Assembly (NCBI RefSeq): GCF_000021745.1 | Contig: NC_011666.1 | Coordinates: 3,313,001 to 3,377,000 of the forward strand | Direction of reading: 5' to 3' | DNA from: Methylocella silvestris BL2 | Lineage (GTDB): Bacteria; Pseudomonadota; Alphaproteobacteria; Rhizobiales; Beijerinckiaceae | DNA length: 64,000 bases | Shown: positions 1 through 64,000 of the stretch, piece by piece | Layout of the letters: every line of letters begins with the position of its first letter | Numbering within the stretch: position 1 is the stretch's first letter | Program-made: the position numbers and the translations under genes | The notes under the pieces: model-generated | Told to the model about the DNA's origin: nothing | The model's database searches: none | Seen by the model: the letters and a program-made list of their open reading frames with translations, nothing else

Positions 1-1180
<1,180 letters not shown>

Positions 1181-1328
1181 GGCGAATTGCAAACCTAGCG
1201 CGCCTCGCCGTCCACGGCAAGATGATTTGATCTGGCGCAAAAGTCGTAGGCGGTCGACGGGAACTTTATCGTGATCTATGCAATAGGGCTGATGGCCAAG
1301 GACTCCAGCGGCGGATAAAGCCGAATGA

Positions 1329-3310
<1,982 letters not shown>

Positions 3311-3380
3311 ATCAAATTCACGCGGTCCCGCAAGAGCGGGAACGGGACGAATCAACAAGACAAGCTGGGAGGAGCATCAA

Positions 3381-4388
3381 ATGGCGAAAGCCATATTCGT
3401 CGAAATCGGCGGCGGGTTTGACCACGTGGTGGTCGGCGCAACCGAGGCCGCCGCGCCAAAAAGCGGCGAAATCACCGTAAAGCTGCACGCCTGCTCGCTG
3501 AACTACCATGACTACGTGGTTGTAAGCGGCGTTTGGGGGCCGTCCGAGCGGCGCATCCCCATGGCGGACGGCGCCGGCGAAGTCTCCGCGGTCGGCCCCG
3601 ATGTGACCGAATTCGCCGTCGGCGATCATGTCGTCAGCACCTTCTTCCCGACCTGGCTCGAGGACGAGCCGATCGTCGACAGCTTTGCCACGGTTCCCGG
3701 CGACGGCGTCGACGGCTACGCGCGCGAGATCGTCACGCTTCCGGCGACGGCCTTCACCCATGCGCCGAAAGGCTACAGCCACGTCGAAGCGGCGACCTTG
3801 ACCACCGCCGGCCTGACAGCGTGGCGCGCGCTCTTTGTCGACGACTCGCTCAAACCTGGCGACGTCGTTCTCGTGCAGGGGACCGGCGGCGTCTCGATCT
3901 TTGCGCTGCAATTTGCAAAGCTCGCGGGCGCGCGCGTCATTGCAACCTCGTCGAGTGATGAAAAGCTCGAACGGCTCAAGGCGATGGGCGCGGACCATGT
4001 GATTAATTACAAGACCGACTCGGCCTGGGGAGAGACGGCGCGCCGGCTCACGGGCGGGCGGGGCGTCGACCATGTCGTCGAGGTTGGCGGCCCGTTGACG
4101 CTCGAACAATCTATGACGGCGGCGCGCGTGGGCGGCCATATTTCGGTGATCGGCATTCTGACCGGCGTCGCCGGCGAGATCCCGCTGCTGCCGGCGCTGG
4201 TCCGGCAATTGCGCCTGCAAGGATTGATCGTCGGCAGCCGCAAGCATCAAATCGAGATGATCCGCGCCATCGACGCTGCCGGCATGAAGCCGATCATCGA
4301 CAAAAGCTTTGCGCTGGAGGAGATCGTCGCGGCCTTTCGCCATCAGGAAAGCAACAGGCATTTCGGCAAGATCTGCTTGAGCTTTTGA
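3381..4388 (+). CDS. NAD(P)-dependent zinc-independent alcohol dehydrogenase / quinone oxidoreductase family
   Basis: A 335-residue medium-chain dehydrogenase/reductase. It has an N-terminal GroES-like domain (SLNYHDYVVVSG, PMADGAGEVSAVG) and a Rossmann domain with VLVQGTGGVSIFALQFAKLAGA at about residues 165-186, a variant of the usual GxGGVG loop. The structural-zinc cysteine cluster of true ADHs is absent, which places it with quinone oxidoreductase-like enzymes. The ATG at 3381 follows a strong GGGAGGAG site; an in-frame extension upstream exists but lacks support. The substrate is unknown. Confidence 0.9.
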   Translation: MAKAIFVEIGGGFDHVVVGATEAAAPKSGEITVKLHACSLNYHDYVVVSGVWGPSERRIPMADGAGEVSAVGPDVTEFAVGDHVVSTFFPTWLEDEPIVDSFATVPGDGVDGYAREIVTLPATAFTHAPKGYSHVEAATLTTAGLTAWRALFVDDSLKPGDVVLVQGTGGVSIFALQFAKLAGARVIATSSSDEKLERLKAMGADHVINYKTDSAWGETARRLTGGRGVDHVVEVGGPLTLEQSMTAARVGGHISVIGILTGVAGEIPLLPALVRQLRLQGLIVGSRKHQIEMIRAIDAAGMKPIIDKSFALEEIVAAFRHQESNRHFGKICLSF

Positions 4389-4422
4389 TCGCGCCGAGCG
4401 GCGATTCGCCGCCGCTCGGCAT

Positions 4423-5136
4423 TTACATGAGAAGAAGAAAAATGGGCGCGATCAGCGCGGTCATCACTGCGTTGAGCCCCATCGCTATGCCCGAAAACGT
4501 GCCGGCGACGGAATCCACCGCAAATGCGCGGGCTGTGCCTATGCCATGCGAGACGAGGCCGACGGCAAACCCTCGCGCGGCAAAATTGCGGATGCGCATC
4601 GCATTCATCAGGGGCGTCACCATGACCGCTCCGATAATCCCCGTGGAGATCACCAGCACGGCGGTGAGGGCCGGAACCCCGCCGAGTTGCTCGGAGATCG
4701 CCATGGCGACCGCCGCGGTCACCGATTTTGGCGCGAGCGAGGCAAGAATATCCCGCGGCAATCCGAATGCGAGCGCGATCGTCAGCGTCGAGGCGAGGGC
4801 TGTCGCCGATCCAACGAGGAGAGCGGCGGCCATCGGCAGCAGATAGCGCCGCACCAGCGGCCAGTTGCGATAGAGCGGCACGGCAAGCGCCACCGTCGCC
4901 GGTCCGAGCAGGAAATGCACGAATTGCGCGCCGTTAAAATAGACCTTGTAGTCGGTCCCGGTCAGCATCAGCAGCGCCGCCACGAAGATGACGGCGATCA
5001 GCACGGGATTGACCAGCGGATTGCGTTTCGAAAGACGCGCCAGCGCGTCCGCTGCAAGCCAGGCGAGCAAGGTCACGGTCAGCCACAAAAGAGGCGTGGT
5101 TGAAAGATAGACCCAAAGGCTGAAGGGCGCCGTCAT
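4423..5136 (-). CDS. LrgB/CidB family inner-membrane protein
   Basis: A 237-residue, highly hydrophobic protein with about six to seven membrane segments. Landmarks of the LrgB/YohK family include LLGPATVALAVPLYRNW and SVTAAVAMAISEQLGGVPAL near the middle and GFAVGLVSHGIGTARAF near the C-terminus. These proteins work with LrgA/CidA partners in murein hydrolase control or in small-acid export such as glycolate or pyruvate. Its start overlaps the stop of the LrgA-like gene (5133-5136), so the two form one transcription unit. The exact role in this bacterium is inferred only by family. Confidence 0.92.
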   Translation of the reverse strand: MTAPFSLWVYLSTTPLLWLTVTLLAWLAADALARLSKRNPLVNPVLIAVIFVAALLMLTGTDYKVYFNGAQFVHFLLGPATVALAVPLYRNWPLVRRYLLPMAAALLVGSATALASTLTIALAFGLPRDILASLAPKSVTAAVAMAISEQLGGVPALTAVLVISTGIIGAVMVTPLMNAMRIRNFAARGFAVGLVSHGIGTARAFAVDSVAGTFSGIAMGLNAVMTALIAPIFLLLM

Positions 5137-5525
5137 GGCTTTGACTCCCCGGAGGCTTCGCTCACCCAGCGGGCGACGGCGACAAAGACAAGAACGGTGA
5201 CGATGAGCGTGATCGCCGTCGATCCGATCAGAACCACCGCGATGGCGAGGCCGTGGTCCTCGATGAGCTTGAGGTGCTGCACCACGCCGACCCCCGCCGG
5301 GACGAATAACAGCGCGAGATTTTGCAAAAGGCCGTCAGCGACACGCCCGACGTCGCTTTCGCCGACCTCCGTCCGATCGAGGCCGCTGATCCGCTGATAA
5401 TATTGCAGCCCAAGAAAAAGAAGAACGAGGCCGAGCACCGGGCCGGGCACCGGCAGCCCCAGCGCGCGCGAAAACGCTTCGCCCGCAAGCTGGCACATAA
5501 GGAGCAGGACGAAGCCGCGCACCAT
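5133..5525 (-). CDS. CidA/LrgA family holin-like membrane protein
   Basis: A 130-residue membrane protein with about four hydrophobic segments. The family signature is in the first third (LPVPGPVLGLVLLFLGLQYY), followed by LLQNLALLFVPAGVGVVQH. It is the first gene of the two-gene LrgA-LrgB unit and ends inside the LrgB start by an ATGA overlap. Such pairs are described as modulators of cell lysis or as carboxylate exporters. Nothing in the sequence decides between these. Confidence 0.9.
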   Translation of the reverse strand: MVRGFVLLLMCQLAGEAFSRALGLPVPGPVLGLVLLFLGLQYYQRISGLDRTEVGESDVGRVADGLLQNLALLFVPAGVGVVQHLKLIEDHGLAIAVVLIGSTAITLIVTVLVFVAVARWVSEASGESKP

Positions 5526-5808
5526 GGCTTTAGCGCTCCTTTTCCGGGGCCGCGATCAGCGGGACCTTTGGCGATGCGTAAATCGAGCCGCCTTGCCTCG
5601 CGGGCACGTGTCGCCGTAAGAAGCGGGAGACACGTCGCGCCGCATGTGAGGGCGGCCTCGATCCGGGACCCTCGAACGATAGCAGCAACGCCAGCCCTTG
5701 CCGATAGGCTTGCAGGTCTTGCGCGGGCGTCTCAAAAGGCCTCGACGCCGGCGCTTGCGCCTTGAAAAGGCTGTCCGTGACGAAATTGGAGCGACCGGGT
5801 TGATCGCT

Positions 5809-6195
5809 ATGAAGCCGAAATCCATCGCCTCCCTTTCGGCGGCCTGGCGCGACTGGGGGCCGATCGCGCTTTGGATCGCGGCTTTCGCGATCGCCGATCG
5901 ATGGTTTGCCGTCCCGATCGTCTTTTCGGCGCCTGCGGCGTTTCTCGGCGCGCTCGTCTACGGCTATTTTGCGCGCGAGCGATCGAAACGCCGAAGGGCC
6001 GATTTGATGGAGGAAGCCGCCGCCGCCTGGGAGGCGGTTGAAGACGCGGCGCGTGACGTCGGGGAAGCCGAGAGCGCAGGCGCCGCCGCCGCGGTGACCG
6101 CGCGGCGCGGAGAGGCTTACGCCGCGGCGCTTGATCGGTCCGCGATCGTCGCCAGGCGCCTCACCGATTATGACGCCCGCTATGGCCGCAGTTGA
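5809..6195 (+). CDS. Small membrane-anchored protein with C-terminal coiled region, unknown
   Basis: A 128-residue product that I do not recognise. Residues about 15-50 form two hydrophobic segments (IALWIAAFAIADRWFAVPIV and an Ala/Leu-rich stretch). These are followed by a basic ERSKRRRA stop-transfer and an Ala/Glu-rich helical tail that looks like a coiled coil. ATG 5809 was chosen because the in-frame upstream extension is Arg-rich and lacks a ribosome site. The opposite strand also holds a long frame here, but it has no such membrane pattern. Confidence 0.5.
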   Translation: MKPKSIASLSAAWRDWGPIALWIAAFAIADRWFAVPIVFSAPAAFLGALVYGYFARERSKRRRADLMEEAAAAWEAVEDAARDVGEAESAGAAAAVTARRGEAYAAALDRSAIVARRLTDYDARYGRS

Positions 6196-6290
6196 TTGCT
6201 CGACAAGAAATTGTGTGTCGAGCATGGCGGGTGAGGCTGAAGGTCGGCGGCGTCGCTGAGGATCGGCGCGCCGCCAACTTTACTGGGGCG

Positions 6291-6569
6291 TCAAAGACCG
6301 GCCATTTCACTCATGCTCAGACCTTCGGTCTGCCGAAAAATCTTCGAGATGTTGTCCTGGCCACGGTAGGGGCCGAAACTGCCGGTCCGCTCGCTGCGCG
6401 AGATGAGGCTCTGCTCCGCCTGCGAAATGTCGGGCGCCGCGACAACCGGCGCTGAATTCCCGTCAAGCCTGTCAATCAGACGCTGGCCGGGGGCGGCGCT
6501 GGCGAGCGGAGCCGCGACGCCGTAGGCGAACAGGCATCCGACTACAAATAAACCCTTGTTGATGTTCAT
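6291..6569 (-). CDS. Small exported protein, unknown
   Basis: A 92-residue protein with a clear Sec signal peptide: a short Lys, then a hydrophobic core ending near PLASAAP, with cleavage predicted after about residue 25. The mature part is short, polar and has no cysteine. GGAG lies 7 nt before the second of two adjacent ATGs, so that one is taken as the start. No family is recognised. It is convergent with the membrane gene at 5809-6195. Confidence 0.6.
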   Translation of the reverse strand: MNINKGLFVVGCLFAYGVAAPLASAAPGQRLIDRLDGNSAPVVAAPDISQAEQSLISRSERTGSFGPYRGQDNISKIFRQTEGLSMSEMAGL

Positions 6570-7001
6570 CATCGTTCTCCGTTTGACCGTGTTGCTGTTG
6601 ATGCAGCAAGCGCTAAGGAATTTAAGCTACGCCCATGCGCTTGTTGTGTAGTAAGGAATGCCGGCATTTCGCAAAGTCATCAACTCATACATAGGTTTAG
6701 TGCCGTGATCCCCGGAATGTGTTTGGGTCGAACCAACGCGCCGGACTGACCAAACGGCCAACAGACCGCCATACGGCCTCGGCTATCATTCATCCGGATC
6801 GCTGCTAGGCTGGACGAGGAGAGGCGTCGCCCTGTGCATGAAGACGCCAGATTTTTTTGGCTTGCCGCATCATACCAACGTATGGCTCGCGCCGATCCGG
6901 CAAACGCGTCACAGCGCTATGCGCAGCCTCAAATGTTCCGCCTGATTGTTCATGTGGTTCATGAAACAAGGAAGGACGCCGGCCGGCTCTTTTATGTGAA
7001 A
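6570..7001. other. Intergenic stretch, no gene seen
   Basis: About 430 bases between the start of the small exported gene and the 3' end of the DUF155 gene. Plus-strand frames here run on into the antisense of the DUF155 gene and look like shadows. The region is more AT-rich than its surroundings near 6600-6720 and presumably holds the promoter of the exported-protein gene. I see no RNA gene or repeat in it. Confidence 0.5.
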
Positions 7002-7826
7002 CTAGTGCGGCCTGAAAAAGATCAACTGGCCGATGGTGAGAAGAATTTCAGCAACGATCAGGATCACGATCGTCGCCTCGAGCCGAGTCGCGCGGTCGGC
7101 GTCGAGGATGTCGGTCAGGATTCGCGCGGTCTCGACGATCATGTCGAGCTTGTTCTTCAAGGTTTCGGCGCGTTCCTTCAGCTCATATTCGTCTTCGAGG
7201 CGGGCATAGAGACGCTCGAGATCGGGGCGATCCCAAAGAACGTCGGGCTTTTCCTCGACGGCGACCCGGCCTGAGACGCGATGCTGCACCAGCAGCGTCT
7301 GTCCGATCAGCTTCAGCATGGATCGGCGCTTCCAGGGCGGGCGCCCCGTGCGGGCGAGGCTCGCCGCAAACGGTTCGACAATATCGAACACGGCGTTGAC
7401 CTCGCGCTCGTCGCGCCCGAGCGAGACGCTTTTGGCGAGCGCGTCGGCGACGACGAGAAGGCGCTCGGGCGCCCCGTCCTTCATCAAGATCGAGCCTTCG
7501 GGGTCGATCCTGTCGTCGAACTGGGCGGCGATTTCGAGGACGACCATCTCATCGTCAATATGTTCGTGGCGTCCCGACACGCGCAGTTTCACCTGCGTCA
7601 GGACGTCGTCTTCTTCCAGCGGGGAGAGGCCGATCATGACGGCGACGCCGAACCGGTAGAGCGCCACAAGGCCGTTGCTCCCGGCGTGGAAGGCGAGCGG
7701 ATTGGTCGAGATCGTGTCGGAGCGTTCGAGGCCTGCGGCGTCGATGCGGTCGCCGAGCAGGAGCGCTCGGGCGGTGACGCGCCGCACGTCTGAAGCAGTA
7801 GGGAGGGGTCGATCAGCGTTGGTCAT
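7002..7826 (-). CDS. RMD1/DUF155 family protein
   Basis: A 274-residue protein of the DUF155 (RMD1) family, which also includes the mitochondrial RMND1 proteins of eukaryotes. The body is soluble. The conserved C-terminal part EKPDVLWDRPDLERLYARL, the ERAETLKNKLDMI helix and RATRLEATIVILIVAEILLT ends in a single membrane helix at about residues 250-270. The molecular function of bacterial members is not established. In mitochondria the family affects translation at the inner membrane. It stands alone, with a short 3' distance to the next gene. Confidence 0.85.
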   Translation of the reverse strand: MTNADRPLPTASDVRRVTARALLLGDRIDAAGLERSDTISTNPLAFHAGSNGLVALYRFGVAVMIGLSPLEEDDVLTQVKLRVSGRHEHIDDEMVVLEIAAQFDDRIDPEGSILMKDGAPERLLVVADALAKSVSLGRDEREVNAVFDIVEPFAASLARTGRPPWKRRSMLKLIGQTLLVQHRVSGRVAVEEKPDVLWDRPDLERLYARLEDEYELKERAETLKNKLDMIVETARILTDILDADRATRLEATIVILIVAEILLTIGQLIFFRPH

Positions 7827-8022
7827 GACTTGAGCCTAGCGCTCTTTCCGGCCGGATGAAATCGTCCGACGAATCAGAAATGACGCCAGATCAATAGTTT
7901 GAAGCGGGCCTGCCCCGGCGCAGGCCGAAAAGACGCCGTCCGCTCTAGCTGGGGCAGCGCGATGGGCCGAATGCATAGCCGCATTCCATGACATTTTTGT
8001 GCGGCGCCCCGCACGCAGCCGC

Positions 8023-8769
8023 TCAAGGCTTGCTTTCTTCCGTCGCCCTCAAAAGCCGCGCGAGATCGCCGATGTCGGCGGCGGCGAGGTCTGTCCGCGT
8101 CTTTGGCGCACTCTCGCCCTCCCCGCCGGGCCCGAATTCGAGCGGTCGGGCGATATGCGCGGTCCTGAGGCCGCAGGCGGCCGCAGCAGACAGATCATCG
8201 CTATGGGCCGCGACCATCAAACAGGCCGACGGCGGCAAGTCAAACGCCGCGGCGGCCGCAAGATAAGCCTCGGGCGCCGGCTTGTAAGCGCGGGCGATCT
8301 CCGCGCCGAGGATGGCGTCGAAGGGAAAGCCATTGCGGCGCGCCAGCGCCACGAGAAGCGAAATATTGCCGTTCGACACGGGCGCGATCAGGAACGCCTC
8401 GCGCAACACTCCAAGGCCAGCCGCGACGTCCGGCCATGCGTCAAGCCGGCGCCAGGCGAGATTGAGTTCTCCCAGCGCGGCCTCGGGAGCGCCCTCCAGG
8501 CCGAAGCGCGGCAGGATGCGATCGAGGTTGCGGCGATGGATCACATCGAGCTTGGCGAAGGCGATCCGCCCGGAGCGGACGTCCTCCAGACCGGTCTGGT
8601 ACTCGCCGCGCCAGGCGTCCGCGAAGGCCGGCCAATCGAGGCGATAGCCAAGCGGACCCAGGATGGCCTCGGCCTCGCGCGCGACGCCGCTGCGCCAATC
8701 GACCAGCGTGCCGAAGACGTCGAAAAAGAGCGCTTTGACGTTCGCGCCAAGCAGCGACGCATCAGGCAT
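8023..8769 (-). CDS. Haloacid dehalogenase type II (HAD superfamily)
   Basis: A 248-residue HAD hydrolase. Motif I is FFDVFGTLVDW with the nucleophile Asp at residue 17; motif II is around PVSNGNISLL; motif III/IV is the Lys-containing AYKPAPEAYLAAA segment followed by CLMVAAHSDDLSAAAACGL. The layout matches (S)-2-haloacid dehalogenase type II, which hydrolyses 2-haloacids to 2-hydroxyacids, but many members act on other substrates. The ATG at 8769 gives the usual N-terminus. Confidence 0.88.
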   Translation of the reverse strand: MPDASLLGANVKALFFDVFGTLVDWRSGVAREAEAILGPLGYRLDWPAFADAWRGEYQTGLEDVRSGRIAFAKLDVIHRRNLDRILPRFGLEGAPEAALGELNLAWRRLDAWPDVAAGLGVLREAFLIAPVSNGNISLLVALARRNGFPFDAILGAEIARAYKPAPEAYLAAAAAFDLPPSACLMVAAHSDDLSAAAACGLRTAHIARPLEFGPGGEGESAPKTRTDLAAADIGDLARLLRATEESKP

Positions 8770-8893
8770 GAAAGATCCCCCACAGCAGGCGGCTTCGAAC
8801 CTTTCGCCGCGGCGGATCGGCCGGCCGCGGAAAGATCATTGACGCCAAGCCGGCCCTCGGCTATAGAACCGGCCTCCTATTTGAGGAATAAAC

Positions 8894-8944
8894 GTGAAAT
8901 TTTCTCTCATCGTAACTTGCGCGTCGGGGTTGGGACGGAGATAA
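8894..8944 (+). CDS. Putative ilv leader peptide (Leu-Ile-Val)
   Basis: A 16-codon ORF starting GTG with GAGGAA 5-11 nt upstream, reading (M)KFSLIVTCASGLGRR. Consecutive Leu, Ile and Val codons occur at positions 5-7, exactly the amino acids made by the downstream ilvI-ilvH-ilvC genes. Its stop lies just before a hairpin and then a T-tailed terminator-like hairpin. The arrangement fits ribosome-mediated transcription attenuation. Leader function is inference; the sequence shows only the ORF, codons and hairpins. Confidence 0.6.
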   Translation: MKFSLIVTCASGLGRR

Positions 8945-8997
8945 CTCCGAGTTCCCGAGCTGGCGCGCGTCCGAGGCCCTTAGGGGCCTTTTTTATT
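8931..8997 (+). terminator. Attenuator-type hairpins upstream of ilvI
   Basis: Right after the leader ORF, CGGAG-ATAA-CTCCG (8936-8949) can form a hairpin extended by GGGA/TTCCC. Further on, AGGCCC-TTAG-GGGCCT (about 8974-8989) is followed by a run of T residues. The second is a good intrinsic terminator placed about 100 nt before the ilvI start. Mutually exclusive pairings with the leader region were not computed. Confidence 0.65.
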
Positions 8998-9094
8998 GTC
9001 CGCAAGCCTGCGCCGCGCGGGAGGCGTTCAAGGGCTTGAGGCCTTGTCGAGGATCCGATCGACCGAAGATCGGATAAGCATTCCGGAGCTGAGC

Positions 9095-10852
9095 ATGTCG
9101 AATTTGATCACCGGAGCCGAGATGGTCGTCCGGGCGCTGCAGGACCAGGGCGTCGACAGTATCTTCGGCTATCCGGGCGGCGCGGTGCTGCCGATCTATG
9201 ACGCCCTGTTCCATCAGAACCAGATCGTTCACGTGCTGGTGCGCCATGAGCAGGGCGCGGCCCATGCGGCGGAGGGCTATGCGCGCTCGAGCGGCAAGGT
9301 CGGCGTCGTTCTCGTGACCTCGGGGCCCGGCGCGACCAACGCCATCACCGGCCTCACCGACGCGTTGATGGATTCGATCCCGCTGGTTTGCATCACCGGA
9401 CAGGTTCCGACGCATCTCATCGGCTCCGACGCGTTCCAGGAATGCGACACGGTTGGCATCACTCGCCATTGCACCAAGCATAATTACCTCGTGCGTTCGA
9501 TCGAGGACCTGCCGCGCGTTCTGCATGAGGCGTTCTACGTCGCGCAGACGGGCCGCCCCGGTCCCGTCGTCATCGACATCCCGAAGGACGTTCAATTCGC
9601 GCTTGGCGATTACTTCGGCCCGCACAAGATCGAGCACAAGACCTATAAGCCGAGGCTCGACGGCGACGCCGAGAAGATCGAGCACGCCGTCACCATGATG
9701 CTTGCGGCGCGTCGGCCGGTTTTTTACACGGGCGGCGGCGTGATCAATTCGGGGCCGGAAGCCTCGCGCCTCCTGCGCGAGCTCGTCGAGCTGACCGGCT
9801 TTCCGATCACCTCTACCCTGATGGGCCTCGGCTCCTATCCGGCTTCGGGCGACAAATGGCTCGGCATGCTTGGCATGCATGGGACGTTCGAGGCCAATAA
9901 CGCCATGCATGATTGCGATCTCATGATCGCCGTCGGATCGCGTTTCGACGACCGCATCACCGGCCGGCTCGACGCTTTCTCGCCCGGCTCGAAGAAGATC
10001 CACATCGACATCGATCCCTCCTCGATCAACAAGAACGTCAAGATCGATCTCGGCATTATCGGCGATTGCGCCCATGTGCTGCGGCAGATGTTAGACGCCT
10101 ATCGCGCGCGGAAATCGGCGCCCGACGAAGCGGCGCTGACCCGCTGGTGGCAGGAGATTAACAAATGGCGCGCGCGCAAGTCGCTCTCCTTCAAGCAGTC
10201 GAGCGCGGTGATCAAGCCGCAATATGCGGTGCAGCGCCTGTATGAGCTGACGAAGAATCGCGACACCTACATTACGACGGAAGTCGGCCAGCATCAGATG
10301 TGGGCGGCGCAGCATTATCATTTCGAGGAGCCGAACCGCTGGATGACCAGCGGCGGGCTCGGCACGATGGGCTACGGCCTGCCGGCGGCGATCGGCGCGC
10401 AGATCGCCCATCCGGGCGCGCTCGTCGTCGACATCGCGGGCGAAGCTTCGATTCTGATGAACATCCAGGAGCTGTCGACCGCCATACAATTCCGCCTGCC
10501 GGTCAAGATCTTCATCCTCAACAATGAATATATGGGGATGGTCAGGCAATGGCAGGAGCTGCTGCATGGCGGACGCCTGTCGCAGAGCTATTCGGAGGCG
10601 CTGCCGGATTTCGTCAAGCTCGCCGAAGCCTATGGCGCGCAAGGCATCCGCTGCTCGGACCCCGCAAGTCTCGATGACGCCATCATCGAGATGATCGATT
10701 CGCCGCGTACCGTGGTGTTCGACTGCATTGTCGACAAGACCGAAAACTGCCTACCGATGATTCCCTCGGGCAAGGCCCATAATGAAATGCTGATGCCCGA
10801 CGAAGACGATATAGAGGCCGTGATCGACGCGGCCGGCAAGATGCTGGTTTGA
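9095..10852 (+). CDS. ilvI: Acetolactate synthase large subunit
   Basis: A 585-residue ThDP-dependent enzyme that makes acetolactate and acetohydroxybutyrate, the first common step to Val, Leu and Ile. The catalytic Glu is in VRHEQGAAHAAEGYARS near residue 50. The central FAD/dehydrogenase-like domain and the C-terminal ThDP site IAGEASILMNIQELS are present. In that site the usual GDG reads GEA, so Asp is replaced by Glu. ATG 9095 follows CGGAG and gives the family N-terminus; the upstream in-frame extension overlaps the attenuator. The small-subunit gene follows 5 nt later. Confidence 0.96.
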   Translation: MSNLITGAEMVVRALQDQGVDSIFGYPGGAVLPIYDALFHQNQIVHVLVRHEQGAAHAAEGYARSSGKVGVVLVTSGPGATNAITGLTDALMDSIPLVCITGQVPTHLIGSDAFQECDTVGITRHCTKHNYLVRSIEDLPRVLHEAFYVAQTGRPGPVVIDIPKDVQFALGDYFGPHKIEHKTYKPRLDGDAEKIEHAVTMMLAARRPVFYTGGGVINSGPEASRLLRELVELTGFPITSTLMGLGSYPASGDKWLGMLGMHGTFEANNAMHDCDLMIAVGSRFDDRITGRLDAFSPGSKKIHIDIDPSSINKNVKIDLGIIGDCAHVLRQMLDAYRARKSAPDEAALTRWWQEINKWRARKSLSFKQSSAVIKPQYAVQRLYELTKNRDTYITTEVGQHQMWAAQHYHFEEPNRWMTSGGLGTMGYGLPAAIGAQIAHPGALVVDIAGEASILMNIQELSTAIQFRLPVKIFILNNEYMGMVRQWQELLHGGRLSQSYSEALPDFVKLAEAYGAQGIRCSDPASLDDAIIEMIDSPRTVVFDCIVDKTENCLPMIPSGKAHNEMLMPDEDDIEAVIDAAGKMLV

Positions 10853-10857
10853 GAGAC

Positions 10858-12547
<1,690 letters not shown>

Positions 12548-12555
12548 GGGTTGGC

Positions 12556-12590
12556 AAGGCGGCGCGCGTAACGGCGCGACGCCTTGTTGC
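12556..12590 (+). terminator. Hairpin after ilvC
   Basis: AAGGCGGCGCGCG and GGCGCGACGCCTT around a TAAC loop form a near-complete 13-bp stem beginning 9 nt after the ilvC stop. It is followed by TGTTGCGTTG rather than a pure T run, so it may be a moderate rather than strong terminator. Confidence 0.6.
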
Positions 12591-12952
12591 GTTGCCCAGG
12601 CGGCGAGCCGTGTGTCGGCGAACGGAACCGGCGCCGAGCCCGAGCGGATCGATGGGGCGGCCGTGTTGCACATCCGCCTACGGCGAGTCTTCCTCGAACT
12701 TCGATTTGAAATCCTCGAGCTTGTCGTCTTCGCTCTTGTCGCCGCCATGCGGGCCGCTGGGCGACACGGAGCGGCCTTCCTCGACACCGCCCGCGCCGCC
12801 GCTCGTCCATCTGCCGTGCTCGTCGCGCGGCTGGTCGGGGTTGAATTTCCCAAGTCCCGCCGGCAGGTCGAAGCCGAGGCTCTTGTACAGCGCGCTGGGA
12901 TCGAAACTGTTTGCGATCAGCCGGTCGGCGAGAGTGAGCCGGAACGGCTGTT
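12591..12952 (-). pseudogene. Remnant of a third toxin-carrier gene
   Basis: The reverse strand matches the middle of the two intact genes upstream. It starts at RLTLADRLIANSFDPSALYK, passes through FNPDQPRDEHGRWTSGGAG and ends in the ADVQHGRPIDPLG linker. It lacks the N-terminal part and the whole C-terminal toxin domain. A TAG stop interrupts it between DSP and ADVQHG (12678-12680), and one extra base after PIDPLG shifts the frame, with PFAD continuing in another frame. Homology begins directly at the stop codon of the upstream partner gene, so this looks like a recombination scar. Confidence 0.85.
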
Positions 12953-12953
12953 C

Positions 12954-13223
12954 CTACGCCGCTGCATTCCAGAAGGAAACGAGATTGCGGGCCGCCCGGT
13001 GAGCTTGCTCCAGCGGAGGAGTTAGGCCCATTGCATTTGCTTCAATTTGCCGAAGATGTCTTTCAATGCTCTCGGCGCTGCAACGCCTATCAAGAAGTTC
13101 TATGATCCCCGGAATATAATGATCATATTCGTCGATGAGATGCGGGTTGTCTCCCACAATGATCGGATCCCAGTCCCGTAACAGAATTGTACGAACAATC
13201 GAGAATTTTTCGCTATCGTTCAC
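12954..13223 (-). CDS. Putative immunity protein of cassette 2
   Basis: An 89-residue acidic, probably cytoplasmic protein. It shares a pattern with the partner gene of cassette 1: VR-x2-LL-x2-W-P-I near residue 10, DEYDxYIP near residue 30, I-x6-IE-x2-MG near residue 60, and a C-terminal helix. Overall similarity is modest, as expected if each matches its own toxin. Its ATG overlaps the toxin stop by 4 nt (13220-13223). The neutralising role is inferred from architecture; I know similar small proteins only as uncharacterised. Confidence 0.75.
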   Translation of the reverse strand: MNDSEKFSIVRTILLRDWDPIIVGDNPHLIDEYDHYIPGIIELLDRRCSAESIERHLRQIEANAMGLTPPLEQAHRAARNLVSFWNAAA

Positions 13224-14206
13224 TTTCCTGCCCTTCCGTGAATCATTTCTAGAATGCTCTTGATTCTTTCATCGAAATGGGACGCTGGATAGGTCATAAC
13301 GAAATCGCCTTGCCTATCCAAAACAACGGCTGCTTTATCAGAAAGATAATAAAATCCGCCGTGTGATTGGCGCAGGACTAAAAGAGGTTCTGAAATTGTC
13401 TCTTGTAGATCGTTCATCGATACGCCTCGGCCTTGCACCCTTATTTCGGCATGACTTGTCCAATGTCCCATGTTGAGGTTTGGTTTCTCAACCCCTATTC
13501 CTAGTTTCCCAAAATCCTGCCCGACAAAGTCCGCCGGCTTCGGCCCCGACGCCCCAACCGGCCGCGGCCCCGCAAACGGGAAGGGCGGCGGGCCGAGCGG
13601 ATCGATGGGGCGGCCGTGTTGCACATCCGCCTGCAGCGATTCTTCCTCGAACTTTGATTTGAAATCATCGAGCTTGTCGTCTTCGCTCTTGTCGCCGCCA
13701 TGCGGGCCGCCGGGCGAGATCGAGCGGCCTTCGGCGACGCCCGCGGCGCCGCTCGTCCATCTGCCATGGTCGTCGCGCGGCTGGTCCGGGCCGAATTTCT
13801 TCAGTCCCGCCGGCAGGTCGAAGCCGAGGCTCTTGCACAGCGCGTCGGGATCGAAGCCGTTTGCGATCAGCCGGTCGGCGAGAGCAAGCCGGAACGCCTG
13901 TTCCGCGCTGATCTGCGGCAGGCCGAGCTGCGCCAGATGAATCTGTGCGAGCGCTTTTTCGCCCTTGGCGAAAAGTCTGCCGGCGCGGAGCAATTTTGAC
14001 AGGATGCGCGCGTCGACTGGCGCTGCAAAGCCGACGCGCAGTAGCGCCAGCGCGCGATCCTCGCCGGATACATCTAGACTTGCGCCACGCCCCTCGCGCC
14101 GCAGCGGGGTGAGAACGGTTTCCCGCACCCGCGCCAAGACCCTCGGCATCGCGTCCCGGAAGTTTGACGATATCCTGCCTATGCAATCAAATTTGTCGCT
14201 CAGCAA
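13220..14206 (-). CDS. Putative polymorphic toxin, cassette 2
   Basis: A 328-residue protein. About residues 40-160 form a helical domain ending in KKFGPDQPRDDHGRWTSG. A Gly/Pro/acidic linker follows to about residue 240 (GRPIDPLG, PKPADFVGQDFGKLGIGVEK). The last roughly 85 residues are a compact domain with HAEIRVQGRGVSMNDL, FYYLSDKAAVVLDRQGDF and MTYPASHFDERIKSIL. The His/Arg-x-Arg start and late beta-strands resemble DUF4258/BECR-type RNase toxins (inference). N-terminal half and linker are nearly identical to the gene at 14565-15581, but the C-terminal domain is not. The 3' part is visibly AT-richer. No signal peptide is seen. Confidence 0.75.
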   Translation of the reverse strand: MLSDKFDCIGRISSNFRDAMPRVLARVRETVLTPLRREGRGASLDVSGEDRALALLRVGFAAPVDARILSKLLRAGRLFAKGEKALAQIHLAQLGLPQISAEQAFRLALADRLIANGFDPDALCKSLGFDLPAGLKKFGPDQPRDDHGRWTSGAAGVAEGRSISPGGPHGGDKSEDDKLDDFKSKFEEESLQADVQHGRPIDPLGPPPFPFAGPRPVGASGPKPADFVGQDFGKLGIGVEKPNLNMGHWTSHAEIRVQGRGVSMNDLQETISEPLLVLRQSHGGFYYLSDKAAVVLDRQGDFVMTYPASHFDERIKSILEMIHGRAGK

Positions 14207-14289
14207 CAGTGAGCGAGCGGAACGGCTTCTAATTCTTCAGGAACTCAGGGAGGCTACGGAGCGTCCGATCATGAGTCCCAAGTGAAAGA

Positions 14290-14565
14290 TCAAGCTGCCG
14301 CATGTCTCTGCTTCCACGCCACGATCAGATTGTGAGCGACTTTCGCAACGCGTTCGTGATCCGTTTCCACGCCCATCCTGACGCCCTCTACAAACAACAG
14401 ATAATCTATAATTCGCTCGCGCGACGCGCCAGCTTCAAGAAACGCAATAAGCTTCGGGATGTAGATGTCATATTCGTCGTCGGGAAGGATTTCATTGCAT
14501 ACAATAGGCTCCCAATTTTCTAAAAGAACTTTTCTAACAAGCACGGAGTCATCCGTATGTTGCAT
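14290..14565 (-). CDS. Putative immunity protein of cassette 1
   Basis: A 91-residue acidic protein overlapping the last base of the toxin stop, so tightly coupled. It contains VRKVLLENWEPIV, DEYDIYIPKLIAFL, VEGVRMGVE and a C-terminal KVAHNLIVAWKQ helix, the same plan as the partner in cassette 2 but clearly diverged. Base composition is lower in GC than the flanking chromosome. Neutralisation of the neighbouring C-terminal domain is inferred from the cassette layout. Confidence 0.75.
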   Translation of the reverse strand: MQHTDDSVLVRKVLLENWEPIVCNEILPDDEYDIYIPKLIAFLEAGASRERIIDYLLFVEGVRMGVETDHERVAKVAHNLIVAWKQRHAAA

Positions 14566-15581
14566 TATCTTTCTCCAGAATGGATGCGCTTGAGGATATC
14601 TAGAATTCCTTGTTTGAAATTTGAAGAACCATAGTTTCTCACGAGGCGTCCGTTATCATCAACAATTGCTGCGCCATTGTCGTTCAGAAAGAGAAATCTG
14701 CTATTTGATTGACGCGTAACTAACAGGGGATTGGCAACAATATCTCTTATTTCATCTACGGACAACATACGTTCCCTTGCTTGATCTTTTGCATGGTCAT
14801 TCCAAAAGCCGATTTTCAGGTCCGGCTTCTCAACTCCTACCCCATACTTTCCGAAATCCCGCCCGACAAAGTCGGCCGGCTTCGGCCCCGACGCCCCCGC
14901 CGACCGTTGCCCGGCGAATGGCGCCGGCGTCGGACCCAGCGGGTTGATCGGACGGCCGTGCTGGATATCCTCCTGCGGCGAATCCTCCTCGAATTTCGAC
15001 TTGAAATCTTCGAGCTTATCCTCTTCGCTCTTGTCGCCGCCATGCGGGCCGCCGGGCGAGATCGAGCGGCCTTCGGCGACGCCCGCGCCGCCGCTCGTCC
15101 ATCTGCCATGCTCGTCGCGCGGCTGGTCCGGGTTGAATTTCTTCAGTCCCGCCGGCAGGTCGAAGCCAAGGCTTTTGCACAGGGCGCCGGGGTCGAAGCC
15201 GGTTTCGATCAGCCGGTCGGCGAGAGCGAGCCGGAGCGCCTGTTCCGCGCGGAGCGGCGGCAGGCCGAGCTGCGCCAGATGAATCTGTGCGAGCGCTTTT
15301 TCGCCCTTCGCGAAAAACTCTCCGGCGCGGCGCAATTTTGTAAGGATACGCGCGTCGACCGGCGTGAAAAAGCCGGCGCACAGCAGCGCCAGCATGCGAT
15401 CCTCGCCGGAAAGATCGAGCGCTGCGCCCTCGCCGCCAGGCCGCATAGGGGCGAGGACGGTGTCCGCCCCAAGCACGACGCCGGCCTCGGCAATCTCCAG
15501 ATGGCGGCGCAAGGGGCGCTTGAACGCCCAAAATTCTGCCTCGAACCGCTCGATCGCGTCCACCAAGATCCCCTCCTGCAC
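14565..15581 (-). CDS. Putative polymorphic toxin, cassette 1
   Basis: A 338-residue protein with the same carrier as cassette 2: a SGEDRMLALLCAGF helical domain, LCKSLGFDLPAGLKKFNP, the PRDEHGRWTSGG motif near residue 165, and the linker GRPINPLG to PKPADFVGRDFGKYGVGVEK. The C-terminal domain from about residue 255 carries HAKDQARERMLSVDEIRDIV, RFLFLNDNGAAIVDDNGRL and RNYGSSNF. The first about 45 residues also differ from cassette 2. RDxxGRWT motifs of this type are common near phage MuF/minor-head-linked toxins, but no Mu F domain is seen here. A secretion route is not evident. Confidence 0.75.
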   Translation of the reverse strand: MQEGILVDAIERFEAEFWAFKRPLRRHLEIAEAGVVLGADTVLAPMRPGGEGAALDLSGEDRMLALLCAGFFTPVDARILTKLRRAGEFFAKGEKALAQIHLAQLGLPPLRAEQALRLALADRLIETGFDPGALCKSLGFDLPAGLKKFNPDQPRDEHGRWTSGGAGVAEGRSISPGGPHGGDKSEEDKLEDFKSKFEEDSPQEDIQHGRPINPLGPTPAPFAGQRSAGASGPKPADFVGRDFGKYGVGVEKPDLKIGFWNDHAKDQARERMLSVDEIRDIVANPLLVTRQSNSRFLFLNDNGAAIVDDNGRLVRNYGSSNFKQGILDILKRIHSGER

Positions 15582-15749
15582 CGGCGGACAGGGTGAGCGC
15601 GCAGGGGCGGGGTGTCAAAAACAAACCATGAACAAAAACAGGAGCGAATCTTGTGCGATCGACGCTTCGTGGGCGGGAGGCCGGCTCGGGCTGCGGCCTT
15701 CTAAGACCGGCGCACACCTTGCGACAGGCTCGGGATGCAGCGCTCCAGA

Positions 15750-15791
15750 CATCCTTCGAGACGCGCCCTTCGGGCGCTCCTCAGGATGAGG
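15750..15791. repeat. Dispersed palindromic element (REP-like)
   Basis: CATCC...GGATG outer arms surround GCGCCC-TTC-GGGCGC. This is the CATCCTTCGAGACGC... / CTCAGGATG type of hairpin that is widespread between genes in alphaproteobacteria. It lies just downstream of prfC and could act as its terminator on the reverse strand. Confidence 0.7.
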
Positions 15792-15812
15792 CAGCGCGCT
15801 CTCACTTGCGCC

Positions 15813-17405
15813 TCAGGCCGCGGCCTTCTGGTAATCCTTGATGTCCGAAAAAATCACCTCGGGCCATTTGTCCTGTTCATATTTCAGATCCCACGCCGAC
15901 GCGGCCATGAAGACGGGGGCGCCGTCGAGATCGACCGCCATGCTCGAGGGATGCGCCCGCACGAATTTGTCGAGCTCGGCGGCGGAGGCTGCGATCCAGC
16001 GGCAGGAGTCGAAGCGGCTCTGCTCGAAGCTGACGCCCAGCCCATATTCGGCCTCGAGCCGCTCGGCCAGCACGTCGAGCTGCAGCGCGCCGACGACGCC
16101 GACGATGGCGCCGGAGCCGTCGTTCGGCAGAAACAGCTGTACGACGCCTTCCTCGCCCATCTGGCTCAGGGCCTCGCGCAGCTTTTTCGCCTTCATTGCG
16201 TCGCTGATTTTGACGCGGCGTAAAATTTCCGGGGCGAAACTCGGCACGCCGCGAAAGATGAGATCCTCGCCCTCTGTCAGCGTATCGCCGATGCGCAGCG
16301 TGCCATGGTTCGGAATGCCGACGACATCGCCGGCATAGGCCTCTTCGGCCAACTGACGATCTTGCGCGAAGAAAAATTGCGGCGCATTGAGCGCGATGTT
16401 CTTGCCGGTGCGAACCAGCTTCGCCTTCATGCCGCGCCGGAGTTTCCCCGAGCAGACGCGCATGAAGGCGATGCGGTCGCGGTGGTTCGGGTCCATGTTC
16501 GCCTGGATCTTGAAGACGAAGCCGGTCATCTTGTCTTCGCGGGCGTCGACTTTTCGCGAGGCGGTCTCGAGCCCCTGCGGCGGCGGCGCGAAGTCGCGGA
16601 GCGCGTCGATGAGATCGCGCACGCCGAAATTGCGCAGCGCGCTGCCGAAAAAGGTCGGCGTCAAATGGCCTTCGAGAAACGCCTTGCGGTCAAAATGCTT
16701 GAGCCCGCCGCGCGCGAGTTCGATCTGCTCGCGCACGATCTCGAACTCCGTCTCGCCGAGGAGATTCTTGATGAAAGGATCGTCGGGGCCATTGACCGAG
16801 ACAGGCTCGCCGTCGCGGTCGATCTGGCGCACGAGATTGCGCGCAAGGTCGAAGGTTCCCCTAAAACCGCGGCCGGAGCCGAGCGGCCAGGTCATCGGCG
16901 CGACGTCGAGGGCGAGCGTCTTTTCAATCTCGTCGATGAGATCGAACGGGTCGCGCGTCTCGCGGTCGAGCTTGTTGATAAAGGTGATGATGGGGATGTC
17001 GCGCAGGCGGCAGACTTCGAACAGTTTTCGCGTGCGCGCCTCGATGCCCTTGGCCGCGTCGATCACCATGATGGCGGAATCGACCGCCGTCAGCGTGCGA
17101 TAGGTGTCTTCGGAGAAATCCTCATGGCCCGGCGTGTCGAGCAGATTATAGACGCAGCCGCCATATTCGAAGGTCATCACGGAGGTGACGACCGAGATGC
17201 CGCGCTCGCGCTCGATGCCCATCCAGTCGGAGCGGGTCTGGCGGCGGTTCGCCTTGGCGCGCACCTCGCCGGCGAGCTGGATCGCGCCGCCGAACAGCAG
17301 CAGCTTTTCGGTGAGCGTCGTCTTGCCGGCGTCAGGGTGGGAGATGATGGCGAAGGTGCGCCGCCGCGCCACGGGGTCTTTAAGCTGGGGATCGGAAGCG
17401 TTCAT
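15813..17405 (-). CDS. prfC: Peptide chain release factor 3
   Basis: A 530-residue translational GTPase that recycles RF1/RF2 from the ribosome. The G domain shows G1 HPDAGKTTLTEKL near residue 25, the switch region RGISVVTSVM, G3 DTPGHEDFSEDTYRTL near residue 90 and G4 NKLD near residue 145. RF3-specific domains II and III follow (GFVFKIQANMDPNHRDRIAF, GALQLDVLAERLEAEYG). Length and start fit RF3 and exclude EF-G and LepA. Confidence 0.97.
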   Translation of the reverse strand: MNASDPQLKDPVARRRTFAIISHPDAGKTTLTEKLLLFGGAIQLAGEVRAKANRRQTRSDWMGIERERGISVVTSVMTFEYGGCVYNLLDTPGHEDFSEDTYRTLTAVDSAIMVIDAAKGIEARTRKLFEVCRLRDIPIITFINKLDRETRDPFDLIDEIEKTLALDVAPMTWPLGSGRGFRGTFDLARNLVRQIDRDGEPVSVNGPDDPFIKNLLGETEFEIVREQIELARGGLKHFDRKAFLEGHLTPTFFGSALRNFGVRDLIDALRDFAPPPQGLETASRKVDAREDKMTGFVFKIQANMDPNHRDRIAFMRVCSGKLRRGMKAKLVRTGKNIALNAPQFFFAQDRQLAEEAYAGDVVGIPNHGTLRIGDTLTEGEDLIFRGVPSFAPEILRRVKISDAMKAKKLREALSQMGEEGVVQLFLPNDGSGAIVGVVGALQLDVLAERLEAEYGLGVSFEQSRFDSCRWIAASAAELDKFVRAHPSSMAVDLDGAPVFMAASAWDLKYEQDKWPEVIFSDIKDYQKAAA

Positions 17406-17418
17406 GAGCCTGTTTGAG

Positions 17419-17461
17419 CATGACGCCGAAAAGCAGCAAGACTTTTCGGACCAACGTCATG
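17419..17461. repeat. Perfect nested inverted repeat
   Basis: CATGACG-CCGAAAAG ... CTTTTCGG-ccaa-CGTCATG forms a long imperfectly looped palindrome between prfC (reverse) and the DUF1810 gene (forward). A weaker relative occurs at 35213-35250. Its form matches dispersed intergenic palindromes common in Hyphomicrobiales genomes. Confidence 0.7.
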
Positions 17462-17574
17462 GCGTAAACCAGACGCTACGTCGCAAGGGGCGGCGGCGAT
17501 GTCAATTGTTTCGGGGCGCCCGAACGGAGCCGCCGAAGCGGGCATTGACGCGGCGTAAATCGAGGAGAGCGGCC

Positions 17575-18009
17575 ATGGCGCAACCGGATCCCGACGATCC
17601 GTTCGATCTGCGCCGTTTCGTCGAGGCGCAGGAGGGCGTCTTCGAGCGGGCCTGCGCCGAGCTCCGGCGCGGGCGCAAGGCGACGCATTGGATGTGGTTC
17701 ATCTTTCCGCAGATCGCCGGGCTCGGATCGAGCGCGATGGCGCAGCGCTATGCGGTCTCCGGGCGCGCGGAGGCGCAAGCCTATCTGCGCGACGTGATTC
17801 TGGGGCCAAGGCTCAAAAGCTGCGCCGAAATCGTCAACGTGGTCGAAGGGCGTTCGGCGGCGGAGATTTTCGGCTATCCCGACACGCTGAAATTCCAGTC
17901 GTCGATGACGCTATTCGCCGCAACGGCGGAGGAAAATCGCGTGTTCCGCGAGGCTTTGGACAAATATTTCGGCGGCGAACGGGATCAGGCGACGCTGGAG
18001 CGGCTTTGA
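17575..18009 (+). CDS. DUF1810 family protein
   Basis: A 144-residue small globular protein of the DUF1810 family. The N-terminal DPFDLRRFVEAQEGVFERA is followed by the hallmark HWMWFIFPQIAGLGSSAMAQ at about residues 38-57, then AEIFGYPDTLKFQSSMTLF. Function is unknown. ATG 17575 gives the family N-terminus; a longer upstream frame is not supported. It is convergent with thiD, 9 nt apart. Confidence 0.88.
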   Translation: MAQPDPDDPFDLRRFVEAQEGVFERACAELRRGRKATHWMWFIFPQIAGLGSSAMAQRYAVSGRAEAQAYLRDVILGPRLKSCAEIVNVVEGRSAAEIFGYPDTLKFQSSMTLFAATAEENRVFREALDKYFGGERDQATLERL

Positions 18010-18018
18010 CGCGTGGCC

Positions 18019-18831
18019 TCAGGCTTTCGGCCAGAGCGCGAAGAAATGGTGGGTCGGCCCGTGGCCTTGTCCCGTTCCCACATTCAGGGCGGCGGCGGCG
18101 CCGAGCGCGCCGGTGAGATAGGCTTTGGCGGCGGCGACGGCGTCGAGAAGCGGCAGGCCGCGGCCGAGAAAGGCGGCGATCGCAGAAGACAGCGTGCACC
18201 CCGTGCCATGGGTGTTGCGGGTGTTGACGCGGGGGGCGGAGAGGATTTCCTCAGTCGCGCCGTCGAGGAAAAAATCCTCCGATGTCTCGCCTCCGGCGTC
18301 GCCGCCCTTGATCAGCACGGCTTTGGCGCCGAGCCGAACGAGGCGGTCCGCCGCCTCGCGCATCTGAGCCGGACCGAACGGGCGCGGCGCGCCGGAGAGG
18401 CGCCATGCTTCGTTGAGGTTTGGCGTCACAAGCGTGGCCAGCGGAAACAGGCGGGCGACGATCGCCTGTTCGACTCCCTCGCCGGCGAGCGTGTCGCCGC
18501 TCGTCGCGGCGAGCACCGGATCCAACACGATGGCCGGCGGCTTGTAAAAAGCCAGCCTGTCGGCCACAGCCTCGACGACGGCCGCCGAGCCGAGCATGCC
18601 GATTTTGACCGCCGCGACGGTGATATCGTCAAAAATCGCGTCAATTTGCGCCGCAACGAAATCGGCGGGCGGAACATGGACCGCCCCGACGCCGCGCGTG
18701 TTCTGCGCCGTCAGCGCCGTGATCGCCGCCATGCCGTAGCAGCCGAGCGCCGAAAATGTCTTGAGGTCGGCCTGAATCCCCGCGCCGCCGCTTGGGTCCG
18801 AGCCGGCGATCGAGAGGATGTTGGGCGTCAT
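18019..18831 (-). CDS. thiD: HMP/HMP-phosphate kinase
   Basis: A 270-residue ribokinase-fold enzyme that phosphorylates HMP and then HMP-P in thiamine biosynthesis, downstream of ThiC. The N-terminal [19 protein letters not shown] (residues 7-25) is the classic ThiD substrate loop. The C-terminal [20 protein letters not shown] holds the GTGC anion hole and catalytic base. It is 17 kb from thiC, without a visible TPP riboswitch of its own. Confidence 0.96.
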
Positions 18832-18863
18832 ATTGTGCTCTCTGCCGACTGCCGGGCAAGGCG

Positions 18864-19379
18864 TCAGCGCTGCAGGGCGGCTGACTTCGGGCGGCTGCGT
18901 CCGCGGCGGCGGAACGGCGCGGACAGAATTTGCCAGACGCCGAAGCCGGCGACGAAGCCAAGGCCGCCGAGCGCAAAGCCTTCGCCCGTCACCGGAACCG
19001 CAGGCTCGAAGCTGGCATAGGCCCGGCGTGCGATCAAGGGATCGAAGTCGGCCGCAAGCGCCGTCAAGCGTCCGATCGGCCCTGCTTGCGCCATGGCCTC
19101 ATTGGAGCGGGTCAGCTTCTGGAGTCGCGCAGAGACATCCTTCATCTGGACGCCGCGGCCGCTGACGAATTCGTCTTTGCTGGCGAGCAGCCGCGCGATC
19201 CCTTCGTCCTCGCTGAGCCCCTGACGCGCGCTGTCGTCGTCGAAGGTTGTGACGATCGTCTGCAATTCGTCGATCGCGCCGCCAAGCCGCTGGCGGTATT
19301 GCTGGGCGTATTCTGGGATTTGCGACGCGGCGACGCCGGTCACAATCCCGAAGAAAAGAGCGAGCCGTGACCTCAGCAT
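18864..19379 (-). CDS. DUF2937 family membrane protein
   Basis: A 171-residue protein with an N-terminal hydrophobic segment (LALFFGIVTGVAASQIPEYA), a long central helical region with QQYRQRLGGAIDELQTIV, and a second membrane segment near residues 135-155 (GFALGGLGFVAGFGVWQIL). The order matches DUF2937, found in proteobacteria and of unknown function. It lies 32 nt upstream of thiD on the same strand. Confidence 0.8.
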   Translation of the reverse strand: MLRSRLALFFGIVTGVAASQIPEYAQQYRQRLGGAIDELQTIVTTFDDDSARQGLSEDEGIARLLASKDEFVSGRGVQMKDVSARLQKLTRSNEAMAQAGPIGRLTALAADFDPLIARRAYASFEPAVPVTGEGFALGGLGFVAGFGVWQILSAPFRRRGRSRPKSAALQR

Positions 19380-19452
19380 TGCAGCGCCCTCGATTGTGAT
19401 CCTCGCCTGTTGTATTGAATTCTATCGATTTGGCGGCCTCGGATGATTAGAA

Positions 19453-20487
19453 TTACGCTGGCATTGTCAGCAAACCCGCCGCGCCATCGGCGCCGCCGAA
19501 CAGCAGCCTGCGTCCGGCCTGGTCCCAGGCAAGCGCGGTGATCGCGCCGGCGCCTTCGGCGCGCACGAGAAGCTCGGCGCCATCGGCCTGGCGGCAAAGC
19601 AGGATCATGCCATCCTCATAGCCCTGCGCGAGGATCGGGCTTTTGGGGTGAAAGGCGACCATCGTGACCTTCGCGGAACGTACGCCCAATTCGCGCGGCG
19701 CCTTGTTGACAGGGCCTTCCTTGGAATTGAACGGCCAGACGATGGCGGCTTCGGCGCCCGAGGTCGCAAGCCAGTTTCCATCATGCGACCATGACGTCGA
19801 GCGCGGCTTTGCCGGATAGCCGCTGAGGCGCAGATCCTTCTTGTCTGAGAGGCGCCACGCATGCAGCGCATTCTCCTGCATCGAGGTCACGATGAATTTT
19901 CCGTCGGGGGAGGCGGTGATTTCGAGATGCGAGCCCTTCCAGTGCAATTCGTCGGGCTCCGCTGCGGCGTTTGGAAACCACAGACTTGCGCCATTGTAGT
20001 GCGAGATGGCGAGCCGGTAGCCTTTGGGCAGAAAGGCGAGGCCGCGCACGGTTGACGGCGCCGTGAAGGCCTTAACGTCGCCCTTTGCGTCGCGGGCGAA
20101 GACCTGCCGTCCGGTCGACCAGGCGACGGCGCCGTCAGCGCGCGCGGCGAGCGCATCGATCCATTTGCCTTTTTCGCGCGCGAGTTCGCGCATTGCGCCA
20201 TCGCCCGCGATTTCGACCACGCGGCCGTCGTCGCCGCCTGTGATCAGGCGCTCGCCCGCCTTGACGGCGATGAGAATGGCGGCGTCCGGATGCGCCGCGA
20301 TCAATCTTGCATCATCGCCGCCGCCGAGCAGAATTTGCCCGTCGCCCAGCGCGAAAGCAGGCGCGCCGCCGATAAAAGCCGCAGCCGTCACCGGCGCGCC
20401 GGCGTCGAGCGCCGTGACGTTGGCAGTCAGCGATGTTGGCGCAGCGGCCATGTTGGGTCTCGCGGGAGTCTCGACGGGATGGCTCAA
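19453..20487 (-). CDS. WD40 beta-propeller protein
   Basis: A 344-residue protein with degenerate WD40 repeats along its length, for example KYRL-like turns, SWSHDGNWLATSGAEAAIVW near residue 230 and ALAWDQAGRRLLFGGADGA near residue 320. There is no signal peptide. It overlaps the CobW-like gene by 4 nt (20484-20487). In alphaproteobacteria this WD40 partner commonly sits beside COG0523 zinc-related GTPases, so a scaffold role in metal homeostasis is a reasonable inference. Confidence 0.85.
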   Translation of the reverse strand: MSHPVETPARPNMAAAPTSLTANVTALDAGAPVTAAAFIGGAPAFALGDGQILLGGGDDARLIAAHPDAAILIAVKAGERLITGGDDGRVVEIAGDGAMRELAREKGKWIDALAARADGAVAWSTGRQVFARDAKGDVKAFTAPSTVRGLAFLPKGYRLAISHYNGASLWFPNAAAEPDELHWKGSHLEITASPDGKFIVTSMQENALHAWRLSDKKDLRLSGYPAKPRSTSWSHDGNWLATSGAEAAIVWPFNSKEGPVNKAPRELGVRSAKVTMVAFHPKSPILAQGYEDGMILLCRQADGAELLVRAEGAGAITALAWDQAGRRLLFGGADGAAGLLTMPA

Positions 20488-21560
20488 GCGGCGCAGGCGA
20501 GGAAGCCCGTCCGGATTTCATCTTCCTTCAGGTGACGGCCGATGAAAACGAGGCGGCTGCGCCGCGTCTCGCCCGGCTTCCAGTCTTGTTGCAGATCGCC
20601 GTCGAGGATCATATGCACGCCCTGGAAGACAAAGCGTTTCGGCTCGTCCTTCAGCGCGATGATGCCTTTGGAGCGCAAGATCGCCGCGCCCTCGGTCTGG
20701 ATATAGGAATTGATCCAGGGCAGGAATTTATCGGGATCGACGTCGCCCTCGATCGTCAGGGCGACCGATTGCATCTCCTCATCGTGATAATGCTTCAGGC
20801 CATGACCGTTTTTGGCATGATGATCGTCATGGTCATGATGCTCGTGCTTGCGGCCATGATCGTGGTGGCCGTGATCATGATCATGATCGTGGCCGTGGTG
20901 ATCATGTTCTTCGTCCGCTTCCAGGAACTGCGGCTCGATTTCGAGAATGCGGTCGAGATCGAAGGCGTTGCGGTTTAAAACGTCTTCGAGCGAAACCGCG
21001 CAATTCTGCGCCTTGTGCAGCCGGGCATAGGGATTGATGGCGCGAATGCGCGCTTCCACATCGGCGAGCTCCTCGGCGCTGACGAGGTCGATCTTGTTCA
21101 AAATAATGACGTCGGCGAAGGCGATCTGGCTCTTGGCCTCGGGCGCGTCTTTCAGCCGTTCCGCCAGCCATTTCGCGTCGGCGACCGTCACCACCGCATC
21201 GAGACGGGCCGCCTCGCGGACGTCGGCGTCGACGAAAAATGTTTGCGCGACAGGCGCCGGATCGGCAAGGCCGGTTGTTTCGACGATGATCGCGTCGAAC
21301 TTGCCCTTGCGCTTCATCAGCCCCTCGATGATGCGGATGAGGTCGCCGCGCACCGTGCAGCAGATGCAGCCATTGTTCATCTCGAACACTTCTTCGTCAG
21401 CGCCGACGACAAGATCATTGTCGATGCCGATCGAGCCGAATTCATTGACGATGACGGCGAATTTCTTGCCATGGTCCTCGGAAAGAATGCGGTTCAAAAG
21501 CGTCGTCTTGCCGGCGCCGAGATAGCCAGTGAGCACGGTGACGGGTATTTTATCGGCCAT
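20484..21560 (-). CDS. CobW/COG0523 family GTP-binding metallochaperone
   Basis: A 358-residue SIMIBI GTPase. It has Walker A TGYLGAGKTTLLNRIL at residues 10-25, the metal motif GCICCTVRGDL near residue 65, the VETTGLADPAPV switch and NKIDLV. A very His/Asp-rich linker at about residues 215-250 (HDHHGHDHDHDHGHHDHG and beyond) points to zinc handling, and the CobW C-terminal domain follows. There is no cobalamin gene nearby, so zinc allocation is more likely than B12 synthesis. It is co-transcribed with the WD40 gene. Confidence 0.92.
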   Translation of the reverse strand: MADKIPVTVLTGYLGAGKTTLLNRILSEDHGKKFAVIVNEFGSIGIDNDLVVGADEEVFEMNNGCICCTVRGDLIRIIEGLMKRKGKFDAIIVETTGLADPAPVAQTFFVDADVREAARLDAVVTVADAKWLAERLKDAPEAKSQIAFADVIILNKIDLVSAEELADVEARIRAINPYARLHKAQNCAVSLEDVLNRNAFDLDRILEIEPQFLEADEEHDHHGHDHDHDHGHHDHGRKHEHHDHDDHHAKNGHGLKHYHDEEMQSVALTIEGDVDPDKFLPWINSYIQTEGAAILRSKGIIALKDEPKRFVFQGVHMILDGDLQQDWKPGETRRSRLVFIGRHLKEDEIRTGFLACAA

Positions 21561-21791
21561 TCGATCCTCCGGGGGAGCTGACTTTAGACGCGCCGCCTCG
21601 GCGGCGGGATTGGCCTCAAAATAGGGGGCGCAGAGACCAACGCCAAGCCTTGGACCCGGCGGTCAGCCGGATCCTTGGCCTTTCGCCGGGGCCGGCCGGC
21701 AAATCTCGCAGTGCGGCGCTATGACGTAGCGCGGCTCGGGGCCGGTTTTCGTGAGTTGGAACGGACGGTGCGATCTGGTAACGCAAAGCGC

Positions 21792-22386
21792 ATGACCAAG
21801 GCGTCCCGTCAATTCCTCGTTATCGTCGCAGCGCTGGGGCTCGGCCTCGCATTGTTTGGCGCTTTCGCCCTGCGCGAACTTTCCGATCGAGCGGAGGGTC
21901 AGGGCGTCGCGCGGATCGGCGGTCCATTCGACCTCGTCGCGCAGAATGGCGAGCCCTTTACCGACGCCAGGCTGAAGGGACGTCCGCACATCGTCTTCTT
22001 CGGCTATACGCATTGTCCCGACTTCTGCCCGACGACCCTGACGCAAATCTCCTCTGTGTTCGGGGAACTCGGGGCGGACGCGAAGATAGGCGCGCTGTTC
22101 GTCTTCGATCGATCCGCAGCGGGATACGCCGCAGGCGATGAGGGAGTATCTCGAAAGCTTCGATCCGCGCATCATTGGCGTTACGGGAAGCGACGCGCAG
22201 ATCCGCGCCATCGCCAAGGCCTACAAAGTCTATTTCAAGAAGCAGGACGGCGAGGGCGGCGCCTATACCATGGATCACACCGGCGTCGTCTATCTGATGG
22301 ACGCCGACGGGCGCTTCGTTAATGCGCTGAATCTTGAACGGCCGGCGGCCAAGGTCGCCGATGAACTCCGGCGCTATATTCAATAA
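21792..22386 (+). pseudogene. SCO1/SenC family protein, frameshifted
   Basis: The first frame encodes an N-terminal membrane anchor and the copper motif FFGYTHCPDFCPTTLTQIS, up to KIGALFV near 22102. The family continuation (SIDPQRDTPQAMREYLESFD, then KAYKVYFKK and MDHTGVVYLMD with the copper-ligand His) is found only in another frame. One extra base in the stretch GTCTTCGATC (22101-22110) explains the shift. SCO proteins deliver copper to cytochrome oxidase. It is either a real pseudogene or a sequencing error. Confidence 0.88.
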
Positions 22387-23264
22387 AATCCCAGCGGGAA
22401 ATATTTGAGATAGAGATCCGTATAGACGCCTCGCGCCCAAAGGTCGGCGAGGGCGTAATCCAGCGCCTGCCGCAGCGCCGGATTGTCCTTTTTTAGCGCG
22501 ATGCCGACTCCATCGCCGAAAAAATGCGATTCGAGGAAAGAGCCGCCGGAAAAAGCGCAGCAATCCCGGGCCGGCCCTTGCAGCCAGACGCTGAGGGCTG
22601 CGCCGTCGCCGAAGATGACGTCGACGTCGCCATTCTTCAGCGCGTCGGTGAGCGCTGTCTGCGAGTCGAAGGTTTTTCGCGTGGAGCCTTTGAAATACGC
22701 GTCGAGATAGGCCTCATGCGCCGTTTTTGCGACCACGCCGATGAATTTGCCGCGCAACGTCTCCGGGCTCGCTTCGCCTAGCTGCGTCTGCCGCAAGCGA
22801 ACGAAACGCGCCGGATTCTTGGCGTAGGGAACCGTGAAATCCAGCGTTTCCCGCGCCTTGGCGTCGATCCGGAGCGAGGCGATGATCGCGTCGCCTTCGT
22901 CGGCCTTGAGGGCGTCGACCAGCGTGTCGAAGCGGCGGGCCTGAATTGTGCAAGAGAGCTTCAACGTCTCGCAAATCGCGCGGGCGAGATCGATGTCGAA
23001 CCCCGCCAGAGCGCCGTCCGGCATTTCGAAATGGAACGGCGGATAATCGCTGTCGGTGAGAAAGCGCAGGCTGTGCAGATTGCCGAGATCGGGTTTGGTC
23101 GGCCGCGCGTGGGGATCGAAGAAACTCGGCGCAAAGGTCGGATCGCCGAGCGCCGGAGCGCACCAGACGAGGGGCGCGGCGACGACAAGGAGAGCGCCGC
23201 GCCGAACTATGGCGCGAAACGGAAATCGTCTGATATATTGGATGTTTGACTTCTGACAGGACAT
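22380..23264 (-). CDS. Periplasmic substrate-binding protein (amino-acid ABC type)
   Basis: A 294-residue bacterial solute-binding protein family 3 member. A signal peptide occupies residues about 1-40 (IVRRGALLVVAAPLVWCAPALG). The mature part has LRFLTDSDYPPFHFEMPDG, GFDIDLARAICETLKLSC, IIASLRIDAKARETLDFTVP and KNGDVDVIFGDGAALS. No permease or ATPase gene adjoins it. The 3' end overlaps the SCO gene tail by 7 nt in convergent orientation. The ligand is unknown. Confidence 0.88.
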   Translation of the reverse strand: MSCQKSNIQYIRRFPFRAIVRRGALLVVAAPLVWCAPALGDPTFAPSFFDPHARPTKPDLGNLHSLRFLTDSDYPPFHFEMPDGALAGFDIDLARAICETLKLSCTIQARRFDTLVDALKADEGDAIIASLRIDAKARETLDFTVPYAKNPARFVRLRQTQLGEASPETLRGKFIGVVAKTAHEAYLDAYFKGSTRKTFDSQTALTDALKNGDVDVIFGDGAALSVWLQGPARDCCAFSGGSFLESHFFGDGVGIALKKDNPALRQALDYALADLWARGVYTDLYLKYFPLGFY

Positions 23265-23336
23265 GAACCCATCGCCCGCATGCGAAACCGGCGCTCAAAA
23301 GATGTTTCGAGCGAAGACTATGACGAAAGCGTCGCC

Positions 23337-24797
23337 ATGAACAGGACGTCGGCCGCTCCCGAGCCGGGCCGCCCGATCATGACCGGGCTGGCGTCGCTGC
23401 CGGTGTTCTTCAACGTGAGGGGCAGGCGCGTCGTTATCGCTGGCGGGTCCGAGGCCGCCTTGTGGAAAGCCGAGCTTGTTCAGGCGGCGGGAGCGTCTGT
23501 GGTGGTTTTTGCCGCCGCCCCTTGCGACGGATTGGCGGAGCTTGAGCGCCGAGGCGCTTCGGTCGCGCTAGTGCGCCGCCGCTTCGAGCCTGGCGATTTG
23601 GACGGCGCGGTTCTCGCACTCGCCGACTGCGATATCGCCGAAGAGGCGGAGCAGTTTCACGCCGCCGCGCGGGCGCGCGGCGTTCCGGCGAATGTGATCG
23701 ACAAGCCTGCCGCCTCCGATTTTCAGTTCGGCGCAATCGTCGACCGCTCGCCTTTGGTCATCGCCATCTCGACCGACGGCGCCTCGCCCATTCTCGGACA
23801 GGCTTTGCGCGGCCGCATCGAGGCCATGCTGCCAGCGGCGATCCGGCTTTGGGCCGGCGCCGCGAAATCCTGGCGCGCGCCGCTAAAGGCATTGGAGCTC
23901 GCTCCAAAATTGCGCCGGCGATTTTGGGAGCTCTTCAACGAGCGGGCTTTGACGGCGAGCGCCGTGCCGCCAGGCCCCGATGAATTTAAATCCTTGCTGG
24001 CGGAGGCGACGGCTGAGGGTCCGCGCGCGGCGAAGGGCTCCATCGCCCTCGTCGGGGCAGGCCCCGGCGATCCGGAACTGCTGACGCTGAAAGCCTTGCG
24101 CCTGCTGCAAGCGGCGGATGTCGTGCTCTATGACGATCTTGTCGCGCCCGAGATTCTCGATATGGGCCGCCGCGAGGCGACAAAAATCCCGGTCGGCAAG
24201 CGCGGCTATCGGCCGTCCTGCAAGCAGGACGACATCATCGATCTGATGATCAAGCTCGCGGCGGAAGGCAAGCGGGTGGTGCGGCTCAAAGGCGGAGATC
24301 CGATGATTTTCGGGCGCGCCAGCGAGGAGCTTGCCGCCCTTCACGCCGCAGGAATCGCGACCAGCGTTACGCCCGGCGTTACGGCGGCCCTTGGCGCCGC
24401 CGCCTCGCTGCAACTCTCGCTGACCGAACGCGTGCGGGCGCGGCGGTTGCAATTCATCACCGCTCACGCCCATGACGGAAGGCTGCCGGAAGACATCGAC
24501 TGGCGCGCGCTGGCCGATCCCTGCGCCTCCAGCGTCATTTACATGGGCGCGCGAACGCTCAACTCCCTCGTCGAGCGTCTGGCGGCGCATGGGGCGGACC
24601 CTTCGACGCCCGCGCTTCTCGTCGAGCGCGCGACCTGCCCGGACGAGCGCGTGATCAGGGGAACGCTGGCGAGCCTGCCCGCGAAAGCCGCCGCGCTGTC
24701 GCCGTCCGGGCCTTGCCTGATCCTGATCGGCGCCGTCTTCGCCGGCGGCGTCGAGGCAGAGCAGATTCGGGAGGCGGCCGATATTGCGATCGCCTGA
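23337..24797 (+). CDS. cysG: Siroheme synthase (multifunctional CysG)
   Basis: A 486-residue protein. The N-terminal precorrin-2 dehydrogenase/ferrochelatase half starts LPVFFNVRGRRVVIAGGSEA. The C-terminal uroporphyrinogen-III methyltransferase half shows VGAGPGDPELLTLKALRLL near residue 240, YDDLVAPEILDMGRREA, RLKGGDPMIFGRASEEL and TPGVTAALGAAASLQLSLT. It makes siroheme for sulfite/nitrite reductase. Start choice is uncertain: no good ribosome site is visible, and 23280 and 23379 are alternatives. Confidence 0.94.
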   Translation: MNRTSAAPEPGRPIMTGLASLPVFFNVRGRRVVIAGGSEAALWKAELVQAAGASVVVFAAAPCDGLAELERRGASVALVRRRFEPGDLDGAVLALADCDIAEEAEQFHAAARARGVPANVIDKPAASDFQFGAIVDRSPLVIAISTDGASPILGQALRGRIEAMLPAAIRLWAGAAKSWRAPLKALELAPKLRRRFWELFNERALTASAVPPGPDEFKSLLAEATAEGPRAAKGSIALVGAGPGDPELLTLKALRLLQAADVVLYDDLVAPEILDMGRREATKIPVGKRGYRPSCKQDDIIDLMIKLAAEGKRVVRLKGGDPMIFGRASEELAALHAAGIATSVTPGVTAALGAAASLQLSLTERVRARRLQFITAHAHDGRLPEDIDWRALADPCASSVIYMGARTLNSLVERLAAHGADPSTPALLVERATCPDERVIRGTLASLPAKAAALSPSGPCLILIGAVFAGGVEAEQIREAADIAIA

Positions 24798-24889
24798 TTC
24801 CGGTCGCCCGGACGTCATGACGCCGCCTCGTTTTGATGTCGCATTTAGTGATCGCCGCCTGAGACGGCGCGTGAAGCAGGGAGGAAGGC

Positions 24890-26215
24890 TTGCGTAGCAT
24901 CGCCCTTGTCGCGGTCGGCGTCGCTTGCGTGCTCGGCGCCGCCGGTCTTTCTCTCTATCTTTACGAGCGCCCGACCGTTCTGCGCGTTGCGGTCACCCGC
25001 GAAAGCGACGATCAACATGTGCTCGCCGTCGCGGCGCATGAATTCGCGCAGGCGCGCGATCAGGTGCGGCTGAAGCTCGTTCTGGTCGATTCTCTTGCCG
25101 AAAGCGCGCGCGCCTTCGAGGATGAGCGCGTCGATCTCGCGATCGTGCGCAGCGACGTCGCCATGCCGGTCAGCGGACAGACCGTGCTGATCATGCGGCG
25201 CAACGCCGCCGTGCTCATGGCCCCGGCCGGATCGGAGATTCGCCAGCTTGGCGATCTCAAAGGTCGTCGGATCGGCGTGGTGGAAGCGGCGCGCACCGGG
25301 CGGTCGGGCGTGAACGCTCTGCTCGATGCGGCTCTGGCGCAATATGATGTGGCGGCGTCCTCGGTGCGCCGCGTGCCGCTGACGCCGGCCGAACTGCCCG
25401 ACGCGATCGAACGGCGCGATGTCGACGTTGCGCTCGTGATCGATACGCCCGGCGCCGAAACCCTCAACGAGGCCGTGGCCGCCGTGACGCAGGCGGGTCG
25501 CGGGCCGCCTGTCTTCATCTCGATCGACGACGCCAAGGCGATCGCCCAGCGCAGCCCGAATTTTGAATCGATCGAAGTCCTGCGCGGCGTCTTCGGCGGC
25601 GCTCAGCCCAAGCCCGCGGCGAGTTTTGAGACTCTTGGCGTGAGCACACGGCTGATCGCCCGCCACAGCCTCGGCAATGACGTTGTCGCCGCGCTGACGG
25701 AGCTCTTGCTGACGGCGCGGCCATTGCTGGCGGCGCAGGAGCCGATCGCAAATCGTATCGAACCGCCCCCGACCGATAAGGGCGCGGCGCTTCCCGTGCA
25801 TCCGGGGGCGCTGGCCTATCTTGGCGACGAAGAGCAGAGCTTCTTCGATAAATACAGCGATTTCATCTATATCGGGGCGATGCTGGCGAGCTTGTTCGGC
25901 ACCGCGATCGCAACGCTCGCGGCGCGCTTCAACCGCAAGCGCAACACCGATCTCGAGGAGATATTGCATCGCCTCTTGCAGATCATTGCCGCGGCGCGAA
26001 CCGCCCCACGGACCGACATGCTGGACGATCTTGAAAAAGAAGCCGACGATCTGCTTGCCCAGGCGCTTGCCCATGACTGGAATCATGCGATGAGCGGCAG
26101 CCGCGTCGCGGCGACCGATCTGGCGCTGAATCAGGCGCGTCAGGCGATCACCGACCGCCGGCTTTATCTGGCTTCGCCGCGCGGGACCTTCGCGCCGCGC
26201 CTCGTCGGCGATTAG
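24890..26215 (+). CDS. TAXI-family TRAP solute-binding protein with C-terminal membrane tail
   Basis: A 441-residue protein starting at TTG 24890 behind a strong GGGAGGAAG site. An N-terminal membrane/signal segment (ALVAVGVACVLGAAGLSLYL) leads into a TAXI-type binding domain (VDLAIVRSDVAMP, LGDLKGRRIGVVEAA). Unlike usual TAXI proteins there is a second membrane helix at about residues 320-340 (YIGAMLASLFGTAIATLAAR) and a helical cytoplasmic tail of about 90 residues. No TRAP permease is adjacent, so a sensory or regulatory role is possible. Confidence 0.8.
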   Translation: MRSIALVAVGVACVLGAAGLSLYLYERPTVLRVAVTRESDDQHVLAVAAHEFAQARDQVRLKLVLVDSLAESARAFEDERVDLAIVRSDVAMPVSGQTVLIMRRNAAVLMAPAGSEIRQLGDLKGRRIGVVEAARTGRSGVNALLDAALAQYDVAASSVRRVPLTPAELPDAIERRDVDVALVIDTPGAETLNEAVAAVTQAGRGPPVFISIDDAKAIAQRSPNFESIEVLRGVFGGAQPKPAASFETLGVSTRLIARHSLGNDVVAALTELLLTARPLLAAQEPIANRIEPPPTDKGAALPVHPGALAYLGDEEQSFFDKYSDFIYIGAMLASLFGTAIATLAARFNRKRNTDLEEILHRLLQIIAAARTAPRTDMLDDLEKEADDLLAQALAHDWNHAMSGSRVAATDLALNQARQAITDRRLYLASPRGTFAPRLVGD

Positions 26216-26269
26216 CGCGGATTTGGCTTAATCCGGGTTATCTCCAGCAGCGGCGAAGAAGTTTGCGCT

Positions 26270-26352
26270 TCCCTCCGTCATATGCATGACGCAAGGAATC
26301 AGACTTTCAACGATTCGGGAATCCCGCTCGAATCGGAAAACGCAAAACGGGC
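26270..26352 (+). repeat. Direct repeat, left copy (with internal palindrome)
   Basis: An 83-bp stretch that recurs with few mismatches and no gaps at 27385-27467. Both copies contain ATGACGCAAGGAAT, CTTTCAACGATTCGGGAATC and ATCGGAAAACGCAAAAC. Inside, CGATTCG and CGAATCG face each other across 11 nt. The two copies flank the SH3-type exported protein gene. Confidence 0.85.
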
Positions 26353-26370
26353 ACTAGTTCCTTAAGACTT

Positions 26371-27213
26371 CTATTCCTCGAATATCCCTGCCGTCGGGCA
26401 AACCTTCTGCAATGCCTCGACGGCTAGATCGTGATCCTTTCCATCTCCGTTGAAAATATAAATCGACGGCCCATCGGTCCCATCTTGTCCGAAGGTACCG
26501 GTAAACCAAACCTTCCGACCCGTTGAAAGAGTCACGAATTGAGCGGGACAATTGTCCACCTTGCGTACGTATGAGCAGTCATTCCCGCTACGGCAGACAG
26601 TCTCTATAGGTGGGTCTTGGACAGCGGCACTGCGGGGCGCCTCTTCTCGAATATTGATAGGCGTCAAGACCACTGATGTAGGATAGTGGATTGTTCCCCC
26701 ATTCTCGCTCACTTTGACCTTTGCGATAACGTGGCGTCCAATCCAGTACTGAGGGGCACCGTCGAGAAGCTCGAACAGCGACGACTCGTTTTCAGTTGTA
26801 CAGCGAGCGCGGTAAAACTCCAATGCAATGTATTGATGCGCGAACGGCTTGCCTTGATCGATGTCCGTGAAAGTCTTCTGAACGACGGTTCCTCGCATCG
26901 TTAAAACGCGCCCATCCGTAAGACAATCTTTTTTTGTGTCCCCTTTGCACAAGATGTAGTCTTTGAATACCCAACCGATAGGTTGACTTGTTTCGGGGTC
27001 GGAGACATACACCCAAGGGCGCATTTGTTCGTCGTCTACTTGATCGATTATGACCACTGGTTGGCCATTGTTAAGCGTCGTACTTATGCGCCCGTTTGGT
27101 GCTGTGCGGGCGTTCAACGGTGTTGGCGTCGGATCGGCGACAATACATTCGGCGTGGGCAAATGTCGTTGCGGCAAGCAAAGTTAGAGCGGCTCGCCCAA
27201 TACCACTTTTCAT
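26371..27213 (-). CDS. Exported SH3-like protein, unknown
   Basis: A 280-residue protein with a Sec signal peptide (KSGIGRAALTLLAATTFAHA, cleavage near residue 21) and six or more cysteines. The first roughly 75 mature residues look like a bacterial SH3 domain (TPLNARTAPNGRISTTLNNG, then PWVYV and IGWVFKDYIL). The rest is unrecognised, with CRSGNDCSYVRKVDNCPAQF and a C-terminal YIFNGDGKDHDL. ATG 27213 follows AGAGGG; an upstream extension is unlikely because the signal peptide would be internal. The gene is AT-richer than its neighbours and is bracketed by direct repeats, which suggests acquisition. Confidence 0.8.
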   Translation of the reverse strand: MKSGIGRAALTLLAATTFAHAECIVADPTPTPLNARTAPNGRISTTLNNGQPVVIIDQVDDEQMRPWVYVSDPETSQPIGWVFKDYILCKGDTKKDCLTDGRVLTMRGTVVQKTFTDIDQGKPFAHQYIALEFYRARCTTENESSLFELLDGAPQYWIGRHVIAKVKVSENGGTIHYPTSVVLTPINIREEAPRSAAVQDPPIETVCRSGNDCSYVRKVDNCPAQFVTLSTGRKVWFTGTFGQDGTDGPSIYIFNGDGKDHDLAVEALQKVCPTAGIFEE

Positions 27214-27384
27214 CCCTCTATCCTTATTCCGAATTTGAGCCGCCAGAAATTGTGTCAACGGAGTACGCCCCCTCCACCGGACATCTTCCCGCGGCGGATT
27301 TTGACTGTTCGCTGCGGCGTTTTGCCCCTCGAATTTACAGGGCGCAAGGTCAACGGAAATCCTAACTGTAAGCGCGCGCCATTT

Positions 27385-27467
27385 TTCCTCCGCCAAAGGT
27401 ATGACGCAAGGAATTTGCCTTTCAACGATTCGGGAATCGCGATCGAATCGGAAAACGCAAAACAGGC
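27385..27467 (+). repeat. Direct repeat, right copy
   Basis: Second copy of the 83-bp repeat at 26270-26352, same orientation, 1115 bp away. It keeps the CGATTCG/CGAATCG internal palindrome. Whether the element occurs elsewhere in the genome cannot be seen here. Confidence 0.85.
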
Positions 27468-27494
27468 TCTGGCGCTTCGTTGCGGCGGCGTCCG

Positions 27495-28847
27495 TCAGAC
27501 AAAATGCGCCAGCAGCAGGATTAGGCCGAGGCTGACGACCGAAAGGATCGTCTCCATGACTGTCCAGGTCTTGAAGGTTTCAACGACGGTCATGTTGAAA
27601 TATTGCTTGACCAGCCAGAACCCGGCGTCATTGACGTGAGACAGCACCACTGATCCTGCGCCCGTTGCGAGGACCAGAAGCTCCCGGTTGACCCCTGGAG
27701 CCAGCGCCACGACCGGCGCGACGATGCCGGCTCCGGTGATGGTGGCGACCGTCGCCGACCCGGTGGCGATGCGGATGACGGCGGCGACCAGCCAAGCGAG
27801 CAGAATCGGCGAGACTTCCGCTCGGACGGCGAGATGGCCGATGACGTCGCCGACGCCGCTCGCGACCAGCATCTGTTTGAAGCCGCCGCCGGCGCCGACG
27901 ATCAGCATGATGGCGGCGATCGGCGTCAGGCTGGCGTCGAGAAGCTTGCCGAGCTGCTCGCGCGAAAAGCCGCGCGCCGAGCCAAAAGTGTAGAACGCCA
28001 GCAGCAACGCCGCCAGAAGCGCCGTGATCGGATGACCGATCAGATCCATCCAGACGCGGACAGGGCTGCCGGTCGCGAACAGAACATCGGCCAGCGCTTT
28101 GAGGAGCATCAGAAAGACAGGCAGGAGGATCGTCGTCAGCGTCACGCTGAAGCTAGGCAGGTTCGTGTATTTTGTGTCCTGCACGAATTGATCGGCGAGA
28201 TCCGGCGCGGCATGCCCCGGTATGCTTCGCGAAATGAACGAACCGAAGATCGGCCCGGCCACAGCGGCCGCCGGCAGGCCGACGATAAGGCCGTAGAGAA
28301 TCGTCTTGCCGATATCGGCGCCGAAGACGCTGATCGTAAGGAGCGGCCCCGGATGCGGGGGCACCAGACCATGCACAGCCGAAAGGCCAGCCAGCAGCGG
28401 AATGCCGACTTTGATCAGGGGGACGCCGGACCGGCGCGCGACGATGAAGACCAGCGGGATCAGCAATACGAAACCGATTTCGAAGAACAGCGGAATGCCG
28501 ACGAGAAAAGCCGCCAGCATCATCGCCCAATGCACTCTTTCCCGGCCGAAGGAGCGGATCAGGGTCTGTGCGATCTGATCGGCGCCCCCCGACTCGGCCA
28601 TCAGCTTGCCGAGCATGGTGCCAAGGCCAAGAACGATCCCGACGAAACCAAGGACGCCGCCAAATCCCTCCTGGAAGGATTTCATGATCAGGTCCGCCGC
28701 CATGCCGGAGGTGAGCCCGAGAAAAACCGAGGCCAGAATCAGGGCGACAAAGGGATGAACCTTGAACTTGGTGATCAGCAACACGAGGCCGACGATGGTA
28801 ACGGCGGCGTCGAGAAGCAGATAGGTCTCGCGCGTCATCTCCGACAT
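27495..28847 (-). CDS. Gluconate:H+ symporter, GntP family
   Basis: A 450-residue polytopic membrane protein of the GntP family, with about 12-14 hydrophobic segments. Landmarks are KFKVHPFVALILASVFLGL near the N-terminus, GLVPPHPGPLL near residue 160 and RIATGSATVATITGAGIVAP near residue 360. It imports gluconate or a related sugar acid. The gluconokinase gene lies directly upstream with a 3-nt gap, supporting gluconate as substrate. Confidence 0.93.
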   Translation of the reverse strand: MSEMTRETYLLLDAAVTIVGLVLLITKFKVHPFVALILASVFLGLTSGMAADLIMKSFQEGFGGVLGFVGIVLGLGTMLGKLMAESGGADQIAQTLIRSFGRERVHWAMMLAAFLVGIPLFFEIGFVLLIPLVFIVARRSGVPLIKVGIPLLAGLSAVHGLVPPHPGPLLTISVFGADIGKTILYGLIVGLPAAAVAGPIFGSFISRSIPGHAAPDLADQFVQDTKYTNLPSFSVTLTTILLPVFLMLLKALADVLFATGSPVRVWMDLIGHPITALLAALLLAFYTFGSARGFSREQLGKLLDASLTPIAAIMLIVGAGGGFKQMLVASGVGDVIGHLAVRAEVSPILLAWLVAAVIRIATGSATVATITGAGIVAPVVALAPGVNRELLVLATGAGSVVLSHVNDAGFWLVKQYFNMTVVETFKTWTVMETILSVVSLGLILLLAHFV

Positions 28848-28850
28848 GCG

Positions 28851-29441
28851 TTAGCCCCCGCTCGCGTCGCGCAACGAGCGATAGGCTTCCCCGCCCTCCG
28901 GCTGCGCTGAATTGGCGCCGCCCGCAGTGACGGAGGCGCGCCACCATTGGCTGGCGCGTTCGGCCAGGAGCGCGAGGGGAAGCGTTGCGTCGAGCGTCAA
29001 GGTCGCTGCTTCGCGATCCGGCGGTTCGAGGGCGTCGAACTGGCTTTTGATGAGGCTGGCCGGCATGAAATGCCCCGGCCGGTTGGCGACGCGCGCCGCC
29101 GCGATCTCTGGCGTCAACTCCAGATAGACAAAGCCGAGCCCTGGCACAGCATGGCGCAGCGTGTCGCGGTAGCGTTTCTTGAGCGCGGAGCAGGTGAGGA
29201 CCGGGCGTTCGCCGGCCCCAAGGCAGGCGACGAGTTCCTCGCCGAGGCGGACGAGCCAGCCGGCGCGATCTTCATCCGTCAGCGGCGCGCCCGCGCTCAT
29301 CTTGGCGATATTTGCGGGCGGATGGAAGGCGTCGCCTTCGACCAGACGCCCCTCGCTTAGATCGGCGATGGCGGCGCCGACGCAGCTCTTGCCGCAGCCG
29401 GCGACGCCCATGACGACAAGGGCGGAGATTGCGCGGTCCAT
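28851..29441 (-). CDS. gntK: Gluconokinase
   Basis: A 196-residue P-loop kinase making 6-phosphogluconate from gluconate. The P-loop VMGVAGCGKSCVGAAIA is at residues 11-27. Further signature blocks are EGDAFHPPANIAKMSAGAPL, DRAGWLVRLGEEL, CSALKKRYRDTLR and GHFMPASLIKSQFDALE. It forms an operon with the GntP transporter (3-nt gap) for uptake and entry into the Entner-Doudoroff or pentose phosphate route. Confidence 0.95.
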   Translation of the reverse strand: MDRAISALVVMGVAGCGKSCVGAAIADLSEGRLVEGDAFHPPANIAKMSAGAPLTDEDRAGWLVRLGEELVACLGAGERPVLTCSALKKRYRDTLRHAVPGLGFVYLELTPEIAAARVANRPGHFMPASLIKSQFDALEPPDREAATLTLDATLPLALLAERASQWWRASVTAGGANSAQPEGGEAYRSLRDASGG

Positions 29442-29840
29442 ATTTCCCCCGATGGAAGCGGCGCTTTATTCTATGCGGGCAAAAACCCGATGGCGCTCGG
29501 CTCTATTTAGCCCTTGAAAGGGGCCTGCCGGAAGACAAAAGTCATGCGCCTCCACGCCGGACCCAGGCCTTGGCTTACAGCCATTTCTTTGAGATCTCCG
29601 CTCCGCATCGCCATTTAAGAGATCATGCCGGTCTGGCGGAAATGGGAGCGTCGATTATATCGGTTTTCAAATCGCGGCATTTCGTATATTGAATTGTTGC
29701 AACGCGGAAAATTATCCCAAATCGCTGGCGGGCCGGCTCAGCTTTATGCCGCTGAGCGCATAGGCTCGCCTTATTGGCGTTTGCTCTCATGCCTTAGCGC
29801 GCCGGAGCAAAACCCGGCGCTCGATCGAGACACTGCACCT
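29442..29840. other. Intergenic region and probable typA leader
   Basis: About 400 bases between gluconokinase (reverse) and typA (forward). The stretch 29650-29730 is AT-richer and holds TTGAAT (29699-29704), 17 nt, TTATCC (29722-29727), a possible promoter for typA. A plus-strand frame extends typA upstream here but has no ribosome site or family match. Nothing else is seen. Confidence 0.45.
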
Positions 29841-31658
29841 ATGAAGCTGCGCAATATCGCTATCATCGCTCACGTTGACCACGGCAAGACGACTCTCGTC
29901 GACCGTCTGCTGCAACAGTCCGGCTCCTTCCGGGAAAACCAGCGCGTCGCCGAACGCGTCATGGATTCGAACGATCTCGAAAAAGAGCGCGGCATCACGA
30001 TCATGGCCAAGGCGACGTCGATCGCTTGGGAAGGCGCGCGCATCAATATTGTCGATACGCCCGGCCATGCCGATTTCGGCGGCGAGGTGGAGCGCATTCT
30101 GTCGATGGTCGATGGCGCGATTGTGCTCGTCGACGCCTCTGAAGGGCCGATGCCGCAGACCAAATTCGTGGTCGGCAAGGCGCTGAAAATCGGCTTGAAG
30201 CCGATCGTCGCCGTCAACAAGGTGGATAAGCCCGACGCCCGCATCACGGAAGTGGTCAATGAGGTATTCGATCTTTTCGCCGCGCTTGACGCTACCGACG
30301 AACAGCTCGATTTTCCGATTCTCTATGGTTCGGCCAAGCAGGGCTGGATGGCCGACAGTCCCGACGGGCCGAAAGACGGCATGGCGCCGCTGTTCGATCT
30401 TGTCTTGAAGCATGTTCCGGAGCCCCGCGTCGAAGAGGGCGGTTTCCGCATGCTCGGCACGCTGCTCGAGGCCAATCCCTATCTCGGCCGCCTTGTGACC
30501 GGGCGCGTCTTTGCCGGCTCGATCAAGCCCAATCAGGCCGTCAAGGTGCTGGACCGTAAGGGCAATGTCGTCGAGCAGGGCCGCGTCTCCAAGATTCTCG
30601 CCTTCCGCGGCATCGAGCGGACGCCCATCGATGAAGCCGAAGCGGGCGATATTATCGCCATCGCGGGGCTCGAAAAATTCAACGTCGCCGACACGCTGTG
30701 CGCGCCGGAAGTCACCGAGCCGCTGCAGGCGCAGCCGATCGATCCGCCGACCCTGTCGATGACCTTCTCGGTCAATGATTCGCCGCTTGCCGGCACCGAA
30801 GGCGACAAGGTCACGAGCCGGGTCATCCGCGCGCGCCTCTATAAGGAGGCCGAAGGCAATGTCGCGCTGAAGATCGAGGATTCGCCTGGATCGGATTCCT
30901 ACATCGTCTCGGGGCGCGGCGAATTGCAGCTCTCGATCCTGATCGAGACTATGCGCCGCGAGGGCTTCGAGCTCAGCGTGTCGCGGCCGAAAGTTGTGTT
31001 CCAGAAGGCGGAAGACGGCTCCATTCTGGAGCCCATCGAAGAGGTGGTGATCGACGTCGACGAGGAGCATTCCGGCGTCGTCGTGCAGAAGATGGCCGAG
31101 CGCAAGGCCGAGATGATCGAGATGCGCCCCTCCGGCGGCAACCGCTTGCGGCTCGTGTTTCACGCGCCGACGCGCGGCCTGATCGGCTATCAGGGAGAGC
31201 TTCTGACGGACACGCGCGGCACCGCGATCATGAACCGGCTGTTTCATGAATATGCGCCGTGGAAGGGCGAGATCGCCGGCCGACGCAACGGCGTCCTCAT
31301 CTCCAACGACACCGGCGAATCCGTCGCTTACGCCATGTGGAAGCTGGAAGATCGCGGCCCGATGATGATCGAGCCCGGCTGGAAGGTCTATCGCGGCATG
31401 ATCGTCGGCGAGCATACGCGCGAAAACGATCTCGAAATCAATGTGCTGAAGGGCAAGCAGCTGACCAATATCCGCGCCGCCGGCAAGGATGAGGCCGTGC
31501 GCCTGACGCCGCCGATCAAGATGACGCTTGAGCGCGCGCTGGCCTATATCGAGGAGGACGAACTCGTCGAAGTGACGCCGAAGTCGATCCGGCTGCGCAA
31601 GCTGTTCCTTGATCCGAACGACCGCAAACGCGCGGTCCGGACCAAGGAAAGCGCCTGA
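29841..31658 (+). CDS. typA: Ribosome-associated translational GTPase TypA/BipA
   Basis: A 605-residue EF-G-like GTPase that acts on 50S assembly and stress-dependent translation. The G domain shows [20 protein letters not shown] (residues 7-26), [24 protein letters not shown] and NKVDKPDAR. BipA-specific blocks follow, including the C-terminal [20 protein letters not shown] and [19 protein letters not shown] 29841 gives the standard [16 protein letters not shown] start; the longer frame upstream is not supported. Confidence 0.97.
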
Positions 31659-31678
31659 GCCAGAGCGGAGAGGGGGCG

Positions 31679-32671
31679 ATGAACCGCTCGCGCATCGACG
31701 CCGCAAGCCTTGCTCCTTACCGCGATTATCTGCTCGAGGACGCCTTCATCCCCGAGCTGCCGAATTATTATCGCGGCAAGGTGCGGGAGAATTACGATCT
31801 CCCGAATGGCGAGCGCATCCTGATCGCGACCGATCGCGTCAGCGCATTCGACCAGAATCTGGCGTCGATCCCCTTCAAGGGGCAGGTGCTGACCGATATC
31901 GCCCGCTTCTGGTTCGAGGCGACCGCCGATATCTGCCCCAATCACGTCCGCGCCAATCCCGACCCCAATGTGGTGGTCGTCGAGCGGCTCGAGATGATGC
32001 CGGTTGAAATCATTGTGCGGGACTATCTCGCGGGCTCCACGGCGACGTCGATCCTCACCATGTACAAGGCCGGCGCGCGGCGGATGTACGGGCTCGACTT
32101 TGCCGACGGCTTGCGCGCCAATGAGAAGCTGCCGCAGACGATCGTCACGCCGACCAGCAAGGCGGGACATGGCTCGCATGACGCGCCGCTGACGGCGGAC
32201 GAAATTCTTGATTCCGGGCTGTTGACGCCGCGGCAGTGGGAAGACGTCTGCGAGAAAGCCCTGGCGCTCTTTACGCGTGGGCGCGAGATCGCCGCCGGGC
32301 GCGGCCTCATTCTCGCCGATACGAAATATGAGTTCGGTTTCAATGCCGAAGGCCATATCGTTCTCGCCGACGAAATCCATACGCCAGACAGCAGCCGCTA
32401 TTGGCTGGAGGAAACCTATCCAGAGCGGCTCGAAAGCGGCGGCGCGCCGGATAGTCTCGATAAGGATTTCATTCGCAACTGGGTCAGCGCCCGCTGCGAT
32501 CCCTATCGCGATCCGATCCCGCAAATCCCGCCGGATGTGATCCTCGAGGCTGCGGCGACCTATATCCGCACCTTCGAGACCATCTCCGGCAGAAGCTTCG
32601 TGTTTCCCGAGGATCAGTCCGCCCCGCTCGACCGGATCCGCGCCAATCTCGCCTTTTACTGGACGCGATAG
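31679..32671 (+). CDS. purC: Phosphoribosylaminoimidazole-succinocarboxamide (SAICAR) synthase
   Basis: A 330-residue ATP-dependent ligase that joins CAIR and aspartate in purine synthesis. Family landmarks are [20 protein letters not shown] near residue 30, [23 protein letters not shown] near residue 105 and [20 protein letters not shown] near residue 210. Length is that of the longer fungal/alphaproteobacterial form rather than the about 240-residue E. coli type. A GGAGAGGGGG ribosome site precedes ATG 31679. It lies 20 nt after typA. Confidence 0.95.
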
Positions 32672-32690
32672 GCGCTCGGGATCCGGCTGC

Positions 32691-33260
32691 TCAGCTAGCG
32701 TCGACCGCCTTCGCCGCCTCATCGAGAATGGCGGTGATTCGGGCGAGCTCCTCCGCGCTGAGCGGGCCGCGCGACGTCCTGAGACGGAGCGCCGTCTTGA
32801 CATTCTCCATTGCGCGGATGACCTGCGGCGCCGGGCCGCCGCCGTGGCGCGTGTTGATGTCGGCCATGCGCTCGAAAATCGCCGAGACGGTTGGTTCCTT
32901 GTCGCGCAGCAGCGCCTCGCCGTCCGGCGTTATCGCATAGAGCTTGCGGGGCCCGTCGGTCTCCTGGACCCGGATCGCGCCCATTTCTTCGAGAAGCGTC
33001 AAGGTCGGATAGATAACGCCCGGGCTCGGCGCATAAGCGCCGCCGAGCCGGTCCTCGATCGCTTTGATGATCTCATAGCCATGCGAAGGCTTCTCAGAGA
33101 TCAATTTCAGGACGACGAAGCGAAGGTCTCCTTGCTCGAACATGCGTTGCCGCCCGCCGGGGCGGCCGTGGCGGCGAAACAGCCCCTCAGGGCCGCATCC
33201 CTCGCGGCGCGAGGCCTCTTCGCGATGGGCGAAGGCGTGGAAATAAGGGTGAAATCTCAA
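32691..33260 (-). CDS. PadR family transcriptional regulator
   Basis: A 189-residue regulator. The winged-helix domain starts about residue 45 (GDLRFVVLKLISEKPSHGYE, GVIYPTLTLLEEMGAI, RKLYAITPDGEALL) and is followed by a dimerising helical C-terminus. The first 45 residues are His/Arg/Gly-rich, as in Vir-type PadR proteins with an N-terminal extension. The start at TTG 33260 is uncertain; ATG 33143 gives only the core domain. A perfect 10-bp inverted repeat of TATATC type lies 40-70 nt upstream, probably its own operator. Confidence 0.88.
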   Translation of the reverse strand: MRFHPYFHAFAHREEASRREGCGPEGLFRRHGRPGGRQRMFEQGDLRFVVLKLISEKPSHGYEIIKAIEDRLGGAYAPSPGVIYPTLTLLEEMGAIRVQETDGPRKLYAITPDGEALLRDKEPTVSAIFERMADINTRHGGGPAPQVIRAMENVKTALRLRTSRGPLSAEELARITAILDEAAKAVDAS

Positions 33261-33301
33261 TTGTGTTACTTTCGGTTTGGAGATTATCGAAAAACTGTAT
33301 C

Positions 33302-33331
33302 TCGATATATCTGAGTTGAAAGATATATCGA
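33302..33331. promoter_or_regulatory. Palindromic operator upstream of padR-like gene
   Basis: TCGATATATC and GATATATCGA face each other across a 10-nt spacer, a perfect 10-bp inverted repeat in the only AT-rich stretch of the area. It sits about 40 nt upstream of the PadR gene, so autoregulation is likely. It may also affect the divergent L,D-transpeptidase gene, although that starts 160 nt away. Confidence 0.7.
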
Positions 33332-33490
33332 ACTTTATCGTTTGCAAGCGATTTTTTGAGAAATTTGGCGGCGCGCCCGGCGAGCTTGGCCGCAAGCATT
33401 GAACCGAAACAATTTCAAGGCGTGACTTCTATGCAATATCGCGGGGCGTTTTTCTGTTTTACGGTGCTTGAAATTCCATTCCCTTAACCA

Positions 33491-34252
33491 ATGAATCGCC
33501 CCATGCCCCAGTTGAATCGCCGTTCTCTTCTCGCTGGCGTCTCCTCCGCTGCAGCATTAGGCCTTGGCGGCTGCGTCGGCGGCCAACAAAGTCAGATCGC
33601 CGCGAATGTGCCCGCCGGAGCTCCCTCCTCGGCGCCCGCGGGCGCGGTCCTGTCCCAGGCAGGCGACTTCAATTCGATGTATGGCGAGGTAAAGGACGGC
33701 AAATTCGTCGTTCCCGCGGTCAGACAATCCGATCTTGGCCCCGCATTCCGCCGTTCGGAAGTCGCCTATTCCGGTTCTGAGGCGCCTGGAACCATCGTCA
33801 TCGATCCGACGGCGCATTATCTGTACCTCGTCGAGTCGGGCGGCAAGGCGATGCGTTACGGCATCGGCGTCGGCCGGGAAGGCTTTGCCTGGTCGGGCGC
33901 TTCGACCGTCAACAGCAAGCAGGAATGGCCGGACTGGTATCCGCCGAAGGAAATGCTCGAGCGCCGCCCCGAATTGCTGAAGCAGATGAGCCAGTTGCAG
34001 AGCGGGACCGGCATGCCCGGCGGCCCAAGCAACCCGCTCGGAGCCCGCGCCCACTACCTCTATCAGGGCAAGGTCGATACGCTGTATCGAATCCACGGCA
34101 CCAACGAGCCGGCGACGATCGGCCAGAGCGTCTCTTCAGGCTGCATCCGCATGGTCAATCAGGACGTGATGGATTTGTATCAGCGCACAAGCGTTGGGAC
34201 CAAGGTCGTCGTCCTTGGCTCGGCGCAGCCGGTCAAGGTGGCGCATTCCTGA
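33491..34252 (+). CDS. L,D-transpeptidase (YkuD), Tat/lipoprotein-type signal
   Basis: A 253-residue cell-wall enzyme. The N-terminus has a twin-Arg motif NRRSLL and a lipobox LGGC near residue 28, so it is probably a Tat-exported lipoprotein. The YkuD catalytic domain covers about residues 95-245, with the active-site motif HGTNEPATIGQSVSSGCIRM holding the catalytic Cys. Such enzymes make 3-3 crosslinks or attach proteins to peptidoglycan. It ends 44 nt before a shared terminator hairpin. Confidence 0.93.
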   Translation: MNRPMPQLNRRSLLAGVSSAAALGLGGCVGGQQSQIAANVPAGAPSSAPAGAVLSQAGDFNSMYGEVKDGKFVVPAVRQSDLGPAFRRSEVAYSGSEAPGTIVIDPTAHYLYLVESGGKAMRYGIGVGREGFAWSGASTVNSKQEWPDWYPPKEMLERRPELLKQMSQLQSGTGMPGGPSNPLGARAHYLYQGKVDTLYRIHGTNEPATIGQSVSSGCIRMVNQDVMDLYQRTSVGTKVVVLGSAQPVKVAHS

Positions 34253-34295
34253 TCCGGCCTGCGCCCGCTGTGGCGCGGTAAGCTGAATGCAACGG

Positions 34296-34327
34296 CGCCT
34301 GGCTCATGAGCCAGGCGTTTTATTTTT
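34296..34327 (+). terminator. Strong bidirectional terminator
   Basis: CGCCTGGCTC-AT-GAGCCAGGCG is a perfect 10-bp hairpin followed by TTTTATTTTT. It separates the L,D-transpeptidase gene (forward) from mutM (reverse), whose stop lies inside the T-rich tail. Its upstream A-rich side is weak, so it may serve chiefly the forward gene. Confidence 0.85.
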
Positions 34328-35198
34328 GACACATGCTGCAGAAAAAACTCGACCGGCCACCTTGCGTGATTCGCGAGATTTCGCCTTTGCAGCCGGGCGT
34401 CGGACAAGGATGCAGCGCGCGGTCGTAGACCCGAAAGTTGTGCTGAAAATAACCCAGAGCGCCATTGGTCTGGCGATGATCGCGCAGCGAGGAGCCGCCG
34501 GCCGCGACCGCCTCTTCAAGCACCTCGCGGATCGTGTCGGCGAGCCGGTTCGCCCGCTCCGTTGGCCGCCCCGATTTCTTGGTGAGGCTGCCCGCCTGCC
34601 GCAGCGGCGATAGGCCGGCGCGATGCAGGGCCTCGCAGACATAAATATTGCCCAGCCCGGCGACGAGGCTTTGGTCGAGCAGCGCGGCTTTTAGCGACGT
34701 TGTTTTCCCGGCGAATAGCCGGGCGAGCGCGGCGCCGCTCAATTCATTGCCAAGAGGTTCGACGCCAAGCGATCGGAACAGCGGATGCGCCGCAAGATCG
34801 GCGCGCGCTGCGATCTGCATGAAGCCAAATCGGCGCGGATCATTGTAGACAATTCGCCCTCCGCTGGTGAGGGTGAAGACGACGTGGTCATGCGCGGCGT
34901 TTTTTGGCGGCGCCCCGCGGGGCGAGAGGGTTTTGGCGGGGCCGGCTTGCTCAACGCGAAAGGAGCCCGACATGCCAAGATGCATGATCAGGACATCGCC
35001 GTCATCGAGATCGGCCAGAAGATATTTTGCCCTGCGGCCGAGCGCCAGAATGCGCCGGCCGGCGAGGCGCTCGGGAAAGCGGTCTGGAAAGGGAAAGCGG
35101 AGATCGGGCCGCCGCTGATCGACGCTCAGAATGCGCGCTCCGACCATCACAGGCTCAAGTCCGCGCCGCACGGTTTCGACTTCGGGCAATTCGGGCAT
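34320..35198 (-). CDS. mutM: Formamidopyrimidine-DNA glycosylase (8-oxoG repair)
   Basis: A 292-residue DNA repair enzyme. The mature N-terminus [13 protein letters not shown] carries the catalytic Pro/Glu. The essential Lys is in [11 protein letters not shown] near residue 60. The helix-two-turn-helix contains [20 protein letters not shown]. The C-terminal zinc finger reads [11 protein letters not shown] then FFCSMCQK. Start was set at ATG 35198, since the protein must begin M-P-E-L; an upstream frame adds 12 residues and would block catalysis. Confidence 0.97.
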
Positions 35199-35437
35199 CG
35201 GGCATCCATGAGCATGACGCCGAACACTCTGCAAGGTTTTCGCGTCAAACCTTAGGAAGAGCAGAAGGCAACGTTTGGCGCAGAGGGTCGTGAGCCTCAG
35301 ATGGCGCTTGCGGCGCCGAAATGCTTTAACCGCTGGCGCGCGGCCATTTGTCTCGTGTTCAGAAGGCTTTGGGTCAAGGCGAATCAGCGCGGGATCGGCT
35401 GATTTCCGCGGATCGCGCAGGCGCGCTTGGGTTTTTG

Positions 35438-36601
35438 ATGATGATCGCGACAGTCTTTAGTTTTGCCGGAGCCATTTGGCTTTGCGTCGCCGTGGCGCTG
35501 CTTTTGATGACGCTCGTCTGTGGCCTTGCCCAGCCCTATGTGCAAAGGCGGCGCGCGAGCGCGACCGCTCGTCCTGCGGTCTCGGCGATCCTGCCAATCA
35601 AACATGTCGATCCCGGCTTTGACATCACGCAGGGCTCGATCTTCACGCAGGACTATCCCGACTATGAAATTCTGATCAGCGCGGCTGAGGCGGATTCTCC
35701 GGCCTTGTCTGCGGCGCGGCGAATTGCGGCGAGCAATCCCTCCCATCCCTGCCGATTTATCCATTCGTCCAGCGCTTTTGCCATCAGCCCGAAGCTCAAC
35801 AATATCGCCGCGCCTCTGTCCGAAGCGCGCCATGATGTCGTTATGACAAAGGATTCGAACATCGCGCTCGACCCGGACGCCATGACCGCATTCCTGCGAA
35901 ATCTGACGCCGGATGTCGGGCTCGTGGTCGGCATCCCGGTCGCCGTCGGGCCGGAAAGTTTTGCCGCCCGGATCGAGGCGAGCCTTCTGAACGCCCACGC
36001 CCGCCTCCTGCTTTCAGCCTCGGCGCTGGGCATTGGTTTTGGGGTCGGCAAGGTGATGGTTTTTCGGCGCGGCGACCTCGAACGCGCCGGCGGCGTCAAG
36101 GCGATGAGCCAGAATCTGGCGGAGGATACGGCGCTCTCGATGGCCATGGCGGGGATCGGCCTTAAAACCGTGTTCGCGCACCGCACGATCCGGCAGGAGG
36201 TTGGGGGGCGCAGCCTCAAAGCCGTTTTTCAACGGCAGGCGCGCTGGGCCGTGATTCGCCGCGCCAATGAATTGTCCTATGCGCTGGAGCCGCTTGCGAG
36301 TCCTTTGCCGGCTGCGCTCGCAGCCGCGCTCGCCGCGCCGCTTGCCGGATGGGCGGCTCCGGCGGCCTTTGGCGTCACGCTCGGCGGATGGTTTTGCGCC
36401 GAAATCGCTTTTGCCGCCGCTAAGGGCTGGGAGATCTCTCTGTGGTCCCCCCTGGCTTATCTCGGCCGGGAACCGCTCGCGCTCGCCGCCTGGCTGCGCG
36501 GCTGGACCACGCATGAGGTCATCTGGGCGAGCCATAAGTTTGATGCGCGCAGCGGCGCTCCGGCGCCCCGGCAAAACAGATCATCCCGCGAGGAGGTCTA
36601 G
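35438..36601 (+). CDS. Glycosyltransferase family 2, ceramide glucosyltransferase/HpnI-like
   Basis: A 387-residue membrane-bound GT21-type glycosyltransferase. An N-terminal membrane helix ([20 protein letters not shown]) is followed by the GT-A domain: [39 protein letters not shown] (D2), [14 protein letters not shown] (D3) and the [10 protein letters not shown] (Q/RxxRW) motif. C-terminal membrane segments follow. Candidates are a hopanoid HpnI-type sugar transferase or a ceramide glucosyltransferase. No other hop genes are visible. Start at the ATG pair 35438 is preferred over TTG 35348. Confidence 0.85.
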
Positions 36602-36622
36602 AAAAGTTCGGGCGCCGCGCGT

Positions 36623-37291
36623 TCAGTCGGCGGCGGCGCGCTCGCGCTTCTGCTTCTCGTGCTGCGTCCCGAACACATAATCCCACCACGGCGCGCTGAC
36701 GCCGAAGCCGCGCGTCGGATCGCGGAAATGATGCATCAGATGGAGACGGCGCAGCGTCTGGCCAAGGCGCGTCGTCGGATGCGCATGATGCGTATAATAA
36801 TGCACCATGTCATAGGCGAGGTAGCCGATGATGAAGCCCATCAGCACCGGATAGCCGTAGGGGAGGCCGAACAGCACCCGGACGACCAGAAAGGCGATCA
36901 GCATGATCGGAATGCTGAGCAACACCGGCATGACGAGCCTCAGCGGATCGTTTGGATGATCATGATGCACGCCGTGGATCAGGAAATGCAGGCGCTCGCC
37001 GAATTTGCTCGGATGCTTGTAGTGGAATGGAAAGCGATGGCCGAAATATTCCGTCAACGTCCAGAGAAGATAGCCGGACGCTCCCGCAATCAGGACCACG
37101 GGAAGACTGAAAGCCTGAAGGCTCCAGACCGCGAGCAGGATAATCACCGGCGTATAGACGAAAAGCGGCGTCGACCAATGGACGCGGGACAGCTTGTCCA
37201 GCAAGGCGTTCTCGAAAAGCCGCGGCGAAGCCTTCAGGCGGTCGACATGCTGGGGAATCGTGTAATCGAAATTGTTTTTGGTCTGCGTCAT
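36623..37291 (-). CDS. Fatty-acid hydroxylase / sterol desaturase superfamily
   Basis: A 222-residue di-iron membrane hydroxylase. Histidine boxes are GHRFPFHYKH near residue 85, HFLIHGVHHDHPND near residue 105, YYTHHAHP near residue 165 and RLHLMHHFRDP near residue 185. The pattern is that of ceramide/fatty-acid 2-hydroxylases (Fah1/Scs7 type). It is convergent with the ceramide-glucosyltransferase-like gene, which suggests, but does not prove, a shared role in sphingolipid or hopanoid modification. Confidence 0.88.
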   Translation of the reverse strand: MTQTKNNFDYTIPQHVDRLKASPRLFENALLDKLSRVHWSTPLFVYTPVIILLAVWSLQAFSLPVVLIAGASGYLLWTLTEYFGHRFPFHYKHPSKFGERLHFLIHGVHHDHPNDPLRLVMPVLLSIPIMLIAFLVVRVLFGLPYGYPVLMGFIIGYLAYDMVHYYTHHAHPTTRLGQTLRRLHLMHHFRDPTRGFGVSAPWWDYVFGTQHEKQKRERAAAD

Positions 37292-37490
37292 ATCGGCATG
37301 GCTCCCGCGCGCCCTTAAGCCAGCTTCTTAAAGCAATTTGCTGCAAATCCAAAGATTCAGATCAAATCGCTCAGCTGGATGGGCTATCCGCGTCGATAGA
37401 TCGCGCCGGATTTATGCGTTCGCCCACCGCCTTCTCTTTGCAATCGAATCGATCCGACTGGAATAGGCTCGGCGCAAGCGAGAGAAGAGG

Positions 37491-38465
37491 TCAAATGCCG
37501 CGATCTAATTCATGGACGCTGAATAGATCGCCGTCGTCCGTCCACACTCGCCGGCAAGACCATCCCGCCAGCTCAGCCAACGCCTGAAATTGCGCGATCG
37601 AATATTTGTAAGAGTTTTCCGTGTGGATGCTTTCGCCCGCTTCGAGCGGGAACAGGCAGCCGAGCAAGCCGATTTTTTGCCGGCGCCGGCTGACGAGATG
37701 CATTTCGATCCGGCTTTCCGCCGCGTAGAAGCGGGCTTCGTGGCGGAAGCTTTGCAGATCGAAATCGGCCCCGAGCTCTCGATTGAGGCGCGCCAAAATA
37801 TTGAGATTGAACGCCGCGGTGACGCCCGCGGCGTCGTCATAGGCCGGAATGAGGATCGAGACGTCTTTCAAAAGATCGACGCCAATGATCAACCTTCCGC
37901 CATCGCCTAGACCCTGCGCCATATGCGTCAGGAGGGCGGCGGCGTCCGCCGGCGCGAAATTACCGATCGTGGAGCCCGGGAAAAAGCCCGTCCGCGGCCG
38001 CCGCGAAAGGCTGGCGGGCAGGATCAGGGGCGCCGAAAAATCGCCGAGCGTCGGGATGACGCGGAGAGTCGGGAAGCGGCGGCCAAGCCGCGCCGAGGCT
38101 TCGGCGAGCGCGCTTTGCGACACGTCGATCGGCGCGTAGGCGGCCAGATTTGGCAACGCGTCAAGAAGAATTTCCGTCTTGCGGCTCGATCCAGAGCCAT
38201 ATTCGACCAGCACCGCGCCGGGCGGCGTATGAGCGGCGATCGCGGGCGCCGCTTCTGCGAGGATCGCCGCCTCGGTGCGGGTCGGATAATATTCCGGCAG
38301 ACGCGTGATCTCTTCGAACAGGTCGCTGCCGCGCGCGTCATAGAAGAGGAAGCTCGGCAGGGATTTTTGCGGGCGCGAGAGTCCGTCCAGGACGATCTGC
38401 GCAATTGGACTCGTCGCTGCGTCCTGAACGCCGCCTAGCTTTTTTTCTGCGATCTGGGACATCAC
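37491..38465 (-). CDS. egtD: L-histidine N-alpha-methyltransferase
   Basis: A 324-residue SAM-dependent enzyme that makes hercynine, the first step of ergothioneine synthesis. Family landmarks are LPSFLFYDARGSDLFEEITR near residue 37, LPEYYPTRTEAAIL, VEYGSGSSRKTEILLDAL (SAM site), GFFPGSTIGNFAPADAAALL and IHTENSYKYSIAQF. Its start overlaps the stop of egtB by 4 nt, so the two are an operon. Confidence 0.95.
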   Translation of the reverse strand: MMSQIAEKKLGGVQDAATSPIAQIVLDGLSRPQKSLPSFLFYDARGSDLFEEITRLPEYYPTRTEAAILAEAAPAIAAHTPPGAVLVEYGSGSSRKTEILLDALPNLAAYAPIDVSQSALAEASARLGRRFPTLRVIPTLGDFSAPLILPASLSRRPRTGFFPGSTIGNFAPADAAALLTHMAQGLGDGGRLIIGVDLLKDVSILIPAYDDAAGVTAAFNLNILARLNRELGADFDLQSFRHEARFYAAESRIEMHLVSRRRQKIGLLGCLFPLEAGESIHTENSYKYSIAQFQALAELAGWSCRRVWTDDGDLFSVHELDRGI

Positions 38466-39751
38466 GCCTCATCTGCCAGTCGCAACCCGCTGAATTGCCA
38501 GCGCTGATGCGGGTAAAAGAAGTTCCGATAGGTTTTACGCGCATGCCTCTTCGGCGTTACGCAGGACGATCCGCGCAGCACCTGCTGGCTGCACATGAAC
38601 TTGCCATTATATTCGCCGATCGCGCCCGGCTGCGGCCGATAGCCCGGGTACGGCGAATAAGCGCTCTGGGTCCATTGCCATGCGTCTCCGAACATTTGAC
38701 GCAAGGCGCCGCGCGGCCCGGCGGGGAGCGGACGCAACGCATCGTGCTCCAGCATATTGCCAGCGACGGCGACCCCCTCGGCGGCGGCCTCCCACTCGAA
38801 TTCAGTCGGAAGCCTCTTGCCGGCCCAGCGCGCAAAAGCGTCCGCCTCATAATAGCTGACGTGGGCGACCGGAGCTGCCGGATCGATCGTCTGCAAGCCC
38901 CAAAGCGTCATCTCCTCCCAATGATTCTGGTTCTGCTCCCAATAGAGCGGCGCGCGCCAGCCTTCCTTCGTCACCTTCGCCCATCCATCGGCGAGCCAGA
39001 GCGTGGGCGTAAGGTAGCCGCCATCCGCCATGAATTCCATCCATTCGCCATTGGCGACAAGGCGGTTTGAAAGTTTGAAGGGCCGCAGGAAGGTCTGATG
39101 CTGCGGGGATTCATTGTCGAAGGCGAAGCCGTGTCCCTCATGTCCGGCGAACCGCAGCCCGCCCTCAAACGACAGAAAGACCATGTCGTCGAGATCCTGG
39201 CGGACGGAAGGTTTGGCGCTTTCCCGATAGGCGGGACGCAGCGGATTTTGCGCAAACAGCGCAAGAATGTCCGTGAGCAGCAGCTCCTGATGCTGTTCCT
39301 CATGATTGACGCCGATTTCGACTGTCCTCAAAAGGTCCGAATCCTCCGACCGCGCCGAGGCAAAGAGCGTGTGGAGCTGTTCGTCGACATAGGCGCGATA
39401 GGCCAAAACCTCCGGCGCCGTCGGCCGGGTCAGAAGACCGCGCAGCGCCCGCGGCTGACGCGGCCCCTGATGGTCATAATAGGAATTGAAACAGAAGTTG
39501 AAGCGCTCGTCGAAGATGCGATAGGCCGGAACAAAGGGCTGCAGCACAAAGGTCTCGAAGAACCAGGTCGTATGCGCAAGATGCCATTTGGTCGGGCTTG
39601 CGTCTTCGTTTGCTTGGACCGCTTGGTCTTCCGGCCCGAGATGCGACGCAAGCGCAAGCGTTTGACGCCGAACGGCGAATAAATCGTCAACCAGGCTGGC
39701 AAGGGGCGGCCGTGCGTGCGGCTCAGGAGACGATAGGGCGGACGCGCTCAT
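38462..39751 (-). CDS. egtB: Ergothioneine biosynthesis sulfoxide synthase EgtB
   Basis: A 429-residue non-heme iron enzyme joining hercynine to a thiol. The N-terminal DinB-type domain has PTKWHLAHTTWFFETFVLQP and the iron-binding NHEEQHQELLLTDI near residue 150. The C-terminal FGE-sulfatase fold shows NEWMEFM-like and KRLPTEFEWEAAAEG segments and ends in YRNFFYPHQRWQFSGLRLA. First gene of egtB-egtD. It is the last chromosomal gene before the phage region. Confidence 0.94.
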   Translation of the reverse strand: MSASALSSPEPHARPPLASLVDDLFAVRRQTLALASHLGPEDQAVQANEDASPTKWHLAHTTWFFETFVLQPFVPAYRIFDERFNFCFNSYYDHQGPRQPRALRGLLTRPTAPEVLAYRAYVDEQLHTLFASARSEDSDLLRTVEIGVNHEEQHQELLLTDILALFAQNPLRPAYRESAKPSVRQDLDDMVFLSFEGGLRFAGHEGHGFAFDNESPQHQTFLRPFKLSNRLVANGEWMEFMADGGYLTPTLWLADGWAKVTKEGWRAPLYWEQNQNHWEEMTLWGLQTIDPAAPVAHVSYYEADAFARWAGKRLPTEFEWEAAAEGVAVAGNMLEHDALRPLPAGPRGALRQMFGDAWQWTQSAYSPYPGYRPQPGAIGEYNGKFMCSQQVLRGSSCVTPKRHARKTYRNFFYPHQRWQFSGLRLADEA

Positions 39752-39983
39752 TGCAATGTCTCCGAAGCGCGATTTTCCATCGGCGCCAGTAATAACGACA
39801 AAATCACGGAGCGGGTTCCGCTTCGTGCTTTACCTGCGGACAGCGCGGAGCTGCGCCGACGATCTTTCAATGCCTCGAATGAGGAGCGGCGGCGTGGACT
39901 GGCTATCGCGACAGATGTAGGGCGGCGCGCGCGCTGAACAAGCCTGGTCGATCATGGTCAGCCAGCGACAGGCGGAAGACGCG
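39752..39983. other. Chromosome-prophage transition, no gene or att site identified
   Basis: About 230 bases between egtB and the first phage-associated gene. It has short overlapping frames only. The left attachment site must lie near here if the element is integrated, but without the right end I cannot mark it, and no tRNA gene is present. Confidence 0.4.
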
Positions 39984-40307
39984 TCATGATGCCGCGCGCC
40001 GTCGCAAGGCGCGGCCAAGCACGATCAAGGCCTTCGCATTGATGGCGGGGGTCTCGCCGCCGAAGCCGAACCAGCGCCGCGGCAGGAGCCGCTCGAGCGC
40101 CAGCAGATCTTTGCCCACTGCAATCAGCGTTTGCGGCGCGGCCTCTGAGAGGCCGGGAGCGATGACGTCGAGATCGGCCCGACGATCCGCATAGGCGCGT
40201 GCGCGCCATTTGACGAGATGGGCGACGGTTCGATGGGCCTGAGCGGTAAGCGACGCCGCCAAGTTCACGCGGGGGGAGGATGTGGGGACGGAAAGGCGAG
40301 GGGACAT
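39984..40307 (-). CDS. Small helical protein next to phage repressor, unknown
   Basis: A 107-residue basic, Ala/Arg-rich helical protein (AHRTVAHLVKWRARAYADRR, LIAVGKDLLALERLLPRRWF). No family is recognised. GGAG lies 6 nt before ATG 40307. A repressor-type operator (GGTA-N4-TACC) sits 36-49 nt upstream of its start, so it probably has its own lysogeny-controlled promoter rather than depending on the repressor gene. Confidence 0.55.
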   Translation of the reverse strand: MSPRLSVPTSSPRVNLAASLTAQAHRTVAHLVKWRARAYADRRADLDVIAPGLSEAAPQTLIAVGKDLLALERLLPRRWFGFGGETPAINAKALIVLGRALRRRAAS

Positions 40308-40342
40308 GGGGACGCTCCGGCGATTGACCGAAGCAAGATAGC

Positions 40343-40356
40343 AGGTATTATTACCT
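40343..40356. promoter_or_regulatory. Repressor operator site 3
   Basis: AGGTATTATTACCT contains GGTA-N4-TACC, the same pattern as the two sites at 41069-41105. A degenerate half-match (GGTATTAAGGCC) follows at 40364. It lies between the 3' end of the repressor gene and the small reverse gene. Confidence 0.6.
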
Positions 40357-40396
40357 ATAAATCGGTATTAAGGCCTAATGACAAGCAATCTTACCG

Positions 40397-41032
40397 CTAC
40401 CGCCTGCGCCACTGACCGGCCCGGACGACGCCCTGGATCGCCGCCGCCCATTCGATTTTGACGCTGCGAATCGGCGCGGCGTTGTGGCTCTCGAGATCGA
40501 AAGTGCCAGCCTTCGCGCCGCGCTGGATTCGCTTGAGATAGCGCTTGCCATCGGCGGTGCGGACGGCCGCTTCCCAGCCGACCACCTCCTCGGCGTCGGC
40601 CCCTTCCCGCCAGCAGATGATGACGTCGCCGGGATCGTAGCGCGGCCACATGCTGTCGCCTTCGACCTGGAAGGCGATCGCGTCCGTCGCGATGGGGAAG
40701 GGCACCTCGATCTCATAAAGTCCCTCGGGGGGCGTCTGCTCGAATTCGGGAAAAATCTCCGCGCCGGCGCCGATGCGCCCGACGACATGGACCCGATTGC
40801 CAGGGGTTGGATCGCCGACGCCCTCAAGCAGCCAGGCGGCCGTCGTCTTCAAAACGGGCGCGAGCGCCGTGAGCGTTTCGGTGGTGACGCCGCGTCGGTC
40901 GCCGCTTTTCACGGCCCGTTTCAAATTGCGGATGGCGTCGGGCTTTCGCGCGGCAAGCGAGGCCGCATGCGCCGACAGGCCGACGACGGCGAGGCGGCTT
41001 TCGATTCGGGTGAGAACGTCTTCCAGCTCCAT
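40397..41032 (-). CDS. Phage repressor, HTH plus S24/LexA-like peptidase
   Basis: A 211-residue repressor. The N-terminal helical DNA-binding part (VLTRIESRLAVVGLSAHAAS, TTETLTALAPVLKTTAAWLL) is followed by the S24 fold. The catalytic Ser is in FQVEGDSMWPRYDPGDVIIC near residue 115-120 and the Lys in KRYLKRIQRG near residue 165. Self-cleavage after DNA damage would induce the prophage. Start is taken at ATG 41032 (MELEDVL) because the upstream ATG 41077 would lie inside an operator. Confidence 0.9.
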   Translation of the reverse strand: MELEDVLTRIESRLAVVGLSAHAASLAARKPDAIRNLKRAVKSGDRRGVTTETLTALAPVLKTTAAWLLEGVGDPTPGNRVHVVGRIGAGAEIFPEFEQTPPEGLYEIEVPFPIATDAIAFQVEGDSMWPRYDPGDVIICWREGADAEEVVGWEAAVRTADGKRYLKRIQRGAKAGTFDLESHNAAPIRSVKIEWAAAIQGVVRAGQWRRR

Positions 41033-41068
41033 GGCGGTAGAATAACCGTACGCGGCCGCGCATGCATC

Positions 41069-41110
41069 AGGTAACATTACCTTGACATATAAGGTAATGC
41101 TACCGTATCT
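41069..41110 (+). promoter_or_regulatory. Repressor operators 1-2 and early promoter
   Basis: AGGTAACATTACCT (41069-41082) and AGGTAATGCTACCG (41092-41105) both fit GGTA-N4-TACC. TTGACA at 41082-41087 and GTATCT at 41105-41110 with 17-nt spacing form a good forward promoter, and operator 2 fills the spacer. Repressor binding should block the GcrA-like gene and the genes after it. Confidence 0.8.
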
Positions 41111-41148
41111 CTCGTTTCGCCGCAGGACAAAGGGAAGGAAAAGTGGCT

Positions 41149-41490
41149 ATGACGATCCATACTGAAATCCGCAAATCCCGCTGGACGGGTGAACGCATCG
41201 CGAGATTGGGCTTTCTCCTCGGCATGGGCTGGGACGCCCGCCGCATCGCCGAAGATCCGCTGATTTCATCGACGCCGAACAATGTGCATCGTCAGGCGCA
41301 GCGCTTTGGCCTCGCCTTTCGCGCCGCCGCCGCCGCTCTCGCCCTGCGCCTGCCGCCCGAGGCGACCCAGCATTTCGACGCCGCGGCGGCCAAGCGCAGC
41401 CTGACCCGGGAAGCGATGATCCGGTTGCTTCTCCTCGTCGTCGCCGCCGATCCCGCCCTTCTCGACAATATTCTCGACGATGGATTTTGA
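41149..41490 (+). CDS. GcrA-like helix-turn-helix phage regulator
   Basis: A 113-residue protein in the position of cro. The first 60 residues follow the GcrA pattern: RWTGERIARLGFLLGMGWDA, RRIAEDPLISSTPNNVHRQA, then RFGL. GcrA-type proteins act with sigma-70 in alphaproteobacteria. The C-terminus is helical (RSLTREAMIRLLLLVVAADP). ATG 41149 lies 8-9 nt after AGGGAAGGAA; GTG 41143 is too close. Direct control by the operators above is likely. Confidence 0.7.
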   Translation: MTIHTEIRKSRWTGERIARLGFLLGMGWDARRIAEDPLISSTPNNVHRQAQRFGLAFRAAAAALALRLPPEATQHFDAAAAKRSLTREAMIRLLLLVVAADPALLDNILDDGF

Positions 41491-41492
41491 TC

Positions 41493-42008
41493 ATGGAGCC
41501 GGATGCGAAGATCAACGCCCTCGAGGCGCCTTTCCCGTCACAGCGAAACGGTCTGCCGGAGCGCTGGGATGCCGAGCAGGTGGCAAAAGCGCTTATCAAG
41601 GCCTTCGTCACCCTCGATCGGCTGCCGCGGTCGCGCGGGCCGAGGCAGCCGGGAGGTCATTGGCCGCTCCACCAGGTCGAATGGGCGGACCAGCTGGCGC
41701 AAGCCGAACTTGGCGAGGCTGAGCGCCGGGAGCGCGCCGCGGCTCTAAACCGGACCGAGCTTCGTCCAACCAGCGCCGAAATAGCCCAGATGGACGCAGT
41801 CATCGATTGGCTCCGTCATTTGCGGCTCGTCGACAGCGGCATGGCTCTCGTCACTAGCCTTTGGGCGGCGCGCACGGCGCGGGGCAGATCGGTCAAAGCC
41901 TTATGCAAGGAGAAAAAATGGGCGCCCCACACATTCTACCGCAAAAGAGCCAAAGCCCTTTCCTATCTGGCGTCATGGCTCAATGAACGCAACATGCTTG
42001 TGTTCTAA
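41493..42008 (+). CDS. DUF6362-like phage protein (possible packaging or small-terminase role)
   Basis: A 171-residue soluble protein. The region WDAEQVAKALIKAFVTLDRL, then PGGHWPLHQVEWADQLAQ, resembles DUF6362-type phage proteins. The C-terminal half has a helix-turn-helix look (GRSVKALCKEKKWAPHTFYR). It lies between the regulator and terminase large subunit, where a small terminase or DNA-recognition factor is expected, but that role is inference. ATG 41493 lies 2 nt after the previous stop. Confidence 0.6.
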   Translation: MEPDAKINALEAPFPSQRNGLPERWDAEQVAKALIKAFVTLDRLPRSRGPRQPGGHWPLHQVEWADQLAQAELGEAERRERAAALNRTELRPTSAEIAQMDAVIDWLRHLRLVDSGMALVTSLWAARTARGRSVKALCKEKKWAPHTFYRKRAKALSYLASWLNERNMLVF

Positions 42009-42447
42009 CGGGGGGGGGCTTTGCGCATTCGTCAAACGTGACGAATGCAACTCTTGGACGCGGCGCGCTCGCTGATGTGAAGCGCGGCGCAAGTTCTACG
42101 CACCACAGGATGAACCCATCACACTGCGATGTTAAGCCGTAAGATCACGGCGACGCAGGCTGTGCGAAAGCCTTGACGCGCGAGGAAATGTGAGCGCTCT
42201 ATGCGCGCATGTGCAGCGCCATTATTGCGTCGATAAATCAAACCCATCCCAACATCATGATCGCGATCAGGCGGCGCTGGGGCGCCGCCGCTGATGTGCC
42301 GCGTTTGAATAGCAGGCGCAAGGCCGGCGGGGATGCTGTAGAAACTCAGAGAGTCAGATCGCGTCACAGCAAATCCTGTAAGATGCTTCATATGATAGCT
42401 TGGCCGACGCATTGACTTGCAACGATTTGCAAGGGCAATATGCGCGC

Positions 42448-42516
42448 ATGCCGAGCCACACTTGCGTCAAACGCTTTCACTTCGTTCTGTGGTGTTTCGT
42501 AGCCGCTTTGCGATGA
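42448..42516 (+). CDS. Possible leaderless 22-residue ORF in repeat unit 2
   Basis: ATG lies 7 nt downstream of the -10-like CAATAT, where transcription would begin, so any translation would be leaderless. It reads MPSHTCVKRF..., closely related to the ORF in unit 3 (MPSHTCVERF...) with the same stop. Units 1 and 4 do not keep the frame. It may be only a by-product of repeat duplication. Confidence 0.2.
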   Translation: MPSHTCVKRFHFVLWCFVAALR

Positions 42517-42691
42517 TGTCGATAAGGTGAACGATGTTCACGGGCGCCCCTGCTGTCGATCGCGCCGCCGCGCATTCATTACGACGCGCCATCGCGCCAC
42601 ATCATTCATGTAGCTGAATACGTAAGATGCGCCTCTCTGCTACGGCCCCGATGCATTGACTTGCAACGATTTGCAAGGGCAATATGCGCGC

Positions 42692-42760
42692 ATGCCGAGC
42701 CACACTTGCGTCGAACGCTTTCAGTTCGCTCTGCGGTGTTCCGACGCCGCTTTGCGATGA
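42692..42760 (+). CDS. Possible leaderless 22-residue ORF in repeat unit 3
   Basis: Counterpart of the ORF at 42448-42516, with the same length and stop and several amino-acid changes. No ribosome site is present. It is recorded because the frame survives in both inner units. Confidence 0.2.
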   Translation: MPSHTCVERFQFALRCSDAALR

Positions 42761-43106
42761 TGTCGATAAGGTGAACGATGTTCGCCGACGCCCCTGTTGT
42801 CGACAGCATCGCCGAGCATTCATTACGGCGCGCCATCGCGCCACATCATTCATGTAGCTGAATACGTAAGATGCGCTTTTCCGCTACAGCTTGGATGCAT
42901 TGACTTGCAATCAAATGCAACGCAAATATGCGCGTATGCAGCGCCCCTGTTGCGTCACGACGCTATGAGCAATTTGTTCCGGCAGCGGCAGCTTATAGAA
43001 CTCTAGCGATCGCACGCCCGTCTTGCCGTTCCGCAGCGCGAAATCATCGCGCCGGCGCGCCTTGCCGCCCTTCGACTTGAATTTTCAACGACGAGACGGA
43101 TCGTGC

Positions 43107-44414
43107 ATGGTGACATTCAGCCCGGGCCAGGATGCGGCGCGCCGCTTGCTGGAGGGACCGCAGCGTTACACTTGTCTTGCCGGAGGCACGCGCTCTGGCA
43201 AGACTTTTCTGATCATCCGCGCAATCATTATACGCGCTCTCCAGGCTGAAGAGACCCGGCACGCGGTTCTGCGCTTCCATGCCAATGCGGCTCGCGCATC
43301 CATAGCGCTGGACACGCTGCCGCGCGTCATGCGCCTCTGCTTTCCGGACGCGACGTTGCGCGAGCGGCGGCAGGACGGATATTTCGAACTTGGGAATGGA
43401 TCGCGAATCTGGATCGGCGGCCTCGACGACAAAGACCGCGTGGAGAAAATACTCGGACTGGAATATGCGACAATTTTTTTGAATGAGGCGTCACAGATCC
43501 CCTATTCGTCGGCTTTGATCGCTTTCACGCGGCTCGCGCAGGTCGCGCCGCGGATTGATCAACGGGCTTTCGTCGATCTAAACCCTGTCGGCAAGACACA
43601 TTGGACCAATCAGCTGTTTGGAGAAAAGCGCGACCCGGTGTCGAGACGACCGCTGCCAGACCCGGAGAGCTACCGCCGCGCCTTCCTCAACCCGCCCGAC
43701 AACAAAGCGAATCTATCGCGCGAATTTCTGGCAAGTCTCTCTCATTTGCCGGAAAAGCAACGCAAGCGCTTTCTTGACGGCGTGTATGTGGATGAAGTCG
43801 ACGGCGCGCTTTGGACCTATGCCGGAATCGATGCAGGACGATGCGCGGCTGAGCGCATATCCGTGGATAAAAGAGCTGCGGTCGTTGTCGCTGTGGACCC
43901 ATCGGGAGCGGCGGGCCGGGACGATCTTGGAGCCGATGAGATCGGCATAATCGTCGCCGCCAGGGGCGTCGATGGCGACGCCTATATTCTGGAGGATCTA
44001 TCGTGCAGGGATGCGCCAGCCGTTTGGGGCAGGCGGGCAGTGGTGGCCTTCCATAGATATCAAGCCGACAGCATCGTCGCGGAAAGCAATTTTGGCGGTG
44101 AAATGGTCCGGGCGACGATACAGGCGGCGGATCGGAATGTTCCGGTAAAGCTCGTCACTGCGAGTCGCGGCAAGGCCGTGCGCGCCGAACCGATCTCGGT
44201 GCGCTACGCTCAAGGACAGGTCCATCATGTCGGTAGATTTCCCAAGCTGGAAGACCAGCTCTGCGCCTTTTCAAGCGCCGGCTATAACGGCGGCGGCAGC
44301 CCCGATCATGCCGATGCGGCGATCTGGGCGCTGACGCATCTGTTTGGCGCAGACGACGGGACCGGAATCATCGAGTTTTATCGCCGCGAAGCTGAAATCA
44401 AGCGTCGCTCCTGA
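43107..44414 (+). CDS. Terminase large subunit
   Basis: A 435-residue packaging motor. The ATPase domain has Walker A LAGGTRSGKTFLIIRAI at about residues 24-40, Walker B YATIFLNEASQIPYSS near residue 130 and a coupling region FVDLNPVGKTHWTNQLF. The RNase H-like nuclease begins VVVAVDPSGAAGRDD near residue 260 and continues to DHADAAIWALTHLF. Start is ATG 43107; the frame is open further upstream (to 43023) but without a ribosome site. It cuts and pumps phage DNA into the procapsid. Confidence 0.92.
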   Translation: MVTFSPGQDAARRLLEGPQRYTCLAGGTRSGKTFLIIRAIIIRALQAEETRHAVLRFHANAARASIALDTLPRVMRLCFPDATLRERRQDGYFELGNGSRIWIGGLDDKDRVEKILGLEYATIFLNEASQIPYSSALIAFTRLAQVAPRIDQRAFVDLNPVGKTHWTNQLFGEKRDPVSRRPLPDPESYRRAFLNPPDNKANLSREFLASLSHLPEKQRKRFLDGVYVDEVDGALWTYAGIDAGRCAAERISVDKRAAVVVAVDPSGAAGRDDLGADEIGIIVAARGVDGDAYILEDLSCRDAPAVWGRRAVVAFHRYQADSIVAESNFGGEMVRATIQAADRNVPVKLVTASRGKAVRAEPISVRYAQGQVHHVGRFPKLEDQLCAFSSAGYNGGGSPDHADAAIWALTHLFGADDGTGIIEFYRREAEIKRRS

Positions 44415-44457
44415 CCCGCTGGCCGCGACGCATTCGAAAAAAAGCGAAGGAGGCAGC

Positions 44458-45807
44458 ATGGTCGATCGCAGCGCCGGGACGAGAAGCTGGTCGCTCAATC
44501 CTTATGAGGTCGATATCCGCTTTACCGCCCCCTCGGCGAGCGAGGATGGCTGGTTCGGGCCGCAGCGGCCGATGACCCCTCTGGGGCCGCCGGACATCGC
44601 CGGGCGGCAGTGGGATTTTCCGGCTGGCTATAATCTTTCGACCACGCCGCGCAATACCGAACCGGTCACATTCGCGACCTTGCGCGGTCTTGCCGACGGC
44701 TATGATCTGTTGCGGCTTATCATAGAAACGCGGAAGGATCAGGCCGCGCGGCAATGCTGGACAATCGCCGGGCGCGACAAGATCGGAACCTCTGCTGGCC
44801 TCGGAGATCGCATCGGCGCGGCGACGCGCTTTTTCGCACGCCCGGACGGCAGCCGCTGCTTTGCCGACTGGCTGCGCATGCTGCTCGAAGAGGTCTTCGT
44901 CACGGACGCCGCAGCGCTCTACAAGCGGCGGGATCGGGCCGGCCGACTGATGGCGCTGACGCCTCTCGACGGCGCTACCATCAAGCCTGTCATCGACGGC
45001 TTTGGCCGCACGCCGGAACCCTATTTCAAGGATGGGCAGCTCGTCTATCCGACCGCCTATCAGCAGGTGCTGAAAGGGTTTCCGGCGATTGATTATTCCA
45101 TCCGCGACTTGATCTACAGGCCGCGCAATCTGCGCGTCAACCGGGTTTACGGCATGAGCCCGGTCGAGCAGATCGTGACGACCGTCAATATCGCGCTCCG
45201 CCGCCAGATGTATCTGCTCGACTATTTTACGGAAGGCAATATTCCAGACAGTCTGATTGGCGTTCCCGAGAATTGGACGCCGGACCAAATTGCGTCCTAC
45301 CAAAAATATTGGGACGCCTATTTCGACGGAGATGTCGGACGCCGCCGCCGCGCGAAATTTGTCCCCGGCGGCGTTGCGAAGACCTTTATCCAGACAAAAG
45401 AGCCGGAGCTCAAAGGGCCTTTCGACGAATGGCTCGCGCGCATCGTTTGCTTCGCCTTTTCGATCTCGCCGCAAGGCTTGACGCAGACAATGAACAGGGC
45501 CACCGCGGAGACGCAAAAGGAGCTTGCCGCCGAGGAAGGATTGGCGCCGATCCTCGCCTGGATCAAGGCGCTGATCGACGGCGTGCTGGCCGATGATCTG
45601 GAGGCGCCAGATCTCGAATTCGTCTGGACCTCCGGACACGAGACCGATCCGCTGACGCAGGAAACAATCCTTTCGAATTTCACGTCGAAAGGGATCCTGA
45701 CGATCAACGAAGCGCGCGCCGCGCTTGGCCGCATCCCCTTGCGAGAAGCTTCGGCAAACATGCCGATGACCTTGACGGCGGCCGGGTACGTGCCCCTCCC
45801 GGATTGA
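44458..45807 (+). CDS. Phage portal protein
   Basis: A 449-residue portal that forms the dodecameric DNA channel. Landmarks are GYDLLRLIIETRKDQAARQC near residue 85, DAAALYKRRDRAGRLMALTP, RVNRVYGMSPVEQIVTTVNI near residue 225, and FSISPQGLTQTMNRATAETQ near residue 340, where portals typically end. An AAGGAGG site lies just before ATG 44458, so the in-frame extension overlapping terminase is rejected. Confidence 0.88.
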   Translation: MVDRSAGTRSWSLNPYEVDIRFTAPSASEDGWFGPQRPMTPLGPPDIAGRQWDFPAGYNLSTTPRNTEPVTFATLRGLADGYDLLRLIIETRKDQAARQCWTIAGRDKIGTSAGLGDRIGAATRFFARPDGSRCFADWLRMLLEEVFVTDAAALYKRRDRAGRLMALTPLDGATIKPVIDGFGRTPEPYFKDGQLVYPTAYQQVLKGFPAIDYSIRDLIYRPRNLRVNRVYGMSPVEQIVTTVNIALRRQMYLLDYFTEGNIPDSLIGVPENWTPDQIASYQKYWDAYFDGDVGRRRRAKFVPGGVAKTFIQTKEPELKGPFDEWLARIVCFAFSISPQGLTQTMNRATAETQKELAAEEGLAPILAWIKALIDGVLADDLEAPDLEFVWTSGHETDPLTQETILSNFTSKGILTINEARAALGRIPLREASANMPMTLTAAGYVPLPD

Positions 45808-45880
45808 GGTCGATCCCCTCAATTGATCTCTTCTGGGCCGGCGAGACGCCTTCTCAATTGCAAACTGTCAAGGAGGACGT

Positions 45881-46966
45881 ATGTCCGCGTTGCGAATGTT
45901 CATCCCGATTACCAAGGTCGACGCCGCGCAGCGCCTGGTCTATGGCCTCGCCACGGCCGAAGCGGAGGATCGCTCGGGAGAGATCTGCGACTACGCCTCT
46001 ACCAAACCGCTTTATGAGAAATGGTCGGCCGAGATCGCCGCTGCGACCGGCGGCAAATCGCTCGGCAATTTGCGCGCGATGCACGGCCCCGTCGCGGCGG
46101 GCAAGGTGACGCAGATCAACTTCAATGATGAGCAAAAGCAGATTGAGATCTGCGCGAAAGTGATCGATGACGCGGAGTGGAACAAAGTCGTGGAAGGCGT
46201 CTACACCGGTTTTTCGCAAGGCGGCGCCTACGCGCGGCGTTGGACAGACGATCAAGGGCTGACGCGCTATGCAGCGGACCCGAATGAAATTTCGCTGGTC
46301 GATCTACCCTGCCTCCCACAGGCGCATTTTGAAATGATCAAGCTCGACGGATCGCGAGAATTGCGGCGCTTCGGAAAGACGGTTGACGCGGCGGCGCAAG
46401 TGCAAAACCTCCTTGATGAGCTGCGGGCTCTTGACGGTGACGTGGCGGAAAGCGCGGAAGGCGAGGCCGGCGCGCCCGGCCTGGCGGCTCAGTTGAGCGA
46501 TATCCTGATAAGGGCGGCCGCGCTGCTACGTGAGGCGCCACAAGATAACGTGGCGGAGGAAGGATCGACGCCTGACGCGGCGGCGCAAGACAAATCTGCA
46601 TTTGCAGGCGAATCGACCGGCGCCGCCGCGAAGCGCGCGCAGGGACTCAAAGCATATCAAAGCGGCCGGCAAAGCCGCGCCACCGCAACGGCCGTCGAGG
46701 GCGGCTATGGATTACACGACGACGTCTCCGCCAATCTGGAAAAGCGCTTCGACGCCCTCGCATCGACGCTTGCCGATGTGCTGGAGCGTGTGAAGCAGAT
46801 CGAGGCGCAGCCCCTGCCTCTGCCTTTCTACGGGCCAGTGCGCGCGATTGCGAAATACGAAGACGGCCGCGGCGATGAAGTGGAGAAGCTTCTTGCCGAT
46901 CCGGAGACGCTATCAATTCTCGCCATCAAGCTCGCCCAGCGTAACGCCAGGTCGCCGCTCCGCTAA
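45881..46966 (+). CDS. Prohead protease (XkdF-like), probably with scaffold tail
   Basis: A 361-residue protein. The first about 160 residues match XkdF-like putative serine proteases: VYGLATAEAEDRSGEICDYA, KSLGNLRAMHGPVAAGKVTQ (probable catalytic His), VVEGVYTGFSQGGAYARRW (probable Ser) and LVDLPCLPQAHFEMIK. The rest is Ala/Glu-rich and helical, typical of an internal scaffold. AAGGAGG precedes ATG 45881. It presumably processes the capsid protein during head maturation. Confidence 0.85.
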   Translation: MSALRMFIPITKVDAAQRLVYGLATAEAEDRSGEICDYASTKPLYEKWSAEIAAATGGKSLGNLRAMHGPVAAGKVTQINFNDEQKQIEICAKVIDDAEWNKVVEGVYTGFSQGGAYARRWTDDQGLTRYAADPNEISLVDLPCLPQAHFEMIKLDGSRELRRFGKTVDAAAQVQNLLDELRALDGDVAESAEGEAGAPGLAAQLSDILIRAAALLREAPQDNVAEEGSTPDAAAQDKSAFAGESTGAAAKRAQGLKAYQSGRQSRATATAVEGGYGLHDDVSANLEKRFDALASTLADVLERVKQIEAQPLPLPFYGPVRAIAKYEDGRGDEVEKLLADPETLSILAIKLAQRNARSPLR

Positions 46967-47134
46967 TCGGGACGCCGGCGGGTCCGCCTGACGCGCCCGC
47001 CAATCGGCGCGACGATTTCTTCAACTCAACTTTCGCTGCGCGCCGCGCAGGTGAATTGGCGGTGGTCGACCTCACGTTCGCGACGGGCGCACTTCGGGCT
47101 CATCACGCCAAAGCAATTCCGTCAGGAGTAAATC

Positions 47135-48649
47135 ATGACCATGCAGACCGAGTCTCAGGACATTCTCGACCGGCTCAAGACGGCTCAATCGAAGCCGCTT
47201 GGCGATCCGCGCTTCAGGAGTCTGATGGGTCTTGAGAAGAGCACTTTTTCTGAAAGCAACAGCGCCGGTTCGGGGCTCACCTTCTACGATCTCGAGCTTG
47301 GCGCGAAGTTTCTTTACCCGGTCATGACGCCGCTTCGCAACTCTATTCCGAGAGTTTCCGGCAAGGGCGGCATACAGGCGTCCTGGCGCGCGATAACCGC
47401 GATCAACACGACCGGGCTGCGCTTTGGCGTATCTTCCGCCAATCGCGGCGGCGTGCTTGCCGTTGCGACGCAGGACTACGCGGCAAATTACAAGGGAATC
47501 GGCGTTGAAACCAGCGTCGATTTCGAGGCCCAATTCGCCGGTCAGGAATTCGACGACATTCGTGCGATCGGCGCCAAGACCGGCCTCGAGGCCTTGATGA
47601 TCGGCGAGGAGGCGATGATCCTCGGCGGCTGTTCCTCTGCGATCGCAGCGACGCCAACCCCGACTCTCACGGCGCAGGCGACCGGCGGATCGCTTCCGGC
47701 GCAGACCTGGTCGATCGTTTGCGCAGCTCTGACGCTCGACGGATTGATGAACGGCTCGGTCGCAGGCGGGGTTCAGGGCTCGATCACACGCACGAATGCC
47801 GATGGCTCAACGGACACCTTCGGCGGCGGGGTCGCCAAGAAAAGCGCCAATGCGACGGTCGCGACCACGGGGGCGGCAGGCCTTGTGAATGCGACCGTCG
47901 CTCCGGTGTCGGGCGCGATGGGATACGCCTGGTTCTGGGGTGCGGCGGGCTCTGAAATTCTCGGCGCGATCACGACGATCAATTCGCTCGTCATCACCGC
48001 CGCCGCCGCTGGAACGCAGACTGCCGCGTCGCTTGGCGCCAGCGACAATTCGGCCAATGCGCTCGCCTTTGACGGGCTGATCTACCAGGCGACGAAACCC
48101 GGATCCGGCGCGACGCTCTACACCATGGGGACCGGATCAGCGGGCGTCGGAGTCGGCCTGACAACCGACAGCGCCGGCGGCGTCATGGAGATTGACGCGG
48201 TGCTGAAATCCATGTGGGACAATTATCGTCTCTCCCCCGACACCATGTGGGTCAGTTCGCAAGAAGCGCTCAACATTTCGAGAATCATCCTCAAGGGCTC
48301 GCAGACCGCTGCGCAACGCTTCGTTTTCGAAACCGCGCAAGACCTTATCGGCGGCGGCATTATGGTCCGCACTTACCTCAACCGGTTTTCGATGCAGGGC
48401 GGCAATGTGATCGATATCAGGGTGCATCCCAATATGCCGGCCGGAACCATCCTCCTCACCACCAAGACTTTGCCTTATCCGCTTGCGGGCGTCGGCAACG
48501 TCATTCAGATCCGCACCCGGCAAGACTATTATCAGATCGAATGGCCGCTGCGGACGCGCAAATATGAATATGGCGTCTACTCCGATCAGGTTCTGCAGAA
48601 CTATTTTCCGCCCTCAATGGGGTTGATCACGAATATTGGCAACGTCTGA
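47135..48649 (+). CDS. Major capsid protein with inserted Ig/FN3-like domain
   Basis: A 504-residue capsid subunit. Residues about 35-190 and 350-504 fit an HK97-type shell protein (YDLELGAKFLYPVMTPLRNS, GVETSVDFEAQFAGQEFDDI, SPDTMWVSSQEALNISRIIL, GVGNVIQIRTRQDYYQIEWP). Between them about 130 Gly/Ala/Thr-rich residues with VNATVAPVSGAMGYAWFWGA look like an inserted beta-sandwich. Such insertions usually decorate the capsid surface. CAGGAG precedes ATG 47135. Confidence 0.88.
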   Translation: MTMQTESQDILDRLKTAQSKPLGDPRFRSLMGLEKSTFSESNSAGSGLTFYDLELGAKFLYPVMTPLRNSIPRVSGKGGIQASWRAITAINTTGLRFGVSSANRGGVLAVATQDYAANYKGIGVETSVDFEAQFAGQEFDDIRAIGAKTGLEALMIGEEAMILGGCSSAIAATPTPTLTAQATGGSLPAQTWSIVCAALTLDGLMNGSVAGGVQGSITRTNADGSTDTFGGGVAKKSANATVATTGAAGLVNATVAPVSGAMGYAWFWGAAGSEILGAITTINSLVITAAAAGTQTAASLGASDNSANALAFDGLIYQATKPGSGATLYTMGTGSAGVGVGLTTDSAGGVMEIDAVLKSMWDNYRLSPDTMWVSSQEALNISRIILKGSQTAAQRFVFETAQDLIGGGIMVRTYLNRFSMQGGNVIDIRVHPNMPAGTILLTTKTLPYPLAGVGNVIQIRTRQDYYQIEWPLRTRKYEYGVYSDQVLQNYFPPSMGLITNIGNV

Positions 48650-48725
48650 GCCATCATGGGGCGATCGCCTGCGATCGCTCCATTTTCCAGAAGCTCCAAG
48701 AGCGCAACGACGAAGGGCTGTGTCT

Positions 48726-49157
48726 ATGAAGCTTCGCGCTCCGGCAAGTTGCGAGGCCGTCACACATAAGGGACGGGCTCTTGAGATTGCTGCAGACGGA
48801 TCGTTGGAGGTTGAGGCCGCGGATTGGCAGGCGCTGGCGGCGCATGGCTTCCGTCTTTGGGAAACGGGCCCCTCGCCGCAAGGAAGCAGATCCGCGGCGG
48901 GGGCGGCAAGACGCCAAGCCGCAGCTCCCGCAACGCGAAGCCTCGCAAATTTATTCGTGCGCGCGCCGGCGCCGCGACCGGCAGTCGAAACGCCACAACA
49001 TGCTGACGCCGCCAACGACGTCGACGCGAACGCAATAGCACAACTCAATCGTCGTCAACTGTTCTCCTTTCTCAAAGAGCGCCGGATTGGCGTGAGTATT
49101 CCGATCACGAACGAGAAACTCCGCGCGCTAGCTCTGCGCGCGATTGAGTTCGTCTAG
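48726..49157 (+). CDS. Phage head-region protein, unknown
   Basis: A 143-residue protein after the capsid gene. The N-terminal part MKLRAPASCEAVTHKGRALE and AADWQALAAHGFRLWET looks like a small head-region beta domain. A Pro/Ala-rich linker follows, then a short C-terminal helical motif (NRRQLFSFLKERRIGVSIPI, NEKLRALALRAIEF) resembling a HeH/LEM-type DNA-contact fold. Position suggests a connector accessory. ATG 48726 follows GAAGGG. Confidence 0.6.
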   Translation: MKLRAPASCEAVTHKGRALEIAADGSLEVEAADWQALAAHGFRLWETGPSPQGSRSAAGAARRQAAAPATRSLANLFVRAPAPRPAVETPQHADAANDVDANAIAQLNRRQLFSFLKERRIGVSIPITNEKLRALALRAIEFV

Positions 49158-49241
49158 ACGCGATCTGATCGCGAATCACCCGCATTCGTGACTGATGGAG
49201 TCCTCGCTTCGAGGGACAGCCGCATAGAAGGGTATCGCTCG

Positions 49242-50060
49242 ATGGCGTCTACTTACGATCTCGCCAAGCTCGCCGACGTCAAAGACTGGCTCGATATTTC
49301 AGGGGCGGACGACGACGCCCTGCTTTCGCGGCTCATCACGAGACTCAGCCGCGGGATCTTGAATTATCTCGATCGGCAATCGATCCTGCCGACGAATTTC
49401 TCCGAAACATTTGACGGCGGCGGCGAGCGATCTCTCCTGCTGGGTCAGTGGCCGGTCAACGCGGTGCTGGGCTGCGCTGTGAACGGCCTGCCGATTCCCG
49501 CGGCGCCGGCGATCGCGCCGGATTCACTCCGGCCGGGATTTGTTCTGGATCAGGGCGACATCGCTCCTCCAGGACGCCGTCAGCGCCTTTCGCTTCGCGG
49601 GCGGCGCTTCGATTGCGGCGTACAGAATGTGTCTGTGTCCTATTGGGCAGGCTACCAAATTGCCGACGAGGCGATCACGATCCCGCTGGAGGCGCCCTAT
49701 TCGGTCACAGCTCTGTCGCCCTACGGCGATTGGGCGAGTGACGGCGGCGTCATTTCGAACGGACTTGCAATGGCGCGCGTAGCGGCAAGTCCCGCGGCCG
49801 GTCAATATTCGGTGGCCGATGGAGTCTACACATTCAACGGGGCAAACGCAGGATCGGCGGCTGCCGTCACCTATGGCTATGTGCCGGCAGATCTTGCGAT
49901 CGGTTGCATGGATTGGGTCGCTGAGCGCTACTCCTATCGGTCGCGCATCGGGCAACAATCGAAATCACTCGGCGGCCAAGAGACGATGGCTTATCTTGTG
50001 AAGGACATCCCCGATTTCGTAGCCGCCGCCTTGCAGCCTTACCGCCGCGTCGCACTATGA
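49242..50060 (+). CDS. Head-tail connector protein with Ig-like insertion
   Basis: A 272-residue protein. The N-terminal YDLAKLADVKDWLDISGADD and LITRLSRGILNYLDRQSILP are typical of gp6-like head completion proteins. About residues 150-215 hold a beta-rich module (SPAAGQYSVADGVYTFNGAN) that also occurs in the tail tube protein. The C-terminal helix CMDWVAERYSYRSRIGQQSK returns to the connector fold. It overlaps the next gene by 4 nt. Confidence 0.78.
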   Translation: MASTYDLAKLADVKDWLDISGADDDALLSRLITRLSRGILNYLDRQSILPTNFSETFDGGGERSLLLGQWPVNAVLGCAVNGLPIPAAPAIAPDSLRPGFVLDQGDIAPPGRRQRLSLRGRRFDCGVQNVSVSYWAGYQIADEAITIPLEAPYSVTALSPYGDWASDGGVISNGLAMARVAASPAAGQYSVADGVYTFNGANAGSAAAVTYGYVPADLAIGCMDWVAERYSYRSRIGQQSKSLGGQETMAYLVKDIPDFVAAALQPYRRVAL

Positions 50061-50503
50061 GTGGGCTAACGCTCGATCCCGATGCGTTGCATCAGGCGCT
50101 GCTTCAGCGCGCCGACACAGCGCGAACGGCGCTTGAAGAGAGGATTGTCAGAAAACTGTCTGGCGAAGCCTTGCAAAAACAGTCGGGGGCCCTGGCCGCT
50201 TCGATCCGCTCGTCGATCGCGGATGATGGCGGCGCAATATCGATCATCGCGTCGAGCGTTGGGGTGGCTTATGCGGCCATCCAGGAGTTTGGCGGAAAAA
50301 CCGCGGCGCATGACATCGTGGCCGTGAAAGCTCGGGCGTTGAATTTTAATGGCGGCGGCGGAGAAGTCTTCGCCAAAAGCGTCCATCACCCGGGCTCGAA
50401 CATTCCGGCCCGCTCCTTTTTCCGCGGATCGATGTCCGAGATGAGCGACGACATCGCTGCGGGTCTCAAGGAGGCAGCGCTGGAAAGTCTCCGGAAAGAC
50501 TGA
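50057..50503 (+). CDS. HK97 gp10-like head-tail joining protein
   Basis: A 148-residue protein. Pattern LEERIVRKLSGEALQKQSGA, then SIIASSVGVAYAAIQEFGGK near residue 75 and the C-terminal HHPGSNIPARSFFRGSMSEM with FLRS-like residues, as in gp10/tail-completion proteins. ATGA overlap with the connector gene. Confidence 0.85.
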   Translation: MSGLTLDPDALHQALLQRADTARTALEERIVRKLSGEALQKQSGALAASIRSSIADDGGAISIIASSVGVAYAAIQEFGGKTAAHDIVAVKARALNFNGGGGEVFAKSVHHPGSNIPARSFFRGSMSEMSDDIAAGLKEAALESLRKD

Positions 50504-50531
50504 TCCCGACGCGCCAGATCAAGGAGCGGCC

Positions 50532-50978
50532 ATGGCTACGACAAAGCGGGAAGCTGCGTTGGCGGCGCTGCAAAGCGTCATCGCCGGCGCCTATGGGTGG
50601 AAACTCGGCCCCTCGCGCCGGCTTAAGCTCTGGAGCGATGTTCCTTCAGCGATGCGGCCGGCGTGTTTCCTGTATGAGGGCGGCCAGGAAACATATATTT
50701 GGAGCGAGAGCGCAACGGCGAAGCGTGTGATGGAGGTCAAGCTCTTCATTTATCTCAACGCCAAAGACCCATCGATCACAGGCGCTGCGCTTTTGAACGA
50801 TGTGATGGACGCGCTTGACGGCGCGCTTTCCATTTCCGGGGCAGATTTTACGCGTGGCCGCAATACGCTCGGCGGCGGCGTGCACCATTGCCGCATCGAC
50901 GGGAAAACTCTTAAAGATCCCGGCGATCTCGACGGCGACGCGCTGTTGATCGTTCCGGTCAAACTCATCCTTCCCTAA
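50532..50978 (+). CDS. Tail terminator-like protein
   Basis: A 148-residue small alpha/beta protein (MATTKREAALAALQSVIAGA, LWSDVPSAMRPACFLYEGGQ, VKLFIYLNAKDP, LDGDALLIVPVKLILP). Size, fold pattern and its place just before the tail tube gene fit a gpU-type tail terminator. AAGGAG precedes ATG 50532. Identity beyond that is inference. Confidence 0.7.
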   Translation: MATTKREAALAALQSVIAGAYGWKLGPSRRLKLWSDVPSAMRPACFLYEGGQETYIWSESATAKRVMEVKLFIYLNAKDPSITGAALLNDVMDALDGALSISGADFTRGRNTLGGGVHHCRIDGKTLKDPGDLDGDALLIVPVKLILP

Positions 50979-51040
50979 CGCGCTTTACGAGCCGTCGCGT
51001 GCCCGCGACATCGGCTTTGAACGAACCAGCGAGGTCACTC

Positions 51041-51778
51041 ATGTATAGTTTCGGCTCGGGCGTGTTGCTCGGAACCCGCACAGATATCGCGAATGCGACG
51101 CCGATCAATTTCGGTCTGGTCCAGGAAGTGACGATCGAGGAAACCGCGACCATCAAGGAGTTGACCGGCCAGTTCCAGCGTCCTGTGGCGATCGCCAGGG
51201 GCACGATCAAGACCACCGGAAAAGCCAAGGTCGCGCGTATCTCTGGATTGGCTTTCGCCAGCCTTTTCTACGGCGTGACGCCGACCTCGGGTCAAATCGC
51301 GACATCCTTTGCCGAAGCCGCGGCCGTTCCGGCTACGTCTCCCTACACCGTGACTGTGGCGAACGCCGCGACGATTGCCGATGATGAGGGCGTTCTCTAT
51401 GCCGCGACGGGCCTGCCTTTCACAAAAGTTGCTTCGACTCCCGCCGTCGGGCAATATTCCATTTCCTCGGGCGTCTTGACGTTCAACGCCGGCGACGCCG
51501 GAAAGGCGGTATTGATGAGCTACACCTATTCCGTCACGGGTTCGGGCCAGAAATTTACCGTCGCCAATCAGCTGCTTGGCGTGACCCCGACGTTTCAGGC
51601 CGTGTTCTACACAACCTTCCAGGGACAGGCCGTGACGCTGAAGCTCAACAATTGCACCTCAAACAAGCTGAGCTTTCACACCAAGCTCGAAGACTTCGTT
51701 ATGCCGGAGTTCGATTTCTCCTGCTTCGCCGACGCCGCCGGAAATGTGATGACCTGGTCTTTCGCGGAGGCATCGTGA
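51041..51778 (+). CDS. Major tail tube protein with Ig-like insertion
   Basis: A 245-residue protein. The N-terminal VLLGTRTDIANATPINFGLV, EVTIEETATIKELTGQFQRP and GTIKTTGKAKVARISGLAFA match siphophage tube proteins. About residues 100-163 hold the GQYSISSGVLTFNAGDAG module shared with the connector. The fold resumes with GVTPTFQAVFYTTFQGQAVT and ends KLEDFVMPEFDFSCFADAAG. ATG 51041 follows GAGG. It overlaps the next start by 1 nt. Confidence 0.82.
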   Translation: MYSFGSGVLLGTRTDIANATPINFGLVQEVTIEETATIKELTGQFQRPVAIARGTIKTTGKAKVARISGLAFASLFYGVTPTSGQIATSFAEAAAVPATSPYTVTVANAATIADDEGVLYAATGLPFTKVASTPAVGQYSISSGVLTFNAGDAGKAVLMSYTYSVTGSGQKFTVANQLLGVTPTFQAVFYTTFQGQAVTLKLNNCTSNKLSFHTKLEDFVMPEFDFSCFADAAGNVMTWSFAEAS

Positions 51779-52083
51779 TGAGGCCGACTTCGGAGACGAT
51801 CCGGCTCGGAGCGCGCGAATGGTCGATCCGGCCGCTGACTTTGCGTCAGGTTCAGGAGATTGAACCCATTCTGATGGCGGGAGCATCAGAGTCAAAGAGC
51901 AATGTTTCGGCCGCCATGGCGATCGTCTCGATTGCCCTTCAGCGCGACAACGCCGAGGCCGCATCGGCGCTTGACGATGTTGAAGCGACGGCGCCCGAGA
52001 TCGCGGCGGCGATGGCTGCGGTTCTGCGTCTTGGCGGATTCTTGCCGGCCGTCGAAGGAGAGTGCGCGCCGGGGGAAGCGTGA
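51778..52083 (+). CDS. Tail assembly chaperone, first frame (gpG-like)
   Basis: A 101-residue protein (TIRLGAREWSIRPLTLRQVQ, SAAMAIVSIALQRDNAEAAS, AAMAAVLRLGGFLPAVEGE). Position between tail tube and tape measure is that of the gpG chaperone. The following gene lies in the -1 frame and overlaps it, as in lambda G/GT. A G-run CGGGGGAAGC sits just before the stop, but it is not a classical slippery heptamer. Confidence 0.72.
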   Translation: MRPTSETIRLGAREWSIRPLTLRQVQEIEPILMAGASESKSNVSAAMAIVSIALQRDNAEAASALDDVEATAPEIAAAMAAVLRLGGFLPAVEGECAPGEA

Positions 52084-52382
52084 GCGGGCGCGCTGGCATA
52101 GCTGACGCCCGCATTGATTTTGGCTTCATCTATTCAAGGCTGATGTCGGCTTGCGGATACACGCCGGCTGAGATCGATGAAATGACGCTGCATGACGTGC
52201 TCGGGCTGTTCGCCTATTGGCGCGACTACCCGCCGACCCACGAGATCCTGAAATGCGTGTATGGCGTCCAGCGCAAGCCTGAAGCGGCAAATCCCAAGTG
52301 CGGATATGATCCAAGCGGTATCGGCGGCCTGATCGCGCGATTTCCCGACGGGTTTGTACGGGCGATCGAAGGCGGCCGTTAG
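52080..52382 (+). CDS. Tail assembly chaperone, second frame (gpT-like)
   Basis: A 100-residue protein in the -1 frame relative to the preceding gene (DFGFIYSRLMSACGYTPAEI, DEMTLHDVLGLFAYWRDYPP). GTG 52080 overlaps the previous stop as GTGA. GTG 52062 is another in-frame candidate. It could be made by re-initiation or as a frameshift fusion. The DEMTLHDVxGLFxYW pattern is common just before tape-measure genes. Confidence 0.7.
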   Translation: MSGRAGIADARIDFGFIYSRLMSACGYTPAEIDEMTLHDVLGLFAYWRDYPPTHEILKCVYGVQRKPEAANPKCGYDPSGIGGLIARFPDGFVRAIEGGR

Positions 52383-52450
52383 TTCGCTGGGTAAGACGCC
52401 TCTTGTTGCGCTAAAGTCGTGGGGGCGATCAACCTTGAGGAAATTTGTCA

Positions 52451-53713
52451 ATGGCAGATGACGTCACTATTCGGTTTACCGCCGACGTCTCCGACCTGCA
52501 GCGTGGCATACAGCAAGCAAACAGTGCCCTGGCCGCAACGACGACGACGCTCAATGCGGGAGCAAGTCAGATCAATGCGTCCTTCGCCAATCTGACGCAG
52601 GCGTATGTCAGCAGCTCGGGGCAGGAAATAACAAGCGCGCGCGCAGCGAGCGAGGCGCAGATCGCCATCGCGCGACAGACGGAGCAGGCGCGCTTCGATA
52701 TTGCATTGAACGGCGCAAAGCTGAATACAGCGCTCATCCGGGAGCAAGCGCAGACAGGCCAGATATCGCGCCAGGAAGAGCTTGCAGGCCTGCTTGCTTC
52801 CGAGAAGCAACGGGAAGATATCGAGGCGCTGCATCTCCAGAGTTTGCAGGGTCTATATGCGCAGGGGAGCGCGGCCTACGCGAACGTGCAACGGCAAATC
52901 GACGAACTCGCAAGCCAGTCCGTGCTTCGGCGCCAGGAAATCGACAGAGAGGTCAACCAGCAAATCTATGCCGACTACAAGCGCACATTCGAACAAATCG
53001 GCTCAAGCATGACGCAGTCCGTGATGGGGTTGATCCAGGGCCAACAGACGCTGGGGCAGGCAGCTCAGCGGATCGCGGCGTCGATCGTCCAATCCTTCAT
53101 CGCCGCCCGGGTGCGATTTGTCGCCGACTGGCTTGCCGGACTCGCCACAAACACTGCGGCGACGACTGCAGCCGAGGCTACACAGACAAGCGCAGTCGCG
53201 GCCGGCGTAGCAACACGCTCGGGCCTTCAGACGACGGCGGCGGCGGCCTCGAACGCGAATATTGTCGCAAACGTGTTGAAGAGCATCACCGCCTCAGCGG
53301 CTGAGACCTTTGCCGGGATTTTCGGCTTCCTGTCCCCGGTTATGGGCCCTGCGGCCGCCGGGCCGGCCGCAGGAGGGGAGGCGACTGTGCTCGGCGCGGG
53401 CGCAGGAATCGCTTCTTTCGCGGTGGGCGCCTGGAGTTTGCCAAGCGATATGGTGGCGCAGGTCCATCAGGGTGAAATGATCATTCCAGCAGGGCAGGCG
53501 GCAGCTGTTAGAAGCGCGCTATCGGGCGGCGCAACCGGTGGCGGCGGCGCGGTCCATGTTCATCACTCGACCAATTTCAACGTGCAATCCATTGACGCAG
53601 CGGGCGTCAAGCAATTCTTCAAAACCAACGGAAAGCAGATTTTGCGCACGATCAACGACGGCGTCCGCACGGGCTCTCATCTTGCCCTGAGCAAGCTCGG
53701 GCGCGCGCTTTAG
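52451..53713 (+). CDS. Tail tape measure protein (short)
   Basis: A 420-residue protein. The first about 190 residues are Ala/Gln-rich coiled helix (LQRGIQQANSALAATTTTLN; EAQIAIARQTEQARFDIALN). A hydrophobic Ala-rich region follows near residues 240-320, and a C-terminal domain has PSDMVAQVHQGEMIIPAGQA and VHVHHSTNFNVQSIDAAGVK. The small size implies a short tail. ATG 52451 was chosen over TTG 52445. Confidence 0.8.
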   Translation: MADDVTIRFTADVSDLQRGIQQANSALAATTTTLNAGASQINASFANLTQAYVSSSGQEITSARAASEAQIAIARQTEQARFDIALNGAKLNTALIREQAQTGQISRQEELAGLLASEKQREDIEALHLQSLQGLYAQGSAAYANVQRQIDELASQSVLRRQEIDREVNQQIYADYKRTFEQIGSSMTQSVMGLIQGQQTLGQAAQRIAASIVQSFIAARVRFVADWLAGLATNTAATTAAEATQTSAVAAGVATRSGLQTTAAAASNANIVANVLKSITASAAETFAGIFGFLSPVMGPAAAGPAAGGEATVLGAGAGIASFAVGAWSLPSDMVAQVHQGEMIIPAGQAAAVRSALSGGATGGGGAVHVHHSTNFNVQSIDAAGVKQFFKTNGKQILRTINDGVRTGSHLALSKLGRAL

Positions 53714-53717
53714 TCGG

Positions 53718-55982
53718 ATGAGTTATGTCAACGGGGTCAATCTTCTTCCTGCGACGGGAGAGTTTACCTATGACGTCGCGCCGCACCGGGGCAAGCGCGT
53801 CACAGAGCCAGAGTCGGTCGCGATCAATACTTATTTCTCGCCTGCGGGAGTTCGGACGGATCTCGACTTCGCGATCGATCAATTGCAGGCTGAGTTTCCG
53901 GCGTGCCAGACGGTCGCCCTGGTCATCGCCTGGTTCGGCAATTCGGTGGACGCGGCGACCTGCAAGATCTATCCATCAACAACCTACATTGGGGGCTCTT
54001 TCGAAAGCTGGGATGGTGGAGCCTGGAGCGTCGACCACTGGCGATGCTCCGGCCTGACGCAACAATCGCCGGAGCTCATCCCGATCTCGTCGAGCGGCGA
54101 ATCCTTCAACTACGGAGGAACGCCTTCCGATCCGTCCGTCGTGAGATGTATCCGCAGCCTCAAGGCGCGCGGTCTGCGGGTCGTCTTTTACCCCTTCATT
54201 TTGATGGACGCGCCCGGATTTCCGTGGAGGGGCCGCATCTCGTACCAATCATCGGATGTTTCGGCCGACGCTGCGTCGGCGGTCGAGCATTTTCTTGGCT
54301 CGGCGGCGCCGTGGCAGTTCACGCAGGACGCCACAGACCTGACCGTCAGCTATGCGGGAGCTCCCGACGATTATTCTTTTCGAAGGATGATCCTTCATTA
54401 CGCAAATCTTTGCATTCTGGCCGGCGGCGTTGATTTATTCCTGCTTGGATCCGAACTTCGCGGCCTTGAGACCATTCGCGGCCCCGCATGGACCAAGGCG
54501 GGAGCCGTCGACGCCTCCGGAGCGGCAATTTGGGACTATCCCTTCGTCGCGGGTCTCGTGTCCCTCTGCGACGACGTCCGAGCTCTGTTTGATGCGGCCG
54601 GCCTGACTCGGGATCCGGTTGGTCTCCACAATCTTATCTCCTATGCCGCCGACTGGTCTTCCTGGATGGGTTTCCAGCACGATGAGGCCAAGGGACAATG
54701 GCCACATCTCGATCAGCTCTGGGGTCATGCAAATGTCGATCTCGTTTGTTTCGACAATTATCTCCCTCTGAGCGACTGGACAACGGGCGATGGCGGCGTT
54801 GATTTTCGCAATTGGTCGGCGCCGGCCGCGACCGCGTGGCCGCAGGCAGATGTCGCGACTCTAGGCCTCGGCCTCGAAGGGGTGCCGCGCCTCGCCAGCA
54901 AAGCCTATCTCAAAGCCAATATCGAAGGCGGAGAGAAATTCAATTGGTTCTACAGGGATAGTGAAAATCTCGGGCGCGGCCTCGATCCGAGTGGCAGCGA
55001 TCTTCAGGTTTCAAGGCCGCGGGGGGACAGGCTGGATCAGAGCCGTCAACGCTATTATCCAGACCAACAGATACTGGGAAATAAGCAGCTGCGGTGGTGG
55101 TGGAACAATATCCACAAGGCTGTCTACGATAATGGGGATGGGAACGGATATGCGCCGCATGGACAGGCGACCGCATGGGCGGCCCGGTCCAAGCCCATAA
55201 CATTTACGGAATATGGATTCCCGACATGTGATCGTGCGACAAATCAGCCCAATGTCTTTTTTGATACAAAGTCGAGCGAGAGCGCCACGCCATTTTGGTC
55301 GGTCTGGCGTCCAGTTGAAGGGGCCGGGTTCGCCCCGCGTGTAGACGGAAATCTTGCCTTGCTCGCCCTGCAGGCGATTTATGAATATTGGGTGACGGAT
55401 GGGCATAATGAGACATCCGCGACCGGCGTAAATATGATAGAAACCGCCTTCATGTCGGTCTGGAACTGGGACGCGCGCCCCTTCCCTGTGTTTCCCGTCA
55501 GAGGCGATGTTTGGGGCGACGCCGGCAACTGGAGCTCAGGCACCTGGCTCGGGGGCAAGGGACCGTTCATTCCTCTGCCGCAACCTGACGCCCCGCCAGA
55601 TCCGGTCAGTGTACCAGCCTTCCCGCTGCTGTCAGGCAGGGGGTGGTCAGTGAAGTACAAACCATCGTTCGACACAATCATCAACGAAACCGCATCCGGA
55701 AGAAGCGCCCGAAGCCCGAAAATGGCGACGGCTACATGGGACATAGAGCTTTCCTTTGACAGCCTGCGCTTCGCCGATACCAACGGCGACGTGCCAAAGC
55801 TAATCGGCTTCTATGCCGGCGTGCGGGGCCAGGCGGCGGCGTTCACCTTTCCTGTCCCTGTTGAACTCGGCCTCGGACCGGAGGTCTTGTGCCGATTTGC
55901 AGATGATCAGGAAGATCTGGAGGAGTTCATGAGCAGGCTGTGGAGCGCAGAGACAGTCACGCTGAGGACCGTCAAGCCATGA
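53718..55982 (+). CDS. GTA-type TIM-barrel tail protein fused to a DUF2460-like domain
   Basis: A 754-residue tail-tip protein. Residues about 1-620 match the glycoside-hydrolase-like TIM barrel of gene transfer agent tail proteins (SVAINTYFSPAGVRTDLDFA, TYIGGSFESWDGGAWS, CIRSLKARGLRVVFYPFILM, LFLLGSELRGLETIRGP, FTEYGFPTCDRATNQPN). After a Pro-rich linker, the last roughly 125 residues (FPLLSGRGWSVKYKPSFDTI ... LWSAETVTLRTVKP) resemble the DUF2460 protein encoded by the next gene. In R. capsulatus GTA the barrel is part of gp15, so here it is split and refused. Confidence 0.85.
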   Translation: MSYVNGVNLLPATGEFTYDVAPHRGKRVTEPESVAINTYFSPAGVRTDLDFAIDQLQAEFPACQTVALVIAWFGNSVDAATCKIYPSTTYIGGSFESWDGGAWSVDHWRCSGLTQQSPELIPISSSGESFNYGGTPSDPSVVRCIRSLKARGLRVVFYPFILMDAPGFPWRGRISYQSSDVSADAASAVEHFLGSAAPWQFTQDATDLTVSYAGAPDDYSFRRMILHYANLCILAGGVDLFLLGSELRGLETIRGPAWTKAGAVDASGAAIWDYPFVAGLVSLCDDVRALFDAAGLTRDPVGLHNLISYAADWSSWMGFQHDEAKGQWPHLDQLWGHANVDLVCFDNYLPLSDWTTGDGGVDFRNWSAPAATAWPQADVATLGLGLEGVPRLASKAYLKANIEGGEKFNWFYRDSENLGRGLDPSGSDLQVSRPRGDRLDQSRQRYYPDQQILGNKQLRWWWNNIHKAVYDNGDGNGYAPHGQATAWAARSKPITFTEYGFPTCDRATNQPNVFFDTKSSESATPFWSVWRPVEGAGFAPRVDGNLALLALQAIYEYWVTDGHNETSATGVNMIETAFMSVWNWDARPFPVFPVRGDVWGDAGNWSSGTWLGGKGPFIPLPQPDAPPDPVSVPAFPLLSGRGWSVKYKPSFDTIINETASGRSARSPKMATATWDIELSFDSLRFADTNGDVPKLIGFYAGVRGQAAAFTFPVPVELGLGPEVLCRFADDQEDLEEFMSRLWSAETVTLRTVKP

Positions 55983-56587
55983 CGACTCTTGTGTTTCCAT
56001 CACTTCCCGGACAAAGCTGGTCGGTTCACAAACGCCCGACCTTCTCCACTCGGGTCGTGAGCCACACTTCCGGACGAGAGGCGCGAACGCCGAACTATGC
56101 TTACCCGCTCTATGAATTCGAATTGAGCTTCGAAGGATTGGCGTCCACACACGACTTTCCGGGGGTCGGCGTCAATTCGCTCCAGAGTCTGCTTGGGCTC
56201 TATCTGCAATGCCAGGGTCAATTTGGAACGTTTCTTTATACAGATCCGAGCGACAATTATGCGATCGGCCAGGCGCTGGGCATCGGTGACGGGACCGCGG
56301 TCACCTTTCCTTTTGTGCGCACTCTAGGCGGGTTCACCGAGCCGGTTGGATGGGTGCTTACCGTCCAGAATATCTACTTGAATGGTGCCCCGCAAACCAG
56401 CGGGTGGACGATTGCTGCGCCCAACGCTTTGGCGTTCTCGACGCCTCCTTTGCCAAACGTCAATATTACCGCGGATTTCACTTTTGCTTACGAATGTCGC
56501 TTCGTTGACGACGAGACTGATTTTGAGAATTTCATGGCTGGCCTGTGGCAGGTTCAGTCGTTGAAATTTCGCTCGGTGAAACCATGA
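55979..56587 (+). CDS. DUF2460 tail protein (GTA gp12-like)
   Basis: A 202-residue protein (FPSLPGQSWSVHKRPTFSTR, YEFELSFEGL, QGQFGTFLYTDPSDNYAIGQ, ending FENFMAGLWQVQSLKFRSVK). DUF2460 proteins form the distal tail ring in gene transfer agents and siphophages. ATG 55979 overlaps the preceding stop (ATGA), and the next gene overlaps it in the same way, indicating a tightly coupled tail-tip operon. Confidence 0.9.
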   Translation: MTTLVFPSLPGQSWSVHKRPTFSTRVVSHTSGREARTPNYAYPLYEFELSFEGLASTHDFPGVGVNSLQSLLGLYLQCQGQFGTFLYTDPSDNYAIGQALGIGDGTAVTFPFVRTLGGFTEPVGWVLTVQNIYLNGAPQTSGWTIAAPNALAFSTPPLPNVNITADFTFAYECRFVDDETDFENFMAGLWQVQSLKFRSVKP

Positions 56588-57450
56588 GAGCCGCATCGCA
56601 GGAATTGATCGCTCATCTGAACGGCCTTCGGACCCGACGCGATGCGCAGGGAATTATCGCCGACTGCTATACGTTCACTTTGCGCACTGGCCTCATTCTC
56701 AACTACACGAATGCGGATGTGCCAATCACCTTGAACAGCGTCGTGTTCGCCGCGAATTCCATTCTGGTCGAGGGACTGCGCTTTAAATGCGAGGTCGGCT
56801 TCAATGTCGATCAGCAACAGATCACGCTGAGCGCCAGGCAAAGTGACACGATCGGTGGCATTCCGTTCCCGCAGGCCATTCGAAACGGAGCGCTCGACGG
56901 AGCGGAAATCCAACGTGATCGCTCTTTTCTGACGTCATGGAGCGAGGAGCCGGTCGGCACGGTCACGCTATTCAAAGGGCGTGTTGGCGCCATTGATAGC
57001 GTAGGAAGGACAACCGCGCAAATCATGGTGAATTCTGACCTCATTTTACTCGACATTGACATGCCGCGCAATCTCTATGCTCCCAATTGCCAACATGTTC
57101 TGTATGACAGCGGATGTTCGCTCGTCAGAAACGCGTTTGGGACAAACGGCGCCGCCGAGGCTGGGTCCACGAATCTCGTCATAAACTGGAGCGGCGCTTC
57201 ATCCGTATACGCGCAGGGCACCCTAACTTTCATTTCGGGTCTCAATACGGGCGTTAGCGCCAATGTCAAACGCGCAACGTCCACAGCGCTGACTGTCGCC
57301 TATCCCCTCCCGAATGCTCCAGCGCCGGGAGACGCTTTCCGCGTTTATCGAGGCTGCGACCACACCAGAACGACATGCGCTTCCAGATTTAACAATTTGG
57401 CGAATTTTCGCGGCTTCCCCTATGTCCCACCTCCTACCACAGCGCTTTGA
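56584..57450 (+). CDS. DUF2163 tail protein (GTA gp13-like)
   Basis: A 288-residue protein (ELIAHLNGLRTRRDAQGIIA, then VPITLNSVVF, EEPVGTVTLFKGRVGAIDSV, NLYAPNCQHVLYDSGCSLVR) with the C-terminal FRVYRGCDHTRTTCASRFNN LANFRGFPYVP, four of whose Cys may bind a metal or Fe-S cluster as in known GTA tail proteins. Order DUF2460-DUF2163-NlpC/P60 is that of the GTA tail module. Confidence 0.9.
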   Translation: MRAASQELIAHLNGLRTRRDAQGIIADCYTFTLRTGLILNYTNADVPITLNSVVFAANSILVEGLRFKCEVGFNVDQQQITLSARQSDTIGGIPFPQAIRNGALDGAEIQRDRSFLTSWSEEPVGTVTLFKGRVGAIDSVGRTTAQIMVNSDLILLDIDMPRNLYAPNCQHVLYDSGCSLVRNAFGTNGAAEAGSTNLVINWSGASSVYAQGTLTFISGLNTGVSANVKRATSTALTVAYPLPNAPAPGDAFRVYRGCDHTRTTCASRFNNLANFRGFPYVPPPTTAL

Positions 57451-57452
57451 TC

Positions 57453-57911
57453 ATGCATCCATACGATATGCAAAGAGCGGCCGCCGTCGCGGAGGCGCGA
57501 AAATGGATTGGAACGCCATACCACAGCTGTGCTGACGTGCGCGGCGCGGGCGTCGATTGCGGCATGCTTATCGTCCGGGTTTTCGTGGACACCGGATTGA
57601 TTCCTGCATTCGATCCACGACCTTATACCGAGGATTGGCATCTGCATCGGAGCGAGGAGCGCTATCTCGGTTTTGTAACCGATCGCTGCACGGAAGTTAA
57701 GCGGCCGCGATCAGGCGACATCGTGGTCTTTCGCTACGGCCGTTGCTACAGCCACGGAGGCATCGTGACCAGCTCCGATCCGCTCTCCATGGTGCATGCC
57801 TTCCAGCCGGCGGGGCTTGTCTACGAGGAGATGGTCGCTCACAACGCAGAACTTGCGAAGCCCACGCGTCGTCCCCGAGCCTTTAGCCTCTGGCGCGAGG
57901 GCGAACGATGA
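57453..57911 (+). CDS. NlpC/P60 tail-associated peptidase (GTA gp14-like)
   Basis: A 152-residue cysteine peptidase. The catalytic Cys is in GAGVDCGMLIVRVFVDTG near residue 30 and the His in RCYSHGGIVTSSDPLSM near residue 95. It probably cuts peptidoglycan cross-bridges during DNA delivery. ATG 57453 lies 2 nt after the previous stop; the gene overlaps the next by 4 nt. Confidence 0.9.
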   Translation: MHPYDMQRAAAVAEARKWIGTPYHSCADVRGAGVDCGMLIVRVFVDTGLIPAFDPRPYTEDWHLHRSEERYLGFVTDRCTEVKRPRSGDIVVFRYGRCYSHGGIVTSSDPLSMVHAFQPAGLVYEEMVAHNAELAKPTRRPRAFSLWREGER

Positions 57912-60043
57912 GCTTTCTTCGATCGGCCAGAAGCTCGTCCGCCTCGGCCATTCCAAGTTACACCGGATTGCAGGTCCAGACATCCAGCAATTCCGTCCCG
58001 ATTCAGATAATGTGGGGCGTGAACAAGATCGCGCCGAACATCGTGTGGACCGGCGGCTTCCAGTCGACGCCGCAATACACAAAGAAGGCTGGAAAAGGAG
58101 GGGGAGGCAAAACTCTTAGCGGCTATGATTATCGCGCGGCCTTCATTCTCGGAATTTGCGAGGGGCCGGTCTACTCCGTTGAAAAGGTGTGGCAAGGTAA
58201 AGGCGAAACCGATTTATCGTGGCTCGGGCTTGGCCTAATGTATGGCGCGACGCCGCAGGCGCCATGGGGCTATGTGGCCGCCGCATATCCTGCTGAAGCG
58301 CTTCCTTATGGCGGCCTCGCCTATGCGGCCGCTCCCGCGTTTGACCTCGGGTCCAGCGCAACGTTGCCGCCACTGGCGTTCGAAGTGTATGGACAACTTT
58401 CTTTCCACTCGGGCGTCACGTTCTTCGATTCCGATCCGGCCCTGATCATTCAAGATTTACTGACGAATCCTCAGTACGGCGTTGGATTTCCTGCCGCAAG
58501 CATTAATGCGACGTCGCTGCTTGGCTCCTCCGGTGGCTCGTCCTACCAGGCTTACTGTAAAGCGGCGGGAATTGCGTTGTCTCCCGTGCTATCAAACCAG
58601 GAAAGCGCCAACAGCATTCTCACCCGATGGCTTCAACTGACGAACGCCGCCGCGGTGTGGTCGGGCGGTCAATTGAAGTTTATTCCTTATGGGGATGCGA
58701 CAATTGTCGGCGCCCTCGTTCCGAGCGGATCCTCCTCCTTTGCGCCGAACGTCACGCCGATTTACAGCCTTACGGACGATGACTATATCGTCGTTGGGGA
58801 TCAAGACCCCGTCGAAGTGACGAGGGCTGATCCCTACGATGCGAAGAACTGGGTGTCGATCGAGATCCTGCAGAGATCCAATCATTACGACGCGACTCCC
58901 GTGGAGGCATGGGATCAAAATCACATTGAAAGCTTCGGTTTACACAAAGCCCAATCAATTACTGCGCATGAGATTTGTGATGTCTCCGTGGCGCAGCGCG
59001 TCGCCCAATTGACCCTCCAACGCGGCCTCTATGTTCGCAATACCTTTACCTTCAAATTGTCGTTCGAATATTGCTTGCTTGAGCCCATGGACCTCGTGGA
59101 GCTAAACGATGCCGCGCTTGGCCTGAACAATGCCGTCGTTCGAATTATCGCCATCGAGGAAGATGACGCGGGAACGCTGACGATAACCGCGGAAGAGTAT
59201 CCCGCCGGGGCCGCGACGGCGGTCGCTTATCCGGTGGAGTCCGGCGCAAGTTCGCCGCCGGACCGCAATGTTGCCCCCGCGGCCGTCAATCCGCCGATCA
59301 TCTTTGAGCCGCCCGCCGTGCTGACGGGCGGCAAGGCTGAGGTGTGGATTGCGCTTTCCGGCGGAACGGATGGGACGAGAGACCCAAATTGGGGGGGCGC
59401 AATCGTTTACGTCTCTATGGACAATGTTACATACGGACAGATTGGCGAGATCTCGGGGGCCGCGCGGCAGGGCGTAACGTCGGCGGCTCTTTCTGCTCAG
59501 GCCGGATCAAATCCCGATACGTCAAATATCCTTGCTGTCGACATGTCGCGAAGCGGCGCTCCCCTTGTATCCGTAAGCGAAGCTGATGCGGCAAGCGCCA
59601 TCACGTTATGTATCGTCGATAATGAGTTACTGAGCTATGCGTCCGCTAGTCTAACGGACGCGAACAAATACGCTTTGAGTTACCTCGAACGCGGCCTTTA
59701 TGGTTCAGCGCCGAGCGCGCATCCCGCGATGGCGGCTTTTGCGCGGCTGGACGACGCCATCTTCAAATATCAAATCCCAGACGCCTATGTCGGCGCGAAT
59801 GTTTATCTGAAGTTTCAGAGCTTCAATATCTTTGGCGAACAGGCTGAAGATCTCTCAACCTGTGCTGTCTACACTTATAGATCGCGGGGATCCGGATTGT
59901 TTGGCTCCGTCGCCCGAACCATGTCGGTGGGAGCCGATCTCGACTTTGGCCTGGCGAGCTCAGGCGTCAACGAGTCGGACGATTTCGGCATGGCGTCCGA
60001 TCCCTATGTGACCATTATCGATCTGGGATTGGCATCAGAATGA
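57908..60043 (+). CDS. Tail tip / hub protein (GTA gp15 C-part-like)
   Basis: A 711-residue protein. The N-terminus LQVQTSSNSVPIQIMWGVNK and LSGYDYRAAFILGICEGPV match tail-hub proteins of GTA and siphophages. The middle has SIEILQRSNHYDATPVEAWD and FTFKLSFEYCLLEPMDLVEL, typical of phage-tail_3 domains. The C-terminus is beta-rich and ends in acidic DFGLASSGVNESDDFGMAS repeats. It lacks the TIM barrel, which is encoded separately upstream. Likely receptor or cell-wall contacting. Confidence 0.86.
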   Translation: MSFLRSARSSSASAIPSYTGLQVQTSSNSVPIQIMWGVNKIAPNIVWTGGFQSTPQYTKKAGKGGGGKTLSGYDYRAAFILGICEGPVYSVEKVWQGKGETDLSWLGLGLMYGATPQAPWGYVAAAYPAEALPYGGLAYAAAPAFDLGSSATLPPLAFEVYGQLSFHSGVTFFDSDPALIIQDLLTNPQYGVGFPAASINATSLLGSSGGSSYQAYCKAAGIALSPVLSNQESANSILTRWLQLTNAAAVWSGGQLKFIPYGDATIVGALVPSGSSSFAPNVTPIYSLTDDDYIVVGDQDPVEVTRADPYDAKNWVSIEILQRSNHYDATPVEAWDQNHIESFGLHKAQSITAHEICDVSVAQRVAQLTLQRGLYVRNTFTFKLSFEYCLLEPMDLVELNDAALGLNNAVVRIIAIEEDDAGTLTITAEEYPAGAATAVAYPVESGASSPPDRNVAPAAVNPPIIFEPPAVLTGGKAEVWIALSGGTDGTRDPNWGGAIVYVSMDNVTYGQIGEISGAARQGVTSAALSAQAGSNPDTSNILAVDMSRSGAPLVSVSEADAASAITLCIVDNELLSYASASLTDANKYALSYLERGLYGSAPSAHPAMAAFARLDDAIFKYQIPDAYVGANVYLKFQSFNIFGEQAEDLSTCAVYTYRSRGSGLFGSVARTMSVGADLDFGLASSGVNESDDFGMASDPYVTIIDLGLASE

Positions 60044-60963
60044 GCGTTCAAGTAAAAAGCCGACGCGAGACGGCAAGCTTTCTCTCGACTTATGTCGGCG
60101 CGACCGGTGAATTACTTGTGGATACGACGTCCTGGCGCGTCCAGGTCCACGACGGCGCAACACCGGGGGGCCATTCTCTGGCTCTTCTTTCAGACCCGCC
60201 GAACTTGCAGAATGTCTCGGGTTTGGGGGTGAATGCGTCATACGACAGTATCAACAGGGTCGTCGTAAAATCACCGGCGTTGCTTTTCGATCACATTGGC
60301 GCCGGGGTCCAGTTTAAGGTCAACAAGAATGGCGTATCGGATACCGCGTCGTTGCTTTATCAGACGAATTATTCTGGACGAGCTGAAGCGGGTCTTTGCG
60401 GGGACGATCAATTCCATCTGAAGACCTCTGCTGACGGCTCGGCATGGGTCGATGGAATTGTGCAGCGCACGCTTTCAGTGCAGAATAGTGGCGATTTGAA
60501 CGACGCCTCATCTGGCCCCGGTTTGGATCATGATCATTCGCTGAGTTTTGTGATTCCCGCCAATTTCTTGATCAATGGACGGGCTCTTCGCTTGACGGCC
60601 GCTATGCGCCTTACGACTGGTTCAGCGCCGCCGACGCTTGTTACCAAGGTCAAGCTTGGAGCAACTGCCATTTGCGCCGTTGGCGCGGTAACGCCTGTGG
60701 CCTCCGTGACGAACCAGCAACTGGCGCTTTCCTGGATATTTCAGGCAATTGGCGCTCCAAGCGCATCGGCGCCCCTGGAATGCGCTGTCTTGGCCGCAGC
60801 GGCAAATGTCAGCGCATCGTCATTCCAGAATACGATTGCCATGCCGGTGACTATTGCGACGAACGCTGCTCTGCCCCTCAAGATCTCCACCTTGTGGGGG
60901 TCGGCAGGAACAGGCGTCAATCAGATCAAGCTCAGCCAGCTTGTCGTGGAAGCCCTCAACTAA
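60040..60963 (+). CDS. Tail fibre/appendage with MTD-type N-terminal domain
   Basis: A 307-residue protein. The first about 50 residues (RRETASFLSTYVGATGELLV, TSWRVQVHDGATPGGHSLA) match the N-terminal attachment motif of major-tropism-determinant-like fibres. The rest is beta-rich and repetitive without a recognised fold. ATGA overlap with the hub gene. Receptor binding is inferred from position. Confidence 0.75.
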   Translation: MSVQVKSRRETASFLSTYVGATGELLVDTTSWRVQVHDGATPGGHSLALLSDPPNLQNVSGLGVNASYDSINRVVVKSPALLFDHIGAGVQFKVNKNGVSDTASLLYQTNYSGRAEAGLCGDDQFHLKTSADGSAWVDGIVQRTLSVQNSGDLNDASSGPGLDHDHSLSFVIPANFLINGRALRLTAAMRLTTGSAPPTLVTKVKLGATAICAVGAVTPVASVTNQQLALSWIFQAIGAPSASAPLECAVLAAAANVSASSFQNTIAMPVTIATNAALPLKISTLWGSAGTGVNQIKLSQLVVEALN

Positions 60964-61041
60964 TCGCTGATCCGCCTCCCCTTCCAGACATCTAGCCGGG
61001 CATGGCGGGCGCTTGTTTCAGCTGCGCCGGAGTCTAAGCCA

Positions 61042-61515
61042 ATGAAGACACAACTTATGTCTCCGCCAGACGATGGCAATCGGAATGGCATGTCGATCAA
61101 CGGCCGTCGGTATCAGAGCATTCCCGGCGTGGCCGTTCCAATCCCGCCCTTCGACGTTGCGATCCTCGAGGCTAATGGGTGGCAAATATTCGTCGGCGCT
61201 GCTTCGCCTATCACCACAGCCAGTTATTCCTCCGGGTCTGTCAGTGGCGTAGTGACAAGTCCCGGCGGAAGCGCCGCGGGGTTGGGGGTCCGACTCTATC
61301 TGGACGGGTCAGCAAGCCCTGTAGGCGTAACGGCGGCAGACGTAGGCGGGGCTTGGTCTATCATGACGGGAGCGTTGTCGGCCGGATCGCATAGTTTCAG
61401 CATCGAGATCGACGAAGGCGCTGGCGTTTTCGTGAGCAGCGGTGGCGCTTCGAGCGGCGTCATGGATTTCAGTACAGCTTTGAATAGCGGATTGATTGCC
61501 GCAATCGCTGCGTAG
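61042..61515 (+). CDS. Small tail-appendage protein, unknown
   Basis: A 157-residue protein. The N-terminal NGMSINGRRYQSIPGVAVPI and PFDVAILEANGWQIF are a common phage appendage motif. The C-terminal half looks like an Ig/CNA-type beta domain (GVRLYLDGSASPVGVTAADV; GSHSFSIEIDEGAGVF). No cysteine and no signal peptide. Function is unknown; it lies between fibre genes. Confidence 0.65.
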   Translation: MKTQLMSPPDDGNRNGMSINGRRYQSIPGVAVPIPPFDVAILEANGWQIFVGAASPITTASYSSGSVSGVVTSPGGSAAGLGVRLYLDGSASPVGVTAADVGGAWSIMTGALSAGSHSFSIEIDEGAGVFVSSGGASSGVMDFSTALNSGLIAAIAA

Positions 61516-61529
61516 AACGGAGTATAGCA

Positions 61530-62537
61530 ATGGCTTTGCCGACCCTTAGCGTTACCCCTGGCTCAGGGGCGACGATTAATACGTTGCCGAATGCGCCGCA
61601 GGCGACCGCGAATAGCGTTGCTGTCGCGCTGGCTACTGACCATGCTGCGGTGCCGATATCTGCTGCAGCACTGCCGCTTCCAGCGGGCGCCGCAACCGCG
61701 GCAAATCAAGCGACGGAAGTGTCGACGCTCGCCTCGATCCTTGCGGCGATTCAGGCGACCGACACCACAATCGCGGTTAGCAGTCGATCGGGTTATATAT
61801 GGGGCGCCGTCTCCGCAGCGGCTGTTGCGACAACCGGGTCAACAGGGGGCTATGCGCCGAACGACACGATTACGCTGCCGACCGGAACCGGCGTAAATGC
61901 TCCGGCCGTTCTCACGATTGTAGCAACGCAGCTCGCGGCAATCCCCACAATTGTCAACGCCGGCAGCGGGGGCGCTGCCGGCGCGCAGACGCTAACCGGA
62001 ACAACGGGGACGGGCACTAAATTTACGCTCGCTGCGACGATCGCAGGCGGAGTTATCACCTCTATCAACAGCATCACGACAGTAGGAAATTATAGCGTTA
62101 ACCCGGCCACATTGACCGCCGAGCCGGTTACCGGCGGCGGGCTCGTCGGCGCGACCGTCAGCGTCAAAATGGCTCCGTTGACGCTGTCCGTCGCGACTGG
62201 GGGCGTCTATACGGCGCCTGTCACAAATCCAGTGTCTCAAGGATCCGCTTCCGGCTCAGGATTGGGGGCGACTTTCAATCTGACGGCTTTTGCGCCGCTC
62301 GCGACGCTGGTAGCAGGGACGAATACGTCGCGTCAATATCTTGCCTTTCGTAACGATAGTCAGGCGTTGGGCCTTGGCGCCTCGCTCACCGGATCGGCAG
62401 GTTTCGGTACGCTCGGAACCACGTCATTCGATCCAGGCGGATATGGCTACGAGTGGGGCGGGAGCCGCGTTCCAAGCAATGCATTGAGCCTCATTGGTCA
62501 GGCCGCATTCCAGCAATTCACAGCTTGGGAGGGCTAA
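61530..62537 (+). CDS. Ala/Thr/Gly-rich tail structural protein
   Basis: A 335-residue low-complexity beta-rich protein (TLSVTPGSGATINTLPNAPQ, ATDHAAVPISAAALPLPAGA, ending YEWGGSRVPSNALSLIGQAA). No family is certain. The SVALATDHAAVPI-type N-terminus is frequent in phage appendage proteins. CGGAG lies 7 nt before ATG 61530. It is probably an appendage that carries or precedes the esterase encoded next. Confidence 0.65.
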   Translation: MALPTLSVTPGSGATINTLPNAPQATANSVAVALATDHAAVPISAAALPLPAGAATAANQATEVSTLASILAAIQATDTTIAVSSRSGYIWGAVSAAAVATTGSTGGYAPNDTITLPTGTGVNAPAVLTIVATQLAAIPTIVNAGSGGAAGAQTLTGTTGTGTKFTLAATIAGGVITSINSITTVGNYSVNPATLTAEPVTGGGLVGATVSVKMAPLTLSVATGGVYTAPVTNPVSQGSASGSGLGATFNLTAFAPLATLVAGTNTSRQYLAFRNDSQALGLGASLTGSAGFGTLGTTSFDPGGYGYEWGGSRVPSNALSLIGQAAFQQFTAWEG

Positions 62538-62541
62538 ATCG

Positions 62542-63801
62542 ATGGATCTTCGCGGGCGTCCCCAATCGGGGGAAACGATTTATGGAAAAATCAAACGACT
62601 GGCGCTGCGCGCCCGCTCCGGGGTCGGCAACCCTCATTTTATCGACCCGCTGACGGGTCTGCCAGCGCTTATGGCGAATCCACCGACAGTGACGACGACC
62701 GCGGGTCAGTTTGCCAACAATGCGGCCGTCGTCGCGGCGGGCTATTCTCATCTTGAGCAGGCATTGAAAAACGGCGGCGTCAATTCCGTCTATTACTGCA
62801 CCGGCGGCTGGCCGCGATTTAACGCTACAGTCTATCTCGTACTGCCATCCGGCACGACATGGTCGACAGGCGCAGGCAACGCGGGCAGCAATCCGCCGTT
62901 GCAGGCGCTTGCGCCTCGCATCAAATTCGTTACCGACAGCCAAAAATTTGTGCTGGGCGTCACTGGGACGTTCCGGCTCATAGTCAATGGCCGCTACGTC
63001 TCGCTGGCGCCCTATGCTGCGTCCGGAACCGTCCCGGCCTACACCCTGGTTGACTTCACCGCAGTCGGCGGCCGGCAAATGCGCCAGGTCGAAATCGAAA
63101 TGATCACGGCTACCTCGTTCTACGGCGTGTGGGTTGGTCCTGCAGAGACGATATGGGCGCCGGCGTCTGGTGACAATTTGCGCTGGATCCAGAATGGCGA
63201 CAGCCTCACGCAATCGGCAGGAAACCTGCCCGGAGGTCCCGGCGACGGCTACAGCGAGATCATGGCCGATCACCTTGGCGTGTCGGACTACCGCGCGGCC
63301 GGCATTGGCGGCGTCGGCTATTATGCAAATAATGGCGGCGTAAATTACCGGATGCAGGAACACATGTTCGATCTGCTCAACTACAATCCGGATGTGATCT
63401 CGCTGGCTGGCGGCGTCAACGACGCGACGTTCGGCTTCCCGCTTGCGCAGCCCGGCCTTGCGTCCTGCATCGCTCAGGCGCGGGCCTATTCCGCAAGCAT
63501 GCCGATTTTCGTCACCGGCATCCTGGCGTCGGTCAACGATGCTACGGCATTGGCATGGGAGATCGCCCAGGCGGCTTATGTCGCGTCGCTGAACGATCCC
63601 AACCTATTTTTCATCCCGATCACGACAGACGCTAACGGTCCGTGGATCACGGGCGCCGGCAACTCCGCCGCGCCTGCCGGCAACGGCAATCGCGACGTGT
63701 ACTACGATTCGGGCGGTCCGCACCCGCCGACGATCGGCCATCAATATCTCGGTCTGCGCTACGCTCCTGGCGTTCTGGCGGCTATCGCCGGCAAGGCTTA
63801 G
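62542..63801 (+). CDS. SGNH/GDSL hydrolase, tail-associated esterase
   Basis: A 419-residue protein. The N-terminal 200 residues are probably a beta-rich attachment part. The SGNH domain follows: block I NGDSLTQSAGNLPGGPGDGY (nucleophile Ser near residue 225), block II GIGGVGYYANNGG, block III LAGGVNDATFGF and block V PHPPTIGHQYLGL with the catalytic His. Phage enzymes of this type deacetylate surface polysaccharides. GGGAGG precedes ATG 62542. Confidence 0.82.
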   Translation: MDLRGRPQSGETIYGKIKRLALRARSGVGNPHFIDPLTGLPALMANPPTVTTTAGQFANNAAVVAAGYSHLEQALKNGGVNSVYYCTGGWPRFNATVYLVLPSGTTWSTGAGNAGSNPPLQALAPRIKFVTDSQKFVLGVTGTFRLIVNGRYVSLAPYAASGTVPAYTLVDFTAVGGRQMRQVEIEMITATSFYGVWVGPAETIWAPASGDNLRWIQNGDSLTQSAGNLPGGPGDGYSEIMADHLGVSDYRAAGIGGVGYYANNGGVNYRMQEHMFDLLNYNPDVISLAGGVNDATFGFPLAQPGLASCIAQARAYSASMPIFVTGILASVNDATALAWEIAQAAYVASLNDPNLFFIPITTDANGPWITGAGNSAAPAGNGNRDVYYDSGGPHPPTIGHQYLGLRYAPGVLAAIAGKA

Positions 63802-63872
63802 GCAGGCTTGGGCGGGTTCGCCACTGTTGCTTTAACGAAAAAAATCGACCGCCTAGTTCCTGCACCATATTG

Positions 63873-63896
63873 GCTCGCCTCGCGCGGGCTTTTTCT
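63873..63896 (+). terminator. Possible terminator before lysis gene
   Basis: GCTCG (63873-63877) pairs with CGGGC (63885-63889) across a 7-nt loop and is followed by TTTTTCTTTT. It lies between the esterase and the endolysin start. Confidence 0.5.
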
Positions 63897-63911
63897 TTTC
63901 TGGAGATCGCC

Positions 63912-64000
63912 ATGGCCATCGGGGGATTTTCCGTTTGTCTGCCTTATACGCTGCGGGAGGAGGGCGGCGAATCGAATGATCCGCGTGATCCCGGGGGCCA
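63912..64000 (+). CDS. GH108-type endolysin (N-acetylmuramidase), start only
   Basis: The first 29 codons of a lysozyme-like protein. LREEGGESNDPRDPGG matches the N-terminal EGG-xxNDPxDPGG signature of glycoside hydrolase family 108, including the catalytic Glu. GGAG lies 7 nt upstream. It runs off the window. Lysis is the expected role at this place in the phage map. Confidence 0.85.
   Translation, partial: MAIGGFSVCLPYTLREEGGESNDPRDPGG

What the first reader, a model, noticed from the sequence alone, without database searches (positions are those of the whole stretch)
42173..43020. Array of four 244-bp promoter-like units upstream of terminase
Units at 42173, 42412, 42656 and 42900 repeat TTGAC, an inverted repeat CTTGCAA-N4-TTGCAAG (perfect in the inner two), a -10-like hexamer at a fixed offset and then ATGCGCGCATG, itself a palindrome with ATG at offset 36. 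Downstream parts differ between outer and inner units. I know no standard phage element of this form. Options: stacked regulated promoters for the late genes, a family of small RNAs or leaderless peptides, a DNA-packaging (pac) recognition array, or a decoy that titrates a DNA-binding protein. Fixed spacing between the boxes argues for selected promoters.
Basis: partly seen in the sequence, partly recalled or inferred. Interest (0 to 1): 0.78.

Follow-up and report, generated by a model that had tools for sequence, protein, structure and literature searches.

The report
Repeated late promoter of phage-like element
Four related copies of a composite promoter sit in front of the packaging gene of a phage-like element in a methanotroph-related bacterium; comparison with relatives suggests that each copy loads an 'ignore stop signals' protein onto RNA polymerase, a known phage trick that is here repeated in tandem and tied to an uncharacterised protein family.

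Summary
The array is real: boxes at 42173, 42412, 42656, 42900 (spacing 239, 244, 244), the only four matches in the 4.3 Mb genome. Relatives carry mostly 1-4 copies, 171-671 bp apart, upstream of orthologous terL. In a 397-genome scan all 21 sites lie upstream of terL; reversed pattern, none. From 78 boxes the unit is a composite promoter: GTA(A/C)GA starting exactly 34 bp before TTGAC (66 of 77, one mismatch allowed), half-sites TTGCRA-N4-TTGYRA, TATRCGCG 26-27 bp from TTGAC (75 of 78). The 'inverted repeat' is really a direct repeat. Terminator-like hairpins are enriched just beyond. The neighbouring DUF6362-like protein models as sigma-R4-like, with antiterminators Q21 and AlpA among the best structural matches. 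Best explanation: tandem late promoters loading a DUF6362-like, Q-type antiterminator, behind a CI-like repressor; it works like lambda Q/Q21, AlpA and Caulobacter GafZ. Promoter array: well supported by comparison. Antitermination: inferred. The roughly 25-kb element has an RcGTA-like tail and no tyrosine integrase found: GTA-like, unproven.

The parts
40397..41077 (-). CI-like S24 repressor gene (proposed switch)
   Evidence: Pfam Peptidase_S24 E 1e-10; PHROG repressor phrog_4 E 8e-15
41070..41104 (.). Divergent regulatory region: two GGTANNNNTACC palindromes (41070-41081, 41093-41104) around TTGACA (41082-41087); proposed CI-like operators over the regulator operon promoter
   Evidence: Sequence; palindromes of this type seen by eye in the 13 intergenic regions printed (window included), several imperfect
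41143..41490 (+). Small GcrA-like HTH gene, candidate activator at the upstream GTAAGA box
   Evidence: Weak GcrA matches, Pfam E 0.01 and NCBIfam E 0.02, both below cut-off; orthologs precede the DUF6362-like gene
41487..42008 (+). DUF6362-like gene (ATG at 41493), candidate Q-like antiterminator
   Evidence: Pfam DUF6362 E 3e-4, below curated cut-off; phrog_6836 E 9e-13, unknown function; no NCBIfam family; AF2 models and VIA matches
42139..42235 (+). Unit 1: GTAAGA 42139-42144, TTGAC 42173-42177, half-sites GCGCGA/ATGTGA (divergent), TATGCGCG 42200-42207
42378..42474 (+). Unit 2: GTAAGA 42378-42383, TTGAC 42412-42416, TTGCAA 42417-42422 and 42427-42432, TATGCGCG 42439-42446; transcription start expected near 42448 (inferred)
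42622..42718 (+). Unit 3: GTAAGA 42622-42627, TTGAC 42656-42660, TTGCAA 42661-42666 and 42671-42676, TATGCGCG 42683-42690
42733..42757 (+). Terminator-like hairpin GCGGTGTTCCGACGCCGC followed by TTTGCGA after unit 3 (modest)
   Evidence: score 15.8; also found
42866..42962 (+). Unit 4 (terL-proximal): GTAAGA 42866-42871, TTGAC 42900-42904, TTGCAA 42905-42910 and ATGCAA 42915-42920, TATGCGCG 42927-42934
43107..44414 (+). Terminase large subunit (terL), first gene of the presumed late operon
   Evidence: Pfam Terminase_6C E 1e-11, Terminase_3 E 2e-10; PHROG phrog_979 E 4e-60
44344..60963 (+). Presumed late operon: portal, protease-like, a capsid candidate (by position; its PHROG has no known function), and RcGTA-like tail genes (GTA_TIM, DUF2460, BR0599, Phage-tail_3/Rcc01698_C)

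Best explanation
The array is a tandem set of four composite sigma-70 late promoters driving the structural operon (terL onward) of a roughly 25-kb phage-like, GTA-like element. Each unit has an upstream activator box (GTAAGA, about 66-70 bp before the expected start), a -35 (TTGAC), a two-half-site direct repeat (TTGCRA-N4-TTGYRA, 10-bp period) in the -35/-10 spacer, a -10-like TATAT-type sequence, and a conserved first ~25-30 transcribed bases. The spacer repeat is proposed to be the loading site of the neighbouring DUF6362-like protein, which would attach to RNA polymerase and make it pass hairpin terminators just downstream, as Q21, lambda Q, AlpA and GafZ do. A CI-like S24 repressor would hold the GcrA-like/DUF6362-like operon off. 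Shown here by comparison: array, fixed spacings, conservation, position before terL, enriched terminator-like hairpins, element context. Supported by a modest fold match: the DUF6362-like protein resembles sigma-R4/Q21/AlpA. Inferred: promoter activity, binding of DUF6362 to the repeat, antitermination, role of the GcrA-like protein, induction by repressor loss.
Confidence: 0.66

Rival explanations
1. Tandem late promoters activated at initiation only: the spacer repeat and the upstream box bind the GcrA-like and/or DUF6362-like proteins as ordinary activators, without antitermination.
For: Fixed -34 box and spacer boxes; GcrA-like gene in the same operon; 69 of 78 boxes, the window's included, lack a strong hairpin behind them.
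Against: Terminator-like hairpins are enriched right behind the boxes; a site inside the -35/-10 spacer is unusual for an activator (recalled); fold matches to Q21 and AlpA.
Confidence: 0.2
2. Late promoters repressed by a protein that binds the spacer direct repeat (operator), released on induction.
For: A repeat between -35 and -10 is a classic operator position (recalled).
Against: The element's own CI-like repressor has a different candidate operator, GGTANNNNTACC, at its divergent promoter; I saw no second repressor gene between the CI-like gene and terL.
Confidence: 0.08
3. DNA-packaging (pac/cos) recognition array read by the terminase.
For: It lies directly before terL, where a small-terminase gene could be expected; tandem copies resemble some pac sites (recalled).
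Against: Internal layout is that of a promoter (TTGAC, -10-like sequence at 26-27 bp, upstream box at -34).
Confidence: 0.04
4. Family of small RNAs or leaderless small peptides encoded by the repeats.
For: Each unit would give a transcript; an ATG at offset 36 is conserved in the window and an ATG/GTG there in 57 of 78 boxes.
Against: Only the first ~25-30 bases are conserved; ORF lengths vary from 2 to 200 codons, median 26; folding of the conserved 40-nt start is near random (mean z -0.25); no Rfam family at threshold in the array.
Confidence: 0.02

Closest known systems
Phage 21 Q / Q-binding element late promoter (pR')
   Same: Direct-repeat element between -35 and -10; sigma-R4-like protein (PMC6606751, passages); regulator gene before the late operon and a terminator soon after the start (recalled for phage 21)
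   Different: Half-sites TTGCRA 10 bp apart here; TGAGCA there, contacted bases at -21 and -13, so about 8 bp apart; no sequence similarity detected; 1-4 promoters instead of one; extra upstream box
Caulobacter GafY/GafZ control of the CcGTA promoter (PMC11150451, sections)
   Same: Repressor switch, two-gene regulator operon, element between -35 and -10; Caulobacter is the only one of 14 control genomes with GTA_TIM
   Different: GafZ element is a near-palindrome; single TSS; IHF and a far-upstream GafY site; the DUF6456 family (to which GafA-type proteins belong) has no match in this genome while Caulobacter rings
AlpA of Pseudomonas aeruginosa (PMC7969949, passages)
   Same: Antiterminator element between -35 and -10; terminators begin 26-54 nt after the start; prophage-derived system
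   Different: No sequence relation detected; no tandem promoter array described in the passages seen
RcGTA / GafA (PMC9638019, abstract and passages)
   Same: Tail gene families GTA_TIM, DUF2460, Phage-tail_3/Rcc01698_C (that these are RcGTA tail genes is recalled); regulators unlinked from the structural cluster in several genomes
   Different: No DUF6456 in this genome; head genes look different (recalled, not compared by a call)

Membership tests
Q-type antitermination late promoter | Protein-binding element located between -35 and -10 of the late promoter | tested here: inconclusive
   A conserved direct repeat sits in the spacer of 78 boxes; that a protein binds it is not tested
Q-type antitermination late promoter | Intrinsic terminator shortly downstream of the promoter | tested here: inconclusive
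   Enriched overall and canonical in 9 of 78 boxes, none of those 9 in the window
Q-type antitermination late promoter | Sigma-dependent pause (-10-like sequence) in the initial transcribed region | tested here: inconclusive
   The first ~30 bases are conserved but no convincing -10-like sequence was recognised by eye
Q-type antitermination late promoter | Dedicated antiterminator encoded in the element | not testable with these tools
Q21 protein family | Homology to Q21 | tested here: inconclusive
DUF6362 (PF19889) | Score above the curated cut-off | tested here: not met
   21.5 bits against 31; therefore called DUF6362-like; phrog_6836 matches at E 9e-13
Gene transfer agent (RcGTA type) | RcGTA-like tail module | tested here: met
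   GTA_TIM E 3e-106, DUF2460, BR0599, Phage-tail_3, Rcc01698_C; only GTA_TIM in the genome
Gene transfer agent (RcGTA type) | No integrase or replication genes; vertical inheritance at a fixed locus | tested here: inconclusive
   No PF00589 match within the element; serine recombinases and replication genes not searched; housekeeping flank; egtB-labelled neighbour kept in 4 named genomes but not in all; no tree compared with a host tree
Gene transfer agent (RcGTA type) | Particles carrying random host DNA | not testable with these tools
   -
GafA/GafZ regulators (DUF6456) | DUF6456 domain | tested here: not met
   No PF20057 match anywhere in this genome at E 0.001, while control Caulobacter rings; none in Pfam scans of the two regulators

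The most novel reading that the evidence does not exclude
DUF6362-like proteins are an unrecognised family of Q-type processive antiterminators, and in Beijerinckiaceae they run a domesticated, non-replicating GTA-like element whose late operon is fed by a tandem array of 2-4 antitermination promoters. The extra promoters would compensate for the missing template amplification that a replicating phage has when it makes its late proteins.
Probability: 0.35. Interest if true: 0.8.

Novelty: new variant of a known kind. Interest (0 to 1): 0.64.

Why it matters
It offers a concrete, testable function for a protein family of unknown function (DUF6362-like/phrog_6836) and links it to a precise DNA site. 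It also points to a GTA-like element in methanotroph-related bacteria that lacks the known GafA/GafZ-type regulator, with a built-in handle (the box pattern) for finding its control regions, and raises the question why late promoters would be multiplied in an element that may not replicate.

Tried and rejected
Is the TTGCAA repeat the CI-like repressor's operator? Rejected: the divergent CI promoter carries GGTANNNNTACC palindromes instead, and TTGCAA-N4-TTGCAA is not found there.

Rfam: one weak CRISPR-DR27 hit at 42474-42498, E 0.17, below its gathering score; taken as chance. Twelve relative loci gave none.

Phage and plasmid collections: DNA matches covering 3-5% of the array only (1 and 8 records); no DUF6362-like protein in the phage collection by tblastn at E 0.01.

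Hairpin over the terL Walker-A codons (43174-43204): looks like a terminator in the window and forms in many but not all of 51 orthologs; the protein motif CLAGGTRSGKTF constrains the bases, so inconclusive. Of those 51 rows, L066 started at a hand-set coordinate and is out of register.

Conserved RNA hairpin at the 5' end: not supported overall (mean z -0.25), although a few boxes have one.

Sequence search of the DUF6362 profile against PDB: two unrelated weak hits. NCBIfam gave no family for the DUF6362-like protein. VIA lists had no lambda Q row among those shown, which says nothing by itself.

Papers (open-licence library): DUF6362, no paper. Searches for GTAs in Beijerinckiaceae, Methylocella with prophage and tandem Q-type late promoters showed no report of this system in the titles and abstracts listed; one listed paper, PMC12142844, was checked by passages and does not describe it there. 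GafA, Q21/QBE and Q21/GafZ gave the comparison papers; Brx1/Brx2 gave only unrelated ones.

Rows dropped before counts: of 91 regex hits, L086 (same sequence as L045) and one L045 hit at the start of its DUF6362-like gene were removed, then identical sequences, leaving 78 from 35 sources. L101/L102, L137/L138 and L057/L121 are near-duplicates or the same organism and stay in the 40-locus count. The regex misses some boxes seen by others (L050 at 3295, L054 at 3528), so copy numbers are lower bounds. In one search the half-site spacing of 4 is fixed by construction. In one search identity weighting at 60% left an effective n of 69. Viral contigs were capped: 80 of 157 relatives kept.

Full report
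Observation. The window lies in a single-contig 4.3 Mb genome. Between a DUF6362-like gene ending at 42008 and terL starting at ATG 43107 there are about 1.1 kb holding four boxes at 42173, 42412, 42656 and 42900. Units 2 and 3 are 91% identical over 244 bp; other leaders differ. A 35-base pattern with up to 3 mismatches and a composite pattern GTAAGA-N28-TTGAC each find exactly these four places in the genome; reversed controls give 0 and 1. The four units align in register with four in M. silvestris TVC; the promoter core is more alike (71-91%) than the leader behind it (35-83%) in each unit.

Conservation. A family-wide DNA search drew attention to hits, mostly of the same genus, confined to the box and repeated about 245-320 bp apart. 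Read in place, they lie just upstream of orthologous terL genes. The terminase protein brought 41 loci from named genomes (many of them distant) and the best 80 of 157 viral contigs. Among 40 loci (window and near-duplicates included) with terL at 65% identity or more and at least 1000 nt upstream, 36 have at least one box and 30 at least two by one regular expression, a lower bound; spacings run from 171 to 671 bp, and the last box lies 118-344 bp before terL. A scan of 397 family genomes with a stricter pattern found 13 genomes and 21 distinct sites; each of the 23 loci fetched, plus the two own-genome sites, lies upstream of terL, and the reversed pattern gave 0 in all 397.

Anatomy. From 78 distinct boxes: TTGAC nearly invariant; first half-site TTGC(A/G)A, second TTG(C/T)(G/A)A, one helical turn apart; TATRCGCG 27 bp (64 of 78) or 26 bp (11 of 78) from TTGAC. 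Because TTGCAA is its own complement, the window's inner units cannot tell direct from inverted; relatives can: direct fits better in 28, inverted in 2, 39 ties. L052, L055 and others carry TTGCGA-N4-TTGCGA, which is not palindromic. Upstream, GTA(A/C)GA starts exactly 34 bp before TTGAC in 66 of 77 boxes (one mismatch allowed), against 0.6 expected per offset; box selection did not use it. Block means of information drop to 0.13 bits or less from 30 bp after TATRCGCG on.

Behind the box. Terminator-like hairpins number 18 in 78 leaders against 5.7 in dinucleotide shuffles. With a graded score, the 75 nt after the box average 10.9, against 6.9 for mononucleotide shuffles and 7.1 for a control stretch further down; 9 boxes score 20 or more, control 0. 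These nine are textbook hairpins with T runs (L052-L056, L116, L117, L137), starting 59-74 bp after the first base of TTGAC. In the window only unit 3 has a modest one (42733-42750).

The element. Downstream genes include portal, a protease-like gene, a capsid candidate and an RcGTA-like tail module with GTA_TIM, DUF2460, BR0599 and Phage-tail_3/Rcc01698_C. GTA_TIM occurs once in the genome; among 14 control genomes only Caulobacter has it. No tyrosine integrase (PF00589) lies in the element; the nearest is about 26 kb beyond the window; serine recombinases and replication genes were not searched. MOSC, UPF0262 and RecJ genes follow from about 2 kb after the window's end, hence the estimate of about 25 kb. 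terL is interrupted or split in G198, G159, G076 and G185, and in G076 only about 0.1 kb is left between the DUF6362-like gene and terL, as in a decaying cluster. This is GTA-like; particle production was not tested.

Interpretation. The layout (element between -35 and -10, terminator soon after the start, regulator gene at the Q position, repressor switch) is that of processive-antitermination late promoters: Q21 (PMC6606751, passages read), AlpA (PMC7969949, passages) and GafZ of the Caulobacter GTA (PMC11150451, abstract, sections 9 and 12 and part 1 of section 14). It is not filed as a member of any of these protein families. New here are the tandem repetition, the extra fixed upstream box, and the candidate protein family. 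Why the promoter is multiplied is unknown; compensation for absent replication is a hypothesis.

Noticed in passing
window 53718-60963: RcGTA-like tail module (GTA_TIM, DUF2460, BR0599, Phage-tail_3/Rcc01698_C, Mtd_N); the only GTA_TIM of the genome, in a genome without DUF6456: candidate GTA of Beijerinckiaceae.
   Followed up: partly
window 41070-41104: Two GGTANNNNTACC palindromes around TTGACA between the CI-like and GcrA-like genes, recurrent in relatives: candidate operators.
   Followed up: partly
L066 (Methylocapsa palsarum), G159, G076, G185: terL orthologs interrupted or split; in G076 there is hardly room for an array: the cluster seems to be decaying in some species.
   Followed up: no
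window 37491-39751: Two minus-strand genes that I recall as ergothioneine-type egtD/egtB (name not tested by a call) lie beside the element; an egtB match stays next to it in M. silvestris TVC, M. tundrae, M. palsarum and Beijerinckia sp. L45.
   Followed up: partly
window 43174-43204: 12-bp hairpin followed by TTTTC over the terL Walker-A codons; may act as an attenuator but is constrained by the protein motif.
   Followed up: partly
window 1090-1189: TPP riboswitch on the minus strand (Rfam RF00059, 61 bits).
   Followed up: no
L048, L047, L072 just after the box: In some Methylocapsa and MAG loci the first transcribed bases form a short hairpin (GTGCGCGAATTGCGCAC and the like), unlike the stronger terminators further down in other loci.
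   Followed up: no
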